Source: Burkholderiales bacterium
GTDB lineage: Bacteria > Pseudomonadota > Gammaproteobacteria > Burkholderiales > Burkholderiaceae_E
Assembly (NCBI GenBank): GCA_026399875.1
Contig: JAPLQF010000021.1
Span: forward strand, 124,001 to 188,000
Direction of reading: 5' to 3'
Length of the DNA: 64,000 nt
The translations under genes and the position numbers were made by a program. Shown piece after piece: positions 1 through 64,000 of this stretch (position 1 is its first letter; every line of letters starts with the position of its first letter). Below the pieces are notes generated by a model. It did no database searches, was not told where the DNA came from, and was given only the letters and a program-made list of their open reading frames with translations.

Positions 1-578
1 GTTGTGCACGATGCGGCGGTAAGTCTTGTTTCGCCAAATTGCTTTTCGAGAGCCCTCAATGAGCGGCGGAGTTGCTGCCGGGTATTGGCTGATCTGGTTG
101 CTAGATAATTGCCTGCGTACTCTTGTCTGATTGACTCGAGGTTGACCGAATAGGTCGGTCGGCGACCTGCTATCCTGACTTTCAAGCCGTGTTTGGCAGC
201 GAGTGATTGCGCCTCATGACTCCGCGTATCGATCAAGCCTGAGAATCGAAGTTCATCCCAATCAGGTCGTTCTGCCAGATCCCGGAGCAGGTAGTCGAAC
301 GACTCGCTGAATCGTGCTTTGTCTGAGGCAAAAAAGCCGTTCAGTTCAATCGCCACCTCGTCGAAATCAGCATCGGTGGACTGATTGATGGCTATAAGTC
401 TTGATTTCAGAATCTTGTGTCGAGTCTGCGTACCAAATCCAAGTAGAGCGAGGCCGAGGTCTCCGCTTGAGTCGCAGATCTTGATCTTTTCAAATTGCCA
501 CTGCCCCTTCCATGACTGTTCGCAGGCTCGCAGCCAGTGCGATGACAGGAAAAAGTTTTCTCCCGCGTCGCTACTCAC
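1..578 (-). CDS. CelD/BcsL-like GNAT acetyltransferase, 3' end outside window
   Basis: A minus-strand frame runs open from a GTG at 578 off the left edge (192 codons seen). The text resembles the CelD/BcsL class of GNAT-fold acyltransferases common in EPS loci: an N-terminal FFLSSHWLRACEQSW segment, then LAAKHGLKVRIAGRRPTY and the typical basic helix NTRQQLRRSLRALEKQFG just before the edge. The likely role is acyl transfer to an EPS sugar or precursor in the cytoplasm. The GTG overlaps the TAG of a short upstream frame (GTGAGTAG), so it could be translationally coupled. CelD-type proteins usually have some 30-40 residues before the FF.SS.W motif, so the N-terminus here is short; a decayed or frameshifted 5' end is possible. 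Family call is by eye. Confidence 0.6.
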   Translation of the reverse strand, partial: MSSDAGENFFLSSHWLRACEQSWKGQWQFEKIKICDSSGDLGLALLGFGTQTRHKILKSRLIAINQSTDADFDEVAIELNGFFASDKARFSESFDYLLRDLAERPDWDELRFSGLIDTRSHEAQSLAAKHGLKVRIAGRRPTYSVNLESIRQEYAGNYLATRSANTRQQLRRSLRALEKQFGETRLTAASCT

Positions 579-708
579 GGTCCATCTCGCAGAGCGCGTC
601 CGGCTTGAAGATGATTGGTTCAGTCTCGCCTACAAAGAAGTTGCTACGCAATTTGGTTCCGGTGAAGAACGTTGTTGCGCCATCGTCTTCCCTTGCGAAT
701 GTACCCAT
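571..708 (-). CDS. Possible 45-residue ORF upstream of the acetyltransferase
   Basis: An ATG at 708 opens 45 codons ending in TAG at 571-573, overlapping the GTG start of the acetyltransferase by 8 bases. No family is recognised. It contains FFTGTKLRSNFFVGETEPI and ends CEMDRE. There is no convincing ribosome-binding site. It may be a real small gene, a leader, or the frameshifted N-terminal part of the acetyltransferase, whose own start is unusually late. Confidence 0.25.
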   Translation of the reverse strand: MGTFAREDDGATTFFTGTKLRSNFFVGETEPIIFKPDALCEMDRE

Positions 709-1271
709 GGGTGATCTCGCCAACCCGCCTCAAGGCATTATTAGTTTGGGCCCTCATTGCAGGCAAGGCACTGACACTAGATTGGATGTTCTTGGATTTG
801 TACATCCAGTCGTTCTCGCCTTCTGCCTGCTTTTCCTAACCTGCAAGTTCAGTCAGCGCAGTTAGTGGCTCTGGGAACTTGCCAGTGTTCTACATGAGTC
901 GAGTTGCTGGAGTTGTCGGTGACATCGCATCGGGGGAGGAATGGGGGCTGCTCCAGACACAGACATGAGGTCAACCGGTACGCCTTCTCCACGCAGAGCG
1001 GATGTTTTTCAGCGAGTACAAACTCCCTCGACCGGCTTGCCTTGAGTTCGATGGTGGTAAAGAACCCGACCAAGTTAGTCGAACGCGAGGTACGGGAGTT
1101 TGATCGGCTCCCTCAGTGGACTGCGCTGTGTTTGCCGGAGAAACTGAATTTGCGGGTGTGTCAATTGTGGCGTGATGAAATTCGTTTTCGCGAAGGGCAG
1201 CACCTTTGCGTTGCTGTGCTGTGCTGAGCGGCTTAGCGGCTGGCAGCTGATCTAACTTGAACGCATCTACC
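709..1271. other. 560-bp stretch without a recognisable gene
   Basis: Short open frames exist on both strands but none resembles a known protein or has a good ribosome-binding site. Nothing regulatory stands out. It lies upstream of the leftmost acetyltransferase and downstream of the 1272-2462 gene, and may be decayed sequence like other gaps in this EPS region. Confidence 0.4.
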
Positions 1272-2462
1272 TCATTGACGCGCATTACGCGGCTTATAGG
1301 TGGCTCTTTGGATCAAGAAGTCGCGATAGTCACCTGGGTCGCCATCAAGCCCTGACTCGGCGGCCTTGATGATGTTGTAGGTCTCTCGAGCGCTGACATA
1401 GTGCAATTTCCAGTCGACACCGTCGTTGTACCTGTTCTCAAGATATGAAAATGCTTCGGCCATAGGCTGACCCAAAAGCGTCGGCATATCCGGCTCCTGG
1501 GTCCCGTGGGTGTGAATCTTGACGACGACCCATTCAGGTCGACCTTCGACATGGATGCCCATATTGACCCACTGGTCTATGCGTTTTCGAGTGGGGGGAC
1601 TACTGGTTCTGATATCTGAGTTTTCGATTCGCGGAAGAAGCCCGAATTTCCTGTTGTGCCACATCAAACCAAGAGGGCCCTGAATGATCATCAAATCGTG
1701 CGCCTGAGGCTTGCCTACACGCACTCGACTGCCTGAGTTGTGGGACTTTGGCTTATGAGGATCATCGATTGCGTAATAAATCGAATTAATGGTCTCGGTC
1801 TGACACGGCGAAGGCGCTGCTGGCAAGGTGAAATCGGCATAACAGCCTTCTTCCTTCAGCACGGTGATCTCATTATTAACACCGCACCAACGTCCATCGG
1901 GTCTGCTATTGTCAAGCGACCAGTTCCCATGAATGAAACACCAGAGCGGTTGATCTGTATTTGTATCGACCGGAAGCGCACCGTGGTCGTCGACAAGTCG
2001 ACGAGTAAATGACCGCAGGGACTCGCGAAGACTGGCTTCGGTATCGTTGTCATGGTGAAGGTGAATTTCAATCTCGCCTAAACCATCCCGGCAAAGACCG
2101 ACGAGTGCATCAATATGCTCAGGTCGATACTCCTCACCGGGAAAAAAGAACGAATGAACCGGTGGCTTACCGTCGGCGTCGCGATGACCTGCGCAAAGCT
2201 TCGGATATTCCTGAACCCACTTGGCTACTCTGGCGTCAGCCGTCTGCGCCGAAGGGTTTCTCCATTGTGGCTCGTAATGATCCACGAAGCAGAAAAGCAG
2301 ATGCTTAGTCTTACCTGCAGGTGCAGCGGCTTTCCAGTCCTTTCGCAACCATGCGGACAGCCACACATGTATATGTTTGCGTTTGAACTCCTGTAATACA
2401 ACAATTGCAGCTAGTGCAAACACAACGATAAACGCTGTGAAAATAGTGCCGGGGACGGTCAA
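1272..2462 (-). CDS. Membrane-anchored protein, polysaccharide-deacetylase-like
   Basis: A 396-residue protein with one N-terminal membrane segment (about residues 7-24) followed by a basic stretch and a large domain on the far side. The segments CFVDHYEPQW, HSFFFPGEEYRPEHIDAL, EIEIHLHHDNDT and FIHGNWSLDN recall the NodB-like deacetylase fold: a metal-site-like HLHHD and a second histidine motif, but no canonical TFDDG. A role in trimming or deacetylating EPS in the periplasm is inference. The start is a TTG at 2462, chosen because GAAGGTG lies about 6 bases upstream and no earlier start exists. It follows the clear polysaccharide deacetylase gene (2508-3608) by 45 bases on the same strand, so the two probably form one operon and may work on the same polymer. 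The exact function is not known to me. Confidence 0.6.
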   Translation of the reverse strand: MTVPGTIFTAFIVVFALAAIVVLQEFKRKHIHVWLSAWLRKDWKAAAPAGKTKHLLFCFVDHYEPQWRNPSAQTADARVAKWVQEYPKLCAGHRDADGKPPVHSFFFPGEEYRPEHIDALVGLCRDGLGEIEIHLHHDNDTEASLRESLRSFTRRLVDDHGALPVDTNTDQPLWCFIHGNWSLDNSRPDGRWCGVNNEITVLKEEGCYADFTLPAAPSPCQTETINSIYYAIDDPHKPKSHNSGSRVRVGKPQAHDLMIIQGPLGLMWHNRKFGLLPRIENSDIRTSSPPTRKRIDQWVNMGIHVEGRPEWVVVKIHTHGTQEPDMPTLLGQPMAEAFSYLENRYNDGVDWKLHYVSARETYNIIKAAESGLDGDPGDYRDFLIQRATYKPRNARQ

Positions 2463-2507
2463 AACGCACCTTCAGGAAAAATACTGGCGGAGTTCATAAC
2501 GGCTGCG

Positions 2508-3608
2508 TCAGCGACTGAAAACAGAACCCATTCTGGCGCACTCGATTCGAAGGCGGACTGCGGTGGTGGTGCGCGGAATGCTGCTTCGTCGAATGTCAAA
2601 CGGCCGAATGCTTCCCACGAGGTTAGTTCCACCATAAAATGAAAACGCCGCTCGAAAACCTGCTGCCTGCGCTTCACGCATTGTTTCAGAATTGAATGTT
2701 TCACGCCTTCCGTCAGGGAAAGCCAAAAAGTCTACCTTAGAAGTCAAAAAATTTTCAAGGATCCGCTTGCTTGAGCGGATTTCTTGTTGCTGCGAGGCTT
2801 TGTCGAGGGCAGACAGAATACGATGCGTATGTGAGTGAGCGCCAATCGTCATGCCGGCTGCATGCAGGATCCTGATGTCCTCCCAAGACATCATCAGGTC
2901 CATTTCGCCTGTACCATCGCCGATTTTATCCACATAACACGCTGACCGATCCTTGTTACTATTGGCTTCGGCAAGTTTTTGTATATCGGAATGGAACTCT
3001 TTTTGATCTGACGGACTGCAAGCCTTAAAATTTTCCAGAACCTGCTTTATCGAGCTTTCCACGTTGTGAGTAGTGACTTCAAGAATGCTCCCATCGCGTA
3101 ATCTAATGCTGGTTGACCTGTCCTGCAGCGCAATGACTCTGACCAGACTTGCCAAACGATCCCACCATGGAACCTGAGGAGACTCAAGGTAAGATGTGAC
3201 GACAAAAAATATCGCTTTCAATCCATGAGATTCCAGAACCGGAAAGGCCTGAGTCAGATTGTCCCGATATCCGTCATCAAATGTAAGAAGTGCCAGAGGC
3301 TCTTTAGGAGTGACTTTCATTTCAATCACATCCAACGCTTCGGACGGAGTAACAAAAGTAAATCTCTTGCGAAGCGCCTTGATCTGGTCATCAAGACCAT
3401 TGGAGTCCGTTGAGAACACCCCGCGATCAAGATTTGTCAATGTCGAATTCCCAATGCGGTGGTAATTAATAACCATCAATTGGGATTTTCGTGGCAACGA
3501 TTCCAGCATCCTGATCGCACCCGATCTTGCCAACCCGTCGGCAAGTCGATCGTAAAACGAGCGCTCAATTAACGTGTTCACCTGAGGTGGGCTGTCCATG
3601 CGATACAT
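2508..3608 (-). CDS. Polysaccharide deacetylase (NodB/CE4 family)
   Basis: A 366-residue protein with the CE4 signature. LLTFDDGYRDN carries the catalytic Asp and metal Asp (around residue 107), IGAHSHTHRILS supplies the two metal-binding histidines (around 257), and FLAFPDGRR with a following AGF.AAFS completes motifs seen in this family. It removes N-acetyl groups from polysaccharide in the cell envelope. No signal peptide is evident, as is usual for EPS-locus members. Starts at ATG 3608 or ATG 3599 are both possible; neither has a strong ribosome-binding site. It is divergent from the glycosyltransferase at 3874, leaving a 265-bp shared promoter region with AT-rich patches near 3640-3665. 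Confidence 0.88.
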   Translation of the reverse strand: MYRMDSPPQVNTLIERSFYDRLADGLARSGAIRMLESLPRKSQLMVINYHRIGNSTLTNLDRGVFSTDSNGLDDQIKALRKRFTFVTPSEALDVIEMKVTPKEPLALLTFDDGYRDNLTQAFPVLESHGLKAIFFVVTSYLESPQVPWWDRLASLVRVIALQDRSTSIRLRDGSILEVTTHNVESSIKQVLENFKACSPSDQKEFHSDIQKLAEANSNKDRSACYVDKIGDGTGEMDLMMSWEDIRILHAAGMTIGAHSHTHRILSALDKASQQQEIRSSKRILENFLTSKVDFLAFPDGRRETFNSETMREAQAAGFRAAFSFYGGTNLVGSIRPFDIRRSSIPRTTTAVRLRIECARMGSVFSR

Positions 3609-3873
3609 GCGATACCTGAGTCGGCTCTAGTGTTGTGGTGTCATTTAAAAAATCTGAAAGCGCTTGCAATGATTAAAGACGCGCCGCGAGCTTGCGTGCA
3701 TTTGTGGCAACCAACAGAGGATACTTGGCGTTCGGCTTGGAGGGTGTGACGGATGTCCGTGAGTTGAGCAACAGAGCTTTGCGATAATGCTCGCGAATGC
3801 AGTGTCGCAGCAGAACTATAGACGAGCGCAACGAAAACTCCTCCGTGATGAGGACTGATTGGAGAACATCCAG

Positions 3874-5034
3874 ATGATGCGAATTGCATTCGTGACCCCG
3901 ATGCTACCGATTCCGCACGACCTGACGCGGGGCCGCTTTATCCACGAAACAGCCAAGTCGCTCTCGAAGCTTTGCACCGTAAGAGTCTTCTTTCAGCAGT
4001 CGAGGTATCCAAAGCTGCCTGGGGTCGGGCCTCGAAGCTTTCTCGAAGGCCATGTCGGGTCGGACTACAGCATTGATGGACTTGATGTGGAGGCATTCAC
4101 CTATCCTGTTTTCCCGGTGATTTCCAGAGCCATCAATGGACACGTGAGCAGCATGGTGCTGACCCCTCGCGTCGCTGACTTCAAGCCGGACGTCGTGCTT
4201 GCCTATTGGATCTATCCGGACGGATTTGCAGCGTTGCGAGCTGCGCGCAAGCTCGGAGTGCCTTGTGTTGTGGGCGCGCTGGGCTCGGATATTCATGTGC
4301 GATCGGGGGTGAACGACCGGATGACCCGCCAGACGATTGCTGAAGTGGATGGACTGTTGACCGTCAGCGAGGCTATGCGTCGAACGGCGATCAGCGAGTT
4401 TGGTGCCAGGCCGGATCGCGTACACACCATCGTCAACGGCTTTAACACCGGCGTATTTTATCCTCGCGATCAAGTATCGATCCGGACGAAACTTGGCATA
4501 TCGCTCGACGAAAAAATGATCGTCTATGTCGGTCGCTTTGTAGAGGCTAAGGGTCTTCGCGAACTGATCCAGGCGTTTCAACAATTGGCCCAGAAAGACG
4601 ACAAGCTGAGTCTGGCTCTGATCGGCGATGGCGTGATGAAATCAAAGCTGCACGACCTGATCGACGCTGCGGGCCTGCGAGGCCGCGTGCGCATTCCCGG
4701 CGGGCAGCCGCCAGATCAGGTCGCAGAGTGGATGTGCGCTGCCAATGTTCTGACGCTTCCCAGTTGGTCCGAGGGCTATCCTAATGTTGTTGTTGAAGGG
4801 CTCGCGTGTGGCCGACCTGTGGTCGCAACCGATGTCGGCGGCACGCGCGAGATCCTGAACGAACGCAACGGAATACTGATAGAACCCAGAAAGAGCGATG
4901 TTTTGCAGCGAGCACTTGACCAAGCACTTAGAACTGACTGGGACTTGTCTGCGATTGCCGAGAGTATGCGCAGAACTTGGGACGATGTTGCCGTTGAAAC
5001 CTTGCGAATTTGCAAACAAGTAGCAGCTCGCTGA
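3874..5034 (+). CDS. Glycosyltransferase family 4
   Basis: A GT-B fold retaining glycosyltransferase of about 386 residues that transfers a nucleotide-activated sugar to a lipid-linked EPS intermediate at the inner face of the membrane. The N-terminal half starts with IAFVTPMLPIPHDLTRGRF. The C-terminal half has the nucleotide-binding IVYVGRFVEAKGLRELI and the E-x7-E motif in SWSEGYPNVVVEGLACGRP followed by VVATDVGGTREI. The start at ATG 3874 is preferred over an in-frame TTG at 3859 because GGAG lies 8 bases upstream of the ATG. It is plus-strand, unlike its neighbours, and downstream sequence is IS remnant, so it is probably monocistronic. Confidence 0.88.
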   Translation: MMRIAFVTPMLPIPHDLTRGRFIHETAKSLSKLCTVRVFFQQSRYPKLPGVGPRSFLEGHVGSDYSIDGLDVEAFTYPVFPVISRAINGHVSSMVLTPRVADFKPDVVLAYWIYPDGFAALRAARKLGVPCVVGALGSDIHVRSGVNDRMTRQTIAEVDGLLTVSEAMRRTAISEFGARPDRVHTIVNGFNTGVFYPRDQVSIRTKLGISLDEKMIVYVGRFVEAKGLRELIQAFQQLAQKDDKLSLALIGDGVMKSKLHDLIDAAGLRGRVRIPGGQPPDQVAEWMCAANVLTLPSWSEGYPNVVVEGLACGRPVVATDVGGTREILNERNGILIEPRKSDVLQRALDQALRTDWDLSAIAESMRRTWDDVAVETLRICKQVAAR

Positions 5035-5069
5035 GCCCATCTGGTCTTTAAGCCTTCAATCGCATCTGC

Positions 5070-6125
5070 TTATCCAAACATGGCAATGTCGTCTTGATGG
5101 CGTTCTGAACCGAGGCACGCTCCTCTCCAGCCGATGGTCTCCAAGCCTGCATTGCGCGAGCGCAGCGGGCGGTGTGTCAAGTCCACTGCATACGGGGTGA
5201 ACTCAGGCGGCATTGGTCTTTCGAGCGTTTGCGTTACCGAGTCCGTCCTGATCGAATGCGATTTCACCCGACTGCCGGTTGATGAGCACCGTGATTCATC
5301 GCACTGTTGCCGGTGCATGCAGCGCTTACAACTTGTTCTTGTTTTTAGTGTCTGCGTGAGGATCCGGTTAGATCAGTACATCAGGCCTTTGGCTGCGTCC
5401 TGGCGCGATTCAGCGATCTGATCGATCTGACGGTCAATGTCGCGATACACGCGCCCGACTCTGGATTTGCCTGTGCGCAACGACCTCTTCATCCTGCCGT
5501 ATTGCTTGGCATGCGCATACCAGCCGATCTGCATCGTAATTCGCAGTGCTTCGCGGTTGTAGTTCTGGCACAGCATCATTCCGCTGTCCTCGGACAGCTT
5601 CACCAGGTGTTAGCGCGATTTATCCAACAATCGCGAGTCTGTCGGGCGCGCCACCGCCTTAGGTATCACGGTCGTGTCCACGATTACCCGGTCAGTGCTG
5701 GCTGTCTTGAGCAGACACAGTTTGCGCCAGGCCTTGATGGCGGCCATCAGCATCGTTTCCACCCCTTCCGCGCCAATGCGCTTTCTTCAGCGCGTCAGAC
5801 TCGACGGGTCAATCGGCGACTCTATCTGGAAATGGGTTTCACGAGCGAAGAACTGGCAATGTGGGTTTTCGACCCAAGTGTTGACGGCGAACTCATCGGA
5901 GCAGTCATACGCATGCTGCAAATACAGTACGCACCGCCACCAGCTTGGGAGGCAATGCCAGCCTGCCGATCTTGCTCGCAGAGTGTGCGGAGAACGAGCG
6001 CCCGATCTCTGACTAGTCAATCGCATCGTCCAGCAGCACAAGCTCGTGTCTGGGGTTGAGGTGCTCCGCCAGGGGAAAGCGAAGCAAATCTCCAGACTGG
6101 GGCGTTTGCTGCCTAGGACCCGTTA
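5070..6125 (-). mobile_element. Decayed IS5-family element (copy 1)
   Basis: Fragments of an IS5-type transposase run right to left in changing frames. ELVLLDDAIDW lies near 6040-6015, AYDCSDEFAVNTWVENP near 5920-5865 and IESPIDPSSLTR near 5830-5790. YNREALRITMQIGWYAHAKQ is near 5565-5505, and VGRVYRDIDRQIDQIAES near 5460-5410, followed by RILTQT just below 5373. Several frameshifts and stops (for example the TAG right after the DAIDW segment) show it cannot make transposase. The outer end near 6125 reads GGGTCCTAGGCAGC on the minus strand. The same fragments recur at 17.9-18.6 kb and 20.1-20.7 kb. Boundaries are approximate. Confidence 0.8.
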
Positions 6126-6211
6126 AAACCCTTGCGCAATTTGCAGGAAGCAGATTCAACTATCTCAAGATCCTGCAGATTGCGCTACATGAGGTTATAG
6201 CGAGCCGCCGA

Positions 6212-8596
6212 TCACTTGGGCAGTGTTTTCCAAAGACGAAGTAGATCCCTTAACGCTTCGGGTTTGGTTTGTGGGATTGGCGCTCCCGCCTGATTCTTGT
6301 CGTTTTGACCATGGCATCCGGCGCAGGTACGGACCTCCCCCGGCTGGAAGGTGACCCAGACTCTCTCTCTGACGATTGGATTGCCATTGTCATCTGTTGT
6401 CTGCCACACGAGTGCCCGCTGTGCCGGCACAAATGCAGCAGTAGAGCCATCGGATGAAATTTTCACGCTTGATACTGGGCCGTTGACATTTGGAGTATTG
6501 ACTGTGCCGAGACTTTTGATGGGCTGAGCAATTGGACGGCGACCGGGAGAGTTATAACCACGTATCAGTGAAGCCTCAAAAATTTGAAAGCTGCTTATTG
6601 GATAGACTCTTCCTGCGATACTCGAAGACACAGTCTTCTTCCCACCGGTCACCTGAAGATTGAAGGGCTGTGACAGGTCGGCTTCGTCTCGTGAGGTTTG
6701 ATCTCGGGTAATGATCAACGCCAGATTATTCTTCTTCAACCAGTTCTGAAGCTCGGTTTGGGAAACCTGCTCTTCCTGAAAAATGGCCGACTCGGGATTT
6801 TCCAAAGCCGGGGCGCCGCGTGCGATTGGACGATTCTTTGCTACAACTTCAACGGCTTCGATTTCCCAAAGCGGGCCGTCAAATGACACTAGACTGTCAG
6901 GGTTATACCAAGACACGGACTTTTTGATTTCGCTGTTCAAGAAGCGGCCAGGAGCAGCTCCCGTGACCTCTCTAAGTCTCATCGATTTGATATTGGCTGG
7001 GACTGCCTCCTCCGTTGGTGTATGTGAGGCAATCAGGGTTCCGTTCGATAATGGCAGCGGGTTTCGAAAGCGCCCACCGGGTGTCTTGAAAGTGCTGAAG
7101 TCCTCAGCAGGGGTGATGGCTTGAAAGGCAAACTGCAGCGGGTTTGTAGTAGGCGCTCCGTTGAATCGTATTATTTGGTTGGATCCCAATTGCCCAAATT
7201 CGCGACCATAAATTGCGTAATAACGTCCCGGGTTTCTTGGATCCTCGCGAATTTGAAATATCCCCGCGCTACCAACAATAAGAAGCTTATTTAGTGTTAG
7301 TCCCGGTTTTGCGTTATCTGATAGTGCCGGGTCTGAAATGAAGCTTTTTGAAATGAATCCAGTGAACTCGTGACGACCTAAATGGTTCACCGTCACTTCA
7401 TCAGTGCCGTCTTCATTTATCTGCCATGGCGTAAAGAAATTGAAATTATGCCCTGGCACCGGTCCGTAAACTGAATTGCTTTGGTCTCGAGGCTCCGGAA
7501 AAACTTCATCTCCCATTGCTGAACTGGTCGAGTTTAAACTTTCATTGAGATATGTTTTCGTGCCATAAAACCTTGTGCCTGCTCTTTCAGCATCGGCCTG
7601 CTGGTCTCTCACCAAGTGATCCCATCTCGTAAAAATAACACGTCCAAAACTATCTACAGTTGGAGAAAAGGCGCCACTGGGAGAATGACTGAGAATTTTC
7701 AGTTCGGCGGTAATGGTATTCAAACTCCAGATCCCGGTGACGGTCGGGGTGCTTTCATACTCATCGAGCTGCGGATAAAGATGAGCCTCGCCACCGCGTG
7801 GTCGATCGCTTGTAAATATAATCCGATCGTCACTACCGTAAATGGGAGAAATATTGTTGTAAATGCTAGGCTGGCCTGGGATCTTGCGTATTGATGCTAC
7901 TTCGCCTTTTCCAATTCCTGTGACTTCATAAATTTGCCATCTATAGGAGTCAGCACGATCAAACTGTCTAGAAGGTCCGCCGACAATCATGCTGAAGACG
8001 ACTTTCTGGGCGTCCCAGTGCACGGCGGGCTCTCTAACTGCAATTGCATTAGGGCCCGATTGCAACCCTTCAACGCCATAGCCGGCTTCCTTGGTCAAGT
8101 TTCTTAATGAACCATCGGGATAACGAATCATCAGATCACCACCACGGGGCGCTCTGTCGACTCCTGAAAGATGACTGCCGAATGTTGATGCTCGAGCCGC
8201 GAAGTCACCCATTCCCGGAACTTGAGTCACGAACACAATTGGATTGGTCACGCTGGGTAAAGACGGTGATACAGGTACGTCGGTGGTCACGCCCGTGTTA
8301 AGTGCGGCGGTTATCGTTATCGGAGTGTTATTTGCAGCTCCTTGGGTATTCGTCGACACACTCGGGTCTGCCAAGCTACTTGGTGTAATCGAATCAGCTG
8401 CAACTGGGTTTGTAGATATGGATTTCGGTGCGCCAGATATTTCGGTAGCCGCTCCAATTATCGAAGCCGCTGTGCCAGAAATTGCGCTTGCAATATCAGA
8501 GCCAGAACGGGGTGCGTCGACTCCTCCGCACGCAGAAATCAACAAAAGGGATGTGATTGATAGCATTAAATCAACCTTAAATTCTTTGCGCATCAT
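6212..8596 (-). CDS. HzsA-like lipoprotein with C-terminal CxxCH
   Basis: A 794-residue secreted lipoprotein. The signal peptide ends in a lipobox (LLISACGG; Cys about residue 23). A roughly 90-residue linker rich in Ser, Thr, Ala and Ile follows. The main domain contains VTQVPGMGDF, GGDLMIRYPDGSLRNLT, AVREPAVHWDAQKVVFSM and IYGSDDRIIFTSDRPRGG, repeats typical of a TolB/WD40-like propeller. The C-terminus has the heme c motif TCAGCHG (Cys-x-x-Cys-His at 758-762). This combination resembles proteins annotated as HzsA-related (hydrazine synthase alpha-like), whose function outside anammox bacteria is unknown. ATGATG at 8596/8593 is preceded by AAGGGA. It is single, with IS remnant downstream. 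Binding of heme c is predicted from the motif only. Why it sits in an EPS region is unclear. Confidence 0.65.
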   Translation of the reverse strand: MMRKEFKVDLMLSITSLLLISACGGVDAPRSGSDIASAISGTAASIIGAATEISGAPKSISTNPVAADSITPSSLADPSVSTNTQGAANNTPITITAALNTGVTTDVPVSPSLPSVTNPIVFVTQVPGMGDFAARASTFGSHLSGVDRAPRGGDLMIRYPDGSLRNLTKEAGYGVEGLQSGPNAIAVREPAVHWDAQKVVFSMIVGGPSRQFDRADSYRWQIYEVTGIGKGEVASIRKIPGQPSIYNNISPIYGSDDRIIFTSDRPRGGEAHLYPQLDEYESTPTVTGIWSLNTITAELKILSHSPSGAFSPTVDSFGRVIFTRWDHLVRDQQADAERAGTRFYGTKTYLNESLNSTSSAMGDEVFPEPRDQSNSVYGPVPGHNFNFFTPWQINEDGTDEVTVNHLGRHEFTGFISKSFISDPALSDNAKPGLTLNKLLIVGSAGIFQIREDPRNPGRYYAIYGREFGQLGSNQIIRFNGAPTTNPLQFAFQAITPAEDFSTFKTPGGRFRNPLPLSNGTLIASHTPTEEAVPANIKSMRLREVTGAAPGRFLNSEIKKSVSWYNPDSLVSFDGPLWEIEAVEVVAKNRPIARGAPALENPESAIFQEEQVSQTELQNWLKKNNLALIITRDQTSRDEADLSQPFNLQVTGGKKTVSSSIAGRVYPISSFQIFEASLIRGYNSPGRRPIAQPIKSLGTVNTPNVNGPVSSVKISSDGSTAAFVPAQRALVWQTTDDNGNPIVRERVWVTFQPGEVRTCAGCHGQNDKNQAGAPIPQTKPEALRDLLRLWKTLPK

Positions 8597-9700
8597 ACTG
8601 GAAGTCCCTTTTCGATTTCCGATCGTTCGAGTGTTCCGTGTTGCTTCAAGCCCTCAGATAGCGCCTGAGACCCTGGAGCGATTTCGGACAATCCGTTTTC
8701 GGCGAGACGGTGACTAACTGCACACGCTGCGAACAAACGGTTGAGCGGAGCGGATCAGTGGTTACTCGAGGAGTACGTCGAGTTGCAGGTGGAGATGTGG
8801 GGCGGGAGACCCGAGCGTGTTTGCTCGCTCGGGGTGTTCAGCGCTGGAGTTCGGTAAGCAAGCCGCAGGCCTGCTTGCGAGCAGGCTGAATGACTCGCTC
8901 GAGAGTCAATTCAAGTTGGGTTTCAACTCGGAACTGGCCCGTTGGTGTGCGGGCGTCGTGGAGGTGTGTTCAGGCAGAACCGCCGCGTTGAGAGGTCTCA
9001 AGAGCCTCGTCTACAAGGCTCATGACACCCAGCGGTTAACGCGATAGCAACGATTCCGAGAACATTGGCCATGGGGGCCCAACCGGGGTATTGCTGCATT
9101 CGTATTGATTTCACCCATAAATGCAACAACCCGCACTACTTGCGTGTGTCTAACGACTCAAGCGTGAGAAATGCCGCGCGTCGGTCAGCCGACATTAAGC
9201 CCGCGCTCACCGCCAAAGGCCTGTAGCTATACAACTGGATCGGGTACGGCGCCCGCTTCTGTATTCCTGAGTCAGAACCAACCCAAAGCTCATATCCTCA
9301 GCGTAAGGGTCGTAACAGGAACTGGCTGTGAGAAGTCGAGGGAGCTTCTGTAGATGCGGAGGTCAAAGACCGTGTTCCGAATCGGTCGGTCGCAGAAAGT
9401 CGTGGACGCGCTAACTCAAGCTAATGAGGGTTGTTTGACTGATGAGAGAATGAATTCGCGCAGTGAATTTGATAGTGCATGGACATGCCAGTAGCTTTCA
9501 CCATGCGGAACTCGTCAATGACTGCCGCAGGTGACGCAATTCACGAGAAGACAGCGAAGCGAACCGTATGATTGCAACTCAGTTACGTCGTGCAAGGTGC
9601 GACGCGGGTGGTGATCTCGAAAAGCAGCGAACAAGACGACGGTGAGGGCGGGAATTCACTCTAAAGAAATGTGCTTTGACTGATTTTCTCATCGTACTCT
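8597..9700. other. 1.1-kb gap without a supported gene
   Basis: This lies between the divergent lipoprotein (minus) and acyltransferase (plus) genes. Short open frames (for example near 8817-9047, plus) match nothing I recognise. It contains small inverted repeats, including a perfect 10-bp GCAGGCCTGC palindrome near 8870. It looks like decayed sequence plus two promoter regions; no clear -35/-10 pair was found. Confidence 0.4.
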
Positions 9701-10870
9701 TTGAAATGTTTTGTCAGTGTCGAATTAGGTGGCAAATTCCAATCCTTCGGCGACCAGCAACTAAATATAATTCTTACGAAAACCGATCAAGTGCTAGCCC
9801 CTAATCTTTCAAGACGAATCCCATGCCTCGACGGGCTTAGGGGGTTCGCAGTTTTGGTTGTATTGCTCGGGCACGTGTCCGCCTCCAACGGTGCGCCGGA
9901 TTTTCTTAACTTTGGCTATATCCACTCTCTTGGAAATGTTGGCGTTCGAATTTTTTTCGTGCTCTCTGGGTTTTTGATCACGACCCTCCTCTTGAGAGAG
10001 TGGGATGCAACCCAAAGCATAAGTCTGAAAAACTTCTATATAAGGCGAATTAGGCGTATAGTGCCTGCTTTTGCGGCGTATATAATAATTATCTGGACGC
10101 TATATCTTTGGGGTTTTATTGAGTTAAGGTATCACCTTTACAGTGGAACTTTGGTCGAAAGTGCGATACCAGATCTCATCAGGGCGGTAACGTTTACTGC
10201 AAATTTTCACCATGATTACAATTGGTATTTTAATCACTTGTGGTCGCTGTCGGTGGAGGAGCAGTTTTATTTGCTTTGGCCGCTTGCGCTAATAGTCCGC
10301 GGGCCGAAACGAGGTTTATATCTGGCTTTGGTCGTGATTTTTCTAGTGCCATTCATTCGATGGTATATGTACATGAATCTTGATGGTAATTATGTAGCGG
10401 TCAGCAGAGAGTTTCAGGCGGTTTGTGACGCGTTGCTGACCGGGGCGGCGTCGGCAATGGCTTATAATGCAGTAAGCGCAAATAAGCAGCTGCGCCAGAC
10501 ACTTGAGAGTATCGTTGGTTTGATGGTGGGGGTACTTTTTCTTGCTATCGGGTATGCCTCAGTTGTGATACGCCCAGATTTCTCATATATAGTTGGTCAG
10601 AGCTTTTCGAACATCGGACTGGCTATCATCATCCAGCACCTTGTTCGGAGGCCAGATGGTCTTGCTGGCCGGTTTGTATCAAACAAGGTTTTTGTCTATT
10701 TTGGCCTTATTAGTTATTCACTTTATCTTTGGCAGCAGCCGTTTACTTACTTTAAGCTCACCAGTTTCGAGAGCTCTTATCCGCAAAATATCTTGTTCTC
10801 AATTGTTGCGGCATGTTTGTCGTACTATTTAATTGAGCGCAAATTTACTGGTGGCGAGGCAAGGAAATAG
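9701..10870 (+). CDS. Acyltransferase family 3 (OafA/YrhL-like) membrane protein
   Basis: A multi-pass membrane O-acyltransferase, about 360-389 residues, that typically moves acetyl groups from the cytoplasm to surface sugars. Hallmarks are CLDGLRGFAVLVVLLGH near the N-terminus (catalytic-type His), FFVLSGFLITTLLLREW, the arginine-rich FYIRRIRRIVPAF, and HLWSLSVEEQFYLLWPL. About ten hydrophobic segments follow one another. The start is uncertain: the longest frame begins at a TTG (9701), a GTG at 9791 is closer to the conserved domain, and neither has a clear ribosome-binding site. AT-rich codon use contrasts with the housekeeping genes. It is 60 bp upstream of a secreted protein on the same strand and may be co-transcribed. 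Confidence 0.85.
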   Translation: MKCFVSVELGGKFQSFGDQQLNIILTKTDQVLAPNLSRRIPCLDGLRGFAVLVVLLGHVSASNGAPDFLNFGYIHSLGNVGVRIFFVLSGFLITTLLLREWDATQSISLKNFYIRRIRRIVPAFAAYIIIIWTLYLWGFIELRYHLYSGTLVESAIPDLIRAVTFTANFHHDYNWYFNHLWSLSVEEQFYLLWPLALIVRGPKRGLYLALVVIFLVPFIRWYMYMNLDGNYVAVSREFQAVCDALLTGAASAMAYNAVSANKQLRQTLESIVGLMVGVLFLAIGYASVVIRPDFSYIVGQSFSNIGLAIIIQHLVRRPDGLAGRFVSNKVFVYFGLISYSLYLWQQPFTYFKLTSFESSYPQNILFSIVAACLSYYLIERKFTGGEARK

Positions 10871-10930
10871 GTCCAGCCTTTGTGTTGGATTGAATTCCTG
10901 GTTTGGTGTGTGAAAAAGGAGCTTTCGTAC

Positions 10931-12160
10931 ATGTTCGGTTTTGGTAGAGTGCAGCGCCACGCAGTGTCAAGTCTTTGTGGAAACTACTTGGCACGCAGCG
11001 ACTCAACTATCAAGCTACGCCGGTTATCTCTCTTGCGTATGGCTTGTGTCGCAGTGTTTCTTTTTGTTGGGTCGAGTTTAGAGGCCGCCGCTGAAAAGCC
11101 GAGTCATCCATCAGCGATCGGTCATTGCAGACTTTTTCCGGAAAGGACCATTTTCCACCAACGTATAGACGACACCACTGCGTTCCCCACTCATCCCCGA
11201 AGCGAGTCTTGGCTGAACCGAATTGGTCGCACGAAAGGACTTCGTCCAGATTGGGGCTGGAATGACAATCCTCAATTGAGCGAGTCATATTACGGTATTC
11301 CTTATAACGTTATCTCAGGCGGTCCTTCGGATTCCAACTGGGAGTCCGTGGATTTCTCAATTGTTGACCCCCGTCACGGCAACGGAGCGGGGGTGCCTTC
11401 CGAAAGTGACTGCGGTGTTCGAAAGGACGGCGCCCCTAACGGTTACTTTGTCAGTCGAGGTTGTGCCGGCAAGGATGCGGCTAGTCGTCTCTTTCCATTC
11501 CCGCATGACAGTGTAATTAAGCTTGAAGGCGGTGCCTGTTCGGATCAGACGCTTTGCGGCGATCGGCATCTTCTAGTTGTCGAGACAGGTGCCTGTCGAC
11601 TTTGGGAAGGCTTTTTTGTTTATCGAAACAAGGGGCGCTGGCAGATGTATTCAGCGAGCGCATGGGATTTGAACTCAAGTGATATGCGGCCAGACTCCTG
11701 GGGTTCGGCTGATGCCGCTGGCTTGCCAATACTTCCGTTCTTGGCAAGAGCAGACGAGGCCTCACGGGGCGAGGTCAGGCATCCGTTACGGGTGACCTTT
11801 CGCGATAGCGTGCTTGACCGCGAATACGTTTGGCCTGCGCGGCACGCAGCTGGCAGTCGGGTTGGTGGCGGCATACCATTCGGAGCAGTGCTGCGGCTTC
11901 GAGGCGACTTTCAGCCTCCGGCAAATTGGACTGCTCAAGCTAAAGCGCTGGTCGGGGCCATGAAAGCGTACGGCTTGTATGTGGCCGATATTGGGTCTGA
12001 TTTCTTTGTGACCGGCGAGCCAAGCGCTGAGTGGCGCCCTGAGACGACTAGTCAGTTGCGCAAGCTAACTCTCGATTTATTTGAGTTTGTCGACATGGGG
12101 AGCATTACTCGCCATGAACATTTTCGGTCTAACTCCTTCAGATCGTCATGGGGGCCCTGA
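10931..12160 (+). CDS. Conserved secreted protein of unknown function
   Basis: A 409-residue exported protein. The start at ATG 10931 is chosen because AAAGGAG lies 9 bases upstream; a later ATG at 11039 would remove the basic part of the signal. A long N-terminal extension precedes a Sec-type signal (KLRRLSLLRM, then CVAVFLFVGSSLEAAA). The mature part contains CRLFPERTIFHQRID, GIPYNVISGG, GDRHLLVVETGACRLWEGF, the strongly conserved-looking MRPDSWGSADAAGLPILPF, EVRHPLRVTF and YVWPARHAA, then YGLYVADIGSDFFVTGEP. I recall this motif set from bacterial secreted proteins of unknown function. A surface or periplasmic role linked to EPS is inference from location. An IS3 element lies 60 bp downstream. 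Confidence 0.65.
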   Translation: MFGFGRVQRHAVSSLCGNYLARSDSTIKLRRLSLLRMACVAVFLFVGSSLEAAAEKPSHPSAIGHCRLFPERTIFHQRIDDTTAFPTHPRSESWLNRIGRTKGLRPDWGWNDNPQLSESYYGIPYNVISGGPSDSNWESVDFSIVDPRHGNGAGVPSESDCGVRKDGAPNGYFVSRGCAGKDAASRLFPFPHDSVIKLEGGACSDQTLCGDRHLLVVETGACRLWEGFFVYRNKGRWQMYSASAWDLNSSDMRPDSWGSADAAGLPILPFLARADEASRGEVRHPLRVTFRDSVLDREYVWPARHAAGSRVGGGIPFGAVLRLRGDFQPPANWTAQAKALVGAMKAYGLYVADIGSDFFVTGEPSAEWRPETTSQLRKLTLDLFEFVDMGSITRHEHFRSNSFRSSWGP

Positions 12161-12290
12161 AAAGTCCGTCTTGAACAACGCCGACTCCAGCCGACGGTCA
12201 GTTGATGAACACGGTGACGCTGACCTGCCCGGGAGTTTAGTGCCACTGATCAGTTGAGAGAATGGCCCTTGCCGCACAAGCGAGGAGCCC

Positions 12291-12629
12291 ATGAGACAGC
12301 ACAGATTCAGTGAAGAACAGATGGGCGCGATCCTGAGTGAGCCCGACCTAGGGGCGGTGGTTGAGGCCGAGCGCAATCGCAATGTCAGCGCGCAGACGAT
12401 TTACATCTGGCGAAGGAAGTTTGGGGTATTGGATGCCGACGGTGTCAAACGCCTTCGCGAGCTTGAGTCCGAGAGCACACGTTTGAAGCGCATGCTGGCC
12501 GAGCACGAGATGGCGATCGACACGCTCAAGGAGATCAACCGCCGAAAGTCGTTAGCCCGCAGGTGCGTCGAGCGCAGGTGGCCTCGGCAATTGAGCGGGG
12601 TCGTTCGAAGCGACGCGCGTGCGAGTTGA
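12291..12629 (+). pseudogene. IS3-family orfA (DNA-binding part of transposase)
   Basis: It begins MRQHRFSEEQMGAILSEPD and continues with a helix-turn-helix (NVSAQTIYIWRRKFG) and a leucine-zipper-like helix (RLRELESESTRLKRMLAEHE), as in OrfA of the IS3 group with MKRSRFTEEQI-type starts. In IS3 elements OrfA is made alone or fused to OrfB by -1 frameshifting. The C-terminal part after MAIDTLKEINRRKS overlaps orfB in another frame. The partner orfB is deleted internally, so no active transposase is expected. Confidence 0.75.
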
Positions 12630-13012
12630 TACAGATCTCCAGAACGGTGTTGGGCTATCGGCCGACACGACCTCAGCGTGACGCACCGGTGATCGATGCA
12701 ATGAGGCGGCTGGCAAGGCCGTACCCGCGGTTCGGTTATCGCCGAATCCGAGAATCGAATATCGAGACCCCGCTGAACGACCCCGGCAAGCCCTGGCAGA
12801 ACTGTAACGATGAGAACTTCAATGGGCGGCTTCGCGATGAGTGTCTGAACCAGGAGTGGTTCCGATCGCCAGAAGAGGCCAGTGTCCTGATCGAGAACTG
12901 GCGCCGTCATGACAACGAGGTTCGACCGAATTCGAGTCTGCAGTACATGACGCCCGAAGAATTGCACCGGCAGCCTGCAACATCCACCAATCCAGAGGGT
13001 GCTCTCAAGTAA
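12563..13012 (+). pseudogene. IS3-family orfB, catalytic middle deleted
   Basis: The N-terminal HTH-21-like part (RGRSKRRACELIQISRTVLG, RPYPRFGYRRIRE) joins directly to the C-terminal part (KPWQNCNDENFNGRLRDECL, WRRHDNEVRPNSSLQYMTPEE). The region that should carry the first two Asp residues of the DDE triad is absent, while the last acidic residue (E in CNDENFNGRLRDE) remains. The join is in frame near 12765, so a short fusion product could be made but not a catalytic enzyme. Confidence 0.8.
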
Positions 13013-13081
13013 CTCCTGATGCTAAAAATGCCAAGCAGGTCATTTCATTCTCAGGCTGTTTGTAAACCGTGACCAATTGAT

Positions 13082-13129
13082 TGCCGTAGAGCCCTTCCTT
13101 CAGAAGAAATCTTACTTCTTAGTCCTTCG
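13082..13129 (-). mobile_element. Isolated end of a second IS3-type element
   Basis: This stretch closely matches the outer end of the IS3 copy at 25846-27003 (26957-27003): CCGTAGAgCCCTTCC, GAAGAAAT, then the terminal-repeat-like CTTACTTCTTAGTCCTTCG. The rest of that element is missing here. It is a footprint of an older insertion partly deleted next to the 12221-13042 element. Confidence 0.65.
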
Positions 13130-13373
13130 GATCCCCTGGGGGAATACTTGTTGGCTGATCATACCGACCTCCGTGTCTCGAATCGAATCTGACACGGCAA
13201 CTCCACCGATCGGCCGGCCCGCGCGAACCTACCCAAAAATCTGCTGGTTCATCGCCTGCACTTTCATCGGCCGCTCTTTGGCGAAATTGATTGGAGGGGA
13301 GCTCTCAATTGCCACAAGTGGGGCTCATTGGACTGCTACGGACTGTCTGCTGCGCTTACGGACTCGGACGCAT

Positions 13374-13437
13374 CAAAACCCTCGCGTAACTCTTAGGAAA
13401 GAGATTCAAATATCTCAAAATCCTGCAGATTCCGCGA
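13374..13437. repeat. 64-bp repeat shared with 6124-6186
   Basis: AAAACCCTcGCGtAA, then AGGAA, then GAGATTCAAATATCTCAAAATC, CTGCAGATT here reads almost the same as AAAACCCTtGCGcAA ... AGATTCAACTATCTCAAGATC ... CTGCAGATT at 6124-6186, beside the outer end of IS5 copy 1. It is therefore likely the outer or flanking end of a lost IS5-type copy. The surrounding 13130-13640 stretch has no recognisable gene. Confidence 0.6.
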
Positions 13438-13639
13438 CAACTGTTCGAGTGGCAACCCGCATGGATGGCGGATCTACGGGTGGGTCAGGACGGAGAGTTT
13501 AGTGCGATTTGCCGGCGGTGTTCTGCGAGATCAGGCGTTTGAAATGATGGTATCAAAGGCTTGTGAAGGGGGCGTGGACTTGGGCTGCTGGTGTGTCGCT
13601 GAGAATGCCGCGTCCCTTTGGAATGTGTTTGCGCTTTGA

Positions 13640-13957
13640 ACTCCAATGGACATTAACTGACTAATCTACGTAAATTAACTACTTAGAGTTACAACTAATA
13701 CCCAATCGCTAATTTATCTTTCTATTATCTTTAAACTTAATACTTTTAGTTGATCGCATATGCCTTTGGCTACTTTTGGATATCGTGATGTTTGTCATTT
13801 TTACCTTCCGGCTTACAAGGCTACGATAAATGCTCAACACGCTCTAAAAGAAAATACCTTTATGTATCGATATGATAACTCACAGCCGATGGAGGTCGAC
13901 GAAATGCCGGGCAGCATTGTCCACTTTACATTTCGGCTTTTGGGAAGGCTTTAGCGG
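13640..13957 (+). other. AT-rich upstream region of a glycosyltransferase with a possible 64-residue ORF
   Basis: About 13640-13760 is strikingly AT-rich and could hold the promoter for the 13958 gene. From ATG 13760 a 64-codon frame runs to a TAG at 13952-13954, three bases before the next ATG, an arrangement seen with leader peptides or coupled genes. Its product matches no family I know. I treat it as unproven coding. Confidence 0.25.
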
Positions 13958-15208
13958 ATGCGAGTGCTGTGGGTCTCCCATCTCATCCCTTATCCACCGA
14001 AGTCCGGAGCGCACCTGCGTTCATTCAATTTGCTACGCAGCTTGGCCGCCCGGCATGACGTAGACCTGTTTGCCTTTGTCCAGGAGGCTTGGTTAGACAT
14101 ATTTTTTTCATCTCGGGAAACGGGTTTGCTCGAGTCGCGTAGAGCGTTGATGCAGTTTTGCCGATCGGTCACTTTTATTCCGATCGAAAGCTTGGCTCGG
14201 GCCGGAGGTCGCCAAAGGGAAGCTCTTGCCTCTCTGCTCACGCCGGAACCTTACACTCTGAGATGGTTGAGAAGCGATCGCGCGGAGCAGTTGCTGAGAC
14301 ACGCTAGTACTCAGGACTACCGCGTTGCGCATTTCGACACTGTTGGCCTCGCGCCGTTTCGCGAATTATTCAGACAAACGCCTTGCACTCTAGGGCATCA
14401 TAATGTTGAGTCGCATATATTTTTACGTCGCGCCTGTAATGAACGAAGGGCCTTTCAGCGTTGGTACTTCAGGCAAGAGGGAGTTCGCCTGCAGAAGTAC
14501 GAAACGGCTATTGCGGGGGCATTTGGGCGCCACTTCACCTGCTCGCTGCTCGACTCCTCCAGATTGAAAGCCCACGCGCCTGAGGCCAACTCTGTCGAGA
14601 TTCCGAATGGTGTCGATCTGGATTACTTCAAAAATGATGTTTCGGTCGTGCGGACTGAAGTGTCAGTGATTTTTGTCGGTAGCCTGAATTGGTATCCAAA
14701 TGTTGATGCGGTCTTATTCCTGCTGACGGAGATCTGGCCGCGTGTGATCGAGAGAAGATGCAACGTAAGCTTGGATGTGGTGGGTTCAGCTCCACCGAAG
14801 GTCGTATTTGCTGCGGCATCGAACGTCCCCAGTGTGAGGGTGCACGGATTTGTCGATGACGTACGACCATTGATCAACGCAGCGTCAATCTGTGTATGTC
14901 CTATTCGGGACGGCGGTGGGACAAAGCTCAAAGTGCTCGAAGCATTTTCGATGGAAAAGTGTGTGGTGGCTCATCCGATTGCGTGTGAGGGGATCAATGT
15001 CAGGGATGGACTGAACGTGAGGCTCGCGACTACGGCGGAGGACTTCGCTAGCGTGATATGCGAATTGCTCGATAGCGAGCAGGAGAGGCGTGCGATGGGG
15101 GCGGCGGCCCGCCAGCTTGTGGAGGAGCAATACTCTTTTGCATCAATCGGGCGCCTCCTCGTCGATGCTATCGAGCAGGTGGCCGGAGAAACGTGCAACA
15201 ACATCTGA
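13958..15208 (+). CDS. Glycosyltransferase, XrtA/PEP-CTERM-associated type (stp1-like)
   Basis: A 416-residue GT-B glycosyltransferase. The N-terminus MRVLWVSHLIPYPPKSGAHL, central LGHHNVESHIFLRRA and EIPNGVDLDYF, then VIFVGSLNWYPNVDAVLFL and PIRDGGGTKLKVLEAFSM, match the glycosyltransferase subgroup found in exosortase A EPS loci (TIGR03087-like). It would add one sugar to the undecaprenyl-linked repeat in the cytoplasm. GGAAGG lies 9 bases upstream of the ATG. A paralogue of the same subgroup at 22185-23398 is frameshifted, so this may be the functional copy. It faces the minus-strand glycosyltransferases at 15318-17578 convergently. Confidence 0.85.
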   Translation: MRVLWVSHLIPYPPKSGAHLRSFNLLRSLAARHDVDLFAFVQEAWLDIFFSSRETGLLESRRALMQFCRSVTFIPIESLARAGGRQREALASLLTPEPYTLRWLRSDRAEQLLRHASTQDYRVAHFDTVGLAPFRELFRQTPCTLGHHNVESHIFLRRACNERRAFQRWYFRQEGVRLQKYETAIAGAFGRHFTCSLLDSSRLKAHAPEANSVEIPNGVDLDYFKNDVSVVRTEVSVIFVGSLNWYPNVDAVLFLLTEIWPRVIERRCNVSLDVVGSAPPKVVFAAASNVPSVRVHGFVDDVRPLINAASICVCPIRDGGGTKLKVLEAFSMEKCVVAHPIACEGINVRDGLNVRLATTAEDFASVICELLDSEQERRAMGAAARQLVEEQYSFASIGRLLVDAIEQVAGETCNNI

Positions 15209-15317
15209 GTCCTTGCACCGAACCAGACAGAGGCGTCCGATTCAAAGCGGTGCCGGATCACATTTCCACAGGGTCACGGCAGGCGGGAGAGTCAGTGGTT
15301 TACGCTGTGAAAGTAAG

Positions 15318-16472
15318 TCAACGAGAGACAGGGCCAAGGACCGAGTTTGGAGAGTGGGCGTTGAAAAGGGAATCATAGATTCGTAGGTAATTGCTGCCCA
15401 TCGAATCTCTTGAGAAGCAGTCCATGTATCGCGCGTAGGCGTTGTCTGCCCGTCGATGCGCCTCCTGAGGATCACTAAGTGCTTCGTCGAGGGCTGCCGA
15501 CAGACCAGAGACGTCGTTGGCCCGAACGAGCCACGCATCGGTTCCCTGTCTCAACGTGCTCGGTATTGCGCCGACGCTGGTCGAGATAATGGGACATCGT
15601 ATTGCCATTGCCTCGAGGAGGACTATAGGCAACCCCTCCTTATCCGAGGAGAGAACTAGAAGATCGGCAGCCGCAACCAAATCGGCAACGTCGGAGCGAT
15701 AACCGCAGAAAGCAACATGGTCTGCGAGACCGAGTTCCTTTGCGAGCTGTTGGAGAGTGCCCCTGAGTTCACCGTCTCCGACGAACAGCAGTCGACACTG
15801 CCTTCCGAGCTGAGATCTAGCAAACGCCGTTAGCAAAATGTCGTTCCGTTTCGAAGATGCTAATCGGCCGACCTGGATTACCAGTCGGGTGTCCACGTGG
15901 ATACCGAGCTCCGCTTTAATCTTGATTCTTGCATTGCTCGCGACGTTCGGAGCGGAAATTCCGTTACTGATGGTAGCGAGTCGTGCACCTTGTACGCCAC
16001 TTGCAAGAAGTTCGTCTCGTATCTCGTCTGATACGGCGACTACGTAGTGAAAGGAACGCAATAGTCTTTTGTCAGCCAGTTCCAAAGCGCGTAATTTGCG
16101 GGTTACGCTGTACCAGGAGTGACAGGTTGCAACGCGAATATGAGTCCTGGAGATTCCTGGCAGCGAGAGTAGAAGGTCGGGTTTGTAACCATGTGAGTGA
16201 ACCAGAGCTCCTGGGTGCGCTTTTAGGTACGAGCTTAAGCGCTTTAGCATCGGAATCAGGTGCAGGCGGCCAGAGGAAACGAAGGCGGCTGCAGTGAGAC
16301 CTTCTGCAGAGGCACGTCGCACGAGTTCAGGCGCTCCGTCTCCCTCAAGAGCAACGACGTGGCTACTCCAACCGTGGTCACGAGCGTAAGCGGCCAGCTC
16401 TATGATCGTGTGTTCGGCACCATAAAATCCACCTGTGCTACAGAGATGAATGACCGTACGAGGCTGTGTCAC
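15318..16472 (-). CDS. Glycosyltransferase family 4
   Basis: A 384-residue GT-B glycosyltransferase. TVIHLCSTGGFYGAEHTI is the N-terminal loop, LVHSHGYKPDLLLSL and VVAVSDEIRDELLASGV follow, and the nucleotide-sugar half has VIQVGRLASSKRNDILLTAF and LVLSSDKEGLPIVLLEAMA with the E-x7-E pair. The GTG start (16472) overlaps the TGA of the upstream glycosyltransferase (GTGA), so the two are translationally coupled and probably act in successive steps of the same repeat unit. The sugar specificity cannot be read from the sequence. Confidence 0.88.
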   Translation of the reverse strand: MTQPRTVIHLCSTGGFYGAEHTIIELAAYARDHGWSSHVVALEGDGAPELVRRASAEGLTAAAFVSSGRLHLIPMLKRLSSYLKAHPGALVHSHGYKPDLLLSLPGISRTHIRVATCHSWYSVTRKLRALELADKRLLRSFHYVVAVSDEIRDELLASGVQGARLATISNGISAPNVASNARIKIKAELGIHVDTRLVIQVGRLASSKRNDILLTAFARSQLGRQCRLLFVGDGELRGTLQQLAKELGLADHVAFCGYRSDVADLVAAADLLVLSSDKEGLPIVLLEAMAIRCPIISTSVGAIPSTLRQGTDAWLVRANDVSGLSAALDEALSDPQEAHRRADNAYARYMDCFSRDSMGSNYLRIYDSLFNAHSPNSVLGPVSR

Positions 16473-17578
16473 CTCTGATTCCCTGTAAGAAGTTGCCAGT
16501 AGCGCTCCTCCGCTCTGTGGCTATCAAAGTTCTTGCGAATGTACTTCTGGGAGGCCGTGCCGAGTTCGGCTCTTTCCGCGGGGGACTTCAGGCTGCGCTT
16601 AATCGATGCGCTTAACTCGGATGTTGAATCTGGAGTAAACAACCAACCTCTTTCATTCAGCAGTCCCGGAATTCCACCCACTTTAGGGCAGATAGCAGGC
16701 AAGCCCATGGCCATCGCCTCGATAAGAGCGCGAGGTGTTCCTTCACTGCGCGAGTTCATAATAAAAATGTCGGCCGCTGCCAAGAAGGACCGGACATCTG
16801 TCTGCTCTCCGACAAGCATCACGTGTTTCCCATGAGGATGTGCGCTAACTAGCTTTTCACAAGCCCAGTAATCTGGTCCGCTCCCGACAATAAGTAGCTT
16901 TGCTGCAGGCCTGTGGCTGCTAACAATCTCAAGAAATGCCGTGATTAGACCTAGAACGTTCTTGACTGGAGCTAGACGTCCAACAAACGCGAACACGAGT
17001 TCATCCCGAATTCCAAGTCGCGCACGCTTTTCTCCACGATCGTGTCTCGTCCATTTCTGCACGTCGACACCGAGAGAAATCACTTCGACTCTGTCCAACG
17101 GAATTCGGAGCGGTCCGCACAGGTAGTCCTTGATGCTCGTGTCAATTACAGTGATTCTCGAAGCGAGGCGCCACGTCAGCTTGGCTCGCACACGGCCTGC
17201 TAGGCTTTGTGCGACATCATGAACTGAATGCTCCGTGACAATAACTCTGGGAATCCCAGCGAGCCGTGCTGGAAGTCCCAGTTTATTAAGCGCGAGAAAG
17301 TGCTGCAGATGAATTCCGTCGAGGCGCAGTGAGCTGAGCCGCTGCTGCAGAACTGTGCTAAGTCCGTTGCGCCCAAGGATGTCGAGCGGGATGCCGAGAT
17401 CGATGGGATGAATTCCTCGTTCGAGGCAACGATCGAGAAGCGGTCCTGGCCGATTATCGATCGCTGCGCAGAATACCTCGGCGCCGTGCTCCTTGAAGCG
17501 ACTTGCCAATTCCAGTCCAAAAAGCTCCGACCCGCCAATTCGAAAGCAATGGATGACCTGAAGAAGTCGGATTGGCAT
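16469..17578 (-). CDS. Glycosyltransferase family 4
   Basis: A 369-residue GT-B enzyme. The N-terminal LLQVIHCFRIGGSELFGLEL resembles the VGGLE-type opening of EPS glycosyltransferases, the middle has VIVTEHSVHDV and VISLGVDVQKW, and the C-terminal half has FAFVGRLAPVKNVLGLI and IMNSRSEGTPRALIEAMAMG with the conserved Glu pair. It is the first gene of a two-gene unit with 15318-16472 (4-base overlap). The start is ATG 17578. The 5' flank (17790-17880) is AT-rich and borders IS5 remnant, so the promoter may lie within or next to IS-derived sequence. Confidence 0.88.
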   Translation of the reverse strand: MPIRLLQVIHCFRIGGSELFGLELASRFKEHGAEVFCAAIDNRPGPLLDRCLERGIHPIDLGIPLDILGRNGLSTVLQQRLSSLRLDGIHLQHFLALNKLGLPARLAGIPRVIVTEHSVHDVAQSLAGRVRAKLTWRLASRITVIDTSIKDYLCGPLRIPLDRVEVISLGVDVQKWTRHDRGEKRARLGIRDELVFAFVGRLAPVKNVLGLITAFLEIVSSHRPAAKLLIVGSGPDYWACEKLVSAHPHGKHVMLVGEQTDVRSFLAAADIFIMNSRSEGTPRALIEAMAMGLPAICPKVGGIPGLLNERGWLFTPDSTSELSASIKRSLKSPAERAELGTASQKYIRKNFDSHRAEERYWQLLTGNQR

Positions 17579-17878
17579 GCTCGGGAATCGAAGGCGTTAC
17601 GACCTGGCAATCTCTTTTCAAATCGAACGGCTGCTCTCCGCTTACAAAGGAGCCATCCACTGGGAAGTATATCTAATGTTGAAGTTGTTTTTGAAATAGA
17701 TGGTGTTACCGACGTTGGCGAGGCGACTGTTACTGGTGCTGCTTTTGGGGGGAGGTTCTTGGCGGCGTAACCCGTCTGAAAGTTTAGCACCAGCGATATC
17801 CTGCGGGACTTATTGCCCTAGCAATAAATTTCTTTAAATTCCTGACTAAGTTTATAATGTAGAGTTTGCGATCATTCG

Positions 17879-18580
17879 CTGAAACTGCGTGGCATGCGCA
17901 TACCGACCGACCTGCATCGCAATCCGCGGTGCTTCGCGGTCGTAGCTTTTCCGCCGCGTCAGGCCGCTGGTCTCGCCGACTTCGCTAGGCGATGACGTGA
18001 TTTCTTCAGCAATCGCGAATCGGCCTGAAGAGCCACCGCCTTGGGCATCACGGTCTTGTCCAGGGTTCTGGCTGCCTGGAGCAGACTGAACTTGAGCCCG
18101 GCCTTGAATGGTGGCCACCGGAATCGTTTCAACTCCTTCCTCGCCAATGCGCTTTGTCCACAGCGCGTCAGACTCGACGGGTCAATAGGTGACTCGATTT
18201 GCAAATAGGTCTCACCGGTGAAGAGCTGCCAATAAGGGTTCTCAACAATGTGTTAACCGCGATCTCTTCTGAACAACCATAGGCATGCCGTAGATAAAGC
18301 AGTCCGGCCGCCAGCTGGGAATGCAGCGCCTGTCTGCTTGTTGTGTTCAAATAGTGAACCGAGAAAGACCGTTTGATCTCTAACCAGTCCATTGCATCGC
18401 GCAGCAGCACCAGTTCGTGCTTAGGCAAGCCTTTCTTGCTGGACATGCATCGTCAACGCGCTGACCGTCCCGCCTGCCCGAGACTTTCGCAATTTATCCG
18501 CGGTTGGCGTTTTTCCCATAGCGGCTATCTGTTCTTTATTGCAACTACTTTGTCCCATGGGTTGCTCCCCTGACATGAAT
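17879..18580 (-). mobile_element. Decayed IS5-family element (copy 2), N-terminal half
   Basis: Minus-strand fragments in changing frames: LPKHELVLLRDAMDWLEIKR near 18430-18370, AAGLLYLRHAYGCSEEIAVN near 18315-18255, QIESPIDPSSLTR near 18204-18165, and YDREAPRIAMQVGRYAHATQ near 17945-17885. The same order and wording appear in copies 1 and 3. Frameshifts separate the fragments and the C-terminal catalytic third is missing. It lies between the glycosyltransferase pair and the polymerase gene. Confidence 0.8.
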
Positions 18581-18629
18581 GGGATATCAACTCAGCTTAT
18601 AGGTGGCTTTCAATTTCCGAGCAGAGCAT

Positions 18630-19976
18630 CTAGCCACTCAGATTATAAGTAATGATAATAAGGTAGAAAATTCCTGTAGTCAGATAACAAAATCGCCATG
18701 AATACCTGGCCCATGGAACTTCGTTTGATACCGTTGCGGAAGAAGTACTATCCCTACAAATAGCTGCGGCGCAAGCCATTAATCCGATCCATATGTAGGT
18801 TACAGTCGAATAACTTCGCGATAGAAACAGCGAGCTAATTGCAACTGCAACAAATGAAAGTAGAACACAATTTGCCCAATTGAACTCAGGAGCATTAGGG
18901 GGAAGGGCGGCCCTGCCTTTTAGAAGTTCGAGTACTGAATTCATCGCGAGCGAAACCCAAAAAAAGTACCCGATTATCCCCAGTTCAGTAAGAATCAGCA
19001 CGTAAGCGTTATGTGCTGTGTATGAGTGATACTCTAAAAATCGACCAAACCCGACGCCAAAGAGCGGGTGCTGCGACCACGCGGAGAATCCGGCGCTCCA
19101 GGCTTCGATTCGACCTCCGGCCGAGTCATCATTAGCGCTGATGCCTCGTCCACCACTAAACCCTAAAGCAACCCCTATTATAATCGTTAGCGTTACTAAA
19201 AGACTCGCTCTCGTTTTGCCTAAGCGTTTATACGACATAAAAAAAGCCATGCCTGCCGCAGCAACCACTGCTCCGCGCGACCCGGTCAGGAAGAGCCCGT
19301 ATGACAAGACCGCCAACAATGGAATTCTGATTAGAAGTTTCTCGACTTTGGTTGCGGTGATAAAGCCTACGATCAGAATCGGAGCTGCTGCCAAAATTGT
19401 TTGTGCAAAATCATTAGGGTCGCGCAGTTCGCCGACGCTTCGAATTCTCCACAGCACACTCTTGTCGTCGACAGGCAATGCCGAGTCAACCTTGTAACTT
19501 TCAGAGAATCCCTCAGTCCGAGATTCGCCACCTCCAAGATGTGACTGACTTATCAGATAGTCTTTGGTTCGATACCCTGTGTAATACGAATACAAGCTTT
19601 GTAAAATCAGCACGATCGTACAAATGAAAATTGTCAAAATCGTTATCTTTAGTTTTCGTAAGGTGTTTACGTTAATAACGGTCAAAATGAATGCTGCGAC
19701 TTGAGGGGCAATGGCCAGAAGTGCGTCTGTCGCACCTCCTAACCATCCATTTGTTATACGGGAGAACGGTACGATAAACATCAGTGCGCTAACAAGACCG
19801 ATGTGGCGCCGATTGATCACTTGGGGCGTATTCGTGCCCGCACTTAAAATCGATAGAAATAGTGTCAGTACACCAAATATTAAAACAGGTCGAAACTCAT
19901 ATAACTCAGGAAAGTAGGTTTCGATTGGTCGAAGGTATGTGAGCATTAGGTACAAGATGTACAGCAGAAAAGTCAT
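18630..19976 (-). CDS. O-antigen ligase/polymerase family protein (Wzy-like, XrtA-associated)
   Basis: A 448-residue integral membrane protein with about ten to twelve hydrophobic segments. The N-terminus FLLYILYLMLTYLRPIETYF, the long loop before FLTGSRGAVVAAAGMAFFMS and the motif HPLFGVGFGRFLEYHSYTAH fit the Wzy_C/O-antigen ligase superfamily. They resemble the exosortase A-associated member (TIGR03097-like). It would polymerise flipped repeat units at the periplasmic face or ligate glycan. AAGGA lies 7 bases upstream of ATG 19976. It has IS5 remnants on both sides. Polymerase versus ligase cannot be told from sequence alone. Confidence 0.85.
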   Translation of the reverse strand: MTFLLYILYLMLTYLRPIETYFPELYEFRPVLIFGVLTLFLSILSAGTNTPQVINRRHIGLVSALMFIVPFSRITNGWLGGATDALLAIAPQVAAFILTVINVNTLRKLKITILTIFICTIVLILQSLYSYYTGYRTKDYLISQSHLGGGESRTEGFSESYKVDSALPVDDKSVLWRIRSVGELRDPNDFAQTILAAAPILIVGFITATKVEKLLIRIPLLAVLSYGLFLTGSRGAVVAAAGMAFFMSYKRLGKTRASLLVTLTIIIGVALGFSGGRGISANDDSAGGRIEAWSAGFSAWSQHPLFGVGFGRFLEYHSYTAHNAYVLILTELGIIGYFFWVSLAMNSVLELLKGRAALPPNAPEFNWANCVLLSFVAVAISSLFLSRSYSTVTYIWIGLMACAAAICRDSTSSATVSNEVPWARYSWRFCYLTTGIFYLIIITYNLSG

Positions 19977-20038
19977 TTTGCTATCCTTGTACTTGCTTTC
20001 AAGAACGATTCTAAATGGTTAAATCTAGTTGGTCCGGC

Positions 20039-20069
20039 CTGATCAACTACGGGCTTCATCCCAGGGCGA
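20039..20069. repeat. Short dispersed repeat, partner at 25799-25829
   Basis: GATCAACTACGGGCTTCATC / CCAGGGCGAT here matches GATCAACTACGATTCCATCC / AAGGGCGAT at 25799-25829 with few changes. The first copy lies just outside IS5 copy 3 and the second just outside the left end of the IS3 element. It is probably an IS-end relic of an element no longer intact. Confidence 0.5.
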
Positions 20070-20120
20070 TATGACTAGCGTGATGATTCAGTGCTCTGCT
20101 GTCGGCTATTGCTCAAGCGA

Positions 20121-20729
20121 TTATGGAGTAGAGACCTCGAACTTCTTGAGCGGCAGGCTGATTGTGCGCTTGGTTACAATCGCGTTCTTGTGCTGATTAC
20201 GGCGAACCCATGCACTTGAGTTCGGCGCTTTGGTAAAGATGTTCACGACAACTGTCTTGGGCATGAGCATAGACTTCCCGATCCCGACGAATTGCCCGGC
20301 ATTCGCACAGCTTGGGATTTGAATCGCAATCCGCGACGTCCAGAGTTGCAGTCTTTGCGAACTTTCAGACCTTTGCCCATCGCCAACTTCATCAGATACA
20401 GGCGCGATTTCCCCGGCAATCTCGAATCGGTCAGATGCGGCGCAGCCATGGACGTTACGGTCGATTCCGCGACCGCCCGGTGTACGCTGGCTGCCTGGTG
20501 CGAAATGGACCGTTGGCCAGTCGATCGTTGCCATCAGCATCGTCTCCACATCCTCCTCGTCGATGCGCTCTCTCAAAGCCATAAGGCACGCCATGAAAGT
20601 GGGCGACTCGCTTTGAAAACACGTTTCGCCGGTGAAGACCGCCCAGGAAGGTTTCTCGACGCAGGTGCTGACAGGAACCACGTCGAGGCAGACTTTCCCG
20701 TGCCGAAGATGCAGCAGATCAGCCATCAC
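20121..20729 (-). mobile_element. Decayed IS5-family element (copy 3)
   Basis: A 202-codon minus-strand frame is a strongly diverged transposase fragment. LLHLRHG (for YLRHAYG), VSTCVEKPSWAVFTGETCFQ (for VNTWVENPYWQFFTGETYLQ), then LRERIDEEDVETML (for WRKRIGEEGVETLL). DNA identity with copies 1 and 2 is clear near 20300-20340 (TTGAATCGCAATCCGCGACG). The HAYG/WVENP/WRKRIGE landmarks are altered and the C-terminus is unrelated, so this is a fossil. I do not regard the open frame as a functional gene. Confidence 0.7.
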
Positions 20730-20815
20730 TATGAAGATCCTGCTTATTGCGCAACACCAACTTCATTGGAAAAACGCATGGATGGTTAGTCTTCAGGTCG
20801 CCAGGGACGAATTAT

Positions 20816-22129
20816 TTACCAACAAATTCCTTCGTAGCGACCATGCTCTGACTTGGCTGGCGAAACCCGGACGAGGTCGATAATAATCTGATCCGATCGA
20901 GTCTTCTGAAGGATATCCGAAAACTCTTCAGAAGAATTCCCCACAACAATTACTTCGCAATTCGCAACAACGTCTTCCATGCTTTCTACCATTAGACGCG
21001 ATACGTGAGGGATGTGGTTTAAGATATAGTCACGATTGGAGCCCATTGTCTTTGCGAGCGAAACGTTCTTGTCATAAATTGATAGATCGTATCCTTTCCC
21101 GACAAGTGTTTCTATAACTTCGACAATGGGACTTTCCCGTAGATCGTCTGTGCCAGCCTTAAAGCTGAATCCAAGGACGCCAACGCGACGTTTGCCCGTA
21201 GCCATAATCATTGACAACCCTCGCTCAATTTGTATGCGATTCGCAGGAAGGATCGAGTTAAGAATCGGCGTTTCCACGTCAAGGGCTTTTGCCTTAAAGG
21301 TTAGAGCTCTAATGTCTTTTGGCAGACATGAGCCACCGAATGCAAACCCGGGCTTCAAATAGTAAGATGACAGATTAAGCTTCTGATCGAGACAGAAAAT
21401 ATCCATGACCTTATGGCTGTCTATATCCATTGCTTTGCAGATGTTCCCAATCTCGTTAGCGAAGCCAACCTTTAAAGCATGCCAAACATTATCTGCGTAC
21501 TTTACCATTTCTGCCGTTTCAATATCGGCTCGAATCAAAGGGGCGCTAATATTGGCATAAATAGATTGGAGGGTATCGCCACTCCTCTGATCTGTTTCTC
21601 CTATGACAGTTTTAGGAGGGTTGTCATAGTCATAAACAGCAGTGCCTTCGCGTAAGAACTCCGGATTGTTGCATACACCAAAATCGCGACCTGCTTTTTT
21701 ACCTGAAGTGGACTCCAATGTTGGAATTACGATTTCGCGCATTGTGCCCGGCAATATTGTTGAGCGCATGACAACTATGTGAAATCCAGGCTTTGCAGAA
21801 AGGGCGGCGCCGATCTCTTCACATACCCGCCTGACATAACTCAGGTCAAGGCTTCCGTTCAGTTGACTTGGAGTTCCGACGCAAATAATAGACACATCAG
21901 TTGTCTGAACGGCCTCACTAACATTTGTGCTCGCCGTAAGTGTGCCACGATTAACACATTCCCTGATAATTCGATCGATATCCTTTTCAACAATGGGCGA
22001 GAGTCCAGAGTTGATAAGCTGCACTTTTGTCACATTCGGGTCCACACCAATAACAGTATGGCCATCGCGAGCCAAACAACCCGCTGAGACCGCGCCAACG
22101 TAGCCCAATCCGAATATGCTTATGTTCAT
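20816..22129 (-). CDS. algD: GDP-mannose 6-dehydrogenase (AlgD-like)
   Basis: A 437-residue enzyme that oxidises GDP-mannose to GDP-mannuronate with two NAD+. The N-terminal Rossmann motif is MNISIFGLGYVGAVSAGCLA. FLREGTAVYDYDNPPKTVIG and the catalytic cysteine in FAFGGSCLPKDIRALT (about residue 267) follow, then VGVLGFSFKAGTDDLRESP, and the C-terminus ends EGICW exactly as AlgD of Pseudomonas does. Resemblance to AlgD is stronger than to UDP-glucose dehydrogenases by these motifs. The start is the ATG at 22129 (GGAA about 9 bases upstream); the open frame extends further but without homology. No other alginate genes are present, so the product likely feeds uronic acid into this EPS. It is adjacent to the broken glycosyltransferase 22185-23398. 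Confidence 0.9.
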   Translation of the reverse strand: MNISIFGLGYVGAVSAGCLARDGHTVIGVDPNVTKVQLINSGLSPIVEKDIDRIIRECVNRGTLTASTNVSEAVQTTDVSIICVGTPSQLNGSLDLSYVRRVCEEIGAALSAKPGFHIVVMRSTILPGTMREIVIPTLESTSGKKAGRDFGVCNNPEFLREGTAVYDYDNPPKTVIGETDQRSGDTLQSIYANISAPLIRADIETAEMVKYADNVWHALKVGFANEIGNICKAMDIDSHKVMDIFCLDQKLNLSSYYLKPGFAFGGSCLPKDIRALTFKAKALDVETPILNSILPANRIQIERGLSMIMATGKRRVGVLGFSFKAGTDDLRESPIVEVIETLVGKGYDLSIYDKNVSLAKTMGSNRDYILNHIPHVSRLMVESMEDVVANCEVIVVGNSSEEFSDILQKTRSDQIIIDLVRVSPAKSEHGRYEGICW

Positions 22130-22184
22130 TGTTTTGATTTCCAAGGGGATAAAGGTAATAATTGTGGGTAGCGTTCGTTTCACG

Positions 22185-23398
22185 CTATTGTGCAACTTCG
22201 GCACAAAAAGCCTCGAACTTATCTGCCGCATTGCGCCACGAAAACTTTTCGGCGACCATCATCTTGCCAGACTCTCCGATTAAACTACTATATGCCTCAT
22301 CGTTCAATAAGCTAACAATCTGATTCGCGAAAGTGACAGGATCATCAGCAATACAAATGTTCACCCCATCGATAACGGGCATCCTTCAGCACCTGTTGTA
22401 GTTGAAACGACTGGCAGTCCCATCGCCATACTCTCAAAAATCTTAATTCTAGTTCCTCCGCCTACTCTCAAGGGAACTACAGAAACAGCACCCTTACCCA
22501 AGTACGGCCGCACATCTTCTACTGTTCCAGTCACACTGATACTAGAATCTGCGGCCTGCAATTGAATCACGCTATGCGATGGATTTCTACCAATTATTGT
22601 TAGTCTAGCTGAAGGATACGCTGCCTTTACTAATGGATAAACAGACGCTACAAATTCAATGATTCCCTCGACATTTGGTCGCCAATCCATAGATCCTAAA
22701 AAAACGAGATGACCTCTTTCCGGGGTTCTGAAAGCATCGCTGAAATATTCAAGATCCACGCCGGTTGGCACATATCCAAGAACATTTTTCAGATGAAATT
22801 CGTTCGCAAATCGATCTGCGTCATCTTCACTGACCGCAACTACACCCTTAAAGCGAGCGCACATCTCCCTCTCAAATCGATCATAACGCTTCCATTGAAT
22901 ATACATGTACGCCTTAACAATTCGGTTGCTGGCAGTTTCGAATTGACGTTTCCAAATTTGACTTTCAACATTATGCTGAAACACCAAGAGTTTGTCGGGG
23001 GAGATTCCGGCATCTATAATATTGGTTGACATTGACAAGAAATCTGATACTACCAAGTCAAATCGAGATTTGCTTTCAGCGTCGGCAATAGAACGAATCG
23101 CTGATTCGCTTTTGTATTTTTCAATCACATATGGAAGATCTGAAAAAATCAGATTCTTAAGCAGCGCTGCATAGAATCTCAGGCCACTCTTTGCCTGTGT
23201 TTCGCTATCAACCCAAACTTGCCTGCTCGAATAATTTACTGCGTGATCTTTCGCCAGCTCGGCATCGCTTGTCGGTGATAATGCAAGATAAGTTATTTCG
23301 TGCTTAGAGTTTAACTCTTTCAGCATCTGAAAGGTTCTTATTCTTCCGCCGGAATCGAGTGGATATAACAAGTCCGCCTTGATCCATAGAATTCTCAT
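22185..23398 (-). pseudogene. Frameshifted glycosyltransferase (stp1-like)
   Basis: The frame from ATG 23398 (GGAG 8 bases upstream) encodes a GT-B glycosyltransferase: MRILWIKADLLYPLDSGGRI, VFQHNVESQIWKRQF, LVFLGSMDWRPNVEGIIEF, VVPLRVGGGTRIKIFESMAM. After TTTGAEG the frame runs into a stop (PLSMG*) while the expected ending continues in another frame as MPVIDGVNICIADDPVTFAN to a stop at 22185. A single missing base near 22380 (GAAGGATGCCC where GAAGGAATGCCC would keep frame) explains it. It is thus a recent pseudogene or a sequencing error. It shares its subgroup with 13958-15208. Without the C-terminal 65 residues the Rossmann half would be incomplete. Confidence 0.85.
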
Positions 23399-24171
23399 AA
23401 ACAAAACTCCGTAATCCTATATAGCAATAATAGATTCATCGTGATTTCGGTCGTCGAGTTGGCCAATCAATATCATCGCAGGCGGCGTCGATAACAAGTT
23501 TCCTGGTGATGTTTGGGATGTCAATCCCCAATCGGACTGCAAATGGTCGGTACGCGCGAACCGTGTAAAAACAATATATTATCTATTGTGTATATCCAGG
23601 TTCCAATTTTTCTCATCCGATATCTTCAAATTCAGCGTTAGTCCCAGAGGTCGCCATCAAGATAGTACGCTGGCGACTGCTGGATTTATCACTTATCTGT
23701 ACAAAAGTCCTCTCCCATCGATTGTCAGGAAGCAAAACTGTTTACATCGAGGAAATATCGCTTGTCACTGAGCTCGTTCGTTCAGTCTGCAATCCCAAAC
23801 ACTTTGATTCTATATCTCGAATGTTCTTTGATTGCTACTCGTGCCTTGCGAGACAATGTCAGAATTTTGTTTCGATTTGAACTTCCTAAAATACTCCTGC
23901 TTGTAAACATCTAACATCTAATGAAGCTTGACGATTCGTTTCGCATGACTAGCTGCGTTTACTCATGCAATTATGCGTCTTTGCTCGGGGCTGATGGCTT
24001 GGCTAGAAATTTTCCTCGAGCGCGGCGCTTTGCTGTCACAGCCAGATAAAAGCGACTTTCTGAACATATCGCATTGACACTAGTCCTGATTTGAGTTTGC
24101 TATTGCGCTCATCTGTCGGTGTGCACATCCTGGCAAGACAGTGGCCGCTGAGCAATAGTCAGTGGATTTAA
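23399..24171. other. 770-bp gap with a coding relic near 23438-23582
   Basis: Most of this stretch shows no gene. On the minus strand between a TAG (23583-23585) and a TGA (23438-23440) a 48-codon frame lacks a start but reads like a protein end: VRAYRPFAVRLGIDIPNITR, then KLVIDAACDDIDWPTRR. It may be the 3' stub of a deleted gene that once preceded the glycosyltransferase. The rest (23600-24170) is AT-rich and featureless to me. Confidence 0.35.
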
Positions 24172-24729
24172 CTATTTATGATCCTGTCTGATATAGGATG
24201 CGATCGGAGCGCCGAAATCGCATTTGTCGATCAACTTCAAGCAGGGAATGTTATTGTTTGACGTATCAATGAAAATAACTTTCGGACCCGCTTCAAGCAT
24301 CTTATTGATTGCCATCTTGGTTCCCCACTCACCAATACCACGGCTTCTTGTAGTTTCGGATCACCAGATGGGGCCGATTACGATGTCGCCGTGTTCCACA
24401 TTGTAATAACGGCACGATGATAATGTAATCCATCCAGTATGAATTATCTTTTCATTTTCGGTGATATAGTAGAATATTCGTCCGCGTGAGATTTTGGCGA
24501 GTGTCTTGAGTGCGGAAGCCATGTTTTGCAGTGTTCGTATACTTCGCCAAGCAGAAGCTCCTTTTGCGAAGGTATTTACAAAATGGAAACTCAGTCCGGC
24601 AATTGTCTTGGTGTAGAAAGGTTCGGTTCTCTTTTGTCTAAAGACAAGTTGGTATAAGAATTCGCTAGGTATTTCTAGGGTAACTCTTTGATTGGTTTCG
24701 CTTGATATCGTTTGGAGAGTTTTATCCAA
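24172..24729 (-). pseudogene. GNAT acetyltransferase with in-frame TGA stop
   Basis: From a TTG at 24729 (GGAG upstream) one frame of 186 codons runs to TAG at 24172-24174, interrupted only by TGA at 24361-24363. Before the stop is IFYYITENEKIIHTGWITLS and GDIVIGPIW; after it, in the same frame, SETTRSRGIGEWGTKMAINK, VIFIDTSNNNIPCLKLIDKC and DFGAPIASYIRQDHK. This is a normal GNAT ending: the RSRGIG acetyl-CoA loop and the NxxSxxLxxKxGF-like helix. The stop lies exactly where the catalytic core begins, so the truncated 122-residue product would be inactive. TGA could come from CGA (Arg) or TGG (Trp) by one change. Its TTG start is 2 bases from the preceding stop. Confidence 0.75.
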
Positions 24730-24730
24730 T

Positions 24731-25465
24731 TTATTCTCCGAGTACCCAATTGACTCTCTGTGGTTCGAAGAGAAACTTTCTTTTGAATCGCTTTAGCGTA
24801 TCTGATGCGCCGTAATATAATCCGTATGTATAGTACTTGACAAATCGATGATGCTGCGGAATATCATCCCCAATCGATGCTATCAGCATCGGTACTACAC
24901 CATCCGCTAGATAGTCCGCATGACCAAAAATAGTATTCAATGCGCAAAGCTCCCCAGCTACTAAGCATGATGCATACGCGACTAGCTGATCTTCCTTGAA
25001 AATTCCAAAGTATAAATAATCATGACAGGGGCTCGTGGATGGTGGATTGCTGTGCGGGGTTGCGTCTTTAGCAAGCAAGTCGGCTGGCATGTCTCTACCT
25101 TGACGCACCGGCGCCGACTGATGAATCGCGGTAACTGCAGGTAAATGATCGTTATAGTTAATCGGTTCAAAGCGGTATCCAAGTCGTGCCGCTTTTTTCA
25201 AGTTTCGGCGTGCTGCCGAATCAAGTCTTTGTGAATATGCTTTTGTATCGCTATTCAGTATGCAAGTTGCAAGTCCAATTTCCATCTGACGCACCAATGG
25301 AAACTTCAAATGCCGTTTTTTAGCGCTTACATAAAAATCTTCCGTTATTTTTCGGTAGAATACATCGTTGCTTTTTGTTTCCGCAATCATCAAATTGATG
25401 TGAATTCGCGGGAGATTGCGTATCTCGCGGTACAGTCCTGTTAGGTTTTGAACTTTCTTTAGCAC
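24731..25465 (-). CDS. GNAT/FemAB-like protein of unknown substrate
   Basis: A 244-residue protein. The stretch DSAARRNLKKAARLGYRFEP, then HQSAPVRQGRDMP, YLYFGIFKEDQLVAYASCLV and YTYGLYYGASDTLKRFKRKF has the pattern of GNAT-fold proteins related to FemAB transferases in EPS loci: a basic helix preceding the core, then paired strands. It may transfer an acyl or aminoacyl group. The start is a GTG at 25465; the N-terminal side lacks an upstream alternative. It ends TAA 2 bases before the TTG of the broken GNAT gene, so the two were an operon and perhaps partner subunits. If the partner is dead, this one may be losing its role too. Confidence 0.5.
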   Translation of the reverse strand: MLKKVQNLTGLYREIRNLPRIHINLMIAETKSNDVFYRKITEDFYVSAKKRHLKFPLVRQMEIGLATCILNSDTKAYSQRLDSAARRNLKKAARLGYRFEPINYNDHLPAVTAIHQSAPVRQGRDMPADLLAKDATPHSNPPSTSPCHDYLYFGIFKEDQLVAYASCLVAGELCALNTIFGHADYLADGVVPMLIASIGDDIPQHHRFVKYYTYGLYYGASDTLKRFKRKFLFEPQRVNWVLGE

Positions 25466-25845
25466 GTTGCGGCTGTTCTGGTTTTGTAGTGCGGGAAGAT
25501 GCTGGGTGTCTTTTTACTCAAGTTTCTCATTGCGTGTCCGCAATGTTTCAGATTAGGCGTATGTCCATGCCACGTTGATTAGTTTATCTGCTCTTTGATC
25601 TGTCTTGGAGTTCGATCAGATGACCGACGTGAACTATGTCAAAGATTCGTGTCAGTTGTTCCTGTGATTTCCACGAGGTTGGGTGTTGGCAATGACCAAG
25701 TGACCGTTGAATGGGCTGATTCTTGATCATAGAAAGGTGTGTCAACGACATCCCACTGTTTCCAGAGCTGGTTGTCAGACTGGCTACCGGGTCCTTCTTG
25801 ATCAACTACGATTCCATCCAAGGGCGATGGTGATCCCTCAGTTTT
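25466..25845. other. 380-bp gap with a repeat relic
   Basis: No gene is recognised. It contains the second copy of the 31-bp repeat (25799-25829, partner 20039-20069) next to the left terminus of the IS3 element. Short minus-strand open frames here match nothing known. Confidence 0.4.
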
Positions 25846-25868
25846 CGATGGGTCGAGAAGTAGAACGA

Positions 25869-26498
25869 TTACGTGGCCATAGCCAGCCGTTGCTTGGGTG
25901 TCATTCCACCCAGTCCCATGTGTGGGCGGTCATTGTTGCAACTCCACATCCAAGCGGTGGCATGGCCCTGAACTTGTGCAAGTGATGCACAGTGATACCG
26001 GTTTAGCAGTTCGTAGCGCAATGTTCGATTGAATCGGTCGACATTCGTGTTCTGCTGCGACTTACTTGGCTGGCTTAAGTCGATGTGAATGCCTCGATCT
26101 TCGGCCCATTGCATCGTCGTCTGGCTGATGTACTCCGGACCACTGTCGCAGCGGATCGCCGAAGGTCCTGCGCGCCGCTGGATCAGTTGGTCCAGCGCGC
26201 GAATGACACGTTCAGAAGGCAACGAGAAGTCGATCTCGATGGCGAGTGCCTCGCGGCTGAAATCGTCCAGCACATTGAACAGCTGAAACGCACGGCCGTC
26301 ATCGAGAATGTTGTGCATGAAGTCCATCGACCACACTTCGTTGATCCCGCCTGGCACCGTCAGCGCCGCAGGCGTGTCGCGCACCAGCGGCTTGCGCGGC
26401 TTGATGCGCAAAATCAGCTCCAGTTCTCTGTAGATCCGATAGACCCGTTTGTGGTTCGAGACGATCCGCTTCACGTTGCGCAGATACAGGAAACACAT
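25869..26498 (-). pseudogene. IS3-family orfB (DDE integrase), 5' part out of frame
   Basis: The catalytic rve domain is readable: EVWSMDFMHNILDDGRAFQL (first Asp), IRCDSGPEYISQTTMQWAED (second Asp), then QQNTNVDRFNRTLRYELLNR, where the family normally has Glu (VERFNRT) but this copy has Asp. The segment upstream of about 26500, which should encode the N-terminal HTH region, continues only in other frames, so at least one frameshift lies there. With the frameshift and the E-to-D change the transposase is probably dead. Confidence 0.75.
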
Positions 26499-26688
26499 TC
26501 CAAATCCTCAGGTCCGATGGTGATCCGTCAAGCGAATGAGCCACTGCTCGATCTGCTCATTCTCGGCATTCGTTTTTGACTCATACCGACAGCAGGACTG
26601 GCTGAGCCGGAACATCTCGCAGGCCAGCCGATCGATACAACGCGCTCCTTGACCGCTCGTTCGGCCATCTCGCGGCGTCGAGATGGCC

Positions 26689-26955
26689 TCACCACTTTTT
26701 TGCGAACGCCTCCGCCACGTTCGTGGCCATCAGCTTATTCTCGACGTACATCCCTCGCAACCGCCGGTTCTCCTCCTCCAGGTCCTTCTTCTTGAAAATC
26801 ATCAAGGTCTCCATGTCGCCGAACTTGGTGCGCCATTTGTAGAAAGTCGCGGTGCTGATACCCAACTCCTTGCAAAAATCGGGCACTGAAATACCCAGTT
26901 CCATGCCCTTGACCGCCTCCATGTTCTGGCTGTCTGCAAACGCTGACCTCTTCAT
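26689..26955 (-). CDS. IS3-family orfA
   Basis: An 88-residue protein starting at ATG 26955: MKRSAFADSQNMEAVKGMEL, GISTATFYKWRTKFG (helix-turn-helix recognition region), then a charged helix KKKDLEEENRRLRGMYVENK. This is the usual OrfA layout. Normal members begin KRSRFTEEQI, so the first helix here is altered. It could still be made, but without a working OrfB it would not move the element. Confidence 0.75.
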   Translation of the reverse strand: MKRSAFADSQNMEAVKGMELGISVPDFCKELGISTATFYKWRTKFGDMETLMIFKKKDLEEENRRLRGMYVENKLMATNVAEAFAKKW

Positions 26956-27067
26956 TTCCGTAGAACCCTTCCGTTTGAAGAAATTCTACTTCTCAGCCCT
27001 TCGGACTATCGAGAGGATTACCATTACACATTCGTCTGGTTGCCGTCGCAATAAAAGTTTATGAGAT

Positions 27068-27865
27068 TTATGCGCGTGCAGATAACTCGCATCGAACTAT
27101 TGACGAACCAAACTCCTGCAAAGCGTTCGATCTGAGTATAGATAGCCCGCGTATTGGTATTGTGTCTATTCGTTCGATTTTGCAACGACTGGAGGAAACC
27201 AGTCTCTTGAAGCTCGCAATCGTCATTTGATTGAGGCCGCCCTCGACCTCTGAAAACCGGGTGGCGCCGTCATCTCTAAACTGTGCGCGCCACTCGATCA
27301 GGTCTTTTTCGGCAAACAGAAGATGGGACCAAGGGAAAAATGAGAACAAATGACCGCCATATGGGTGATACCACGTGGGCCCAAAAGAAACTAATATTCT
27401 GCCTTGTGGTTTTAGCATCGCAGCCATCAAGTCGAGAATGATGTCGGGTTCACTGAAGTGCTCAAAGGCATCTTTACTAATAATTAGATCTACCTTGTCT
27501 TCAAAAGTATCGGAGAATACGCATTTTTCGGCTACTCCGAATTTCAATGCAAGATCTTGCGCTTGAGAAATTTTTTCCTTGCTAATTTCCAGCCCGTAAA
27601 CGGATTTTGCGCCGAGTCTGGCTATGGCTACTGACTCTTTCCCGAAGCCGCATCCAAAGTCTAGAATGGATCTATTTTTGACTGTTTCTAGAAATTCAGT
27701 TCCGAAGTGTGTTGTTAGATTCTTTAAAATTTCCGCTTCTGGAAAAAGTGCTGATTGAGATGCTATGGCGTCTTTAGGGCTGAATTTTTTTAATAGCATC
27801 CTTGCCATCTCACCTCTGATCACACCTCGGTTTTTTCTGTGGATGCCGTTGAAAACTTCGTCCAT
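27068..27865 (-). CDS. Class I SAM-dependent methyltransferase
   Basis: A 265-residue methyltransferase with the SAM-binding motif ILDFGCGFGKESVAIARLGA (about residues 66-85), an acidic loop (YGLEIS), motif post-I, and DLIISKDAFEHFSEPDIILD. This is the UbiE/Methyltransf_11 type. The following GRILVSFGPTWYHPYGGHLF and FSFFPWSHLLF segments resemble small-molecule or sugar methyltransferases in O-antigen and EPS loci. It probably methylates an EPS sugar or a lipid-linked intermediate. ATG 27865 is preceded by AAAGGA. It stands alone between an IS3 element and IS5 relics, on the operon strand. The substrate is unknown. Confidence 0.8.
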   Translation of the reverse strand: MDEVFNGIHRKNRGVIRGEMARMLLKKFSPKDAIASQSALFPEAEILKNLTTHFGTEFLETVKNRSILDFGCGFGKESVAIARLGAKSVYGLEISKEKISQAQDLALKFGVAEKCVFSDTFEDKVDLIISKDAFEHFSEPDIILDLMAAMLKPQGRILVSFGPTWYHPYGGHLFSFFPWSHLLFAEKDLIEWRAQFRDDGATRFSEVEGGLNQMTIASFKRLVSSSRCKIERIDTIPIRGLSILRSNALQEFGSSIVRCELSARA

Positions 27866-27916
27866 ATGTTATCCTTTCAAGATTTTAATCAATTAGTCGT
27901 TTTGAAAAATCTGACC

Positions 27917-29420
27917 TCAAGCCCAACCCGTTGGATACATGGTGACCAGAAACTGTGACCGACGTTCTTGTTCCCAGCCACGGTCAGTGTGTTCGGCATG
28001 TGTATCCGTCGCGTGACGCGGAGCAGACGCAGAGAAAAGCCGCTGTCCGTTTCCGACGATCACACGCGCCAACCGTCGAAGGTTGTCCGCTGAGGCGTAC
28101 AAGAGCGCGTGGATTTGATCACAGATCTCATCCTTGAGATGACAGCGATCAAGACAGTGATCGGCTATCAGGGAGCCGATAATCGGCCCAATCGTCTGCT
28201 GTCGTTTGAGCTGTTCCATACGGATCTCGCCAAGCTTTTTTTTCCTTACCTCAATGCCGGATACCGATCGCGGAGTTATCATTATCCGTGCCTCGAAAGT
28301 ACAGGTAAGAGTAGTCGTAAACCAGAGTGACGCCTGTGGATTGCTTCACGATCGTGGCCCGTACAAGCTGGTCGTCCAGGGTGTGACCAGCTGACAGGTT
28401 TTCAGTAAAGTCGTGGCTGCCCTTGTAAGATTGGACTGATAGATCTGCGCAATCCCCTTCTTGGCGCCAAATTCGATGGGATTGCGGCACTTAGCCTTGT
28501 TGACGCACTGCGCCTTGGCTGCGTGCGAGCCGTAGAACCTTATGGGCCTTGGGGCCGACGGTCTAATTGTTGGCGGTCTGTCCGATTACCTGATGAGCCT
28601 TGGCAAGGATCTGCACGAGTGTCTTACTCAGCAGCAAGAAAGACGCCTTGAGCTGATTCTTGCGCTGTATTCGGTCCAATGTATTCACATCACGCTTGAT
28701 CCCTAGGCGTACATGCCTAAACAGCCGGGTATGCGCAAAAGCAGGCTGCCCGAAACTTAGAGGCAGCGCCTTCCCTGGCACAGATTTGACCCGGCTCGGT
28801 GCGTTGATCCGCGGGAACTTCGAACAGTCTGCTGCACCCGGTATCCAAATCCCGCTGTCGTCCAGAGTGCTTGCATCTTCTGCTGCACGGTCGAATCGAT
28901 GAATTGCGTTTGCTGAAGCGCTGCGTCGTGCAGCCTCCGATCGACCGCTACATTGATACTACCCGCAATCAACCCCTCGTCTGCCGTCTCGCTCAGCAAC
29001 TTTCGATAGCGCGCTAGCAGTGAAGAAACATCCGACCAGTGATGCTCGAAACACCCCAGTCCGAGGAAGAATCCCCAAAAGGCGCCACGGCTCGGTGCTC
29101 AAACACCCCTGTATCGCTAACCGTTTATAACGGACTCATGATCAACCAACATCAACATCAGACGCATCGGCGGCATTGGCAACTCTGACTTGAATGCTCT
29201 TGCTTCACTGAGCGGCAAGGAGATGCCAGTCAAGTCGAACAAGAACAGCGGATTTCCATCACGCCCACGCCGGGAAAACTTATGCGCTGTAGAGGGATGA
29301 ATTGCCCGCCGCGGAACGCGGATGATAAGCACCACAAACGAACGGCGCGTATAGATCATCTGATCCAGACGACTGCGAAAGCGATCGGTTGCTTCGATGA
29401 TAGAAATCAAAAAATAAAAC
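27917..29420 (-). mobile_element. Decayed IS5-family element (copy 4)
   Basis: Fragments of an IS5-type transposase in several frames, right to left. ATDRFRSRLDQMIYTRRSF and PPMRLMLMLVDHES lie near 29400-29130, GSINVAVDRRLHDAALQQTQ and FIDSTVQQKM near 28960-28860. IGPIIGSLIADHCLDRCHLK and DEICDQIHALLYASADNLRR near 28190-28070 correspond to the usual C-terminal ...DHRLDRCHLKG.GD.IHALLC..GYNLR. It covers nearly the whole transposase but is split by many frameshifts. It is a different subgroup member from copies 1-3, judged by its N-terminus. Confidence 0.75.
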
Positions 29421-29755
29421 CGACAGAGATAGATTTCCGTCTGGGTTAGAAAATGTCGGAAAAAATACTTTACAAGACTCGATCATTAAGTTACAACAAG
29501 TACCGGCGGCATAGCATCCTTCGGCACATAAAATAATATAGGAAAAGTAATGGTTGGAAACCGAAGGTATGAGCAGCAGTGCGAACTATCGGTTCTCGAA
29601 ATTTGGAATAAAGTGACAATGGAAAAACAAAGAAAGCAAAAAAGATTGCAAGCCAATCAAGATAACATGGAGTACGAAATGTAATTGAATCGGAAGCTTT
29701 GTCGGCTGGAGTCGACAAGCCAGAAGACGAAAAGTAGAGTCCTAAATTGAGATGC
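29421..29755 (-). other. 335-bp stretch, possible small membrane ORF
   Basis: A minus-strand frame ending at 29491 contains YLDWLAIFFAFFVFPLSLYS, a plausible membrane segment, but it overlaps the end of the acetyltransferase in another frame and has no clear start or ribosome-binding site. I cannot support it as a gene. Confidence 0.2.
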
Positions 29756-30268
29756 TCATGATCCACTGCGATTCGGAAATGACTTTGCAGGAACACCAAC
29801 TGCTGTCGAGCCGTCAGCGACATCCTTAAGGACGACAGCATTCGCCCCGATAAAGGTGAAGTTGCCAATCTTTACATTGCCGATGATCTTAGCGCCCGAT
29901 CCGATAAAGACATTATCTCCTAAGACGGGGCTTGATCCACGATTATCTCCAATGACAACTCCGCTTTCAATGAAGACATTTGACCCGCCACGCACAGCCG
30001 AATTTATGACGACTCCGACTGGATGAATAAGAACAAGTCCTCCTTCGAATCTTGTGCCGATGCCAATAACGCAGCCATTGAAAAACTTGTTGAGAATGTG
30101 TAAGGCAAACGCGAGCGCAGTTAAGTGAAGGCTAGAGGAGGCGGACTGCAGTCGAAATAAAACATTAGCAAAGGTGCCATCGGTTAAACAGGCACGAGCA
30201 AACGAGATCCTGTATCCGTTCTCCGAATAGAGGCGCTGCTTGGCTTTAATATCTAATACAATGTTCAT
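29756..30268 (-). CDS. Serine-acetyltransferase-like hexapeptide acyltransferase
   Basis: A 170-residue left-handed beta-helix enzyme. The C-terminal two thirds show hexapeptide repeats: GCVIGIGTRFEGGLVLIHPV, GVVINSAVRGGSNVFIESGV, VIGDNRGSSPVLGDNVFIGS and GAKIIGNVKIGNFTFIGANA, then AVGVPAKSF. The catalytic-type histidine is in LIHPVGVVI. It resembles WcaB/CysE-type acetyltransferases placed in EPS loci, which O-acetylate sugars using acetyl-CoA in the cytoplasm. Next to the flippase on the same strand (98 bp gap). A housekeeping CysE role is unlikely, as the protein lacks the long helical N-terminal domain. Confidence 0.82.
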   Translation of the reverse strand: MNIVLDIKAKQRLYSENGYRISFARACLTDGTFANVLFRLQSASSSLHLTALAFALHILNKFFNGCVIGIGTRFEGGLVLIHPVGVVINSAVRGGSNVFIESGVVIGDNRGSSPVLGDNVFIGSGAKIIGNVKIGNFTFIGANAVVLKDVADGSTAVGVPAKSFPNRSGS

Positions 30269-30365
30269 GTATTGATCAATTCGACAGTAGGCAAACTTAT
30301 CTAGAAATCGATGCTAATTTTGAGACTAACAAAGCAATAATCAATTCGAAGGCGCCAAATGGCTA

Positions 30366-31898
30366 TTAAGGCGAGTATTTTTCGAGTGCGGAAACTATCT
30401 TGCTTGATCGCGTTCCAGGTGCTAGCATCCTACTCAAAATCGTGTAGTCTGCCTTCTGCCAGTACTTAAAAATAATCGAAAGTAGTATAAATATAATCCC
30501 AAACCAAAGTCCTGAAAGAATTTTCAGAGTGATGTTCGATAATTGTAAATAGTAAGCATTTACTACAAGCATCGCAAATACAAAGATCAAAAAAATCGAC
30601 ACAAAGTGCTTGATTGACAAAGCCAAGGAGCTTCTTCGAGTTGAACTATGGGCCAAGAGAGCAAATGTCGCAAACGTACCTATTGAGGTTGATGCAACTG
30701 CTCCCCATAATCCATACAATGGGACAACAGCAGCGGCTACTATGCACTGAATAATCGCGCCGGCGAGAGAAATCATCGCTCTGTTTTGCTGCCTATTCGT
30801 AAAAGATAGATACGCGCCAAAGACTCCGCTGGTTATTGTAAAGCCGCCGGTCAATGTTAAAATTTTAAATGCCAAAGCAGCATCCTTGAAGCTATCGCCG
30901 TAGAATAAAAGGACTAACGGATCGGCGAAAAAGTAAGAGCATCCTGAGAGCAAGAGACCAATAAAAAACATGTACTTGATTGCTCGCTGAGTAATGTTTC
31001 TGACTTTATCATCACCGCCTTCACCGAGTCCATTGCCAAGTACTGGCATAAGCACAGCGTTCAGTCCGACTGATACAAGTTCAAGTGCCGACCGAGAAAG
31101 GGTGGCTGCGACAATAAAGATTCCAACTACGCTCGACCCAAAATTCAAATTAAGTATATATGTCTCAACCGCACGGTTTGTAGACAAAGCAACTAGACAC
31201 AGCAACGCACTCCAGTAAAGATGATTTCGAGATGATGCATCTGGTTGATAAGCTGGGAGCGAATGATTAGTATTAATATCTGAATTTTTTATGAAGTAGA
31301 AACTTAAGAGTGGATGGAGAAGTGAGGTAAGGGTGAAGATAATTATAAAGTAGATTAAACCGACCTTCGCGTACAGCGCTATTCCAGATAAAACTGCGAT
31401 AAGCATTGCCAAGAAAGTTGAGATTCTTGGTTCAATGTTGAAGTTGCCATACCCTTTGGCTTTTGACACATCAAAAATGTATATGCTTTTTGATATCGCG
31501 CATATTATGGCCAACGCGACAGCAAGGGCTGCTGGGATTGCTGCAATTTCTAGTCCTAGATAGCGATACGATATAAGACACAAACCACTCGTGACGAGAA
31601 TGCACTTCCACAATGTGTTTCTTAACCACTTCTCTTGCTGTGATGCTGTATCAAGATCATTCTCGCCAGCGCTTTCGGATATAAAACGGATTAATGTGAC
31701 CGTTATACCGTTTATGATAAATACGACGATTATCCCGGTGAGCCATACGAAGTATGCGAACCTGCCGTATTCCTCTGGGCCGAGTGCTCGCGCTGTCATA
31801 ACACTTGATGCTAATCCCGCTGCGAATGCGACATAGGAAGAAAGCAACACCGTCAAAGTCGCGACAATGATTCGCTTGGTACTGAATTTTGAGTTCAA
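30366..31898 (-). CDS. Polysaccharide flippase (Wzx/MurJ-like MOP family)
   Basis: A 510-residue integral membrane protein with about 12-14 hydrophobic segments. The N-terminus holds SYVAFAAGLASSVMTARALG then PEEYGRFAYFVWLTGIIVVF, the usual start of Wzx. Later segments include STNRAVETYILNLNFGSSVV, GIFIVAATLSRSALELVSVG and FTNRQQNRAMISLAGAIIQC. It flips undecaprenyl-linked repeat units to the periplasm for the polymerase. The best start is a TTG at 31898 (weak AGAAG upstream); the first ATG downstream would delete membrane segment 1. It is AT-rich compared with the core operon. Confidence 0.85.
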   Translation of the reverse strand: MNSKFSTKRIIVATLTVLLSSYVAFAAGLASSVMTARALGPEEYGRFAYFVWLTGIIVVFIINGITVTLIRFISESAGENDLDTASQQEKWLRNTLWKCILVTSGLCLISYRYLGLEIAAIPAALAVALAIICAISKSIYIFDVSKAKGYGNFNIEPRISTFLAMLIAVLSGIALYAKVGLIYFIIIFTLTSLLHPLLSFYFIKNSDINTNHSLPAYQPDASSRNHLYWSALLCLVALSTNRAVETYILNLNFGSSVVGIFIVAATLSRSALELVSVGLNAVLMPVLGNGLGEGGDDKVRNITQRAIKYMFFIGLLLSGCSYFFADPLVLLFYGDSFKDAALAFKILTLTGGFTITSGVFGAYLSFTNRQQNRAMISLAGAIIQCIVAAAVVPLYGLWGAVASTSIGTFATFALLAHSSTRRSSLALSIKHFVSIFLIFVFAMLVVNAYYLQLSNITLKILSGLWFGIIFILLSIIFKYWQKADYTILSRMLAPGTRSSKIVSALEKYSP

Positions 31899-32175
31899 TT
31901 GCTTCTTGTCTTGATCTATTGACAGCTGGTTCTTGCTGCTCGGGTTTTACTCGAAGTCACGTCCGGTTTATTCCCAACAGATCTGTATATCGATTATCCA
32001 GCTGTGCTGGTTCGTTCAATTACTGTTTTTGCTTTAGTACGTGAGTGTCGTACCCTGGCTCTACAAGCGGCCGCGACGCCGAAATAGATCGGTTAATTCA
32101 ACTCATTGCTCTAGCTAAGGGTTTAGGCAATTCGCCGCTATGCATTCACTTTTTTTCAAGTGATTTCTATTAATG

Positions 32176-32994
32176 CTAGATTTTGCTGCTTTCTTTGTCT
32201 TGTCTGTAGATATCCGTTGATTCAGAAATTCTTGAAAGCCGTATATTTATTGTGTTTATTGCGTACCCTAAAAATCCTACTGTTGCCTGCCCTCCGGATA
32301 ACTTCATCTCATTTCTTAGTATTTGCCAATGCCATTTGGCCGCTTTGAATTTATTTGACGAGAGGCTAGTAGAACTCACTCTGTAGTCTCCAAGTATCTC
32401 GTTTATCCCAACTGCATACTTTGATCTTCGTACGATTTCGTACCACATCAGATAGTCTTCGTGGCGGACGCTTTTTTGCTCTACAACGCCGATCGAGCGG
32501 TCGTATGCGCCCGTTAAGTTTCCTATTGGGTTATAATATATGAATATTTTTTCATCTATTCTTGGTTTGGCTCGTACTACTTGGTATGTACTGTTTTTAA
32601 AGACTCGTCGGTAGCTGCCAAAAACTACTTTGGCGCCTGCCTTGAAAGCGCTATATTGATGATTCAGCTTATCACTTGTCCAGGTATCGTCAGCGTCCAG
32701 AAAGGCAAGATACTGTCCTTCGGCATTCGCTAATGCCTGATTTCGTGTTTTTGCTACACCATAATTCCGATTTGAACGTATGAGTGTAATCCGATCGTCG
32801 CTTCTTTGTATTTGTGAAACAACGTCTGAAGTATTGTCGCTGGAATGATCGTCAACTACTATTAATTCCCAATCTTGATACATTTGTCGTTGTACAGATA
32901 ATATCGATTCGCCAATTGTCTTTTCCGCATTGTAAGCCGGCATGACGACTGAGAATTTTCTGTTTCCGGTCTTCATGTTATTGACTTGCTTCAT
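32176..32994 (-). CDS. Glycosyltransferase family 2
   Basis: A 272-residue inverting GT-A enzyme. FSVVMPAYNAEKTIGESILS, ELIVVDDHSSDNTSDVV, NYGVAKTRNQALANAEGQYL and AFLDADDTWTSDKL (DxD-type metal site) are the classic GT2 motifs; RHEDYLMWYEIVRR carries the catalytic-base region (ED). It adds a sugar to the lipid-linked repeat at the cytoplasmic face. ATG 32994 overlaps the 3' end of the upstream GT4 gene by 17 bases; a second ATG at 32976 is possible. AT-rich. Confidence 0.88.
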   Translation of the reverse strand: MKQVNNMKTGNRKFSVVMPAYNAEKTIGESILSVQRQMYQDWELIVVDDHSSDNTSDVVSQIQRSDDRITLIRSNRNYGVAKTRNQALANAEGQYLAFLDADDTWTSDKLNHQYSAFKAGAKVVFGSYRRVFKNSTYQVVRAKPRIDEKIFIYYNPIGNLTGAYDRSIGVVEQKSVRHEDYLMWYEIVRRSKYAVGINEILGDYRVSSTSLSSNKFKAAKWHWQILRNEMKLSGGQATVGFLGYAINTINIRLSRISESTDIYRQDKESSKI

Positions 32995-34129
32995 TGCACT
33001 GGTAGGTTGTCTTGTACCGATCGCGCATTAGTTCAAGAGTCCAGTGTTTCTCTGCGTGTTTTCGACCCGTGTTGCCAAAAGTCAGCCGTAAATTTTCATT
33101 TGCTAGAAGCGCTTCTATCTTTGTCTTGATATCCAGGATATTTTTCGGTTCAGCCAGAAACCCCGTTTCGTTGTCCTTGACGATTTCTCTGTTTCCGCCA
33201 ACATCTGTGGCTACAATCGGAAGTCCTGACCAGGCTGCTTCTACTAACGCGACCGAAAAACCTTCTGTTAACGATGTCAACGCAAACACGTCGAACTGCG
33301 CGAGAAGTTCCTCAGCGTCGTTTCTCTCGCCCAATAAAACTGCGCTCTCCTGAATTTCAAGACTGTCTATTAAACACTGCATATCGTTTTTTTCTGGTCC
33401 ATTCCCGGCGATCACTAGTTTTGCAGCTGGATATGCTTTCAAAACTTCCGCGAAGGCCTTTATCAGCGTGCCATAGTCCTTTACAACGTTCAGTCTTCCT
33501 ATCGACCCTACTATGGGCCCTTCTAGCGGAAGTGAAAGTTTTCGCCGCGCATCTTTTGTTCTCGTGTTCTCGCAGCCGTTTTTATTGATCGCTGGTATTC
33601 CGTTGTAAATTACAGATATAATACTCTGGGGGACAATCTTTTCGGCTACAAAGCGACTTCTAGCTGCTTCACAAACTGCGACGACTGCGTGTGTTTTGTA
33701 TAATGAAAGGTTATAGAGAAAATTCATTCTTTTCCCTTTCAAATGCATTCCCATGTCGTGTCGGGTGCTTACCCTGCGAACCTTTAAGCCTAGGCTCGCA
33801 GCGGTCGCATAATAGTGAGGCAGTACATTATGAGTGTGAATTACGTCAACCCCATTGGATACGGCGTCTCTAAGTCTTTTTATTGTACGGAGATCGAATC
33901 CGTGTCGCTTTGCCATGCAGGTAACAGGTATACCTGCTTCTGTCAGCGGTGCAGCGAGCGGTCCGTTCGACCATATTGTTATGATTTGTACATCGTCGCC
34001 GGCTTTTTTCTGTGCGATTGCAAGCCTCACAACCGTGCGTTCTAATCCGCCGACTTCTAATGAGTCCACTACATGGACGATTGACTGAGCGGCAGATTTG
34101 CCTGGTTTGAGTGCTTGCGGGTCAGTCAC
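32978..34129 (-). CDS. Glycosyltransferase family 4, XrtA-associated type (stp2-like)
   Basis: A 383-residue GT-B enzyme. SIVHVVDSLEVGGLERTVVR at the N-terminus, VIHTHNVLPHYYATAA, RVSTRHDMGMHLKGKRMNFL, VIYNGIP, GSIGRLNVVKDYGTLIKAF and FALTSLTEGFSVALVEAAWS follow the layout of exosortase A-associated sugar transferase 2 (TIGR03088-like). The start is a GTG at 34129, 9 bases after the TAA of the ATPase gene, so it belongs to the core operon. It marks the border where GC-rich core gives way to AT-richer accessory genes. Confidence 0.85.
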   Translation of the reverse strand: MTDPQALKPGKSAAQSIVHVVDSLEVGGLERTVVRLAIAQKKAGDDVQIITIWSNGPLAAPLTEAGIPVTCMAKRHGFDLRTIKRLRDAVSNGVDVIHTHNVLPHYYATAASLGLKVRRVSTRHDMGMHLKGKRMNFLYNLSLYKTHAVVAVCEAARSRFVAEKIVPQSIISVIYNGIPAINKNGCENTRTKDARRKLSLPLEGPIVGSIGRLNVVKDYGTLIKAFAEVLKAYPAAKLVIAGNGPEKNDMQCLIDSLEIQESAVLLGERNDAEELLAQFDVFALTSLTEGFSVALVEAAWSGLPIVATDVGGNREIVKDNETGFLAEPKNILDIKTKIEALLANENLRLTFGNTGRKHAEKHWTLELMRDRYKTTYQCNEASQ

Positions 34130-34138
34130 TGGTTGCTC

Positions 34139-35227
34139 TTATTTTCCGGCTGTTGATGCAGTTGAGTAGTCTTGATTTCCTCGCAAGATTCTCAAGACTT
34201 TTCGGATCAGGTTGAACATCATGCCGTTTGAAGATTCTAGTAAGGCCACTCGTTCCTCAAGCTTGGCGACCTGCTCTTGAAGCGATCGTTCGGCTGCCGT
34301 TGGCAGTCGAGATATCTGCGCGCCGCCAGTTACGCCAGCCGTATTGCTTACTAGTTGAGGTCCGTTTGTTTCGACGCGCGCTTCGACTGAGGGTGTATCA
34401 GCTTTATCCGTTACACCGAGCTCAAGCTCCATTTCGGCTGACACCGTATCGACATCGGCCGCACCGATCAGTCGCTTGTCTCCCAGATACGCTGCAAGCA
34501 ACAGCCGGTCGCACAGCGTGTTGATGCGCCGGGGCACACCGCCGCTGCCGGCATGGATCTGCGCAAACGCCGCGGTATCGAAATGCGGGTTATCGCTCCA
34601 GCCTACATGCCGCAGTCGGTGCTCGATATAGGCCCGTGTCTCTTCGACATCGAGCGGTCCTAGGTGATAGGACGCAATCACCCGCTGCTTGAGCTGGCTC
34701 ATTTCGGGGCGCTGCAGGATGCCGCGAAACTCGGGTTGCCCAACTAAAAAGCTTTGTACAAGCGAGCGGGTGCCAACTTGGAAGTTCGACAGCATGCGCA
34801 GCTCTTCAACCGCGCCCTGCGAGAGGTTCTGCGCTTCATCGACGATCAGCAGGGCACGACGGCCCTGGTCGTTGAGCATCTCGAAATGCTGCTGCAAACG
34901 GGTGAGCAGCGTCGACTTATCTTCCCCGCTAGAGGGCAGACCGAAGGCCGCCGCAACCAGTCGCAGCAAATCGTCGGAGTCGACCTGCGTGCTGACAATC
35001 TGCACCGGCACGATCGCATCGTTCTGGATACGCCGCAGCAGACCTCGAAGCAGCGTGGTCTTGCCTGCGCCCACATCGCCGGTGATGACGATGAATCCCT
35101 CGCCCTGATGCAGACCATATTCAAGATAGGCCAGTGCGCGCTTATGGCCTCGGCTGCCGAAGAAAAAATCGGGGTCTGGGTTGAGCTGAAAGGGCTTGGC
35201 GCTCAGACCGAAATGACTCTCGTACAT
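34139..35227 (-). CDS. XrtA-associated ATPase (ExeA/GspA-like AAA)
   Basis: A 362-residue AAA ATPase. It opens MYESHFGLSAKPFQLNPDPD, has a Walker A at 50-57 (GDVGAGKT), a Walker B LLIVDEAQNLS near 127-136, and sensor-like GGVPRRINTLCDRLLLAAYL. The C-terminal tail has a coiled coil (LQEQVAKLEERVALLESSNG). This matches the ATPase family always found with exosortase A EPS clusters (TIGR03015). It probably energises or organises polysaccharide assembly or export at the inner membrane; the exact role is not established. It sits 29 bp after the beta-barrel gene in the core operon. Confidence 0.92.
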   Translation of the reverse strand: MYESHFGLSAKPFQLNPDPDFFFGSRGHKRALAYLEYGLHQGEGFIVITGDVGAGKTTLLRGLLRRIQNDAIVPVQIVSTQVDSDDLLRLVAAAFGLPSSGEDKSTLLTRLQQHFEMLNDQGRRALLIVDEAQNLSQGAVEELRMLSNFQVGTRSLVQSFLVGQPEFRGILQRPEMSQLKQRVIASYHLGPLDVEETRAYIEHRLRHVGWSDNPHFDTAAFAQIHAGSGGVPRRINTLCDRLLLAAYLGDKRLIGAADVDTVSAEMELELGVTDKADTPSVEARVETNGPQLVSNTAGVTGGAQISRLPTAAERSLQEQVAKLEERVALLESSNGMMFNLIRKVLRILRGNQDYSTASTAGK

Positions 35228-35256
35228 GGCTGGCCTGCGGGTTTAATGGGTGATGG

Positions 35257-36999
35257 TCAGAAACGGAAATCGACATAAGTGAACACTGCGGCTTCGTCGT
35301 ACTGCACGGTGGTGCCGGTGCCGCTCTGATGCTGCAGCCGAGCGCCAATCGACCAGACCGCGCGTGGCGTGAAGCGGTAGTCCCAACTCGCCAGCAGTTG
35401 ATTCAAGCGGGCAAAGGAATTGATCGAAGTCGAATTCGAGTCGGTCTGGCGATAACCGGCATTCATTGAGCTCACCGAATCGAGCCGATAGCTCACGCCG
35501 AGCGAGCCACCGTACTGGTCCAGATCGTTGAAGCTGCCGCCGATAAAGGGCACCGCGGTGGTCTGCTTGTTCATGAAGACTGTGGCCAGAACGCCGAGGC
35601 GTGTGCCGACATAACCGATGCTGGCGGTCAGGTTGTCGACAAAGAGCACCGGGCTGTTCAGAAAGTTGGCGCCATAGCCGGGGTTGGTGCCGAAAAGGCC
35701 GGAGCTCACGCTGTTGCCGGCAGTGTTGCCAAAGAGCAGATTGCGATTGGCCAGACCTTGCGCTACCGGATTGGTAAAGAGTGAACTGCCGGGCGTGGTG
35801 CCGGTTGCACCAGTCTGCGCGCCCATCATCGCGCCTGAGCTTGCGCCATAGGCGCCGTAGCCGCCATAGCCACCGTAACCTGCACCGGCATAAGGATTGT
35901 TGCCGTTAGTCACGCCGTTGTAGTAATTCAGGCCGAAGGTCCAGTTGGACGCCACATGCCGGGCCTGCGCATTGCCGGTATTGCCAAAATAGCGGTTGGC
36001 CCAGTAGGCCCTGAACGAGGTTCGATCATCAGGTACCCATTCGACCGATGCCGCCGGGCCCCAGCCGCTGTTCTGGCCCTGATCGTTAAAAAGCACATCG
36101 CTTTGCGCATAGCCGGCGCCGGCACCGATGCGGAAAGTTCGCGTGGGCAATAGCCAGGCCAGGAGGTCGGCATCGCCACCGTGATAGCCGTAGCCGTTGT
36201 CGTAATTGATGTTGTAGTAGTTGGCCTTGGCTGATAGACCGACGTACCGTCGCGAGAAGTCGCTGCGCACATCGCCCATCAGGGACTGACTCACACTGCT
36301 CGAGATGTTGTTGCCCGGGTCGACATAACGGGCGACATATCGGGTGTTCCAGCGTCCATCACCGTCGATGCGACCAAACAGATTCGGTGCGAGTGTCAAA
36401 TCGCTGTATTGACTGACGTTAAAGGTCTGAGCGCCAGGCGTATAAGACGAAGCCAGAAAAGGGTTGGTGTTTGTCGCAAAAAGATTGGCCGCCGCCAGTA
36501 CATGGAAGTGGTCTTCATTGACCTTCCAGTTGGCTGCTGCACCAAGGTTCTGATACGTGTTGTTCTTGTTGTTCGTGCCGCCGTCATTGCTGCGCGCCAC
36601 GAAATTCAGGTTGTAGAACGCCTGCGCAACCAGTTTTTGCGAGGTGTAGTTGGCGTTCAGGTAGGGGCTTACCTGAAGCATCATGCCCCGAACCTGCTGA
36701 CCGCTTGCCTGAAGATTCAGGTTGTTGCTGTAGAGCAGTGAGGTGCGCATGCCGAGATAGATGGTATTCGGTTGCGCGGTGGCGTTCAGATTGCCAACGC
36801 CGATCGGGGTGATGCCGGCCGGTGCGCCGATCGATCCTGGCACAGGCACAATCGACACCGCACCGGGAGACGATGATCCCGGAAGAAGTGGTGTGAGTTG
36901 AGCCGAAGCAATGACGGGTGATAGCAGCAAGGTCGCGAGACCGGCGCGTCTGCCTCTGCGAATCGTGGTCGAATCAAACGGACGATCAGCTCGCGGCAT
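35257..36999 (-). CDS. XrtA-associated outer-membrane beta-barrel protein
   Basis: About 580 residues with a signal peptide (RRGRRAGLATLLLSPVIASA then QLTP). The body is rich in alternating aromatic strands and Asn/Gly/Tyr turns (SLLYSNNLNLQASGQQ, LNANYTSQKLVAQAFYNLNF), includes a glycine/tyrosine-rich loop (YAGAGYGGYGGYGAYGASSG), and ends in an aromatic residue (FTYVDFRF), all typical of an outer-membrane barrel. It matches the uncharacterised PEP-CTERM-system family TIGR03016, likely a secretion pore for EPS. ATG 36999 (AGGG 8-9 bases upstream) or ATG 37005 are the likely starts; both overlap the tyrosine kinase gene's 3' end. Confidence 0.88.
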   Translation of the reverse strand: MPRADRPFDSTTIRRGRRAGLATLLLSPVIASAQLTPLLPGSSSPGAVSIVPVPGSIGAPAGITPIGVGNLNATAQPNTIYLGMRTSLLYSNNLNLQASGQQVRGMMLQVSPYLNANYTSQKLVAQAFYNLNFVARSNDGGTNNKNNTYQNLGAAANWKVNEDHFHVLAAANLFATNTNPFLASSYTPGAQTFNVSQYSDLTLAPNLFGRIDGDGRWNTRYVARYVDPGNNISSSVSQSLMGDVRSDFSRRYVGLSAKANYYNINYDNGYGYHGGDADLLAWLLPTRTFRIGAGAGYAQSDVLFNDQGQNSGWGPAASVEWVPDDRTSFRAYWANRYFGNTGNAQARHVASNWTFGLNYYNGVTNGNNPYAGAGYGGYGGYGAYGASSGAMMGAQTGATGTTPGSSLFTNPVAQGLANRNLLFGNTAGNSVSSGLFGTNPGYGANFLNSPVLFVDNLTASIGYVGTRLGVLATVFMNKQTTAVPFIGGSFNDLDQYGGSLGVSYRLDSVSSMNAGYRQTDSNSTSINSFARLNQLLASWDYRFTPRAVWSIGARLQHQSGTGTTVQYDEAAVFTYVDFRF

Positions 37000-38041
37000 A
37001 TCCATAACCCTGATAGCCCACCGCACGAGACTCGCGCGATTTATTGAGGACCATGCCGACCACCTCGGGCGAACCGATGCTGGCCAACGCGTCTTTCACC
37101 GCTTCGCGGGAAGTGTTCCCAGCCTCGACCACCATCACGATCTGGCCCATATAGGCCGCGAGCACGCGGGCTTCGGTGGTGATCAGCAGTGGTGGGGTAT
37201 CGAAGATGATGATCCGATCGTCATAACGATCGGACAGATGATTGAGCAGCAGGCCCATGGATTCACTCGCGAGGAATTCGGTGGCCTGCTCATGATGGCG
37301 GCCGGCCGTCAGGATCGAGAGTTTATCGACGTTGGTCGGTTGCACAAGCTCGCCAATGTCGAGTGTGGTGTCGGTCAGCCAGTCCATCAGCCCACGCGAC
37401 GACTCGAAGCCGAGCTCGCGCGGCAGCGACGGGCGCGCCACATCGGCATCAACCAGCAGCACATGCGTGTCGCGCTCGGCTGCAATGCTCATCGCCAGAT
37501 TGATCGCGCAAAAGCTCTTGCCTTCGCCTGCAAAGGCGCTGGTGACCATCACTCGCCGACCGTTCTTGACCGCCGGTGCCGAGCCCGATCCGAAAGCATT
37601 CACCAGCAGGGGGCGCTTGATCATGCGGAACTGCTGGCCGATCTCGGACGGCGCGCCATCGGGTGTGACGAAGCCGCGCGCGCGCAGTGCTTCGATATGG
37701 ATGCGGGACTGCTTGCGGGCGATGCCAGGGGCTGCAGTGGAGCGCAAACCAACTCTGGCTTCTGATGGCGCGTCAGCACGCGGTGTGGAGGTCGGGGCTA
37801 GCGCGGGTGCAGCAGAAGGTGCTGCAGCAGGTGACTGAGACGGCGTCGAAGCAGGCGCTGTAACCGGCGGTGGTGCAAGCCGCGCACCAGCAGCCACGAC
37901 TGGTGCGCTCGAATCAGATGGCTTAGCTTCGGCTGCCTTGGCGGCCTGTGCTTTGGCCAGCGCCATCGCCCGCTCGGGCAGCGAGCCGGCATCGGCCGGT
38001 GCCGCTGCAAGTTTGTCGACAGCTCTTTCGATGAGACTCAT
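36986..38041 (-). CDS. XrtA-associated tyrosine autokinase (BY-kinase)
   Basis: A 351-residue cytoplasmic bacterial tyrosine kinase. A long Ala/Pro-rich linker (about 45-100) precedes the kinase domain with Walker A TSAFAGEGKSFCAINLAMSI (AGEGKS 171-176), Walker A' VLLVDADVARPSLP, and Walker B IIIFDTPPLL. The C-terminus AVGYQGYGYAAS is the tyrosine cluster that is autophosphorylated. It matches TIGR03018. It works with the Wzz-like protein encoded just upstream (16 bp gap) to regulate chain length by phosphorylation cycles. The start ATG 38041 has AAGGA 7 bases upstream; the longer open frame is not needed. Confidence 0.93.
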   Translation of the reverse strand: MSLIERAVDKLAAAPADAGSLPERAMALAKAQAAKAAEAKPSDSSAPVVAAGARLAPPPVTAPASTPSQSPAAAPSAAPALAPTSTPRADAPSEARVGLRSTAAPGIARKQSRIHIEALRARGFVTPDGAPSEIGQQFRMIKRPLLVNAFGSGSAPAVKNGRRVMVTSAFAGEGKSFCAINLAMSIAAERDTHVLLVDADVARPSLPRELGFESSRGLMDWLTDTTLDIGELVQPTNVDKLSILTAGRHHEQATEFLASESMGLLLNHLSDRYDDRIIIFDTPPLLITTEARVLAAYMGQIVMVVEAGNTSREAVKDALASIGSPEVVGMVLNKSRESRAVGYQGYGYAAS

Positions 38042-38057
38042 GTCAGTTTCCTTGGTG

Positions 38058-39620
38058 TCATCGGGCAAGCAGCTTCATGGTCTGCCATCCAATCAGTGCG
38101 CCAAACAGCAGCAGATAGAGCAGTGTAGTGGTCGAGAAGGTCAGCACCGCTTTGCGATTGCGAGCGCGGCTGAGCGGGTCGATCAGCAGCGAGACCGAAC
38201 CCAGCAGCGGAATGCCGGTGTAAGCGCGCAGGCTGCGGCCGTCGAAGAATGTGGGCTTCAACTGATTAAGGAGGAAGGCAACGCCCAAGCCGGCTGCAAT
38301 TGATGCGAGCAGAGCACCTGTGAGAAAGACAGGTCGATTAGGAAAAACCGGCTGAGGCGCAACACGCGGCGGGTCGATCACGCGAAACTCGCCAATCCCG
38401 GATTTTGATTCCATGTCACCTGACATTGCTGCCGATTCGCGCCTGGTAACGAGTGAGTCGTAGTTCTTCTTGTTGATCTCGTAGTCGCGGTTGAGTTGAA
38501 CATACTCGGCTTCGATCTTCGGGATGGTCTGAGCTGCGGCCTTTGACTGGGCAAGACGGTTTTCTGCATCCGCCAACTTCGCACGCGCCGAGCCGATCTT
38601 CGATTCGGTCTCTGCCATCGAGATCTTGATGTCCTGATAGACCTTGTTCGGAATCACCGTGGTGTTTCCGCTGCGAGGTGCTACGCCGGATGCGGCTGCC
38701 TTGATCTCGGCGGCCCGCGCGATCTCGAGGTCTTTGAGCACCCGACGCTGGTTTATCACGTCGGGATGTTCTTCTGTGAAACGCAGCGTCAGTTCATCGA
38801 GTTGCTTGCGAACGAACTCGAGACGCTTTTCGGTATCGGTCTGCCCGACCGCAATCAGATTACCCGACGCATCCGATGAGGTGAACGAAGGCTTTTCTTC
38901 AGCTAATTGACGACGGAGTGCCTCGCGGCTGTTCTCGAGCTGCCGCAGTTCCAGGCGAGCAAGATCGAGGTCTTTTTGCGCGTTGCCGGCCATGGTCACG
39001 TAGTCCTCGGCCATGTTGGGCATGACCTGAAGATTGCGGATCTTGAAGTCTTTCAGCGCACTTTCTGCATCGACTAATCGCTTTTGATACATCGCGATCT
39101 GCTCGTCGATGAAGCGTCGGGCCTGGTCGGAGTCACGGCGTTTGTCGCCCAAGTTCGACTCGACGAAAATTGAAAGCAGAGACTGAACCACCTTGCGTGC
39201 TGCCTCGGGGTTTTCATCGCGGTAGGCAACGCTGTAGAGATTGTTGCCACCCGATGGCCTGAAAACGATCTTCTTGATCAGTTCATCAACCATCTTCTCG
39301 CGTTCCTGCGGGCTCTTTGTTTGAAGATCGAGGTCGGACATCCTCACGACCCGCTCGACATTAGGGCGGCTGATGAGGGTGCGCGCCATCATCTGTACTT
39401 GCTGGTCAACATTCGGCTGCACCGCCAGCCCTTCCATCAGAGGCTTGAGGATCGACTGTGTGTCCACAAAAACACGTGCCGTGGCCTCGTATCTGTTGGG
39501 GATGAGCATCACAATCGCGGCACCGAGGGTCCCGAGAACAAGCGTCGTGGCCATCGCGGGCCAGCGCTTGAGCCAGAAAGCCGGCAGCAGTTCGCGGAGC
39601 TTTAGAAAGAGTTCGTTCAT
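38058..39620 (-). CDS. XrtA-associated chain-length determinant (Wzz-like)
   Basis: A 520-residue polysaccharide co-polymerase. One N-terminal membrane segment (about 20-40, TTLVLGTLGAAIVMLI), RYEATARVFVDTQSILKPLM right after it, a long periplasmic coiled coil (for example ARLELRQLENSREALRRQLA), the PxxP-type motif DPPRVAPQPVFPNRP, then a membrane segment (about 425-445) and another near the C-terminus. It fits TIGR03007. It sets EPS chain length together with the tyrosine kinase. The ATG (39620) lies next to the TGA of the export gene (TGACATG). Confidence 0.93.
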   Translation of the reverse strand: MNELFLKLRELLPAFWLKRWPAMATTLVLGTLGAAIVMLIPNRYEATARVFVDTQSILKPLMEGLAVQPNVDQQVQMMARTLISRPNVERVVRMSDLDLQTKSPQEREKMVDELIKKIVFRPSGGNNLYSVAYRDENPEAARKVVQSLLSIFVESNLGDKRRDSDQARRFIDEQIAMYQKRLVDAESALKDFKIRNLQVMPNMAEDYVTMAGNAQKDLDLARLELRQLENSREALRRQLAEEKPSFTSSDASGNLIAVGQTDTEKRLEFVRKQLDELTLRFTEEHPDVINQRRVLKDLEIARAAEIKAAASGVAPRSGNTTVIPNKVYQDIKISMAETESKIGSARAKLADAENRLAQSKAAAQTIPKIEAEYVQLNRDYEINKKNYDSLVTRRESAAMSGDMESKSGIGEFRVIDPPRVAPQPVFPNRPVFLTGALLASIAAGLGVAFLLNQLKPTFFDGRSLRAYTGIPLLGSVSLLIDPLSRARNRKAVLTFSTTTLLYLLLFGALIGWQTMKLLAR

Positions 39621-39621
39621 G

Positions 39622-40239
39622 TCAGAAGTAGCTCTCGGGAATCAGGATGACATCACCGGGCAAGACCTCGACATTGGCCGAGACATCACCGCCTTTGAGC
39701 AGGTCACGCAATCGCACGTTGTACTGCTTGTTGTTTTCTGTCTGGCGAATCAGAGTGGCGCGATTGCCGGCGGCGTTTTCGGTGATGCCGCCGACCAGGA
39801 TCATCACATCGAGCAGGGTCATGCCCTGTTTGTAGTTGATCGCAGCCGGCTTGGCAGCCTGGCCGACCACGCGAACCTGCTCGCTGGCATTGCCCACAAA
39901 ACTCGCCACCGACACGGTGACGCTCGGTTCGCGAACATACTTGGTCAGGCGGCCTTCAATTTCACGCGCCAGATCGGCCGGCGTCTTGCCCAGCGCAACA
40001 ATATCTTCGACCAGCGGCGTGCTGAACTTGCCGTCGGGACGCACCGGCACCGTGGTCGACAGTTCGGGATGGCGCCAGACATTGATATTGAGCGAATCGC
40101 CCGGCCCGATCTGATAGGTGTAGGTGGGTACCGCGGCTTTGGCCGGTGCCGGCGGCAGGCTGGACGTGGCGCAGCCTGCGAGTCCGATGGCTGCGATCAG
40201 GCAGACCAGTGAGCGGGTGAGAAAACCGGAGCGCTTCAT
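39622..40239 (-). CDS. Polysaccharide export lipoprotein (Wza-like)
   Basis: A 205-residue lipoprotein: signal peptide with lipobox IGLAGCATSS (Cys about 23), then the poly_export domain YTYQIGPGDSLNINVWRHPE and TVPVRPDGKFSTPLVEDIVA, GKTPADLAREIEGRLTKYVR, followed by an SLBB domain (VRVVGQAAKPAAINYKQGMT, LLDVMILVGGITENAAGNRA). It matches the exosortase-associated export protein TIGR03027. It is the periplasmic/outer-membrane channel part of EPS export. It starts the run epsE-wzz-kinase-barrel-ATPase after a 245-bp gap that contains a perfect palindrome, so it may have its own promoter. Confidence 0.93.
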   Translation of the reverse strand: MKRSGFLTRSLVCLIAAIGLAGCATSSLPPAPAKAAVPTYTYQIGPGDSLNINVWRHPELSTTVPVRPDGKFSTPLVEDIVALGKTPADLAREIEGRLTKYVREPSVTVSVASFVGNASEQVRVVGQAAKPAAINYKQGMTLLDVMILVGGITENAAGNRATLIRQTENNKQYNVRLRDLLKGGDVSANVEVLPGDVILIPESYF

Positions 40240-40389
40240 CGAATGATTCCTTATGCGGTCGCCAAAGAGGCAGCGGGTCGTTCAGAAACTTTGAGAAAAC
40301 ATCAAACAGCCGGGGAAGCTGCCGCCAAAAACCACCGGTCGACCTTGCACCTTAGCCATTCCCTTTGCAAGACTCCTGAGCCCCTGAAT

Positions 40390-40411
40390 GATCGGTCGAT
40401 TCCGACCGATC
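40390..40411. promoter_or_regulatory. 22-bp perfect palindrome between prsT and export gene
   Basis: GATCGGTCG, ATTC, CGACCGATC: nine-base perfect arms around a four-base loop. It lies 150 bp upstream of the export gene start and 74 bp past the prsT stop, in the only sizeable gap of the core operon (40240-40484). No T-run follows on either strand, so a classical terminator is unlikely; an operator, an RNA hairpin or an attenuator are possible. Confidence 0.6.
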
Positions 40412-40484
40412 GGCGAGGGACATTGTCACGATGACCATGTTGCAGAAATGACCTATTGTGTGGCTTACCTCGGTGCTTCAGGCC

Positions 40485-43298
40485 TTAAAGCTTGGCTGCC
40501 AGCTCGCCGGCTGCCTTGGCGTTTGCCGACTCCGGAAAATCTTTTATCAGAGCCTCGGCCGCCGACTTCGCCGCAGCCTTGTCACCCGACTTTGCCAGGG
40601 CCTGCACATAGTGCAGCCGGATGTCGGCCGCCTTGGGTGCCAGCGAGGTCGCCTGCTTGAGCAGCTCGACTGCGCGTTGCGTATCGCCCTTGTCCAGCAG
40701 CACCAGCGCCAGTGTGTCGATCACCGGAGCGGCCTGCGGCGCTTTGGCGAAGGCATCTTCCGCATATTTGACCGCTCTTGGGTCTTTCAACTGGTAATAG
40801 CACCAGGCCAGGTTGTTGATCGCCGGCACGAAGTTGGGGCTGGTGGCCAGCACCGACTCATAAAGCTCAGCCGCCGCCTTCCATTGCTGCGCGGCCAGCA
40901 CCTGATCACCGGCATACATCTTCAGCTGGTTATCGTTGGGCGCGGCTTTCAGGCCCTCGCGCAGCGCTGCATCGGCTTCAGCCTTGCGCCCGCCTTCGCT
41001 GAGCGAATTGTGCAGCTTCATTACCAGAACTGGTGTGCGCTCGACGGCGATCGCTTTGCGATAGGCGCCGGCAGCATCGAGCCATTTCTTGTCGGATGCC
41101 AGCAGATCGCCTTCGAGCGAAAGACCGGCCGGGCTGTTGGGCAGCTCCTTTTGCAGGGTCTTGGCGATCTTCTCGGCGTCTTCCTTGCGGCCTTCTTTGA
41201 GCAGCATCGCGGCCATGCCGAACTGCGGCTCGGTCGCCTTGCGATCGAGTTCAGCGGCGGCCCGAAAACTCGCCAGCGCGCCGCTGGTATCGCCCAGCCC
41301 GGCTTTGATCTCGCCAAGCCTCATCTGCACCGCGACCGATTTCGGATACATGCGCACGATCTTCTCGAAGGTCTCGATCGCCTGCTGCTTGTCGTCGGCG
41401 CGCAGATATAGCGTGCCCAGCGCGTCGAGCAACTGGGCGTTCTCGGGCTGCTGCGCCAGGGCCTGCTGCACCAGCGGAATCGCGTCTTTCGGCTTGCCTA
41501 TCTGGACCTGCTGCTGCGCAAGTGCCAACAGCGGCTCGATGGCGGCGGGGTCAGCAGCCTGCGCCTTTTTGAGCAGCGCGGTCACATCCTCTGCCTTGGC
41601 GCCGGTGCGCGCCATCAATTGCGACAACGCAACCATCGCCTGCACATTCTTCGGGTCGCGCTCGACCAGCGCTTCGAAGCGCTTCCTGGCGGCATCCGGC
41701 TTCTTGTCGTTCAGATCGAGTTGCGCGAGATTGGCCACCGCCGGGAAAAACTTGGGATCGATTTTTTCGGCGGCCTCGAAGCTTGCGCGGGCGCCGGCCA
41801 CATCACCCTTTGCCAGCAGCACCGTGCCACGCAGATTGGCCGCCAGCGGCTTGTCGGGCTGCTTCTTCTCAAGCCCCTCGATCGCCTTGAGCGCCTCATC
41901 GTATTGCTTGGCCCGCAGCCGCTCGGTGATCAGGGCGAGGTCTGCCTGGGTCGAGCTGGTATCCAGGCTGACCGCGGTCTGAAGTTCGCTGAAACCCGAT
42001 TCGATCTTGCCTGACGAGATCTCGGCCAGGCCCAGCACCGTGCGCTTGGTGGCATCCTTCGGGTCGAGCGCGGTGGCACGGGCCAGATAGTCGGTGGCGG
42101 CCTTCAGGTCGTTGCGACGCATCGACGCTTCGCCCGCGATGCCCAGCAGCACCGGGTCTTCAATGCCCTTGTCGATTGGCACCTTGGCGACCTGCACTGC
42201 ACGCTCGAAGTCGCCGCGCCGCAGATAGACCGCCGACAGCAGACGCGCACCCTGCAGCGAATTGGGCGCTCGCTGTGCGACCTGCCTGGCATAACTCTCG
42301 GCCTGCTCCATCGAGTTTTGCGATAGCGCAATATTGGCGGCAAGCGCCAATGCCGGAAGGAACTCGGGATTGACCTTGAGCACCTGCCCAATGGCCGCCG
42401 AGGCGGAGTCGAGCTTGTTCTGACGAAAGTCGAGCAGGGCCTTGAAATACTGCGCAATTGGCAGATTGGGCGCGATTTTCGTGAGCTCGGCGAGCTGCGA
42501 TTCGGCGGCGGTGAACTCCTTCTGATCGGTGAGCAGCGAGATCAGCTTGATGCGTGGCGTGATGCTTCGCGGATCAGCCTCGATTGCTTTCTCGAGCGTC
42601 GTGCGTCCGCCGGCGATGTCGCCTTGGGCAATCTGCAGGTCGGCCTTGAGCAGCAGGCCGTCAGGCAAAGCCGGTGCTTTGGCAAGCACTGCATCGATGG
42701 CAGTGCTGGCGCCGGCCAGGTCACCATTGCCGGCCTGCAGCTGGATCAGCGCGATCTGCGGCGGAAAGTAGTCGGCCTTCAACTGCACCGCCTCTTTGAA
42801 TGCTGCCGTGGCGCGCTTGTTGTCGCCGTCGCCGGCATAAGCCCGGCCCGACCAGTAAGCCACCGCCGCCCTGCCTTCGGGCTGCGTGACCGGATACTTC
42901 GCCGCGGCCTCGAGAGCCTGCTTGCCTTCTTCCATCGAGATCAGGGCGTCCATCAGGCCGGGCAGGGCGCGTTCGGGCGCGATCTTGAGTTCAAGCGCCC
43001 GGCGAAACTCTTTCTCGGCCGAGCGCGGATCGCGGTTGGACAGATACAGATCGGCCAGCAGGGCGCGGGCTTCGGCATTGTCAGGATCTTTTTGCAGCGC
43101 GTTTTTCAGGTGAATCTCGGCCGCCTTGAGGTCCTTTTGCTGGATCGATGTCTTGGCCTTGTCGAGCAGCGCTGATGGGCTGTCCTGGCAGCCGACCAGC
43201 AGGGTGGTGGCAACCGCTGCCGACAGCAGGGCTGCCGTCAAACGGCTCAGTCTGGCAGGCGTCTTGCGCGCAGCGGATCGTGTGATCGACAGGGTCAT
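40485..43298 (-). CDS. prsT: PrsT: TPR-repeat lipoprotein of PEP-CTERM EPS systems
   Basis: A 937-residue lipoprotein. Signal: RLTAALLSAAVATTLLVGCQ, lipobox LVGC (Cys about 37). The rest is one long array of tetratricopeptide repeats (for example AEARALLADLYLSNRDPRSA, KKPDAARKRFEALVERDPKN, YRKAIAVERTPVLVMKLHNS), about two dozen units. It matches the PrsT family (TIGR02917). It is likely a periplasmic/outer-membrane scaffold for EPS assembly or protein sorting. The start at ATG 43298 is set by GGAG nine bases upstream; the longer frame overlaps the preceding gene's flank without reason. It follows prsR by 40 bp. Confidence 0.93.
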   Translation of the reverse strand: MTLSITRSAARKTPARLSRLTAALLSAAVATTLLVGCQDSPSALLDKAKTSIQQKDLKAAEIHLKNALQKDPDNAEARALLADLYLSNRDPRSAEKEFRRALELKIAPERALPGLMDALISMEEGKQALEAAAKYPVTQPEGRAAVAYWSGRAYAGDGDNKRATAAFKEAVQLKADYFPPQIALIQLQAGNGDLAGASTAIDAVLAKAPALPDGLLLKADLQIAQGDIAGGRTTLEKAIEADPRSITPRIKLISLLTDQKEFTAAESQLAELTKIAPNLPIAQYFKALLDFRQNKLDSASAAIGQVLKVNPEFLPALALAANIALSQNSMEQAESYARQVAQRAPNSLQGARLLSAVYLRRGDFERAVQVAKVPIDKGIEDPVLLGIAGEASMRRNDLKAATDYLARATALDPKDATKRTVLGLAEISSGKIESGFSELQTAVSLDTSSTQADLALITERLRAKQYDEALKAIEGLEKKQPDKPLAANLRGTVLLAKGDVAGARASFEAAEKIDPKFFPAVANLAQLDLNDKKPDAARKRFEALVERDPKNVQAMVALSQLMARTGAKAEDVTALLKKAQAADPAAIEPLLALAQQQVQIGKPKDAIPLVQQALAQQPENAQLLDALGTLYLRADDKQQAIETFEKIVRMYPKSVAVQMRLGEIKAGLGDTSGALASFRAAAELDRKATEPQFGMAAMLLKEGRKEDAEKIAKTLQKELPNSPAGLSLEGDLLASDKKWLDAAGAYRKAIAVERTPVLVMKLHNSLSEGGRKAEADAALREGLKAAPNDNQLKMYAGDQVLAAQQWKAAAELYESVLATSPNFVPAINNLAWCYYQLKDPRAVKYAEDAFAKAPQAAPVIDTLALVLLDKGDTQRAVELLKQATSLAPKAADIRLHYVQALAKSGDKAAAKSAAEALIKDFPESANAKAAGELAAKL

Positions 43299-43338
43299 GG
43301 TGGATGTCTCCGGGTGTGGCAGCGGTGCAGTCAGTGGT

Positions 43339-44688
43339 TTAGCGAAGGCCAAGGCGCGCCATCATGTCGTAGAGGGTCGGGCGGCTGATACCGAGCAATT
43401 CGGCGGTTTTGAGCACATTGCCGTCGCAGCGGGCGAGGGTCTTGAGAATCGCCTGCTTGTCGGCATCGTCGCGGATCTGCTTGAGATTGAGTGCCGGCAT
43501 CTCGTCGGGAGCGGTCAGACCGAGGTCGTCGGCAGAGATGCTCAGCTCGTCAGCCATGATGACCGCGCGCTTGATCGCGTTTTCAAGCTCGCGCACATTG
43601 CCCGGCCACGGGTGCGCCTCGATCGCGTTGAGTGCTTCGTCGCTGAGCGTGAGGTCGACGCGACCGTTGGCCTGCGCAAAGCGCTGCACGAAGGCATGGG
43701 CCAGCAGGCTGACATCGCCAGAACGTTCGCGCAGCGGCGGAATGCTGACGATCATCTCGGTGAGGCGATAGAAGAGGTCTTCACGAAACGCACCTTCAAC
43801 GATGCGCTCGCGCAGATTGCGGTGCGTGGCGCAGATCACCCGTACATCTACCGCGATTTCCTGGCGCCCGCCGACCCGCTCGATGACCCGTTCCTGCAAG
43901 AAGCGCAGCAGCTTGGCCTGAAGGGCCATCGGCAGGTCACCGATCTCGTCCAGGAACAGCGTGCCCTGATTGGCGAGTTCGATCTTCCCAGGGGTCTGTT
44001 TGGAAGCGCCTGTGAACGCCCCTTTTTCATAGCCGAAGAGCTCGGATTCGAGCAGCGCATCCGGAATCGCCGCGCAGTTGATGGCCACGAAGCGCTTGTC
44101 GGCGCGTGCAGAGCCATTGTGAAGGGCGCGGGCCAGCACTTCCTTGCCGGTGCCGGAGTCGCCCAGCAGCATGACCGTGGCCTGGGTCGGGGCCAGACGT
44201 TCGATCTGGCGACAGATCTTGAGCATGCCCGGGTCGCGGGTGATCAGGCCGGTAAATCCCTCCCCGAGTTGCGACTGGCGCAGCAGTCGGTTCTCGTGTT
44301 CGAGATCAGCGACCCGAAAGGCGCGGGCAATCACCAGCCCCAGGATGTCGGGCTCGAAGGGCTTGGCAAAAAAATCATAGGCACCGATGCCGATGGCGCG
44401 CACCGCATTCGACCGATCGTTCTGGCCGGTGAGCGCGATCACCTTGGTGGTCGGCGCGATCGCCATCACCGACTCAAGAATGCGAAAGCCCTGCTCGGTA
44501 GTGTCGGGTGTGGGTGGCAGGCCAAGGTCGAGCGTCATCACCCGCGGCTCGCTGCGGCGAACCGCGGCAATCGCGCTGTCGTGATCGTCGGCAAAGACGA
44601 TCTCGTACTGATCGAAGCTCCAGCGCATCTGCTTTTGCAGACCCTTGTCGTCTTCGACCACCAGCAGGACCGGGCGCTCATCGGACAT
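43339..44688 (-). CDS. prsR: PrsR: sigma54-dependent response regulator
   Basis: A 449-residue NtrC-type activator. The receiver domain (1-120) has VLLVVEDDKGLQKQM and the phospho-acceptor Asp in VMTLDLGLPP. The AAA+ domain has Walker A LLGDSGTGKEVLARAL, the sigma54-contact loop GYEKGAFTGASKQ, Walker B TLFLDEIGDLPMALQAKLLR and the R-finger region. The C-terminal Fis-type HTH is NVLKTAELLGISRPTLYDMM. It matches TIGR02915. With PrsK it should activate RpoN promoters of EPS and PEP-CTERM genes. The ATG (44688) overlaps the prsK stop by 11 bases. Confidence 0.95.
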   Translation of the reverse strand: MSDERPVLLVVEDDKGLQKQMRWSFDQYEIVFADDHDSAIAAVRRSEPRVMTLDLGLPPTPDTTEQGFRILESVMAIAPTTKVIALTGQNDRSNAVRAIGIGAYDFFAKPFEPDILGLVIARAFRVADLEHENRLLRQSQLGEGFTGLITRDPGMLKICRQIERLAPTQATVMLLGDSGTGKEVLARALHNGSARADKRFVAINCAAIPDALLESELFGYEKGAFTGASKQTPGKIELANQGTLFLDEIGDLPMALQAKLLRFLQERVIERVGGRQEIAVDVRVICATHRNLRERIVEGAFREDLFYRLTEMIVSIPPLRERSGDVSLLAHAFVQRFAQANGRVDLTLSDEALNAIEAHPWPGNVRELENAIKRAVIMADELSISADDLGLTAPDEMPALNLKQIRDDADKQAILKTLARCDGNVLKTAELLGISRPTLYDMMARLGLR

Positions 44689-46759
44689 CGGCGGTCCTCT
44701 CTGGGCTTGTCGTGCTCGTCTCGCCATGCACCGGCAGGCGGATCGAAAAGCAGCTGCCACCGCCCTCGGTGCTGGTGACGGCCAGCGACCCGCCGATCTC
44801 GCGGATGTACTCGCGGCTCTCGAAGGCACCGATCCCCATGCCATGCTCCTTGGTCGAGCTGAAAGGCTTGAAGAGCTGGTTGTCGATGAACTCGCGGCTC
44901 ATGCCGGCGCCGGTGTCGATCACATTGACCAGCACGTCCCGGCCATCGCGCCCGGCCTCGATTCGCACCGATCCGCTCGAGGGTGTGGCTTCGATCGCGT
45001 TCTGGACGAGATGGCCGATCACCCGCTCCAGGCGGTCGCGATGGGCGACGACCAGCAGGTCTTTGGCGGACTCGGAAACAGTCAGCTCAGGTTGCAAGGC
45101 AATTCCTCGTTTCGATTCGACGGCCTCAGCGAGCACTTCGGCCAGCATCAGCGGCGCGGGCTGCTCGATCGGCTTGGTGCCGACTCGCAATTGCATCAGC
45201 AGACCCTGCATGCGGTCGAGGACATTCTCGACGGTTTCGAGCATATCGCGTTGAAATTCAGGGTTGTCGCGGTGCCGGGCGGCGTTCTTGAGCAACAGTG
45301 AGAGCTGGGCAACCAGATTCTTGAGGTCATGGACGACAAAGGCACTCATCCGGTTGAATGAGTCGAACTGGCGGGCCTGCACGAGTTTTTCGACCGCCTG
45401 ACTCACCGCAAGATAACCGGCCACCTGGCGCCCGGCAGCCTTGAGCACGTCGCGCACTTCCCAGTCGAGGGGAATGCTTGCCGCCGGTCGCTGCAGCTGG
45501 GCAATGCCGATCAGCTCGTCATTGAGTTCGAGGGGCACGATCAGCCAGGCTTGTGGATCATCGGTGAGCCAGGCGGGCAGCGTCAGACCCTGATAACGCT
45601 CGGGCAGCTTGCGCCATTCGGGCACATCAATGATCCATTGGCGCTCGGCCAGAAACCGTGGCAGGGGGTCGTCGGCCGCGATCGGCTCGCGCACCGTGAG
45701 ATCACGGCGGGCATCACACACCCAGTTGCCCTGCTCGGTGCGCAGCCAAAGCGCGCTTGCCTGGCACTCGACCAGGCCTGCCAGACCCTGCAGGGCGCGG
45801 TAGGACAGGGTGCTGTCGGCGGTGCCGGGTTGCTCCGAGCGGGCGACCAGATCGGTGAGTTTGAGCCACTCGGTGCGGTAGTCATAGCGATAGGTGAAAA
45901 AGTGCTTGGCCAGCATCACCCGCATCTGGGCGCGCAGCCTGCCCGAGGCCGCCAGTGCAATGACACCGACCACCGCCGCAAACACCACCACCAGCTGGGC
46001 GACACCGCCCCATTCGCCACCGAAATAACGCAGGCCATAGCCGATCGCCGAGACCGCCAGCAAAAAGAGGCCCGAGGCCAGCAGGGTCGCCGAATGAAAG
46101 ACGATTTTGCGTGACAGTCGCATCGCCAGGGGCGAATCGCCGGCCCGCGCGGCGGTGACCGCAATCAGCGGCACCATCAGCGCATTGGCATAGCCGCGCG
46201 CGACAAACCAGCCAGACTCGAAGCGACCGAAGAGCAGGGCGTCGCTGTAGAGCACCACGTCGAAGCCAAAGAGAGCCAGCAGCGCGAGGCAAAGAAACTT
46301 GATCGACCAGCGTTGCCCGTCGGGCAGATTGCGATAGAGCTGCTCAAGGCAGACCAGAACCAGAACCGAGGCGAGCAGACCGGTGCCGAAGCGCTCCTGA
46401 GGGCCGAGATGAAAGAGTGAAGAAGCGAACTGCGCGGCGGCGATCACGATCGCAAGCGACGTTCCGATCACCAGCTGGGTCGGGCTGATCTGCCTGCGTA
46501 GAACCGCGATCATGAAGCCGGTCCAGGCCAGTGGTCGCAGTGCCTCGGCCAGATGCAGCAGTTCGGGGATCGGCGCGTGAGAGGTGGTGGCCATGGCCAT
46601 CATCGCCGCCCACACGACTTGAACGCCACAGGCTGCGATCAGCAGGGGGCCGAGCGACAGCCAGCTTTTGCGAAGGATGAGCAGGACGGCGAGGCCGACC
46701 CAGGCAAGCGCCGCCGCGCCGTAACCGAGAAATCCCGCTGATGCAGCAGCCTCGCTCAG
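44678..46759 (-). CDS. prsK: PrsK: membrane sensor histidine kinase (probable CTG start)
   Basis: A 693-residue kinase if begun at a CTG (46757-46759) that overlaps the TGA of the preceding gene (CTGA) and has AAGGG 7 bases upstream. The coding frame upstream of the first ATG/GTG/TTG (GTG 46615) clearly continues the family's N-terminus (GFLGYGAAALAWVGLAVLLI, LGPLLIAACGVQVVW), and the total length fits PrsK (TIGR02916). Layout: several membrane segments to about residue 290, a GAF-like sensor part (QASALWLRTEQGNWVCDARR), HisKA-like FVVHDLKNLVAQLSLLL with the phospho-His, then HATPase (VQNAIEATPSSGSV, DTGAGMSREFIDN, GMGIGAFESREYI). It phosphorylates PrsR. Signal unknown. From GTG 46615 it would lose about 48 residues including the first membrane segment. 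Confidence 0.9.
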   Translation of the reverse strand: MSEAAASAGFLGYGAAALAWVGLAVLLILRKSWLSLGPLLIAACGVQVVWAAMMAMATTSHAPIPELLHLAEALRPLAWTGFMIAVLRRQISPTQLVIGTSLAIVIAAAQFASSLFHLGPQERFGTGLLASVLVLVCLEQLYRNLPDGQRWSIKFLCLALLALFGFDVVLYSDALLFGRFESGWFVARGYANALMVPLIAVTAARAGDSPLAMRLSRKIVFHSATLLASGLFLLAVSAIGYGLRYFGGEWGGVAQLVVVFAAVVGVIALAASGRLRAQMRVMLAKHFFTYRYDYRTEWLKLTDLVARSEQPGTADSTLSYRALQGLAGLVECQASALWLRTEQGNWVCDARRDLTVREPIAADDPLPRFLAERQWIIDVPEWRKLPERYQGLTLPAWLTDDPQAWLIVPLELNDELIGIAQLQRPAASIPLDWEVRDVLKAAGRQVAGYLAVSQAVEKLVQARQFDSFNRMSAFVVHDLKNLVAQLSLLLKNAARHRDNPEFQRDMLETVENVLDRMQGLLMQLRVGTKPIEQPAPLMLAEVLAEAVESKRGIALQPELTVSESAKDLLVVAHRDRLERVIGHLVQNAIEATPSSGSVRIEAGRDGRDVLVNVIDTGAGMSREFIDNQLFKPFSSTKEHGMGIGAFESREYIREIGGSLAVTSTEGGGSCFSIRLPVHGETSTTSPERTADVR

Positions 46760-48129
46760 CGTGCGCCCTTGCCGAGCAACACCACCTGGATCGTCTCGAC
46801 CAGGATCATCAGGTCGAGAAACAGCGAGTGGTTCTTGACATAGTAGAGGTCGTACTGGAGCTTGGCCAGACCGTCTTCCAGCGAGGCGCCGTAGGGGTAT
46901 CGCACTTGCGCCCAGCCGGTGACCCCGGGCTTGACCGAGTGACGAACATCATAAAAAGGAATCTTTTCGACCAGCTGATCGACGAAAAACTGCCGCTCGG
47001 GGCGCGGACCCACGAAACTCATATGGCCGGCGAGCACCGTCCAGAGTTGGGGCAATTCGTCGATGCGGGTGCGGCGCAGGAAGTTGCCGACACGGGTAAT
47101 GCGCGGGTCCTTGGCCACTGCCCAGACTGCCTGACCGCCTTTTTCGGCGTCGGTGCGCATGGTGCGAAGCTTGAGGATCCTGAAATGCCGCCCGCCGAAA
47201 CCGACCCGCTCCTGCGAGTAGAAGATCGGAAATCCGCTGTCGATTACCACCGCGATCATCGCCAGCAGCAGAATCGGCAGCGCCAGCAGCAGCAGACTGG
47301 CCGAGGCGATCAGATCGAATAGGCGCTTGACCAGGTCGCGGGTCATGCCCTGGTCGAAACCGTTGCCAAAGATCATCCAGCTTGCCCGCATGCTGTCGAT
47401 GCGCAGCACGCCTTCTTCTCGCTCATAAAAGGACTGCAGATCCATGACCTTGATGCCATGCAGCCGTGCGTCGAGCAACTGACGCAGCGGCAGGACACCA
47501 CCCCGGCGCTCGCGCACCGCGATCACGATCTCGGACACCTTGAGCTCTTCGGCGGTGCGGCGCAGCAGGTCGTGATTGAGCGGACGCTCGACCCCATCGG
47601 CATTGCGCTCGGCCATGACCGGATACAGGCCGGCATATTGAACCGACTGGCGCCCGGCGCCCTTGTGCAGGCAGCGGATGACTGCCTCGGCTTCGGCACC
47701 GTTACCCAGCACCAGCACACGCCGCTTGGGCAGACCGATGTCGGTCAGCCAGAAAAAGCTCAGCCGCAGCAGCAGGACGCTGCCGAGCGCCAGCAGCGAG
47801 CTCCAGGCCATCACGCCACGACCGATGTAAGTCTCGGGAAAGAGATAGAAGACAAGGCTGATCAGCAGCAGCGACATGCCGTAGGCGATCAGGATGCGGT
47901 TGAAGGTGTTGCGAAAGCTCTCGGCCTGAGTCTGATACAGCCCGAGCGCCGACATCGACATCAGCATGATGAAGGTGAAAACGCCGGCTTCCATCATCGG
48001 GATGGACGCAAGCGAACCTGAAGCTCGCACCTGAAAGCCGAGAATCACCGACTGGAAGAGGACAGCGCCTTCCAGGAGGGTCAGCAACAGCAGCCGGACC
48101 GAGAGATAGTGGTTGAATACGCGGATCAT
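46756..48129 (-). CDS. XrtA-associated undecaprenyl-phosphate sugar transferase
   Basis: A 457-residue polyisoprenyl-phosphate hexose-1-phosphate transferase (PHPT) that starts EPS repeat synthesis. The N-terminus has about four membrane segments, then a CoA-binding-like Rossmann part ([20 protein letters not shown]). A membrane helix near 270-290 precedes the catalytic domain: [76 protein letters not shown]. It fits TIGR03013/TIGR03025. It is the first gene of the core operon; a candidate sigma54 promoter lies about 125 bases upstream. Its TGA overlaps the prsK CTG. Confidence 0.93.
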
Positions 48130-48263
48130 GATGATGGGAGCTTAGCGTGACAGGAGAGCGGCCGCGAGGAAATACGGCACGCAGAGGGTTCACAAGACAA
48201 CGCAGGCATAAGCTCCTACAGTTCAGCTCGTCAGCCGGAGGCCGAGTCTACGTCCTGTTGCAT

Positions 48264-48279
48264 TGCAACAGTGTGTCCC
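48264..48279 (-). promoter_or_regulatory. Candidate sigma54 promoter for the EPS core operon
   Basis: Read on the minus strand, GGGACACACTGTTGCA has GG and GC spaced by exactly 10 bases and a perfect -12 TTGCA; the -24 half matches TGGCAC poorly beyond GG. It overlaps a 15-bp inverted repeat (TGTTGCATTGCAACA, 48256-48270). A start near 48253 would give a leader of about 124 bases to the 48129 ATG. Plausible because PrsR, encoded three genes on, is a sigma54 activator. Confidence 0.45.
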
Positions 48280-48417
48280 GACCGGAAATTTATCGGGCTA
48301 TCCGATGGGTTTTCGCCAGTATCGCCAAAAAAGAAATTTTTTGTGTCTTGATTGTGTCTGGCTGTACGGGTCAGTCACCGCTCGCCAATCATCAGGCGCT
48401 CTCGGGTGCCGGTGGCC

Positions 48418-49239
48418 TCACGACATCCGGGTGACCGGATCCTGTCTGAAATAGCCTGAGAAACACTCGTAAAGGGCCGGAAATGCTCGCTGGAAGCTGA
48501 CCGGGCTGACAAAAAAGGCTTCGGCGGCGACCGCGAAAAACTCGGCCTCGTCGGTGGCGGCATAGGGGTCGAGCGGCAGCCGGGCATACCAGGCGTCGGC
48601 CGCTTCGCTCTCCGGGTCGATATCGGCTGGAATCGCTGCCTCGATCGCATCGAGCTGTCGACATAAGTCATCGAAAGCCTGGTAGAGCGTGGTTTCCCAG
48701 CGCTGTCTGAGGCTGGCCGGCATCGGCGGGCAGCCATTGGCCTGGCCATCGGCCATATCCAGTTTATGGACGAATTCATGGATGACGATGTTCGACATCG
48801 ACTGATCAGGTGCATCAGTGAAGTCGGTCTGAGGCCGGATGTCGTCCCAGGACAGCACCACCGGCCCGCCCTCCATCGCCTCACCGGCCAGGATGTCTTC
48901 GAATTCATGGACCAGCCCGTCCTCATCGGTGAGTTTGCGTTGCACCAGGAAGGCGGCGGGATGGACCACGATCTCGACGAAATCGCCGTAGTGCGACAGC
49001 CCCAGGTGCAGGATCGGCAGGCAGGCCTGGGCGGCAATGGCCAGGCGCATGTCGTCATCAGGTTCGAGGCCCTGTGCGCCACTGACGGTCTTGCTCGTCA
49101 GAAAACCGGCGATCAGCTCGCGTATCCGATCGGACTCGGTGTCGCTCAGGCCGCGCAGACAGGGCCAATCGGCCTGCAGGCGCACCCAGGCAGGCAGGTC
49201 AATGGCGAGTTCTCGGCGGGCTTTACGTGGCCAGATCAT
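48418..49239 (-). CDS. mtfA: MtfA-type zinc peptidase (M90)
   Basis: A 273-residue soluble metallopeptidase. The zinc motif is NIVIHEFVHKLDMADG (HEFVH), with ATDEAEFFAVAAEAFFVSP downstream providing the third ligand region (ExxAE.F), and an N-terminal half with SDTESDRIRELIAGFL. It resembles E. coli MtfA, which binds the Mlc repressor and links to PTS control; whether Mlc is the partner here is unknown. It is divergent from relA (about 30 bp between the mtfA start and the relA -10 box). Confidence 0.9.
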   Translation of the reverse strand: MIWPRKARRELAIDLPAWVRLQADWPCLRGLSDTESDRIRELIAGFLTSKTVSGAQGLEPDDDMRLAIAAQACLPILHLGLSHYGDFVEIVVHPAAFLVQRKLTDEDGLVHEFEDILAGEAMEGGPVVLSWDDIRPQTDFTDAPDQSMSNIVIHEFVHKLDMADGQANGCPPMPASLRQRWETTLYQAFDDLCRQLDAIEAAIPADIDPESEAADAWYARLPLDPYAATDEAEFFAVAAEAFFVSPVSFQRAFPALYECFSGYFRQDPVTRMS

Positions 49240-49267
49240 GGCAGGACGGCAGGCAGGCTTGGCTCCC

Positions 49268-49273
49268 TATAAT
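49268..49273 (+). promoter_or_regulatory. -10 box immediately before relA
   Basis: A perfect TATAAT; transcription would start near 49280, only a few bases before the ATG at 49284, implying an almost leaderless mRNA. The spacing-matched -35 (around 49245) is poor (GACGGC). Confidence 0.4.
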
Positions 49274-49283
49274 GCCAGTCCCC

Positions 49284-51572
49284 ATGAGCTCACCATCCCC
49301 CTCCTCAGCAGGCTTGCCCGGGATCGCCTCGCCCGCTGTCCGGTCGATCGATGATCCGGCCGAAGCGCTGGCGCCGGCCGCCCCGCAAGCGTTGACCGAG
49401 GCGCTGGCATTGGTGCGCGAGCGGGCCAGTGGTTTGGCGGTTGATCACGCTGGCGATGGGGCGGGCGATGGGGAAGAGTCGGTGGCCGATCATGCCGCCG
49501 GCACGCTGGCGATTCTTGAGGCCTTACGGGTCGATGAGGCGACGCGACTGGCGGGCGTCCTCTTCGGGCCGGGTAAGGCGCTGGCCCTGGACGACATCGA
49601 GTCGCGATTTGGCACCGAAGTGCGGGTACTGGTCGAGGGGATGCGCGAGCTGCTCAGGCTCAAGGACCTGACGCTCAAAGCCGATGCGCCCAGCACCGGC
49701 GAAGAACTCGAGACCCTGCGGCGAATGACTTTGGCCATGGCGAGCGATATTCGCGTGGTGCTGATCCGGCTGGCGTCACGCCTGCAGACCCTGCGCCACC
49801 ATGCCCGCGCCAGGACTTCTCCTGCGCCGGCGGTGGCGCGCGAGACCCTCGAAGTGCTCGCGCCGCTGGCCAATCGCCTCGGTCTCGGTCAGCTCAAGTG
49901 GGAGCTTGAGGACCTCGCCTTTCGCTTTGTCGAGCCTGAGCTCTATCGCGGGATTGCAAGCCAGCTTGAAGAGCGGCGTCTCGAACGCGAGCAGTTCGTG
50001 GCGGCAGCGGTCGAGCGGCTTCGCTCGGCACTGCGGGAGGCTGGTGTGGTCGCCGAAGTGAGCGGGCGACCGAAGCATCTCTACAGCATCTATAACAAGA
50101 TGCGCACCAAGGACCTGAGTTTCGATGAGGTCCAGGATCTGCGCGCTTTTCGGGTGCTGGTGGCCGATACCCGCGACTGCTACACCGTGCTGGGCGTGGT
50201 GCACGAGATCTGGCCGCCAATTCCGCGCGAATTCGACGACTACATTTCGCGACCCAAGCCCAATGGCTATCAGTCGCTGCATACCGTGGTGATCGCCGAG
50301 GACGACCGGCCGCTCGAGATTCAGATCCGGACCCGGGCGATGCATCAGCATGCCGAGTTCGGCGTGGCCTCGCACTGGCGATACAAGGAGGCGTCGACCG
50401 GTGTGGCCGGCAGTCCGCAGGCGCGCGTCGAGTGGATGCGCCAGCTGCTGATGTGGCAGCAGGAGGTTGGTGCAACCCTTGGCGGCAAGCTCGCCACCGC
50501 GGGCGAGGGCGAGGGTGAGCGCATCTATCTGCTCACGCCGCAGGCCCGGGTGATCGAGTTGCCGGCAGGCTCCACCCCGGTTGATTTCGCGTATCACGTG
50601 CATACAGGCCTTGGCCATCGCTGCCGCGGGGCCCGGGTCGACGGGCACCTGGTGCCGCTCAACACCGTGCTGCGCAATGGCCAGACCATCGATGTGGTGG
50701 TTGCGCGGTCCGGCAGCGGCCAGGATGGCCCCTCGCGCGACTGGCTCAATCCGCAACTTGGGTTTGTGCGAAGCCCTCGGGCGCGGGCGAAGGTGCGGCA
50801 ATGGTTCAATGCGCTCGAGCTCGCTCGCGATCTGGCCAACGGACGCGAGAAGGTCGAGCGTCTGCTGCAGCGTGAGGGCCGCACCGCACTCTCGCTGGAT
50901 GAATTTGCGCGCCGACTGAAGTTCGCCTCCACCGATGAGCTGTTTCTCGCGGTCAATCGCGAGGAAATCGGGCCGAGGATGCTGGAAGAGGCGGTGCGTG
51001 AAGCCGAGCCGGTTCGCGAGCCGGAAGGCGAAGCCGAGGCTTTGCAGCGGCTGACTCGCCCCTCACGCAGCGGCACGTCGGGCGGCAGCCCGGTGCTGGT
51101 GGTCGGTGTCGATTTTCTGATGACGCAGCTTGCCCGCTGCTGCCGGCCGGCGCCCCCCGATCCGATCGTCGGATTCGTGACCCGCGGTCGCGGCGTGTCG
51201 GTCCATCGCGTCAATTGCCGCAGTTTTGCCGAGATGTCGCGGCGCTCGCCCGAGCGGGTACTCGAGACCGCCTGGGGCGACTGGCAGGCGCCGGCTCAGG
51301 CGCCATCAGGCAAAAAGGGCGTTGGCGCCGCTGTGAGGCGTGTCTATCCGGTTGATGTGGTCTTGCGGGCCAACGACCGGCAGGGCCTGTTGCGTGATGT
51401 GTCGGATGTGTTTTCGCGTGACCGGCTCAATGTCACCGAGGTGCGAACCCGCAGCCAGTCGGGCGTGGCGCAGATGCAGTTCACGATCGAGGTGACCGAC
51501 ATCGCGCAGCTCGATCAGACGCTGGCGGCGGTGCGGGGGGTTGATGGCGTGATCGAGTGCCGGCGGCATTAG
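49284..51572 (+). CDS. relA: RelA: (p)ppGpp synthetase
   Basis: A 762-residue ribosome-associated alarmone synthetase that makes (p)ppGpp from GTP/GDP and ATP during amino-acid starvation. The N-terminal hydrolase-like domain is degenerate: the HDxxED motif is missing (VADHAAGTLAILEALRV, then AGVLFGPGKALALDD). The synthetase has PREFDDYISRPKPNGYQSLH with the ExDD motif of RelA, and RPLEIQIRTRAMHQHAEFGV. TGS (RIYLLTPQARVIELPAGSTP) and C-terminal ACT (VDVVLRANDRQGLLRDVSDV) follow. ATG 49284 is preferred; ATG 49272 lies inside the -10 box. It pairs with spoT at 55499. Confidence 0.93.
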   Translation: MSSPSPSSAGLPGIASPAVRSIDDPAEALAPAAPQALTEALALVRERASGLAVDHAGDGAGDGEESVADHAAGTLAILEALRVDEATRLAGVLFGPGKALALDDIESRFGTEVRVLVEGMRELLRLKDLTLKADAPSTGEELETLRRMTLAMASDIRVVLIRLASRLQTLRHHARARTSPAPAVARETLEVLAPLANRLGLGQLKWELEDLAFRFVEPELYRGIASQLEERRLEREQFVAAAVERLRSALREAGVVAEVSGRPKHLYSIYNKMRTKDLSFDEVQDLRAFRVLVADTRDCYTVLGVVHEIWPPIPREFDDYISRPKPNGYQSLHTVVIAEDDRPLEIQIRTRAMHQHAEFGVASHWRYKEASTGVAGSPQARVEWMRQLLMWQQEVGATLGGKLATAGEGEGERIYLLTPQARVIELPAGSTPVDFAYHVHTGLGHRCRGARVDGHLVPLNTVLRNGQTIDVVVARSGSGQDGPSRDWLNPQLGFVRSPRARAKVRQWFNALELARDLANGREKVERLLQREGRTALSLDEFARRLKFASTDELFLAVNREEIGPRMLEEAVREAEPVREPEGEAEALQRLTRPSRSGTSGGSPVLVVGVDFLMTQLARCCRPAPPDPIVGFVTRGRGVSVHRVNCRSFAEMSRRSPERVLETAWGDWQAPAQAPSGKKGVGAAVRRVYPVDVVLRANDRQGLLRDVSDVFSRDRLNVTEVRTRSQSGVAQMQFTIEVTDIAQLDQTLAAVRGVDGVIECRRH

Positions 51573-51592
51573 GGTGGCATCAGGGTGACATC
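51571..51592. repeat. Two 11-bp tandem units after relA
   Basis: AGGGTGGCATC followed by AGGGTGACATC, one change, starting at the last base pair of the relA stop region, with a partial third unit (AGATCAGGG). It lies in the 34-bp gap between convergent relA and mog. Confidence 0.6.
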
Positions 51593-51606
51593 AGATCAGG
51601 GCGGCC

Positions 51607-52239
51607 TCAGCCCTTCTTCGCCGACTTCGGCCTGAAGGCCTTGCAGACCGCCTCATTCGTTTCGGCATAGGGCGCGCCGATCAGATCGAGGCAATAAGGC
51701 ACCGCCGCGAAAATGCCCGGCACCGCCGCACGCGCCGGCTTGTCGCCGCTTGCGGGCGATGCGGCCAGACCCTGCAGCGTCTCCTGGATCGACTTCGGCT
51801 GCCCGGGCAGATTGATGATCAGCGCGCCGCCCCGGATCACCGCCACCTGCCGCGACAGGATCGCGGTCGGCACGAAGTTCAGGCTGATCTGACGCATCTG
51901 CTCGCCAAACCCGGGCATTTCCTTGTCGGCGACTGCCAGCGTCGCTTCGGGCGTGACATCGCGGCGGGCCGGACCGGTGCCGCCGGTGGTCAGCACCAGA
52001 TGGCAGCCGGCAACATCGACCAGATCGATCAGGGTGCGCTCGATCTCGGCTTGCTCATCGGGGATCAGTCGGGTTTCGAGCTCAAAGGCTGTGGTCAGCG
52101 CCGACGCGAGCCAGGTCTCAAGCGCCGGGATACCCGCATCGGCATAGACGCCTGTTGAGGCGCGGTCGGAGATCGAGACCAGGCCGATGCGCAGGGGGCG
52201 GGAAGGCTTGTCGGCGTCAGCAGAGGGGGTGTCACTCAT
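51607..52239 (-). CDS. mog: Molybdopterin adenylyltransferase (MogA/MoaB family)
   Basis: A 210-residue enzyme that adenylates molybdopterin before molybdenum insertion. Signatures: IGLVSISDRASTGVYADAGI, HLVLTTGGTGPARRDVTPEA (the GGTG-x6-DxTPE motif), and GALIINLPGQPKSIQETLQG. The wording fits Mog rather than MoaB (SxGVYAD and KAMPGFGEQM-like). The N-terminal 15 residues are a variable tail. It is convergent with relA and co-oriented with darP (about 97 bp apart). Confidence 0.9.
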   Translation of the reverse strand: MSDTPSADADKPSRPLRIGLVSISDRASTGVYADAGIPALETWLASALTTAFELETRLIPDEQAEIERTLIDLVDVAGCHLVLTTGGTGPARRDVTPEATLAVADKEMPGFGEQMRQISLNFVPTAILSRQVAVIRGGALIINLPGQPKSIQETLQGLAASPASGDKPARAAVPGIFAAVPYCLDLIGAPYAETNEAVCKAFRPKSAKKG

Positions 52240-52311
52240 GGCATCAGGGATGGCAGGTCTTGAATCGGGTGTCAGGCGGGGCCTGACTGGTCTGAGTCAA
52301 TCGGCGCAAGC

Positions 52312-52350
52312 ATTCATCGGATTCATTCATCGCAATCATTCATCGGATTC
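52312..52350. repeat. Three 13-bp tandem units at the darP 3' end
   Basis: ATTCATCGGATTC, ATTCATCGCAATC, ATTCATCGGATTC. The last unit encodes the terminal D-E-S-D-E of DarP, so the repeat has contributed coding sequence; the other two lie beyond the stop. Confidence 0.65.
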
Positions 52351-52914
52351 ATCAGCACCATCACCCTCGCCAAGCTCCGCGCTCATGATGTCGCGCAGCT
52401 CGCGAAACAGATCGCGGTAATGGCGACTGTGCTGCGCGCGTGAGACTTCGGTGGCCGCAGAGCGGATCATCGGATGCAGATTGCGCAAGGCCGCAACCGG
52501 ATATTTTCCGACGAATTCGGTGAGCCGACCGGGCTCGGCGATCAGGGCATCGCGCCAGCGCTCGGCGGCATGCATGATCGCGGTCTCGGCACGATGGCGG
52601 TCGTCATCAACCACCAGCACCGCACGGATCGCATCGGCATCAACCCGTCGCATGAGTTTGCCGATGTACTGCATCTGGCGCCTGCGGCCCTCGTGCGCAG
52701 TGATCTTGCGCGCGAGCAACACCGCATCGAGCAGCGGCTCGGGCAGGGCGAGCTTGTCGAGCCGTGCTTTGGGCAAGCCGACGATGGTCTCGCCAAGCGC
52801 CTGCAGTTCGTGGGACTCACGCTTGCGCTGGGTTTTGCTCGGGCCCAGCGGCAGATTGTCATCATCTGCGTCGGGGTCGTCGTGGCTGTGGGTGTCGTAG
52901 GGAGGCGGTTTCAT
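52336..52914 (-). CDS. darP: DarP (YjgA, DUF615) 50S assembly factor
   Basis: A 192-residue protein: GPSKTQRKRESHELQALGET, LPKARLDKLALPEPLLDAVL, ARKITAHEGRRRQMQYIGKL and MRRVD, the hallmarks of YjgA/DarP, which associates with late large-subunit ribosome precursors. It has acidic N- and C-termini (YDTHSHDDPDADDDN; GEGDGADESDE), the latter made by a 13-bp tandem repeat. It is divergent from pmbA (about 100 bp), a pairing conserved in many proteobacteria. Confidence 0.93.
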   Translation of the reverse strand: MKPPPYDTHSHDDPDADDDNLPLGPSKTQRKRESHELQALGETIVGLPKARLDKLALPEPLLDAVLLARKITAHEGRRRQMQYIGKLMRRVDADAIRAVLVVDDDRHRAETAIMHAAERWRDALIAEPGRLTEFVGKYPVAALRNLHPMIRSAATEVSRAQHSRHYRDLFRELRDIMSAELGEGDGADESDE

Positions 52915-53018
52915 GGGCGCGTTATGATAGCCGGTCGTCCTGCGTCAGCCGCTGCGACAGCCACTTTATTGCCGCCGATTTTTGACCGCCTCGTACCGGT
53001 TTGCCCCGGTCTTTCACA

Positions 53019-54356
53019 ATGTTCGACTACAGTCGCGCCCGTTTCGAAGAACTCGCCCAGTCGGTGCTCGACCGTGCGGCAAAGCTCGGTGCCACCGCAG
53101 CGTCCACCGACGTCTCCGAGGGTTCGGGCCTGTCGATCAATGTGCGCAAGGGCAAGGTCGAGACCATCGAGCAGACCCGCGACAAGGGCCTGAGCGTCTC
53201 GGTCTATATCGGTGACCGAAAAGGCCACGCCAGCACCAGCGATTTCGGCGATGAAGCCATCAATCAGACCGTCAAGGCGGCCTACGAGATTGCCCGCTTT
53301 ACCGGCGAAGACAGCTTTGCCGGTCTGCCCGACCCCGACACGCTCGCCCGCGCTCCGAAAGACCTCGCGCTCTTTCACCCCTGGGCAATCGAGGCCGAAG
53401 AAGCCATCGATCTGGCCTGCCGCATGGAAGCGGCCGCCTTTGCGGTGAGTCCTGCGATCGTCAATACCGAAGGCGCAGGTGTGTCGGCCAGCCACGGCCA
53501 TTTCATTTCGGCCAACAGCCTCGGCTTCATAGGCGGCTATCCCTACAGCCGTCACTCGATCTCGATTGCCCCGATCGCCCGGCGCGGGCGCGCCATGCAG
53601 CGCGATGACTGGTATTCGATGGCCCGGCATTCGGCTGATCTGGCCGACCCCAAGGCGGTCGGGCGATATGCCGCGCAGCGGGCGCTGTCGCGTCTGGGTG
53701 CGAAGAAGCTCTCGACCCGGCGCGTGCCGGTGCTGCTCGAAGCACCGCTTGCCTGCGGCATGCTTGGCAGTTTCGTGGGAGCGGCCAGCGGCGGTTCGCT
53801 CTATCGCAAGGCAAGTTTTCTGGTCGATGCGCTTGGCACCCAGGTGTTTTCGCCGCATCTCGACATCAACGAAGACCCGCATCAGCCGGGCGGATTCGGC
53901 AGCAGCGCGTTTGATGATGAGGGCGTGGCCACGCATGCACGCTCGGTGGTCACCGGCGGCGTGCTCGAAGGCTGGTTCCTGTCGACCTATTCGGCGCGCA
54001 AGCTCGGCATGAAGACCACCGGCAATGCCGGTGGCGCGCATCGCCTCTCACTCACCAGCCGGCATACCGATCCGCGCGACGATCTGAAGGCGATGCTGAA
54101 AAAGCTGGGCACCGGGCTTTTCGTGACCGAACTCCTCGGTCATGGGGTCAGTATCCTGACCGGCGACTATTCGCGCGGCGCAAGCGGCTATTGGGTCGAG
54201 GGCGGGCGCATCAGATATCCGGTCGAGGAAATCACCATCGCCGGCAATCTGAAAGATATTTTTTCCGACATCGTGGCAGTCGGGGCCGACGAAGTGCAGC
54301 GGGGCGCGTATCGCACCGGGTCGATGCTGATTGGTCAGATGGCGGTGGCCGGCTGA
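53019..54356 (+). CDS. pmbA: PmbA (TldE) metalloprotease subunit
   Basis: A 445-residue subunit of the TldD/TldE protease. Signatures: SEGSGLSINVRKGKVETIEQ, GLSVSVYIGDRKGHASTSDF, VNTEGAGVSASHGHFISANS, DDEGVATHARSVVTGGVLEG, and KTTGNAGGAHRLSL, then VTELLGHGVSILTGDYSRGA and SGYWVEGGRIRYPVEEITIA. PmbA lacks the zinc site of TldD, and no HExxxH is seen here. The complex processes peptides such as microcins and CcdA. ATG 53019 is chosen over an in-frame TTG at 53001; no strong ribosome-binding site is seen. Confidence 0.95.
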   Translation: MFDYSRARFEELAQSVLDRAAKLGATAASTDVSEGSGLSINVRKGKVETIEQTRDKGLSVSVYIGDRKGHASTSDFGDEAINQTVKAAYEIARFTGEDSFAGLPDPDTLARAPKDLALFHPWAIEAEEAIDLACRMEAAAFAVSPAIVNTEGAGVSASHGHFISANSLGFIGGYPYSRHSISIAPIARRGRAMQRDDWYSMARHSADLADPKAVGRYAAQRALSRLGAKKLSTRRVPVLLEAPLACGMLGSFVGAASGGSLYRKASFLVDALGTQVFSPHLDINEDPHQPGGFGSSAFDDEGVATHARSVVTGGVLEGWFLSTYSARKLGMKTTGNAGGAHRLSLTSRHTDPRDDLKAMLKKLGTGLFVTELLGHGVSILTGDYSRGASGYWVEGGRIRYPVEEITIAGNLKDIFSDIVAVGADEVQRGAYRTGSMLIGQMAVAG

Positions 54357-54413
54357 TACCGCCGAGCTTGGTGCGGTGGTCTGCGGCCTGCGCTGTGTCC
54401 TGGAGTGCCGAGG

Positions 54414-54686
54414 CTAAGGTTTGTGCAGGCCGTCCAGGCGCGACTCAAGCTCGGCAAATGCCGCGATTTCCTCGGCAAGCGAATGCGGCTCGGGATGTGG
54501 CAGGCATCGGGCGATCTGCGCCAGATCGTGCTTGAGCACCCTGATCAGCGCGCCTCGCGTGGCAGCCGACAGCTGCGGCGGCGCTTTCGACAGGTCATCG
54601 AGCCGCGATATCGACTTGGCGGCATCGCGGATCAACTCGCTCACGTTCTTCAGATCGCCTGTCCGGTCGGGTGGTGGGGAGTGCAT
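54414..54686 (-). CDS. Small conserved-looking hypothetical protein
   Basis: About 90 residues from ATG 54686: MHSPPPDRTGDLKNVSELIR, DAAKSISRLDDLSKAPPQLS, RGALIRVLKHDLAQIARCLP. Predicted helical and soluble, without a family I can name. A longer frame back to 54773 is possible. It is convergent with pmbA and divergent from greB; codon use matches the neighbouring genes, which supports coding. Confidence 0.5.
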   Translation of the reverse strand: MHSPPPDRTGDLKNVSELIRDAAKSISRLDDLSKAPPQLSAATRGALIRVLKHDLAQIARCLPHPEPHSLAEEIAAFAELESRLDGLHKP

Positions 54687-54806
54687 CGTCAGATTATGGC
54701 GCGGTGATTGCCGGTTGCGATGGAATTCGATCACGGCCTGTCGGGTGGTCACTGTCGCCCGACGGCCCGTCAATCACTTCAGGAATTTAGCGATGAGTAC
54801 TGAGCG

Positions 54807-55361
54807 ATGAACAAGGCCTTTGTCAAGGAAGACACCGATGAGGACGACGATGATCTCGACCCGTCGGCAGGCTCTGAGCCCTCGGGTCCGGCGCCTCCCA
54901 ACTACATCACGCCCGAGGGCCACGCCCGGATGAGGGCTGAGCTGCTGCAGCTGCTCGACACCGATCGGCCGGAAGTGGTTCGTATCGTCTCGTGGGCGGC
55001 CTCCAACGGCGACAGGTCCGAAAACGGCGATTATCTTTACGGCAAGAAGCGGCTTCGCGAGATCGACCGGCGCATCCGCTTCCTGACCCGTCGACTCGAC
55101 CGGGCAGAGGTGGTCGACTCCACGCGTCAGCGCGGCAACGACCAGATTTTCTTCGGTGCGACCGTGACCTATCGGCAGTTGGACGGCATCGAGCGGAAGG
55201 TGCGCATTGTTGGCGTCGATGAAGTCGATCCGCTCAATGGTCTGATCAGCTGGGTGTCACCGGTGGCCAAGGCGCTGATCAAGGCGCATGAAGGCGATCT
55301 GGTGTCGTTGCTCACGCCGGCCGGTCGGCTGGAGCTCGAGATCCTGACGGTGACTTACTGA
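54807..55361 (+). CDS. greB: GreB transcription elongation factor
   Basis: A 184-residue factor that enters the RNA polymerase secondary channel and stimulates cleavage of backtracked RNA. After an acidic N-terminal tail (KEDTDEDDDDLDPSAG) comes the coiled coil (YITPEGHARMRAELLQLLDT; AASNGDRSENGDYLYGKKRL with the acidic tip D/E pair; REIDRRIRFLTRRLDRAEVV) and the FKBP-like domain (FFGATVTYRQLDGIERKVRI; GDLVSLLTPAGRLELEILTV). YGKKRLREIDRRIRFL points to GreB rather than GreA. The 20-residue acidic extension is unusual. It is convergent with spoT. Confidence 0.93.
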   Translation: MNKAFVKEDTDEDDDDLDPSAGSEPSGPAPPNYITPEGHARMRAELLQLLDTDRPEVVRIVSWAASNGDRSENGDYLYGKKRLREIDRRIRFLTRRLDRAEVVDSTRQRGNDQIFFGATVTYRQLDGIERKVRIVGVDEVDPLNGLISWVSPVAKALIKAHEGDLVSLLTPAGRLELEILTVTY

Positions 55362-55450
55362 CTGACTGAACCGACGGGGCATGCTGCCGCAGCGTGAAGC
55401 CCCATCTCGTGCCGCGAAAAGCGATCATCCACTGCGTCAGCCCGCCATCG

Positions 55451-55498
55451 ACCGCATCGGTCTGAGCGCATCAGACTGAGCGCATCAATCTGACCGCA

Positions 55499-55506
<8 letters not shown>
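55451..55506. repeat. Four 14-bp tandem units at the spoT 3' end
   Basis: ACCGCATCGGTCTG, AGCGCATCAGACTG, AGCGCATCAATCTG, ACCGCATCAGCCAG. The last unit contains the spoT stop (55499-55501). The array fills much of the 137-bp gap between convergent greB and spoT. Confidence 0.7.
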
Positions 55507-57793
<2,287 letters not shown>

Positions 57794-57815
57794 CGGCCAG
57801 CCTGCTGCAGCACGC

Positions 57816-58019
57816 TCAGATGGGTACGCGGCGCAGCATCTCGCGGCCGACCTTGCCGGCAGCGATTTCGCGCAGTGCAGTGACGGTGGGCTTGTCCTTG
57901 CTATCGATCTTGGGTGCATGGCCCTGCGCGAGCATGCGTGCGCGGTAGGTCGCGGTCAGCGTGAGCTCGAAGCGGTTGGGAATCTGCTTGAGGCAATCTT
58001 CGACGGTGATGCGGGCCAT
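57816..58019 (-). CDS. rpoZ: RNA polymerase omega subunit
   Basis: A 67-residue omega subunit: [60 protein letters not shown]. It binds beta-prime and helps assembly and ppGpp response. GGAGGG-type sequence lies upstream of ATG 58019 (GCGGAGGGTG reads on the other strand; the minus-strand signal is GGATGTCCCC, weak). Between gmk (46 bp) and spoT. Confidence 0.95.
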
Positions 58020-58065
58020 GGGGACATCCTGCGGAGGGTGAGCGGGTGATTGAATCGAAAAGGGA

Positions 58066-58737
58066 TCAGGCAGATCGGGCCTTGCTCATACCCAGCGCTT
58101 CAAAGAGCTGGGCGTATCGCTTGCGTTGCTGGCCGAACCTTGCCCGGGCTGCGTCGAGGATCCCGGAAAGAACTCGGCTGGCCTCAGCAAAGTCTTGATT
58201 GATAATAACATATTGGCATTCGTCAGCATGCCCGAGTTCGCTGTGAGCGGCTGTCATCCGCCGCTCGATGACCTCGGCTGAATCCTGGCCACGCACCATG
58301 AGGCGCTGGCGCAGCGTCTCGAGCGACGGCGGCGCAATAAAGATCGAGATCGCCTGAGGAAAGAGTCGGCGGATCTGTGCGGCGCCCTGCCAGTCGATCT
58401 CGAGCACGATGTCGACCCCTTCGGCCATCTGTCCGGCAATCCAGGACTTTGAGGTGCCGTAGTAGTTGCCATGCACCAGCGCCCATTCGAGAAACTCGCC
58501 GGCATCGCGTCGCGCGATGAATTCGGATTCGCAAACAAAGTGATAGTCCACGCCGTTCTGCTCGCCGGGGCGGGGTGCGCGGGTGGTGAACGACACAGAA
58601 AGCCGCACGCCGTCGCGTTCAGCAAGCAGATGCCTCACCAGAGAGGTCTTGCCGGCGCCCGAGGGCGCGACCACGATGAGCAGGCTGCCGCAGTCGGTCG
58701 CATCGGCGGTCGGGCTGGCTTGGGCGTTGTCGGTCAT
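58066..58737 (-). CDS. gmk: Guanylate kinase
   Basis: A 223-residue GMP kinase. P-loop [23 protein letters not shown]-binding [20 protein letters not shown] and [20 protein letters not shown], then [20 protein letters not shown] and [20 protein letters not shown]. It makes GDP for GTP and (p)ppGpp pools. It follows yicC by 4 bp. Confidence 0.96.
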
Positions 58738-58741
58738 GCGG

Positions 58742-59656
58742 CTACTCCAGGTTCTGCACCTGCTCGCGGATCTGATCGATCAGCAGCTTCAATTCCACCG
58801 AGGCCTGGGTGACGTCGATCCCGGTGGCCTTCGAGCCAAGGGTGTTGGCCTCGCGGTTGAGCTCCTGCATCAGAAAGTCGAGCCGCTTGCCGACCTGCCC
58901 GCCCTGATTAATGACTCGGATCATTTCGGTGATGTGGATCTCGAGCCGGTTGAGCTCCTCGGCGACATCCACCCGCATGGCGTGCAGTGAGACTTCCTGT
59001 CGGATTCGGGCAAGCGCTTCGTCCATCGGCACGGCCGATCCGGCGAGCCCGGTCGCGGCGGCCTCGCGCAGACGCTCGGACAAGCGCTCGCCGAACTGCG
59101 CGACCAGCGCTGGCGCCCGTGTCTGCACATGGGCCACGATGGCCGACATCGCCTGGGCGCGCTGGCCGATGATGCCGGCCAGTCGGGCACCTTCGCGGGC
59201 CCGGCTGGCGAGCAGCTCATCGATCGCCACCTCGATCAGCGGCCGAAAGGCGGCCACCCATTGCGCGGCGTCGGGCTGGGCATCATCAATGACGCCCGGA
59301 AATCGCAGGCAGTCGGCCACCGTCAGCGGCGCGGCATCGGCAAAATGCCGACGAACCTCGCTTTGCGCGGCATGCAGGGCTTCAAGCGAGCCGGGGCGGA
59401 TCAGTACCGCCGGGCGTCCTGCAGTGCGTGACTGAATCGCGGCGCGGCAATCGATCTTGCCCCGCAGCCCGCGGCGGGAGAGTGACTCTCGCAGCATGGG
59501 TTCGAGTGCGCGCAGGTCGTCAGGCAGCCGAAAGGCCAGATCGAGATAGCGTGAATTGACCGACCTCAGTTCGATACTCAGGCCGCCTGATGGATGGTCG
59601 GCTGAGGCGGCCCCATAGCCGGTCATGCTGTGCACACCGCCGAGCTTCGAGTTCAT
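58742..59656 (-). CDS. yicC: YicC family endoribonuclease-like protein
   Basis: A 304-residue YicC/YloC protein. HSMTGYGAASADHPSGGLSI, SIELRSVNSRYLDLAFRLPD, and the C-terminal DUF1732 part RLDFLMQELNREANTLGSKA are diagnostic. E. coli YicC is linked to RNA decay. ATG 59656 adds seven residues before the usual M-x-x-SMTG start (GTG 59635 or ATG 59626 are alternatives). It is divergent from the kinase at 59671 with only 14 bp between start codons. Confidence 0.93.
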   Translation of the reverse strand: MNSKLGGVHSMTGYGAASADHPSGGLSIELRSVNSRYLDLAFRLPDDLRALEPMLRESLSRRGLRGKIDCRAAIQSRTAGRPAVLIRPGSLEALHAAQSEVRRHFADAAPLTVADCLRFPGVIDDAQPDAAQWVAAFRPLIEVAIDELLASRAREGARLAGIIGQRAQAMSAIVAHVQTRAPALVAQFGERLSERLREAAATGLAGSAVPMDEALARIRQEVSLHAMRVDVAEELNRLEIHITEMIRVINQGGQVGKRLDFLMQELNREANTLGSKATGIDVTQASVELKLLIDQIREQVQNLE

Positions 59657-59670
59657 TACAATGTGCCCCT

Positions 59671-60690
59671 ATGGCGACTCAGACAAACGCACCGCTGCCC
59701 GAAGGGCTTGAGGTCGGCGGTTACCGCATTGTAAGGAAGATCGCCAGCGGCGGTTTTTCGATCGTCTATCTCGCCGACGACAGCGAAGGCCAATCGGTCG
59801 CCCTCAAGGAATACCTGCCGAGCTCGCTGGTCAAGCGTTCGGGCGGCGAACTGATTCCTTTCGTCAGCGCTGAAAACCTGCCCACCTATCACAACGGTCT
59901 GAAGTGCTTCTTCGAGGAGGGCAGGTCGCTGGCGCGCATCCTGCACCCCAACGTGGTCCGGGTGCTGAATTTTTTCCGTGCCAATGACACGGTCTATATG
60001 GTGATGGCCTATGAGCGCGGCCGCAGCCTGCAGGAGCTGATCATTCGCTTTCGCGGCAAGCCCGGCCGTGCGGTGCTGCCCGAGCGGCATATTCGCCGAA
60101 TCTTTTCGCAGGTCATGAACGGGCTGCGCGAAGTGCATGCCAATCGGCTCTTGCACCTGGACCTGAAGCCGGCCAATGTCTATCTGCGCCAGGATGGTTC
60201 GCCGATGCTGCTCGACTTCGGTGCCTCGCGTCAGACCCTGACCCAGGATGCGCCCAAGCTCTTTCCGATGTACACGCCGGGTTTTGCGGCGCCCGAACTC
60301 TACCGACGCAATCAGAATCTCGGCCCCTGGACCGATATCTACGGGCTCGGCGCCACCATGTATGCCTGCATGATCGGTTCGCCGCCGCAGCCTGCCGATC
60401 AGCGCGGCCTGAATGACAAGGTCGATACCGCCCTTCAAAACGCGGTTCAGCTCTATTCGCAGCAACTGGTCGACATCGTCCACTGGTGCCTGAAGCAGAA
60501 TCCGCTCGAACGCCCCCAGAGCGTCTTTGTCCTGCAAAAGGCGTTGCGCGAGCCGTCCTCGACGCCGGCTGTGCCGATACCCTCGCGACCGGCCGGCTTT
60601 TCGCGATGGCTCGATTCGCTGTCGAATCGTCGCCGCGCCACCCGCTCCGACTCCACGGTGACGTGGCCGACGAACAAGACGCCGACCTGA
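59671..60690 (+). CDS. Hanks-type serine/threonine protein kinase
   Basis: A 339-residue soluble kinase without sensor domain. ATP loop VRKIASGGFSIVYLADD, catalytic Lys in SVALKEYLPSSL, catalytic loop HLDLKPANVYL (HxDxKPxN), DFG in MLLDFGASRQ, APE-like AAPELYRR, and the DIYGLGATMY subdomain. After about 285 comes a Pro/Arg/Ser-rich tail and no membrane helix. Paired with the PP2C phosphatase 24 bp downstream, it forms a kinase/phosphatase switch seen at this yicC-rph position in Burkholderiales; targets are unknown. The ATG lies 14 bp from the divergent yicC start; TACAAT overlaps as a possible -10. Confidence 0.93.
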   Translation: MATQTNAPLPEGLEVGGYRIVRKIASGGFSIVYLADDSEGQSVALKEYLPSSLVKRSGGELIPFVSAENLPTYHNGLKCFFEEGRSLARILHPNVVRVLNFFRANDTVYMVMAYERGRSLQELIIRFRGKPGRAVLPERHIRRIFSQVMNGLREVHANRLLHLDLKPANVYLRQDGSPMLLDFGASRQTLTQDAPKLFPMYTPGFAAPELYRRNQNLGPWTDIYGLGATMYACMIGSPPQPADQRGLNDKVDTALQNAVQLYSQQLVDIVHWCLKQNPLERPQSVFVLQKALREPSSTPAVPIPSRPAGFSRWLDSLSNRRRATRSDSTVTWPTNKTPT

Positions 60691-60714
60691 CGGTCTGACA
60701 CAGGGGCTTGCGCG

Positions 60715-61659
60715 ATGCGTTTCACGATTTTTCAGGACACCGAGCAGGGAGGCCGTTCGATCAATCAGGATCGGATGGGCTACTGCTATTCGCGCGAGTC
60801 GCTGCTGATGGTGGTGGCTGACGGCATGGGCGGCCATATTCGCGGCGAGGTGGCAGCGCAGCTGACGGTGCAGGCCTGCGCCGGGCTCTTCCAGAAGCTG
60901 GCCACACCAAGGCTGGCCGATCCCTCGGGTTTCCTGGAGGCCGCGCTGATGGCATCGCACCGCGACCTGCTGCAATACCAGGCCCGCAAGAATCTGCCCG
61001 AGGCGCCTCGCACCACCGTGGTTGCCTGCGTCGTGCAGGACGGTTTTGCCTGGTGGGCCCATGCCGGCGATTCGCGGCTCTACTGGCTTCGGGGCGCACG
61101 CATCCTGTCGCGCACGCTCGATCACTCGAAGGTGCAGGCAATGGCCTCGCTCGGACTGATTTCGCCGGACGAGCTCGAGACCCATCCCGAGCGCAACAAG
61201 GTGCTCAACTGTCTGGGGTCGCCGCAGGATCCGAGTCTGGAGATCACCTCGCGGGTGCGGCTGGACAATGGCGATCTGCTGGTTCTGTGTACCGATGGCT
61301 TCTGGTCGGGCCTGCCCGACAGCGGCTTTGCGAGCGCCTTTCAGGCGGGCCCGGTTGCCGACATCGTACCGGGCCTGGTCGGGCGGGCGGTGGCGCACAA
61401 TGGTCGCACCGCCGATAACGCCACCGTGGTCGCGCTCAGCTGGGAGGGCAGCAAAGCCGACGATGAGGCTGGGCTGCCGACGCTGTCGTCGATCAACCTG
61501 CCGGAAGGCGCGGTGACCACCACGATCGCCATCGGTCAGTTCGACGATGACGAGGTATCGAGTTCGGAAATGAGCGAAGAAGACATCGAACGCCAGATCA
61601 GCGAGATCCGGCAGGCGATCCTGCGCTCCAACGAGGATCCTCAAGGAGGGACTGCATGA
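60715..61659 (+). CDS. PP2C-type Ser/Thr phosphatase
   Basis: A 314-residue metal-dependent phosphatase: [30 protein letters not shown] (metal DGxxGH), [20 protein letters not shown] (AHxGDSR), [20 protein letters not shown] (TDGFW) and [14 protein letters not shown] (DNxT). After about 250 an acidic tail follows. It reverses phosphorylation by the preceding kinase. Its TGA overlaps the rph ATG (ATGA at 61656), so expression is coupled to rph. Confidence 0.95.
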
Positions 61660-62414
61660 CCGGTTTGTCCAAGACATTGCCCATCGCCGCCGATCGGCCG
61701 AGCGGCCGCGCCCAGGACGCGCTGCGTGCTGTGCGCCTGACGCGCGGATTTACCCGCCATGCCGAAGGCTCGGTGCTGGTCGAATTCGGCGACACGCGGG
61801 TGCTGTGCACGGCGAGTGTCGAAGAAAAAGTGCCGCCTTTTCTGCGCGGCAAGGGGCAGGGCTGGGTGACCGCCGAGTACGGCATGCTGCCGCGGGCCAC
61901 CAATTCCCGCAATGATCGCGAGGCGGCGCGTGGCAAGCAGTCGGGCCGCACCCAGGAGATCCAGCGTCTGATCGGCCGCAGCCTGCGCGCGGTCATCGAC
62001 CTCAATCGACTCGGCGAGCGGACCGTCCAGATCGACTGCGATGTGCTGCAGGCCGACGGCGGCACGCGCACTGCCGCGATCACCGGCGCCTGGGTGGCGG
62101 TGCACGATGCGGTCGAATGGCTGCGCGCCCGCGACCTCATTACCGAGTCGCCGCTGACCGATTCGGTGGCCGCGGTCTCGGTCGGCCTGTGGCGCGACGC
62201 GGCGGTGCTCGATCTCGATTACGACGAAGACTCGAGTTGCGATACCGACATGAATGTCGTGATGACCGGATCGGGCGGCATCGTCGAGGTACAGGGGACT
62301 GCCGAGGGCCGTCCTTTTTCCCGTGCGCAGGTCGACAGGCTGCTCGATCTGGCCGCCCACGGAATCGGCCAGCTGACGCTGGCGCAGCGCCAGGCGATCG
62401 GTCTGGTCGCCTGA
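61656..62414 (+). CDS. rph: RNase PH
   Basis: A 252-residue phosphorolytic 3'-5' exoribonuclease for tRNA 3' ends. [80 protein letters not shown] and [20 protein letters not shown] match the family throughout. The N-terminus starts at ATG 61656, four bases into the PP2C stop overlap. Confidence 0.96.
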
Positions 62415-62431
62415 GCCGGGGATATCAGCTC

Positions 62432-62471
62432 CGATGAGCTTCAATGAGCACCAATGAGCGCCAATGAGCGC
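62432..62471. repeat. Four 10-bp tandem units before rdgB
   Basis: CGATGAGCTT, CAATGAGCAC, CAATGAGCGC, CAATGAGCGC. Each unit carries an ATGAGC; only the last one (ATG 62464) opens the rdgB frame. The ATG 30 bases earlier shares the frame but meets TGA after seven codons. Confidence 0.65.
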
Positions 62472-63111
62472 CAGTAAGACCCTGTCGCGCGTCGTTCTGG
62501 CATCGGGCAACCGGGGCAAGTTGCGCGAGATGCAGGCGCTTCTTGCACCGACTGGCATCGAGCTGATTGCGCAGGGCGAACTTGGCGTGACCGATGCCGA
62601 GGAGCCTTTCGATACCTTCATCGAAAATGCGCTCACCAAGGCCCGCCATGCCAGCCGCATCACCGGACTGCCGGCGATGGCCGATGACTCGGGCGTGTGC
62701 GTGCCGGCGCTCGGCGGCGCCCCCGGCGTGCGGTCGGCGCGCTATGCCTCAGGTGACGATCATCAGCGTTCTGATGCCGCAAACAATGCTCGTCTGGTCA
62801 GCGAGCTCGCGCGGCATGCCGATCGCAGCGCCTATTACTACTGCGTGCTGGTTTTGGTGCGCTCGGCCACCGATCCGCAGCCGCTGATCGCCGATGGCTT
62901 GTGGTTCGGTGAGATCGTTGCCGAGGCGCGCGGCGAAGGCGGCTTCGGCTACGACCCGCACTTTCTGCTGCCCGATCTTCGCCTGACCGCAGCCGAGATG
63001 TCGTCCGAGCTCAAGAACCGTGTGAGCCATCGCGGGCAGGCCATGCGCGATCTGATCGCCAGGCTTGGTCACGCCCGTTTGCTGCCCGGCACCGCCGCGC
63101 CCGGTCGATGA
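62464..63111 (+). CDS. rdgB: RdgB/HAM1: XTP/dITP diphosphatase
   Basis: A 215-residue pyrophosphatase that clears ITP, dITP and XTP. VVLASGNRGKLREMQALL, ENALTKARHASRITGLPAMA, DDSGVCVPALGGAPGVRSAR, GEGGFGYDPHFLLPDL and ELKNRVSHRGQAMRDL are complete family motifs. The start ATG 62464 lies in the last unit of a 10-bp tandem repeat, with no Shine-Dalgarno apart from the repeated GAGC. The stop overlaps hemW (ATGA). Confidence 0.95.
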   Translation: MSASKTLSRVVLASGNRGKLREMQALLAPTGIELIAQGELGVTDAEEPFDTFIENALTKARHASRITGLPAMADDSGVCVPALGGAPGVRSARYASGDDHQRSDAANNARLVSELARHADRSAYYYCVLVLVRSATDPQPLIADGLWFGEIVAEARGEGGFGYDPHFLLPDLRLTAAEMSSELKNRVSHRGQAMRDLIARLGHARLLPGTAAPGR

Positions 63112-64000
63112 CCGAACTGGCCCGAATCTCGGCGGCATCGCTGTCGCGACGAGGCACCACCTCTACGACCCTGACGCAACTGCCGCCGTTATCGCTCTAT
63201 GTGCACCTGCCCTGGTGCCTGCGAAAATGCCCCTATTGCGATTTCAATTCGCATGAATTCGACGAGTTGCCCGAGCAGCGCTATCTCGACGCGCTGCGGG
63301 CCGACCTTGAGGCCTCGGTGCCACTGGTCTGGGGCCGCATCGTGCAGACGGTCTTCATCGGCGGTGGCACGCCGAGCCTGTTTGCACCGGAGTCGATAGA
63401 CCGGCTGCTGACCGATATCCGGGCGCTGTTGCGCCTGTCGCCCGATGCCGAAATCACGCTCGAAGCCAACCCGGGTACCTTCGAGCTGGCGCGATTCAGG
63501 GGCTTTCGGGAGGCTGGCGTCAATCGCCTGTCGCTGGGCATCCAGAGCTTCGACGAGCAAAAGCTCAAGGCGCTCGGACGGGTGCATGACCGAAGACAGG
63601 CTCTCGAGGCCGCCGGTGCAGTGGCCGACCTGTTTGACACCTTCAACCTCGATCTGATGTACGCACTGCCAGGTCAGGACGCCGCGGGCCTGGCCGCCGA
63701 CCTGGCGCAGGCACTGTCTTTCGAGCCGCCGCACCTGTCCTATTACAACCTGACCATCGAGCCCAATACCCTGTTTGCCAGCCGACCGCCCCCCGGACTG
63801 CCCGACGATGACGCGGCTGCCGACATGCAGGAACAGATCGAGGCGGCCACCTCGGGCGCGGGGCTGAGCCACTACGAGGTCTCGGCCTATGCCCGGGCCG
63901 GGCACCGATCGCGCCATAACCTCAACTACTGGCAGTTTGGCGACTACCTCGGCATCGGTGCGGGTGCCCACGGCAAGCTGTCCTTTCACGACCGCATCGA
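63108..64000 (+). CDS. hemW: HemW (radical SAM, heme chaperone), 3' end outside window
   Basis: 297 codons are visible. After a 28-residue tail, LSLYVHLPWCLRKCPYCDFN carries the radical-SAM cysteines (CxxxCxxC). VFIGGGTPSLFAPESIDRLL, EITLEANPGTFE, GVNRLSLGIQSFDEQKLKAL and HYEVSAYARAGHRSRHNLNY, then LGIGAGAHGKL, match HemW, a heme-binding relative of HemN. A HemN-type enzyme is excluded by the N-terminal layout. It is coupled to rdgB by ATGA overlap. Confidence 0.94.
   Translation, partial: MTELARISAASLSRRGTTSTTLTQLPPLSLYVHLPWCLRKCPYCDFNSHEFDELPEQRYLDALRADLEASVPLVWGRIVQTVFIGGGTPSLFAPESIDRLLTDIRALLRLSPDAEITLEANPGTFELARFRGFREAGVNRLSLGIQSFDEQKLKALGRVHDRRQALEAAGAVADLFDTFNLDLMYALPGQDAAGLAADLAQALSFEPPHLSYYNLTIEPNTLFASRPPPGLPDDDAAADMQEQIEAATSGAGLSHYEVSAYARAGHRSRHNLNYWQFGDYLGIGAGAHGKLSFHDRI

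Follow-up and report, generated by a model that had tools for sequence, protein, structure and literature searches.

What does a relative of the alpha subunit of hydrazine synthase (HzsA) do in an exopolysaccharide (EPS) locus of a Burkholderiales bacterium? The question is raised by the gene at 6212-8596 of the 64,000-nucleotide stretch of DNA that was analysed as a whole (the window). A preliminary description of this stretch had proposed that the gene encodes an HzsA-like lipoprotein with a C-terminal heme c motif, which either points to redox chemistry in the EPS matrix or is simply a passenger. Our literature search found no paper on this protein family, nor on any HzsA-like protein encoded in an EPS locus.

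The gene is a single intact reading frame from ATG to stop, its limits are exactly those first described, and AAGGGA is found in the sequence 8 bases 5' of the start (Table 1). The lipobox, I20-S21-A22-C23, was confirmed. In E. coli, lipoproteins without Asp at position +2 are sorted to the outer membrane, and since Cys23 is followed by Gly, outer-membrane sorting would be expected by this rule; a lipobox alone is not proof that a protein faces outward. The Ser/Thr linker of the preliminary description is indeed of low complexity and rich in Ser and Thr, but the composition count for residues 24-118 (29 of 95 Ser/Thr, 38 of 95 Gly/Ala/Pro/Asn) identifies it as Ser/Thr/Ala-rich and not purely Ser/Thr. 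The AlphaFold2 model of the protein, built from a 40-row alignment (pLDDT 82.1, pTM 0.82), has pLDDT below 50 for residues 1-111 and mostly low confidence in the linker, and the C-terminal domain (588-794) modelled alone reached a pLDDT of 92.5. The propeller-like repeats remained sub-threshold by sequence in a Pfam search (PD40, E 0.051), although they are clear in the model and in its structural matches. The terminal TCAGCHG contains CAGCH at 758-762 and is followed by 32 residues to the C-terminus; C23, C758 and C761 are the only cysteines of the protein. By reading, the protein ends in a short helix that belongs to the heme domain and has neither a PEP motif nor a hydrophobic tail, so that, unlike the substrates of XrtA/PEP-CTERM systems, the protein has no PEP-CTERM sorting signal. 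Promoter and terminator scans returned fewer sites than shuffled sequences and were not used.

Table 1. Features of the HzsA-like gene, its protein and the surrounding EPS locus (window coordinates)
Feature	Position	Strand	Evidence or remark
HzsA-like heme c lipoprotein gene, 794 aa	6212..8596	(-)	ORF, PF18582, model, fold
Signal peptide and lipobox ISAC; Gly after Cys23	8528..8596	(-)	sequence
Low-complexity Ser/Thr/Ala/Pro linker, residues 24-116	8249..8527	(-)	composition, model
TolB-type propeller, residues 117-587; family-invariant Y253, H304, W325-D326, H405	6836..8248	(-)	alignment, structural matches
HZS-alpha middle domain, residues 588-794	6215..6835	(-)	domain model, 5c2v_A match
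Heme c motif CAGCH, residues 758-762	6311..6325	(-)	sequence; invariant in 58/58 rows
unk396, 396 aa, family without name	1272..2462	(-)	no Pfam/NCBIfam match
Polysaccharide deacetylase PF01522	2508..3608	(-)	
GT4 glycosyltransferase	3859..5034	(+)	flanks HzsA-like gene; in Aquabacterium L095/L099 one gene away
Acyltransferase PF01757	9701..10870	(+)	
EPS gene of unknown family	10880..12160	(+)	second gene away here; next gene in L095/L099
XrtA-type EPS core	34139..48129	(-)	TIGR family matches

The likeness to HzsA lies in domain and fold, and two of the checks proposed in the preliminary description, an HMM search and a structure prediction, came out in its favour. The protein matches PF18582 (HZS_alpha) with E 9.9e-13 and 48.9 bits (cut-off 26.6), as the one HZS_alpha match of its genome, and PF18582 was also matched by all 40 family members scanned (E 0.01 or better). 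The best solved structure for the model is HzsA of Kuenenia stuttgartiensis (5c2v_A; Z 33.2, 453 aligned residues, rmsd 3.1, 18% identity by VIA-align), in an alignment spanning residues 117-794 of the model and 56-660 of the chain, and the top Foldseek match is 5c2v_D (E 1.7e-20). TolB, which shares the propeller but has no heme domain, follows in the structural alignment (Z 24.7, 257 aligned, rmsd 2.8, over residues 112-587). With the middle domain alone, 5c2v_A again came first (Z 11.5, 144 aligned, rmsd 3.9; next row Z 6.1). By sequence only, the link is weak: identity in the structural alignments to HzsA is 13-18%, and the family profile reaches 5c2v at E 0.62. From these fold alignments we conclude that the propeller and the CXXCH-bearing middle domain have been kept, including a DGST stretch found in both proteins, and that the heme alpha-II domain is missing. 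A further difference from HzsA is the lipid anchor predicted from the lipobox.

The domain name and the fold would suit a true hydrazine synthase subunit, or another enzyme of N-N bond chemistry, but we give this reading practically no probability. The equivalog model NF052339 (hydrazine_alpha) scored 22.6 bits against a cut-off of 800. In HzsA, the ligand of heme alpha-I is Tyr591, four residues past the His of CXXCH (PMC12607021); a Tyr is found at this position in none of the 58 rows of our family alignment. Since the only cysteines are the lipid anchor C23 and the motif residues C758 and C761, a zinc site of the Cys303 type is impossible, a residue that is missing in some anammox bacteria too (PMC12758564). 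The protein has a single CXXCH and thus no second heme c (alpha-II), and no further CXXCH was present in a picked set of non-overlapping window ORFs of at least 90 aa. Judged by heme motifs, neither HzsB/HzsC nor a fused beta-gamma gene was found among the picked window ORFs, and no multiheme gene recurs at 63 loci of the family; multiheme ORFs adjoin 5 of these 63 loci and are unlike one another. Hydrazine synthase identity was therefore rejected on residues, model score and missing partners. HZS-alpha homologues outside anammox bacteria have been assigned to clades I-IV (Hagglund et al. 2025, PMC12758564), and the excerpts of this work and of PMC10732223 used here give them no function. According to the same excerpts of PMC12758564, clades I-III are without Tyr591 and Ser590, Cys303 occurs in no homologue, and the Syntrophobacter homologue is predicted to have a canonical heme c pocket. 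The family described here shows the same losses as clades I-III; however, the homologues selected in those excerpts adjoin a fused beta-gamma gene, whereas our family has no such recurring neighbour and is EPS-linked.

The heme c site remains a candidate one, but a strongly conserved one. Invariant in 58 of 58 aligned family rows are C758, C761 and H762 and, in the propeller, Y253, H304 and H405; beyond the motif, the heme domain (36 rows) has no conserved His or Met. CcmE, the Ccm component searched, is present in the genome and ResB gave no match, so heme attachment is possible. Export signal, CXXCH and maturation gene are thus all in place, as expected of a c-type cytochrome, and the heme c motif of the preliminary description has gained weight.

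The EPS setting was likewise recognised correctly. Besides the TIGR03015 ATPase, the TIGR03018 kinase and the TIGR03007 chain-length and TIGR03027 export proteins, the XrtA-type core encodes PrsT (TIGR02917), a response regulator (TIGR02915), a TIGR03013 glycosyltransferase and a TIGR03016 match below cut-off; XrtA itself lies just left of the window (contig 120568-122151). The HzsA-like gene is separated by 1.2 kb from the glycosyltransferase gene and by 1.1 kb from the acyltransferase gene, and two small ORFs in the gap toward the glycosyltransferase had no Pfam match. Along the window, the glycan-specific genes (1-36000) have a GC of about 0.46-0.54, which climbs to 0.63-0.65 in the conserved EPS core and beyond (40000-64000). 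A transposase ORF with an integrase core (rve) was seen at 25869-26498, in the low-GC glycan part. Two RelA/SpoT-type genes (49227-51572 and 55499-57919), 32% identical, lie within 9 kb.

The family is wide but patchy. Full-length matches were found in 3 of 101 relatives, own genome included, with a partial match in a fourth genome, and in 2 of 12 genomes of the same genus. At class level, 52 of 369 genomes matched, four of them (own genome included) near full length and 48 in short pieces. In an initial scan of genomes with this one protein as the query, none of 42 candidate stretches was confirmed. Among 84,980 species genomes, 64 loci with relatives were detected, in Burkholderiales, Lysobacteraceae, Myxococcota, Bacteroidota, Ignavibacteriota and Chloroflexota, with single members elsewhere; carriers include the isolates Sphaerotilus natans, Leptothrix discophora and Pseudoxanthomonas. 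Because these 64 loci in other genomes encode relatives and CXXCH is kept in all 58 rows, the observation is not a chance one. The 58-row alignment was made without L056 and L081, which share their contigs with L013 and L014, and without L110, L111, L114, L115 and L116, where the gene reads short or broken; L063 and L118 were missed by the ORF step, and L084 and L094 are cut at one end. The tree of the family mixes lineages. The window copy and the copy of the same-genus genome G005 do not group, support around the window copy being modest, and no well-supported small set holds the window copy. Many other members have a lipobox as well. Por secretion tails in 4 of 40 members and FG-GAP, dockerin or Ig-like modules in one or two members each (40 scanned) point outside the cell. 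Four other HZS_alpha proteins, each with two CXXCH and encoded by ORFs of 994-1819 aa, were noted in one genome of the same order (G074, loci L017-L020).

Does the gene keep company with EPS genes in other genomes, as the preliminary description supposed? We searched the loci with 24 EPS protein queries from the own contig and the relative G021 and counted a locus as EPS when it had at least 4 matches; the controls were 40 stretches of 20 kb, taken at set spacing on long contigs of seven genomes, five of them carriers. Five of the 64 loci and none of the 40 controls reached this number (p 0.083, not significant), 59 loci stayed below it, and one control stretch (L145) had a single match. Counting alone, therefore, does not show EPS placement. 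The five loci are L081 on the G021 contig, L095 and L099 of Aquabacterium, L117 of Luteimonas marina and L074; as G021 itself contributed four of the 24 queries, part of the 16 matches of L081 are self-matches. L117 was identified as EPS by core families and L074 by similarity. On the tree, the EPS label requires at least four changes, which places the gene in EPS loci at four separate places. G021, like the window, has the gene in an XrtA/PEP-CTERM EPS locus. In G021 it is preceded by XrtA and by a PEP-CTERM-like ORF that matches floc_PepA only weakly (26.7 bits, cut-off 80). In L117, it stands between TIGR03027/03007/03018/03016 genes (03018 and 03016 below cut-off) and a TIGR03013 gene, on the same strand. 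This L117 core (5231-16821; TIGR03027, 03007 and 03013 over cut-off) is of XrtA type in a genome without an exosortase match, and L074 is alike by similarity. The gene of L095 and L099 is flanked by relatives of the genes at 10880-12160 and 3859-5034, in the same relative orientation as in the window; one more gene stands on the glycosyltransferase side, and the acyltransferase gene is located elsewhere. An additional copy outside the tree, the second of Methylibium sp. NZG (G575, the genome of L066), was found near unk396 and directly downstream of a polysaccharide deacetylase gene on the same strand. No operon partner recurred across 63 neighbourhoods beyond groups within the Lysobacteraceae and the EPS loci, and a conserved operon partner was rejected on this ground. 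The gene at 10880-12160 likewise found no support as a co-occurring partner, with no match in G005 and a partial match on another contig in G021.

Co-occurrence at genome level was followed for exosortase and for unk396 in 53 of the 68 known carriers, own genome (G000) included, comprising 21 Burkholderiales, 16 Lysobacteraceae, 5 Myxococcota and 11 others, grouped by organism name and tree position (L057, L058, L060, L069 and L074 carry only broader organism names). Left out were L092, L094, L098, L101, L104, L107, L108, L110, L111, L114, L115 and L116, and the near-full-length matches G265, G499 and G563 of the class search. Non-carriers among 200 relatives were defined by the PF18582 search; G074 and G075, with other HZS_alpha proteins, are counted among them. 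Exosortase was detected in 28 of the 53 carriers; the share was high in Burkholderiales (20 of 21 carriers against 36 of 98 non-carrier relatives), but none of the 16 Lysobacteraceae carriers had a match. Exosortase was consequently rejected as the key partner. The suggested co-occurrence of orthologues with XrtA loci is thus not supported as a link to XrtA as such, and unlike XrtA/PEP-CTERM loci, some carriers are without any exosortase match.

The best genomic correlate of the HzsA-like gene, better than XrtA, is unk396. It is present in 9 of 200 relatives, namely in 3 of 3 family carriers and 6 of 197 non-carriers (Fisher p 6e-5; 1.4e-3 without the own genome), and in 28 of the 53 carriers: 14 of 21 Burkholderiales, 11 of 16 Lysobacteraceae, 3 of 5 Myxococcota and none of the 11 others. 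The difference between 14 of 21 Burkholderiales carriers and 6 of 197 non-carrier relatives (p 9e-13) holds for groups not matched by family, and the main weakness of the analysis is that the comparison groups are unmatched for Sphaerotilaceae and Lysobacteraceae. In none of nine Bacteroidota, Ignavibacteriota, Chloroflexota, Planctomycetota and Verrucomicrobiota carriers searched was unk396 found; the link may therefore not extend beyond Pseudomonadota and some Myxococcota. The two genes are known to be close in 5 of the 28 carriers (G000, G021, G601, G604 and G575), and among another 27 unk396 stretches, of which 20 belong to carriers, only that of G575 contained the HzsA-like gene; in G005, the two genes are on different contigs. 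Relatives of glycosyltransferase, Wzy-like, deacetylase and flippase genes surround unk396 in 11-19 of 32 sequences, the window included. The protein is 54-66% identical to seven aligned relatives, with the invariant motifs D-H, HLHH, HGNW and HTHG, had no Pfam or NCBIfam match and gave only chance-level results in a PDB sequence search; judged by eye, it is perhaps a divergent metal-dependent deacetylase. In a Lysobacterales unk396 locus (L191, 3932-7894), two genes stand in tandem; the first is lipoprotein-like and matches heparinase II/III weakly, below threshold. For the EPS link proposed at the outset, the EPS loci at four places of the tree and the co-occurrence with unk396 speak in favour and the 59 loci below the criterion against.

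Taken together, we give an even chance to the reading that the protein is exported and lipid-anchored, carries a single heme c, shares the propeller and middle-domain architecture of HzsA, and serves the EPS matrix and not nitrogen metabolism. The gene is found with EPS genes more often than expected and its product has none of the known catalytic features of hydrazine synthase, so redox work at the slime layer is more probable than nitrogen chemistry. In such a scheme, the Ccm system would attach heme c, and His762, as argued from conservation, would be the proximal ligand, because no Tyr stands at the Tyr591 position and the heme domain has no other conserved His or Met. The distal side might be open or served by the propeller. 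With this arrangement, the protein could be a heme redox enzyme exposed at the cell surface, peroxidase- or oxidase-like, acting on the matrix glycan or on small oxidants. A role as a long-range electron wire was rejected, as several hemes would be needed and the protein has one motif. An electron-transfer cytochrome for extracellular respiration in the matrix, of the kind known from the EPS-anchored cytochromes of Geobacter, is accordingly very improbable in our view: a heme c candidate in an EPS locus and the several Leptothrix and Sphaerotilus among the carriers would fit, but the picked window ORFs offer no other CXXCH and the few multiheme neighbours elsewhere do not resemble one another.

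The suggestion that the gene is simply a passenger has lost ground without falling away. As a mobile accessory gene that settles in variable islands of low GC, EPS loci among them, it would have no functional tie to the polysaccharide. This is unlikely, though a serious contender, given the patchy occurrence among relatives and within the genus, the G005 copy that does not group with the window copy, the GC of 0.50 where most of the flanking core has about 0.60-0.66, the transposase ORF in the same island, the missing recurrent partner and the many loci that are not EPS loci by our test. Against it stand unk396, which co-occurs even when the two genes are apart, the many invariant polar residues, and Aquabacterium, where at 43% protein identity the gene still stands between the 10880-type and glycosyltransferase genes (L095/L099). 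It is rather doubtful, too, that the protein is a structural or binding lipoprotein whose propeller and beta-rich domain retain the polysaccharide at the outer membrane, with the heme as stabiliser or sensor and not as catalyst. The TolB-type propeller and the secretion tails and surface-type modules of some relatives agree with it, as does a weak resemblance of the middle domain to CBM20-type sugar-binding modules (Z about 4-5), but the latter is at noise level, and the invariance of C758, C761, H762 and many polar residues goes beyond the needs of a scaffold.

A family that combines one heme motif and a lipid anchor with a statistical tie to a defined EPS gene has a testable role, in lineages with named isolates, and HZS_alpha matches should be used with caution as markers of anammox. 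It is tempting to go further and speculate, improbable as we consider it, that the HzsA fold is older and more widespread, serving in a surface heme enzyme by which a particular EPS is oxidatively modified or protected, with the deacetylase-like unk396 as its pathway partner and both kept together across Burkholderiales, Lysobacteraceae and Myxococcota. If this were true, the alpha subunit of hydrazine synthase would be a specialised offshoot of matrix heme proteins.
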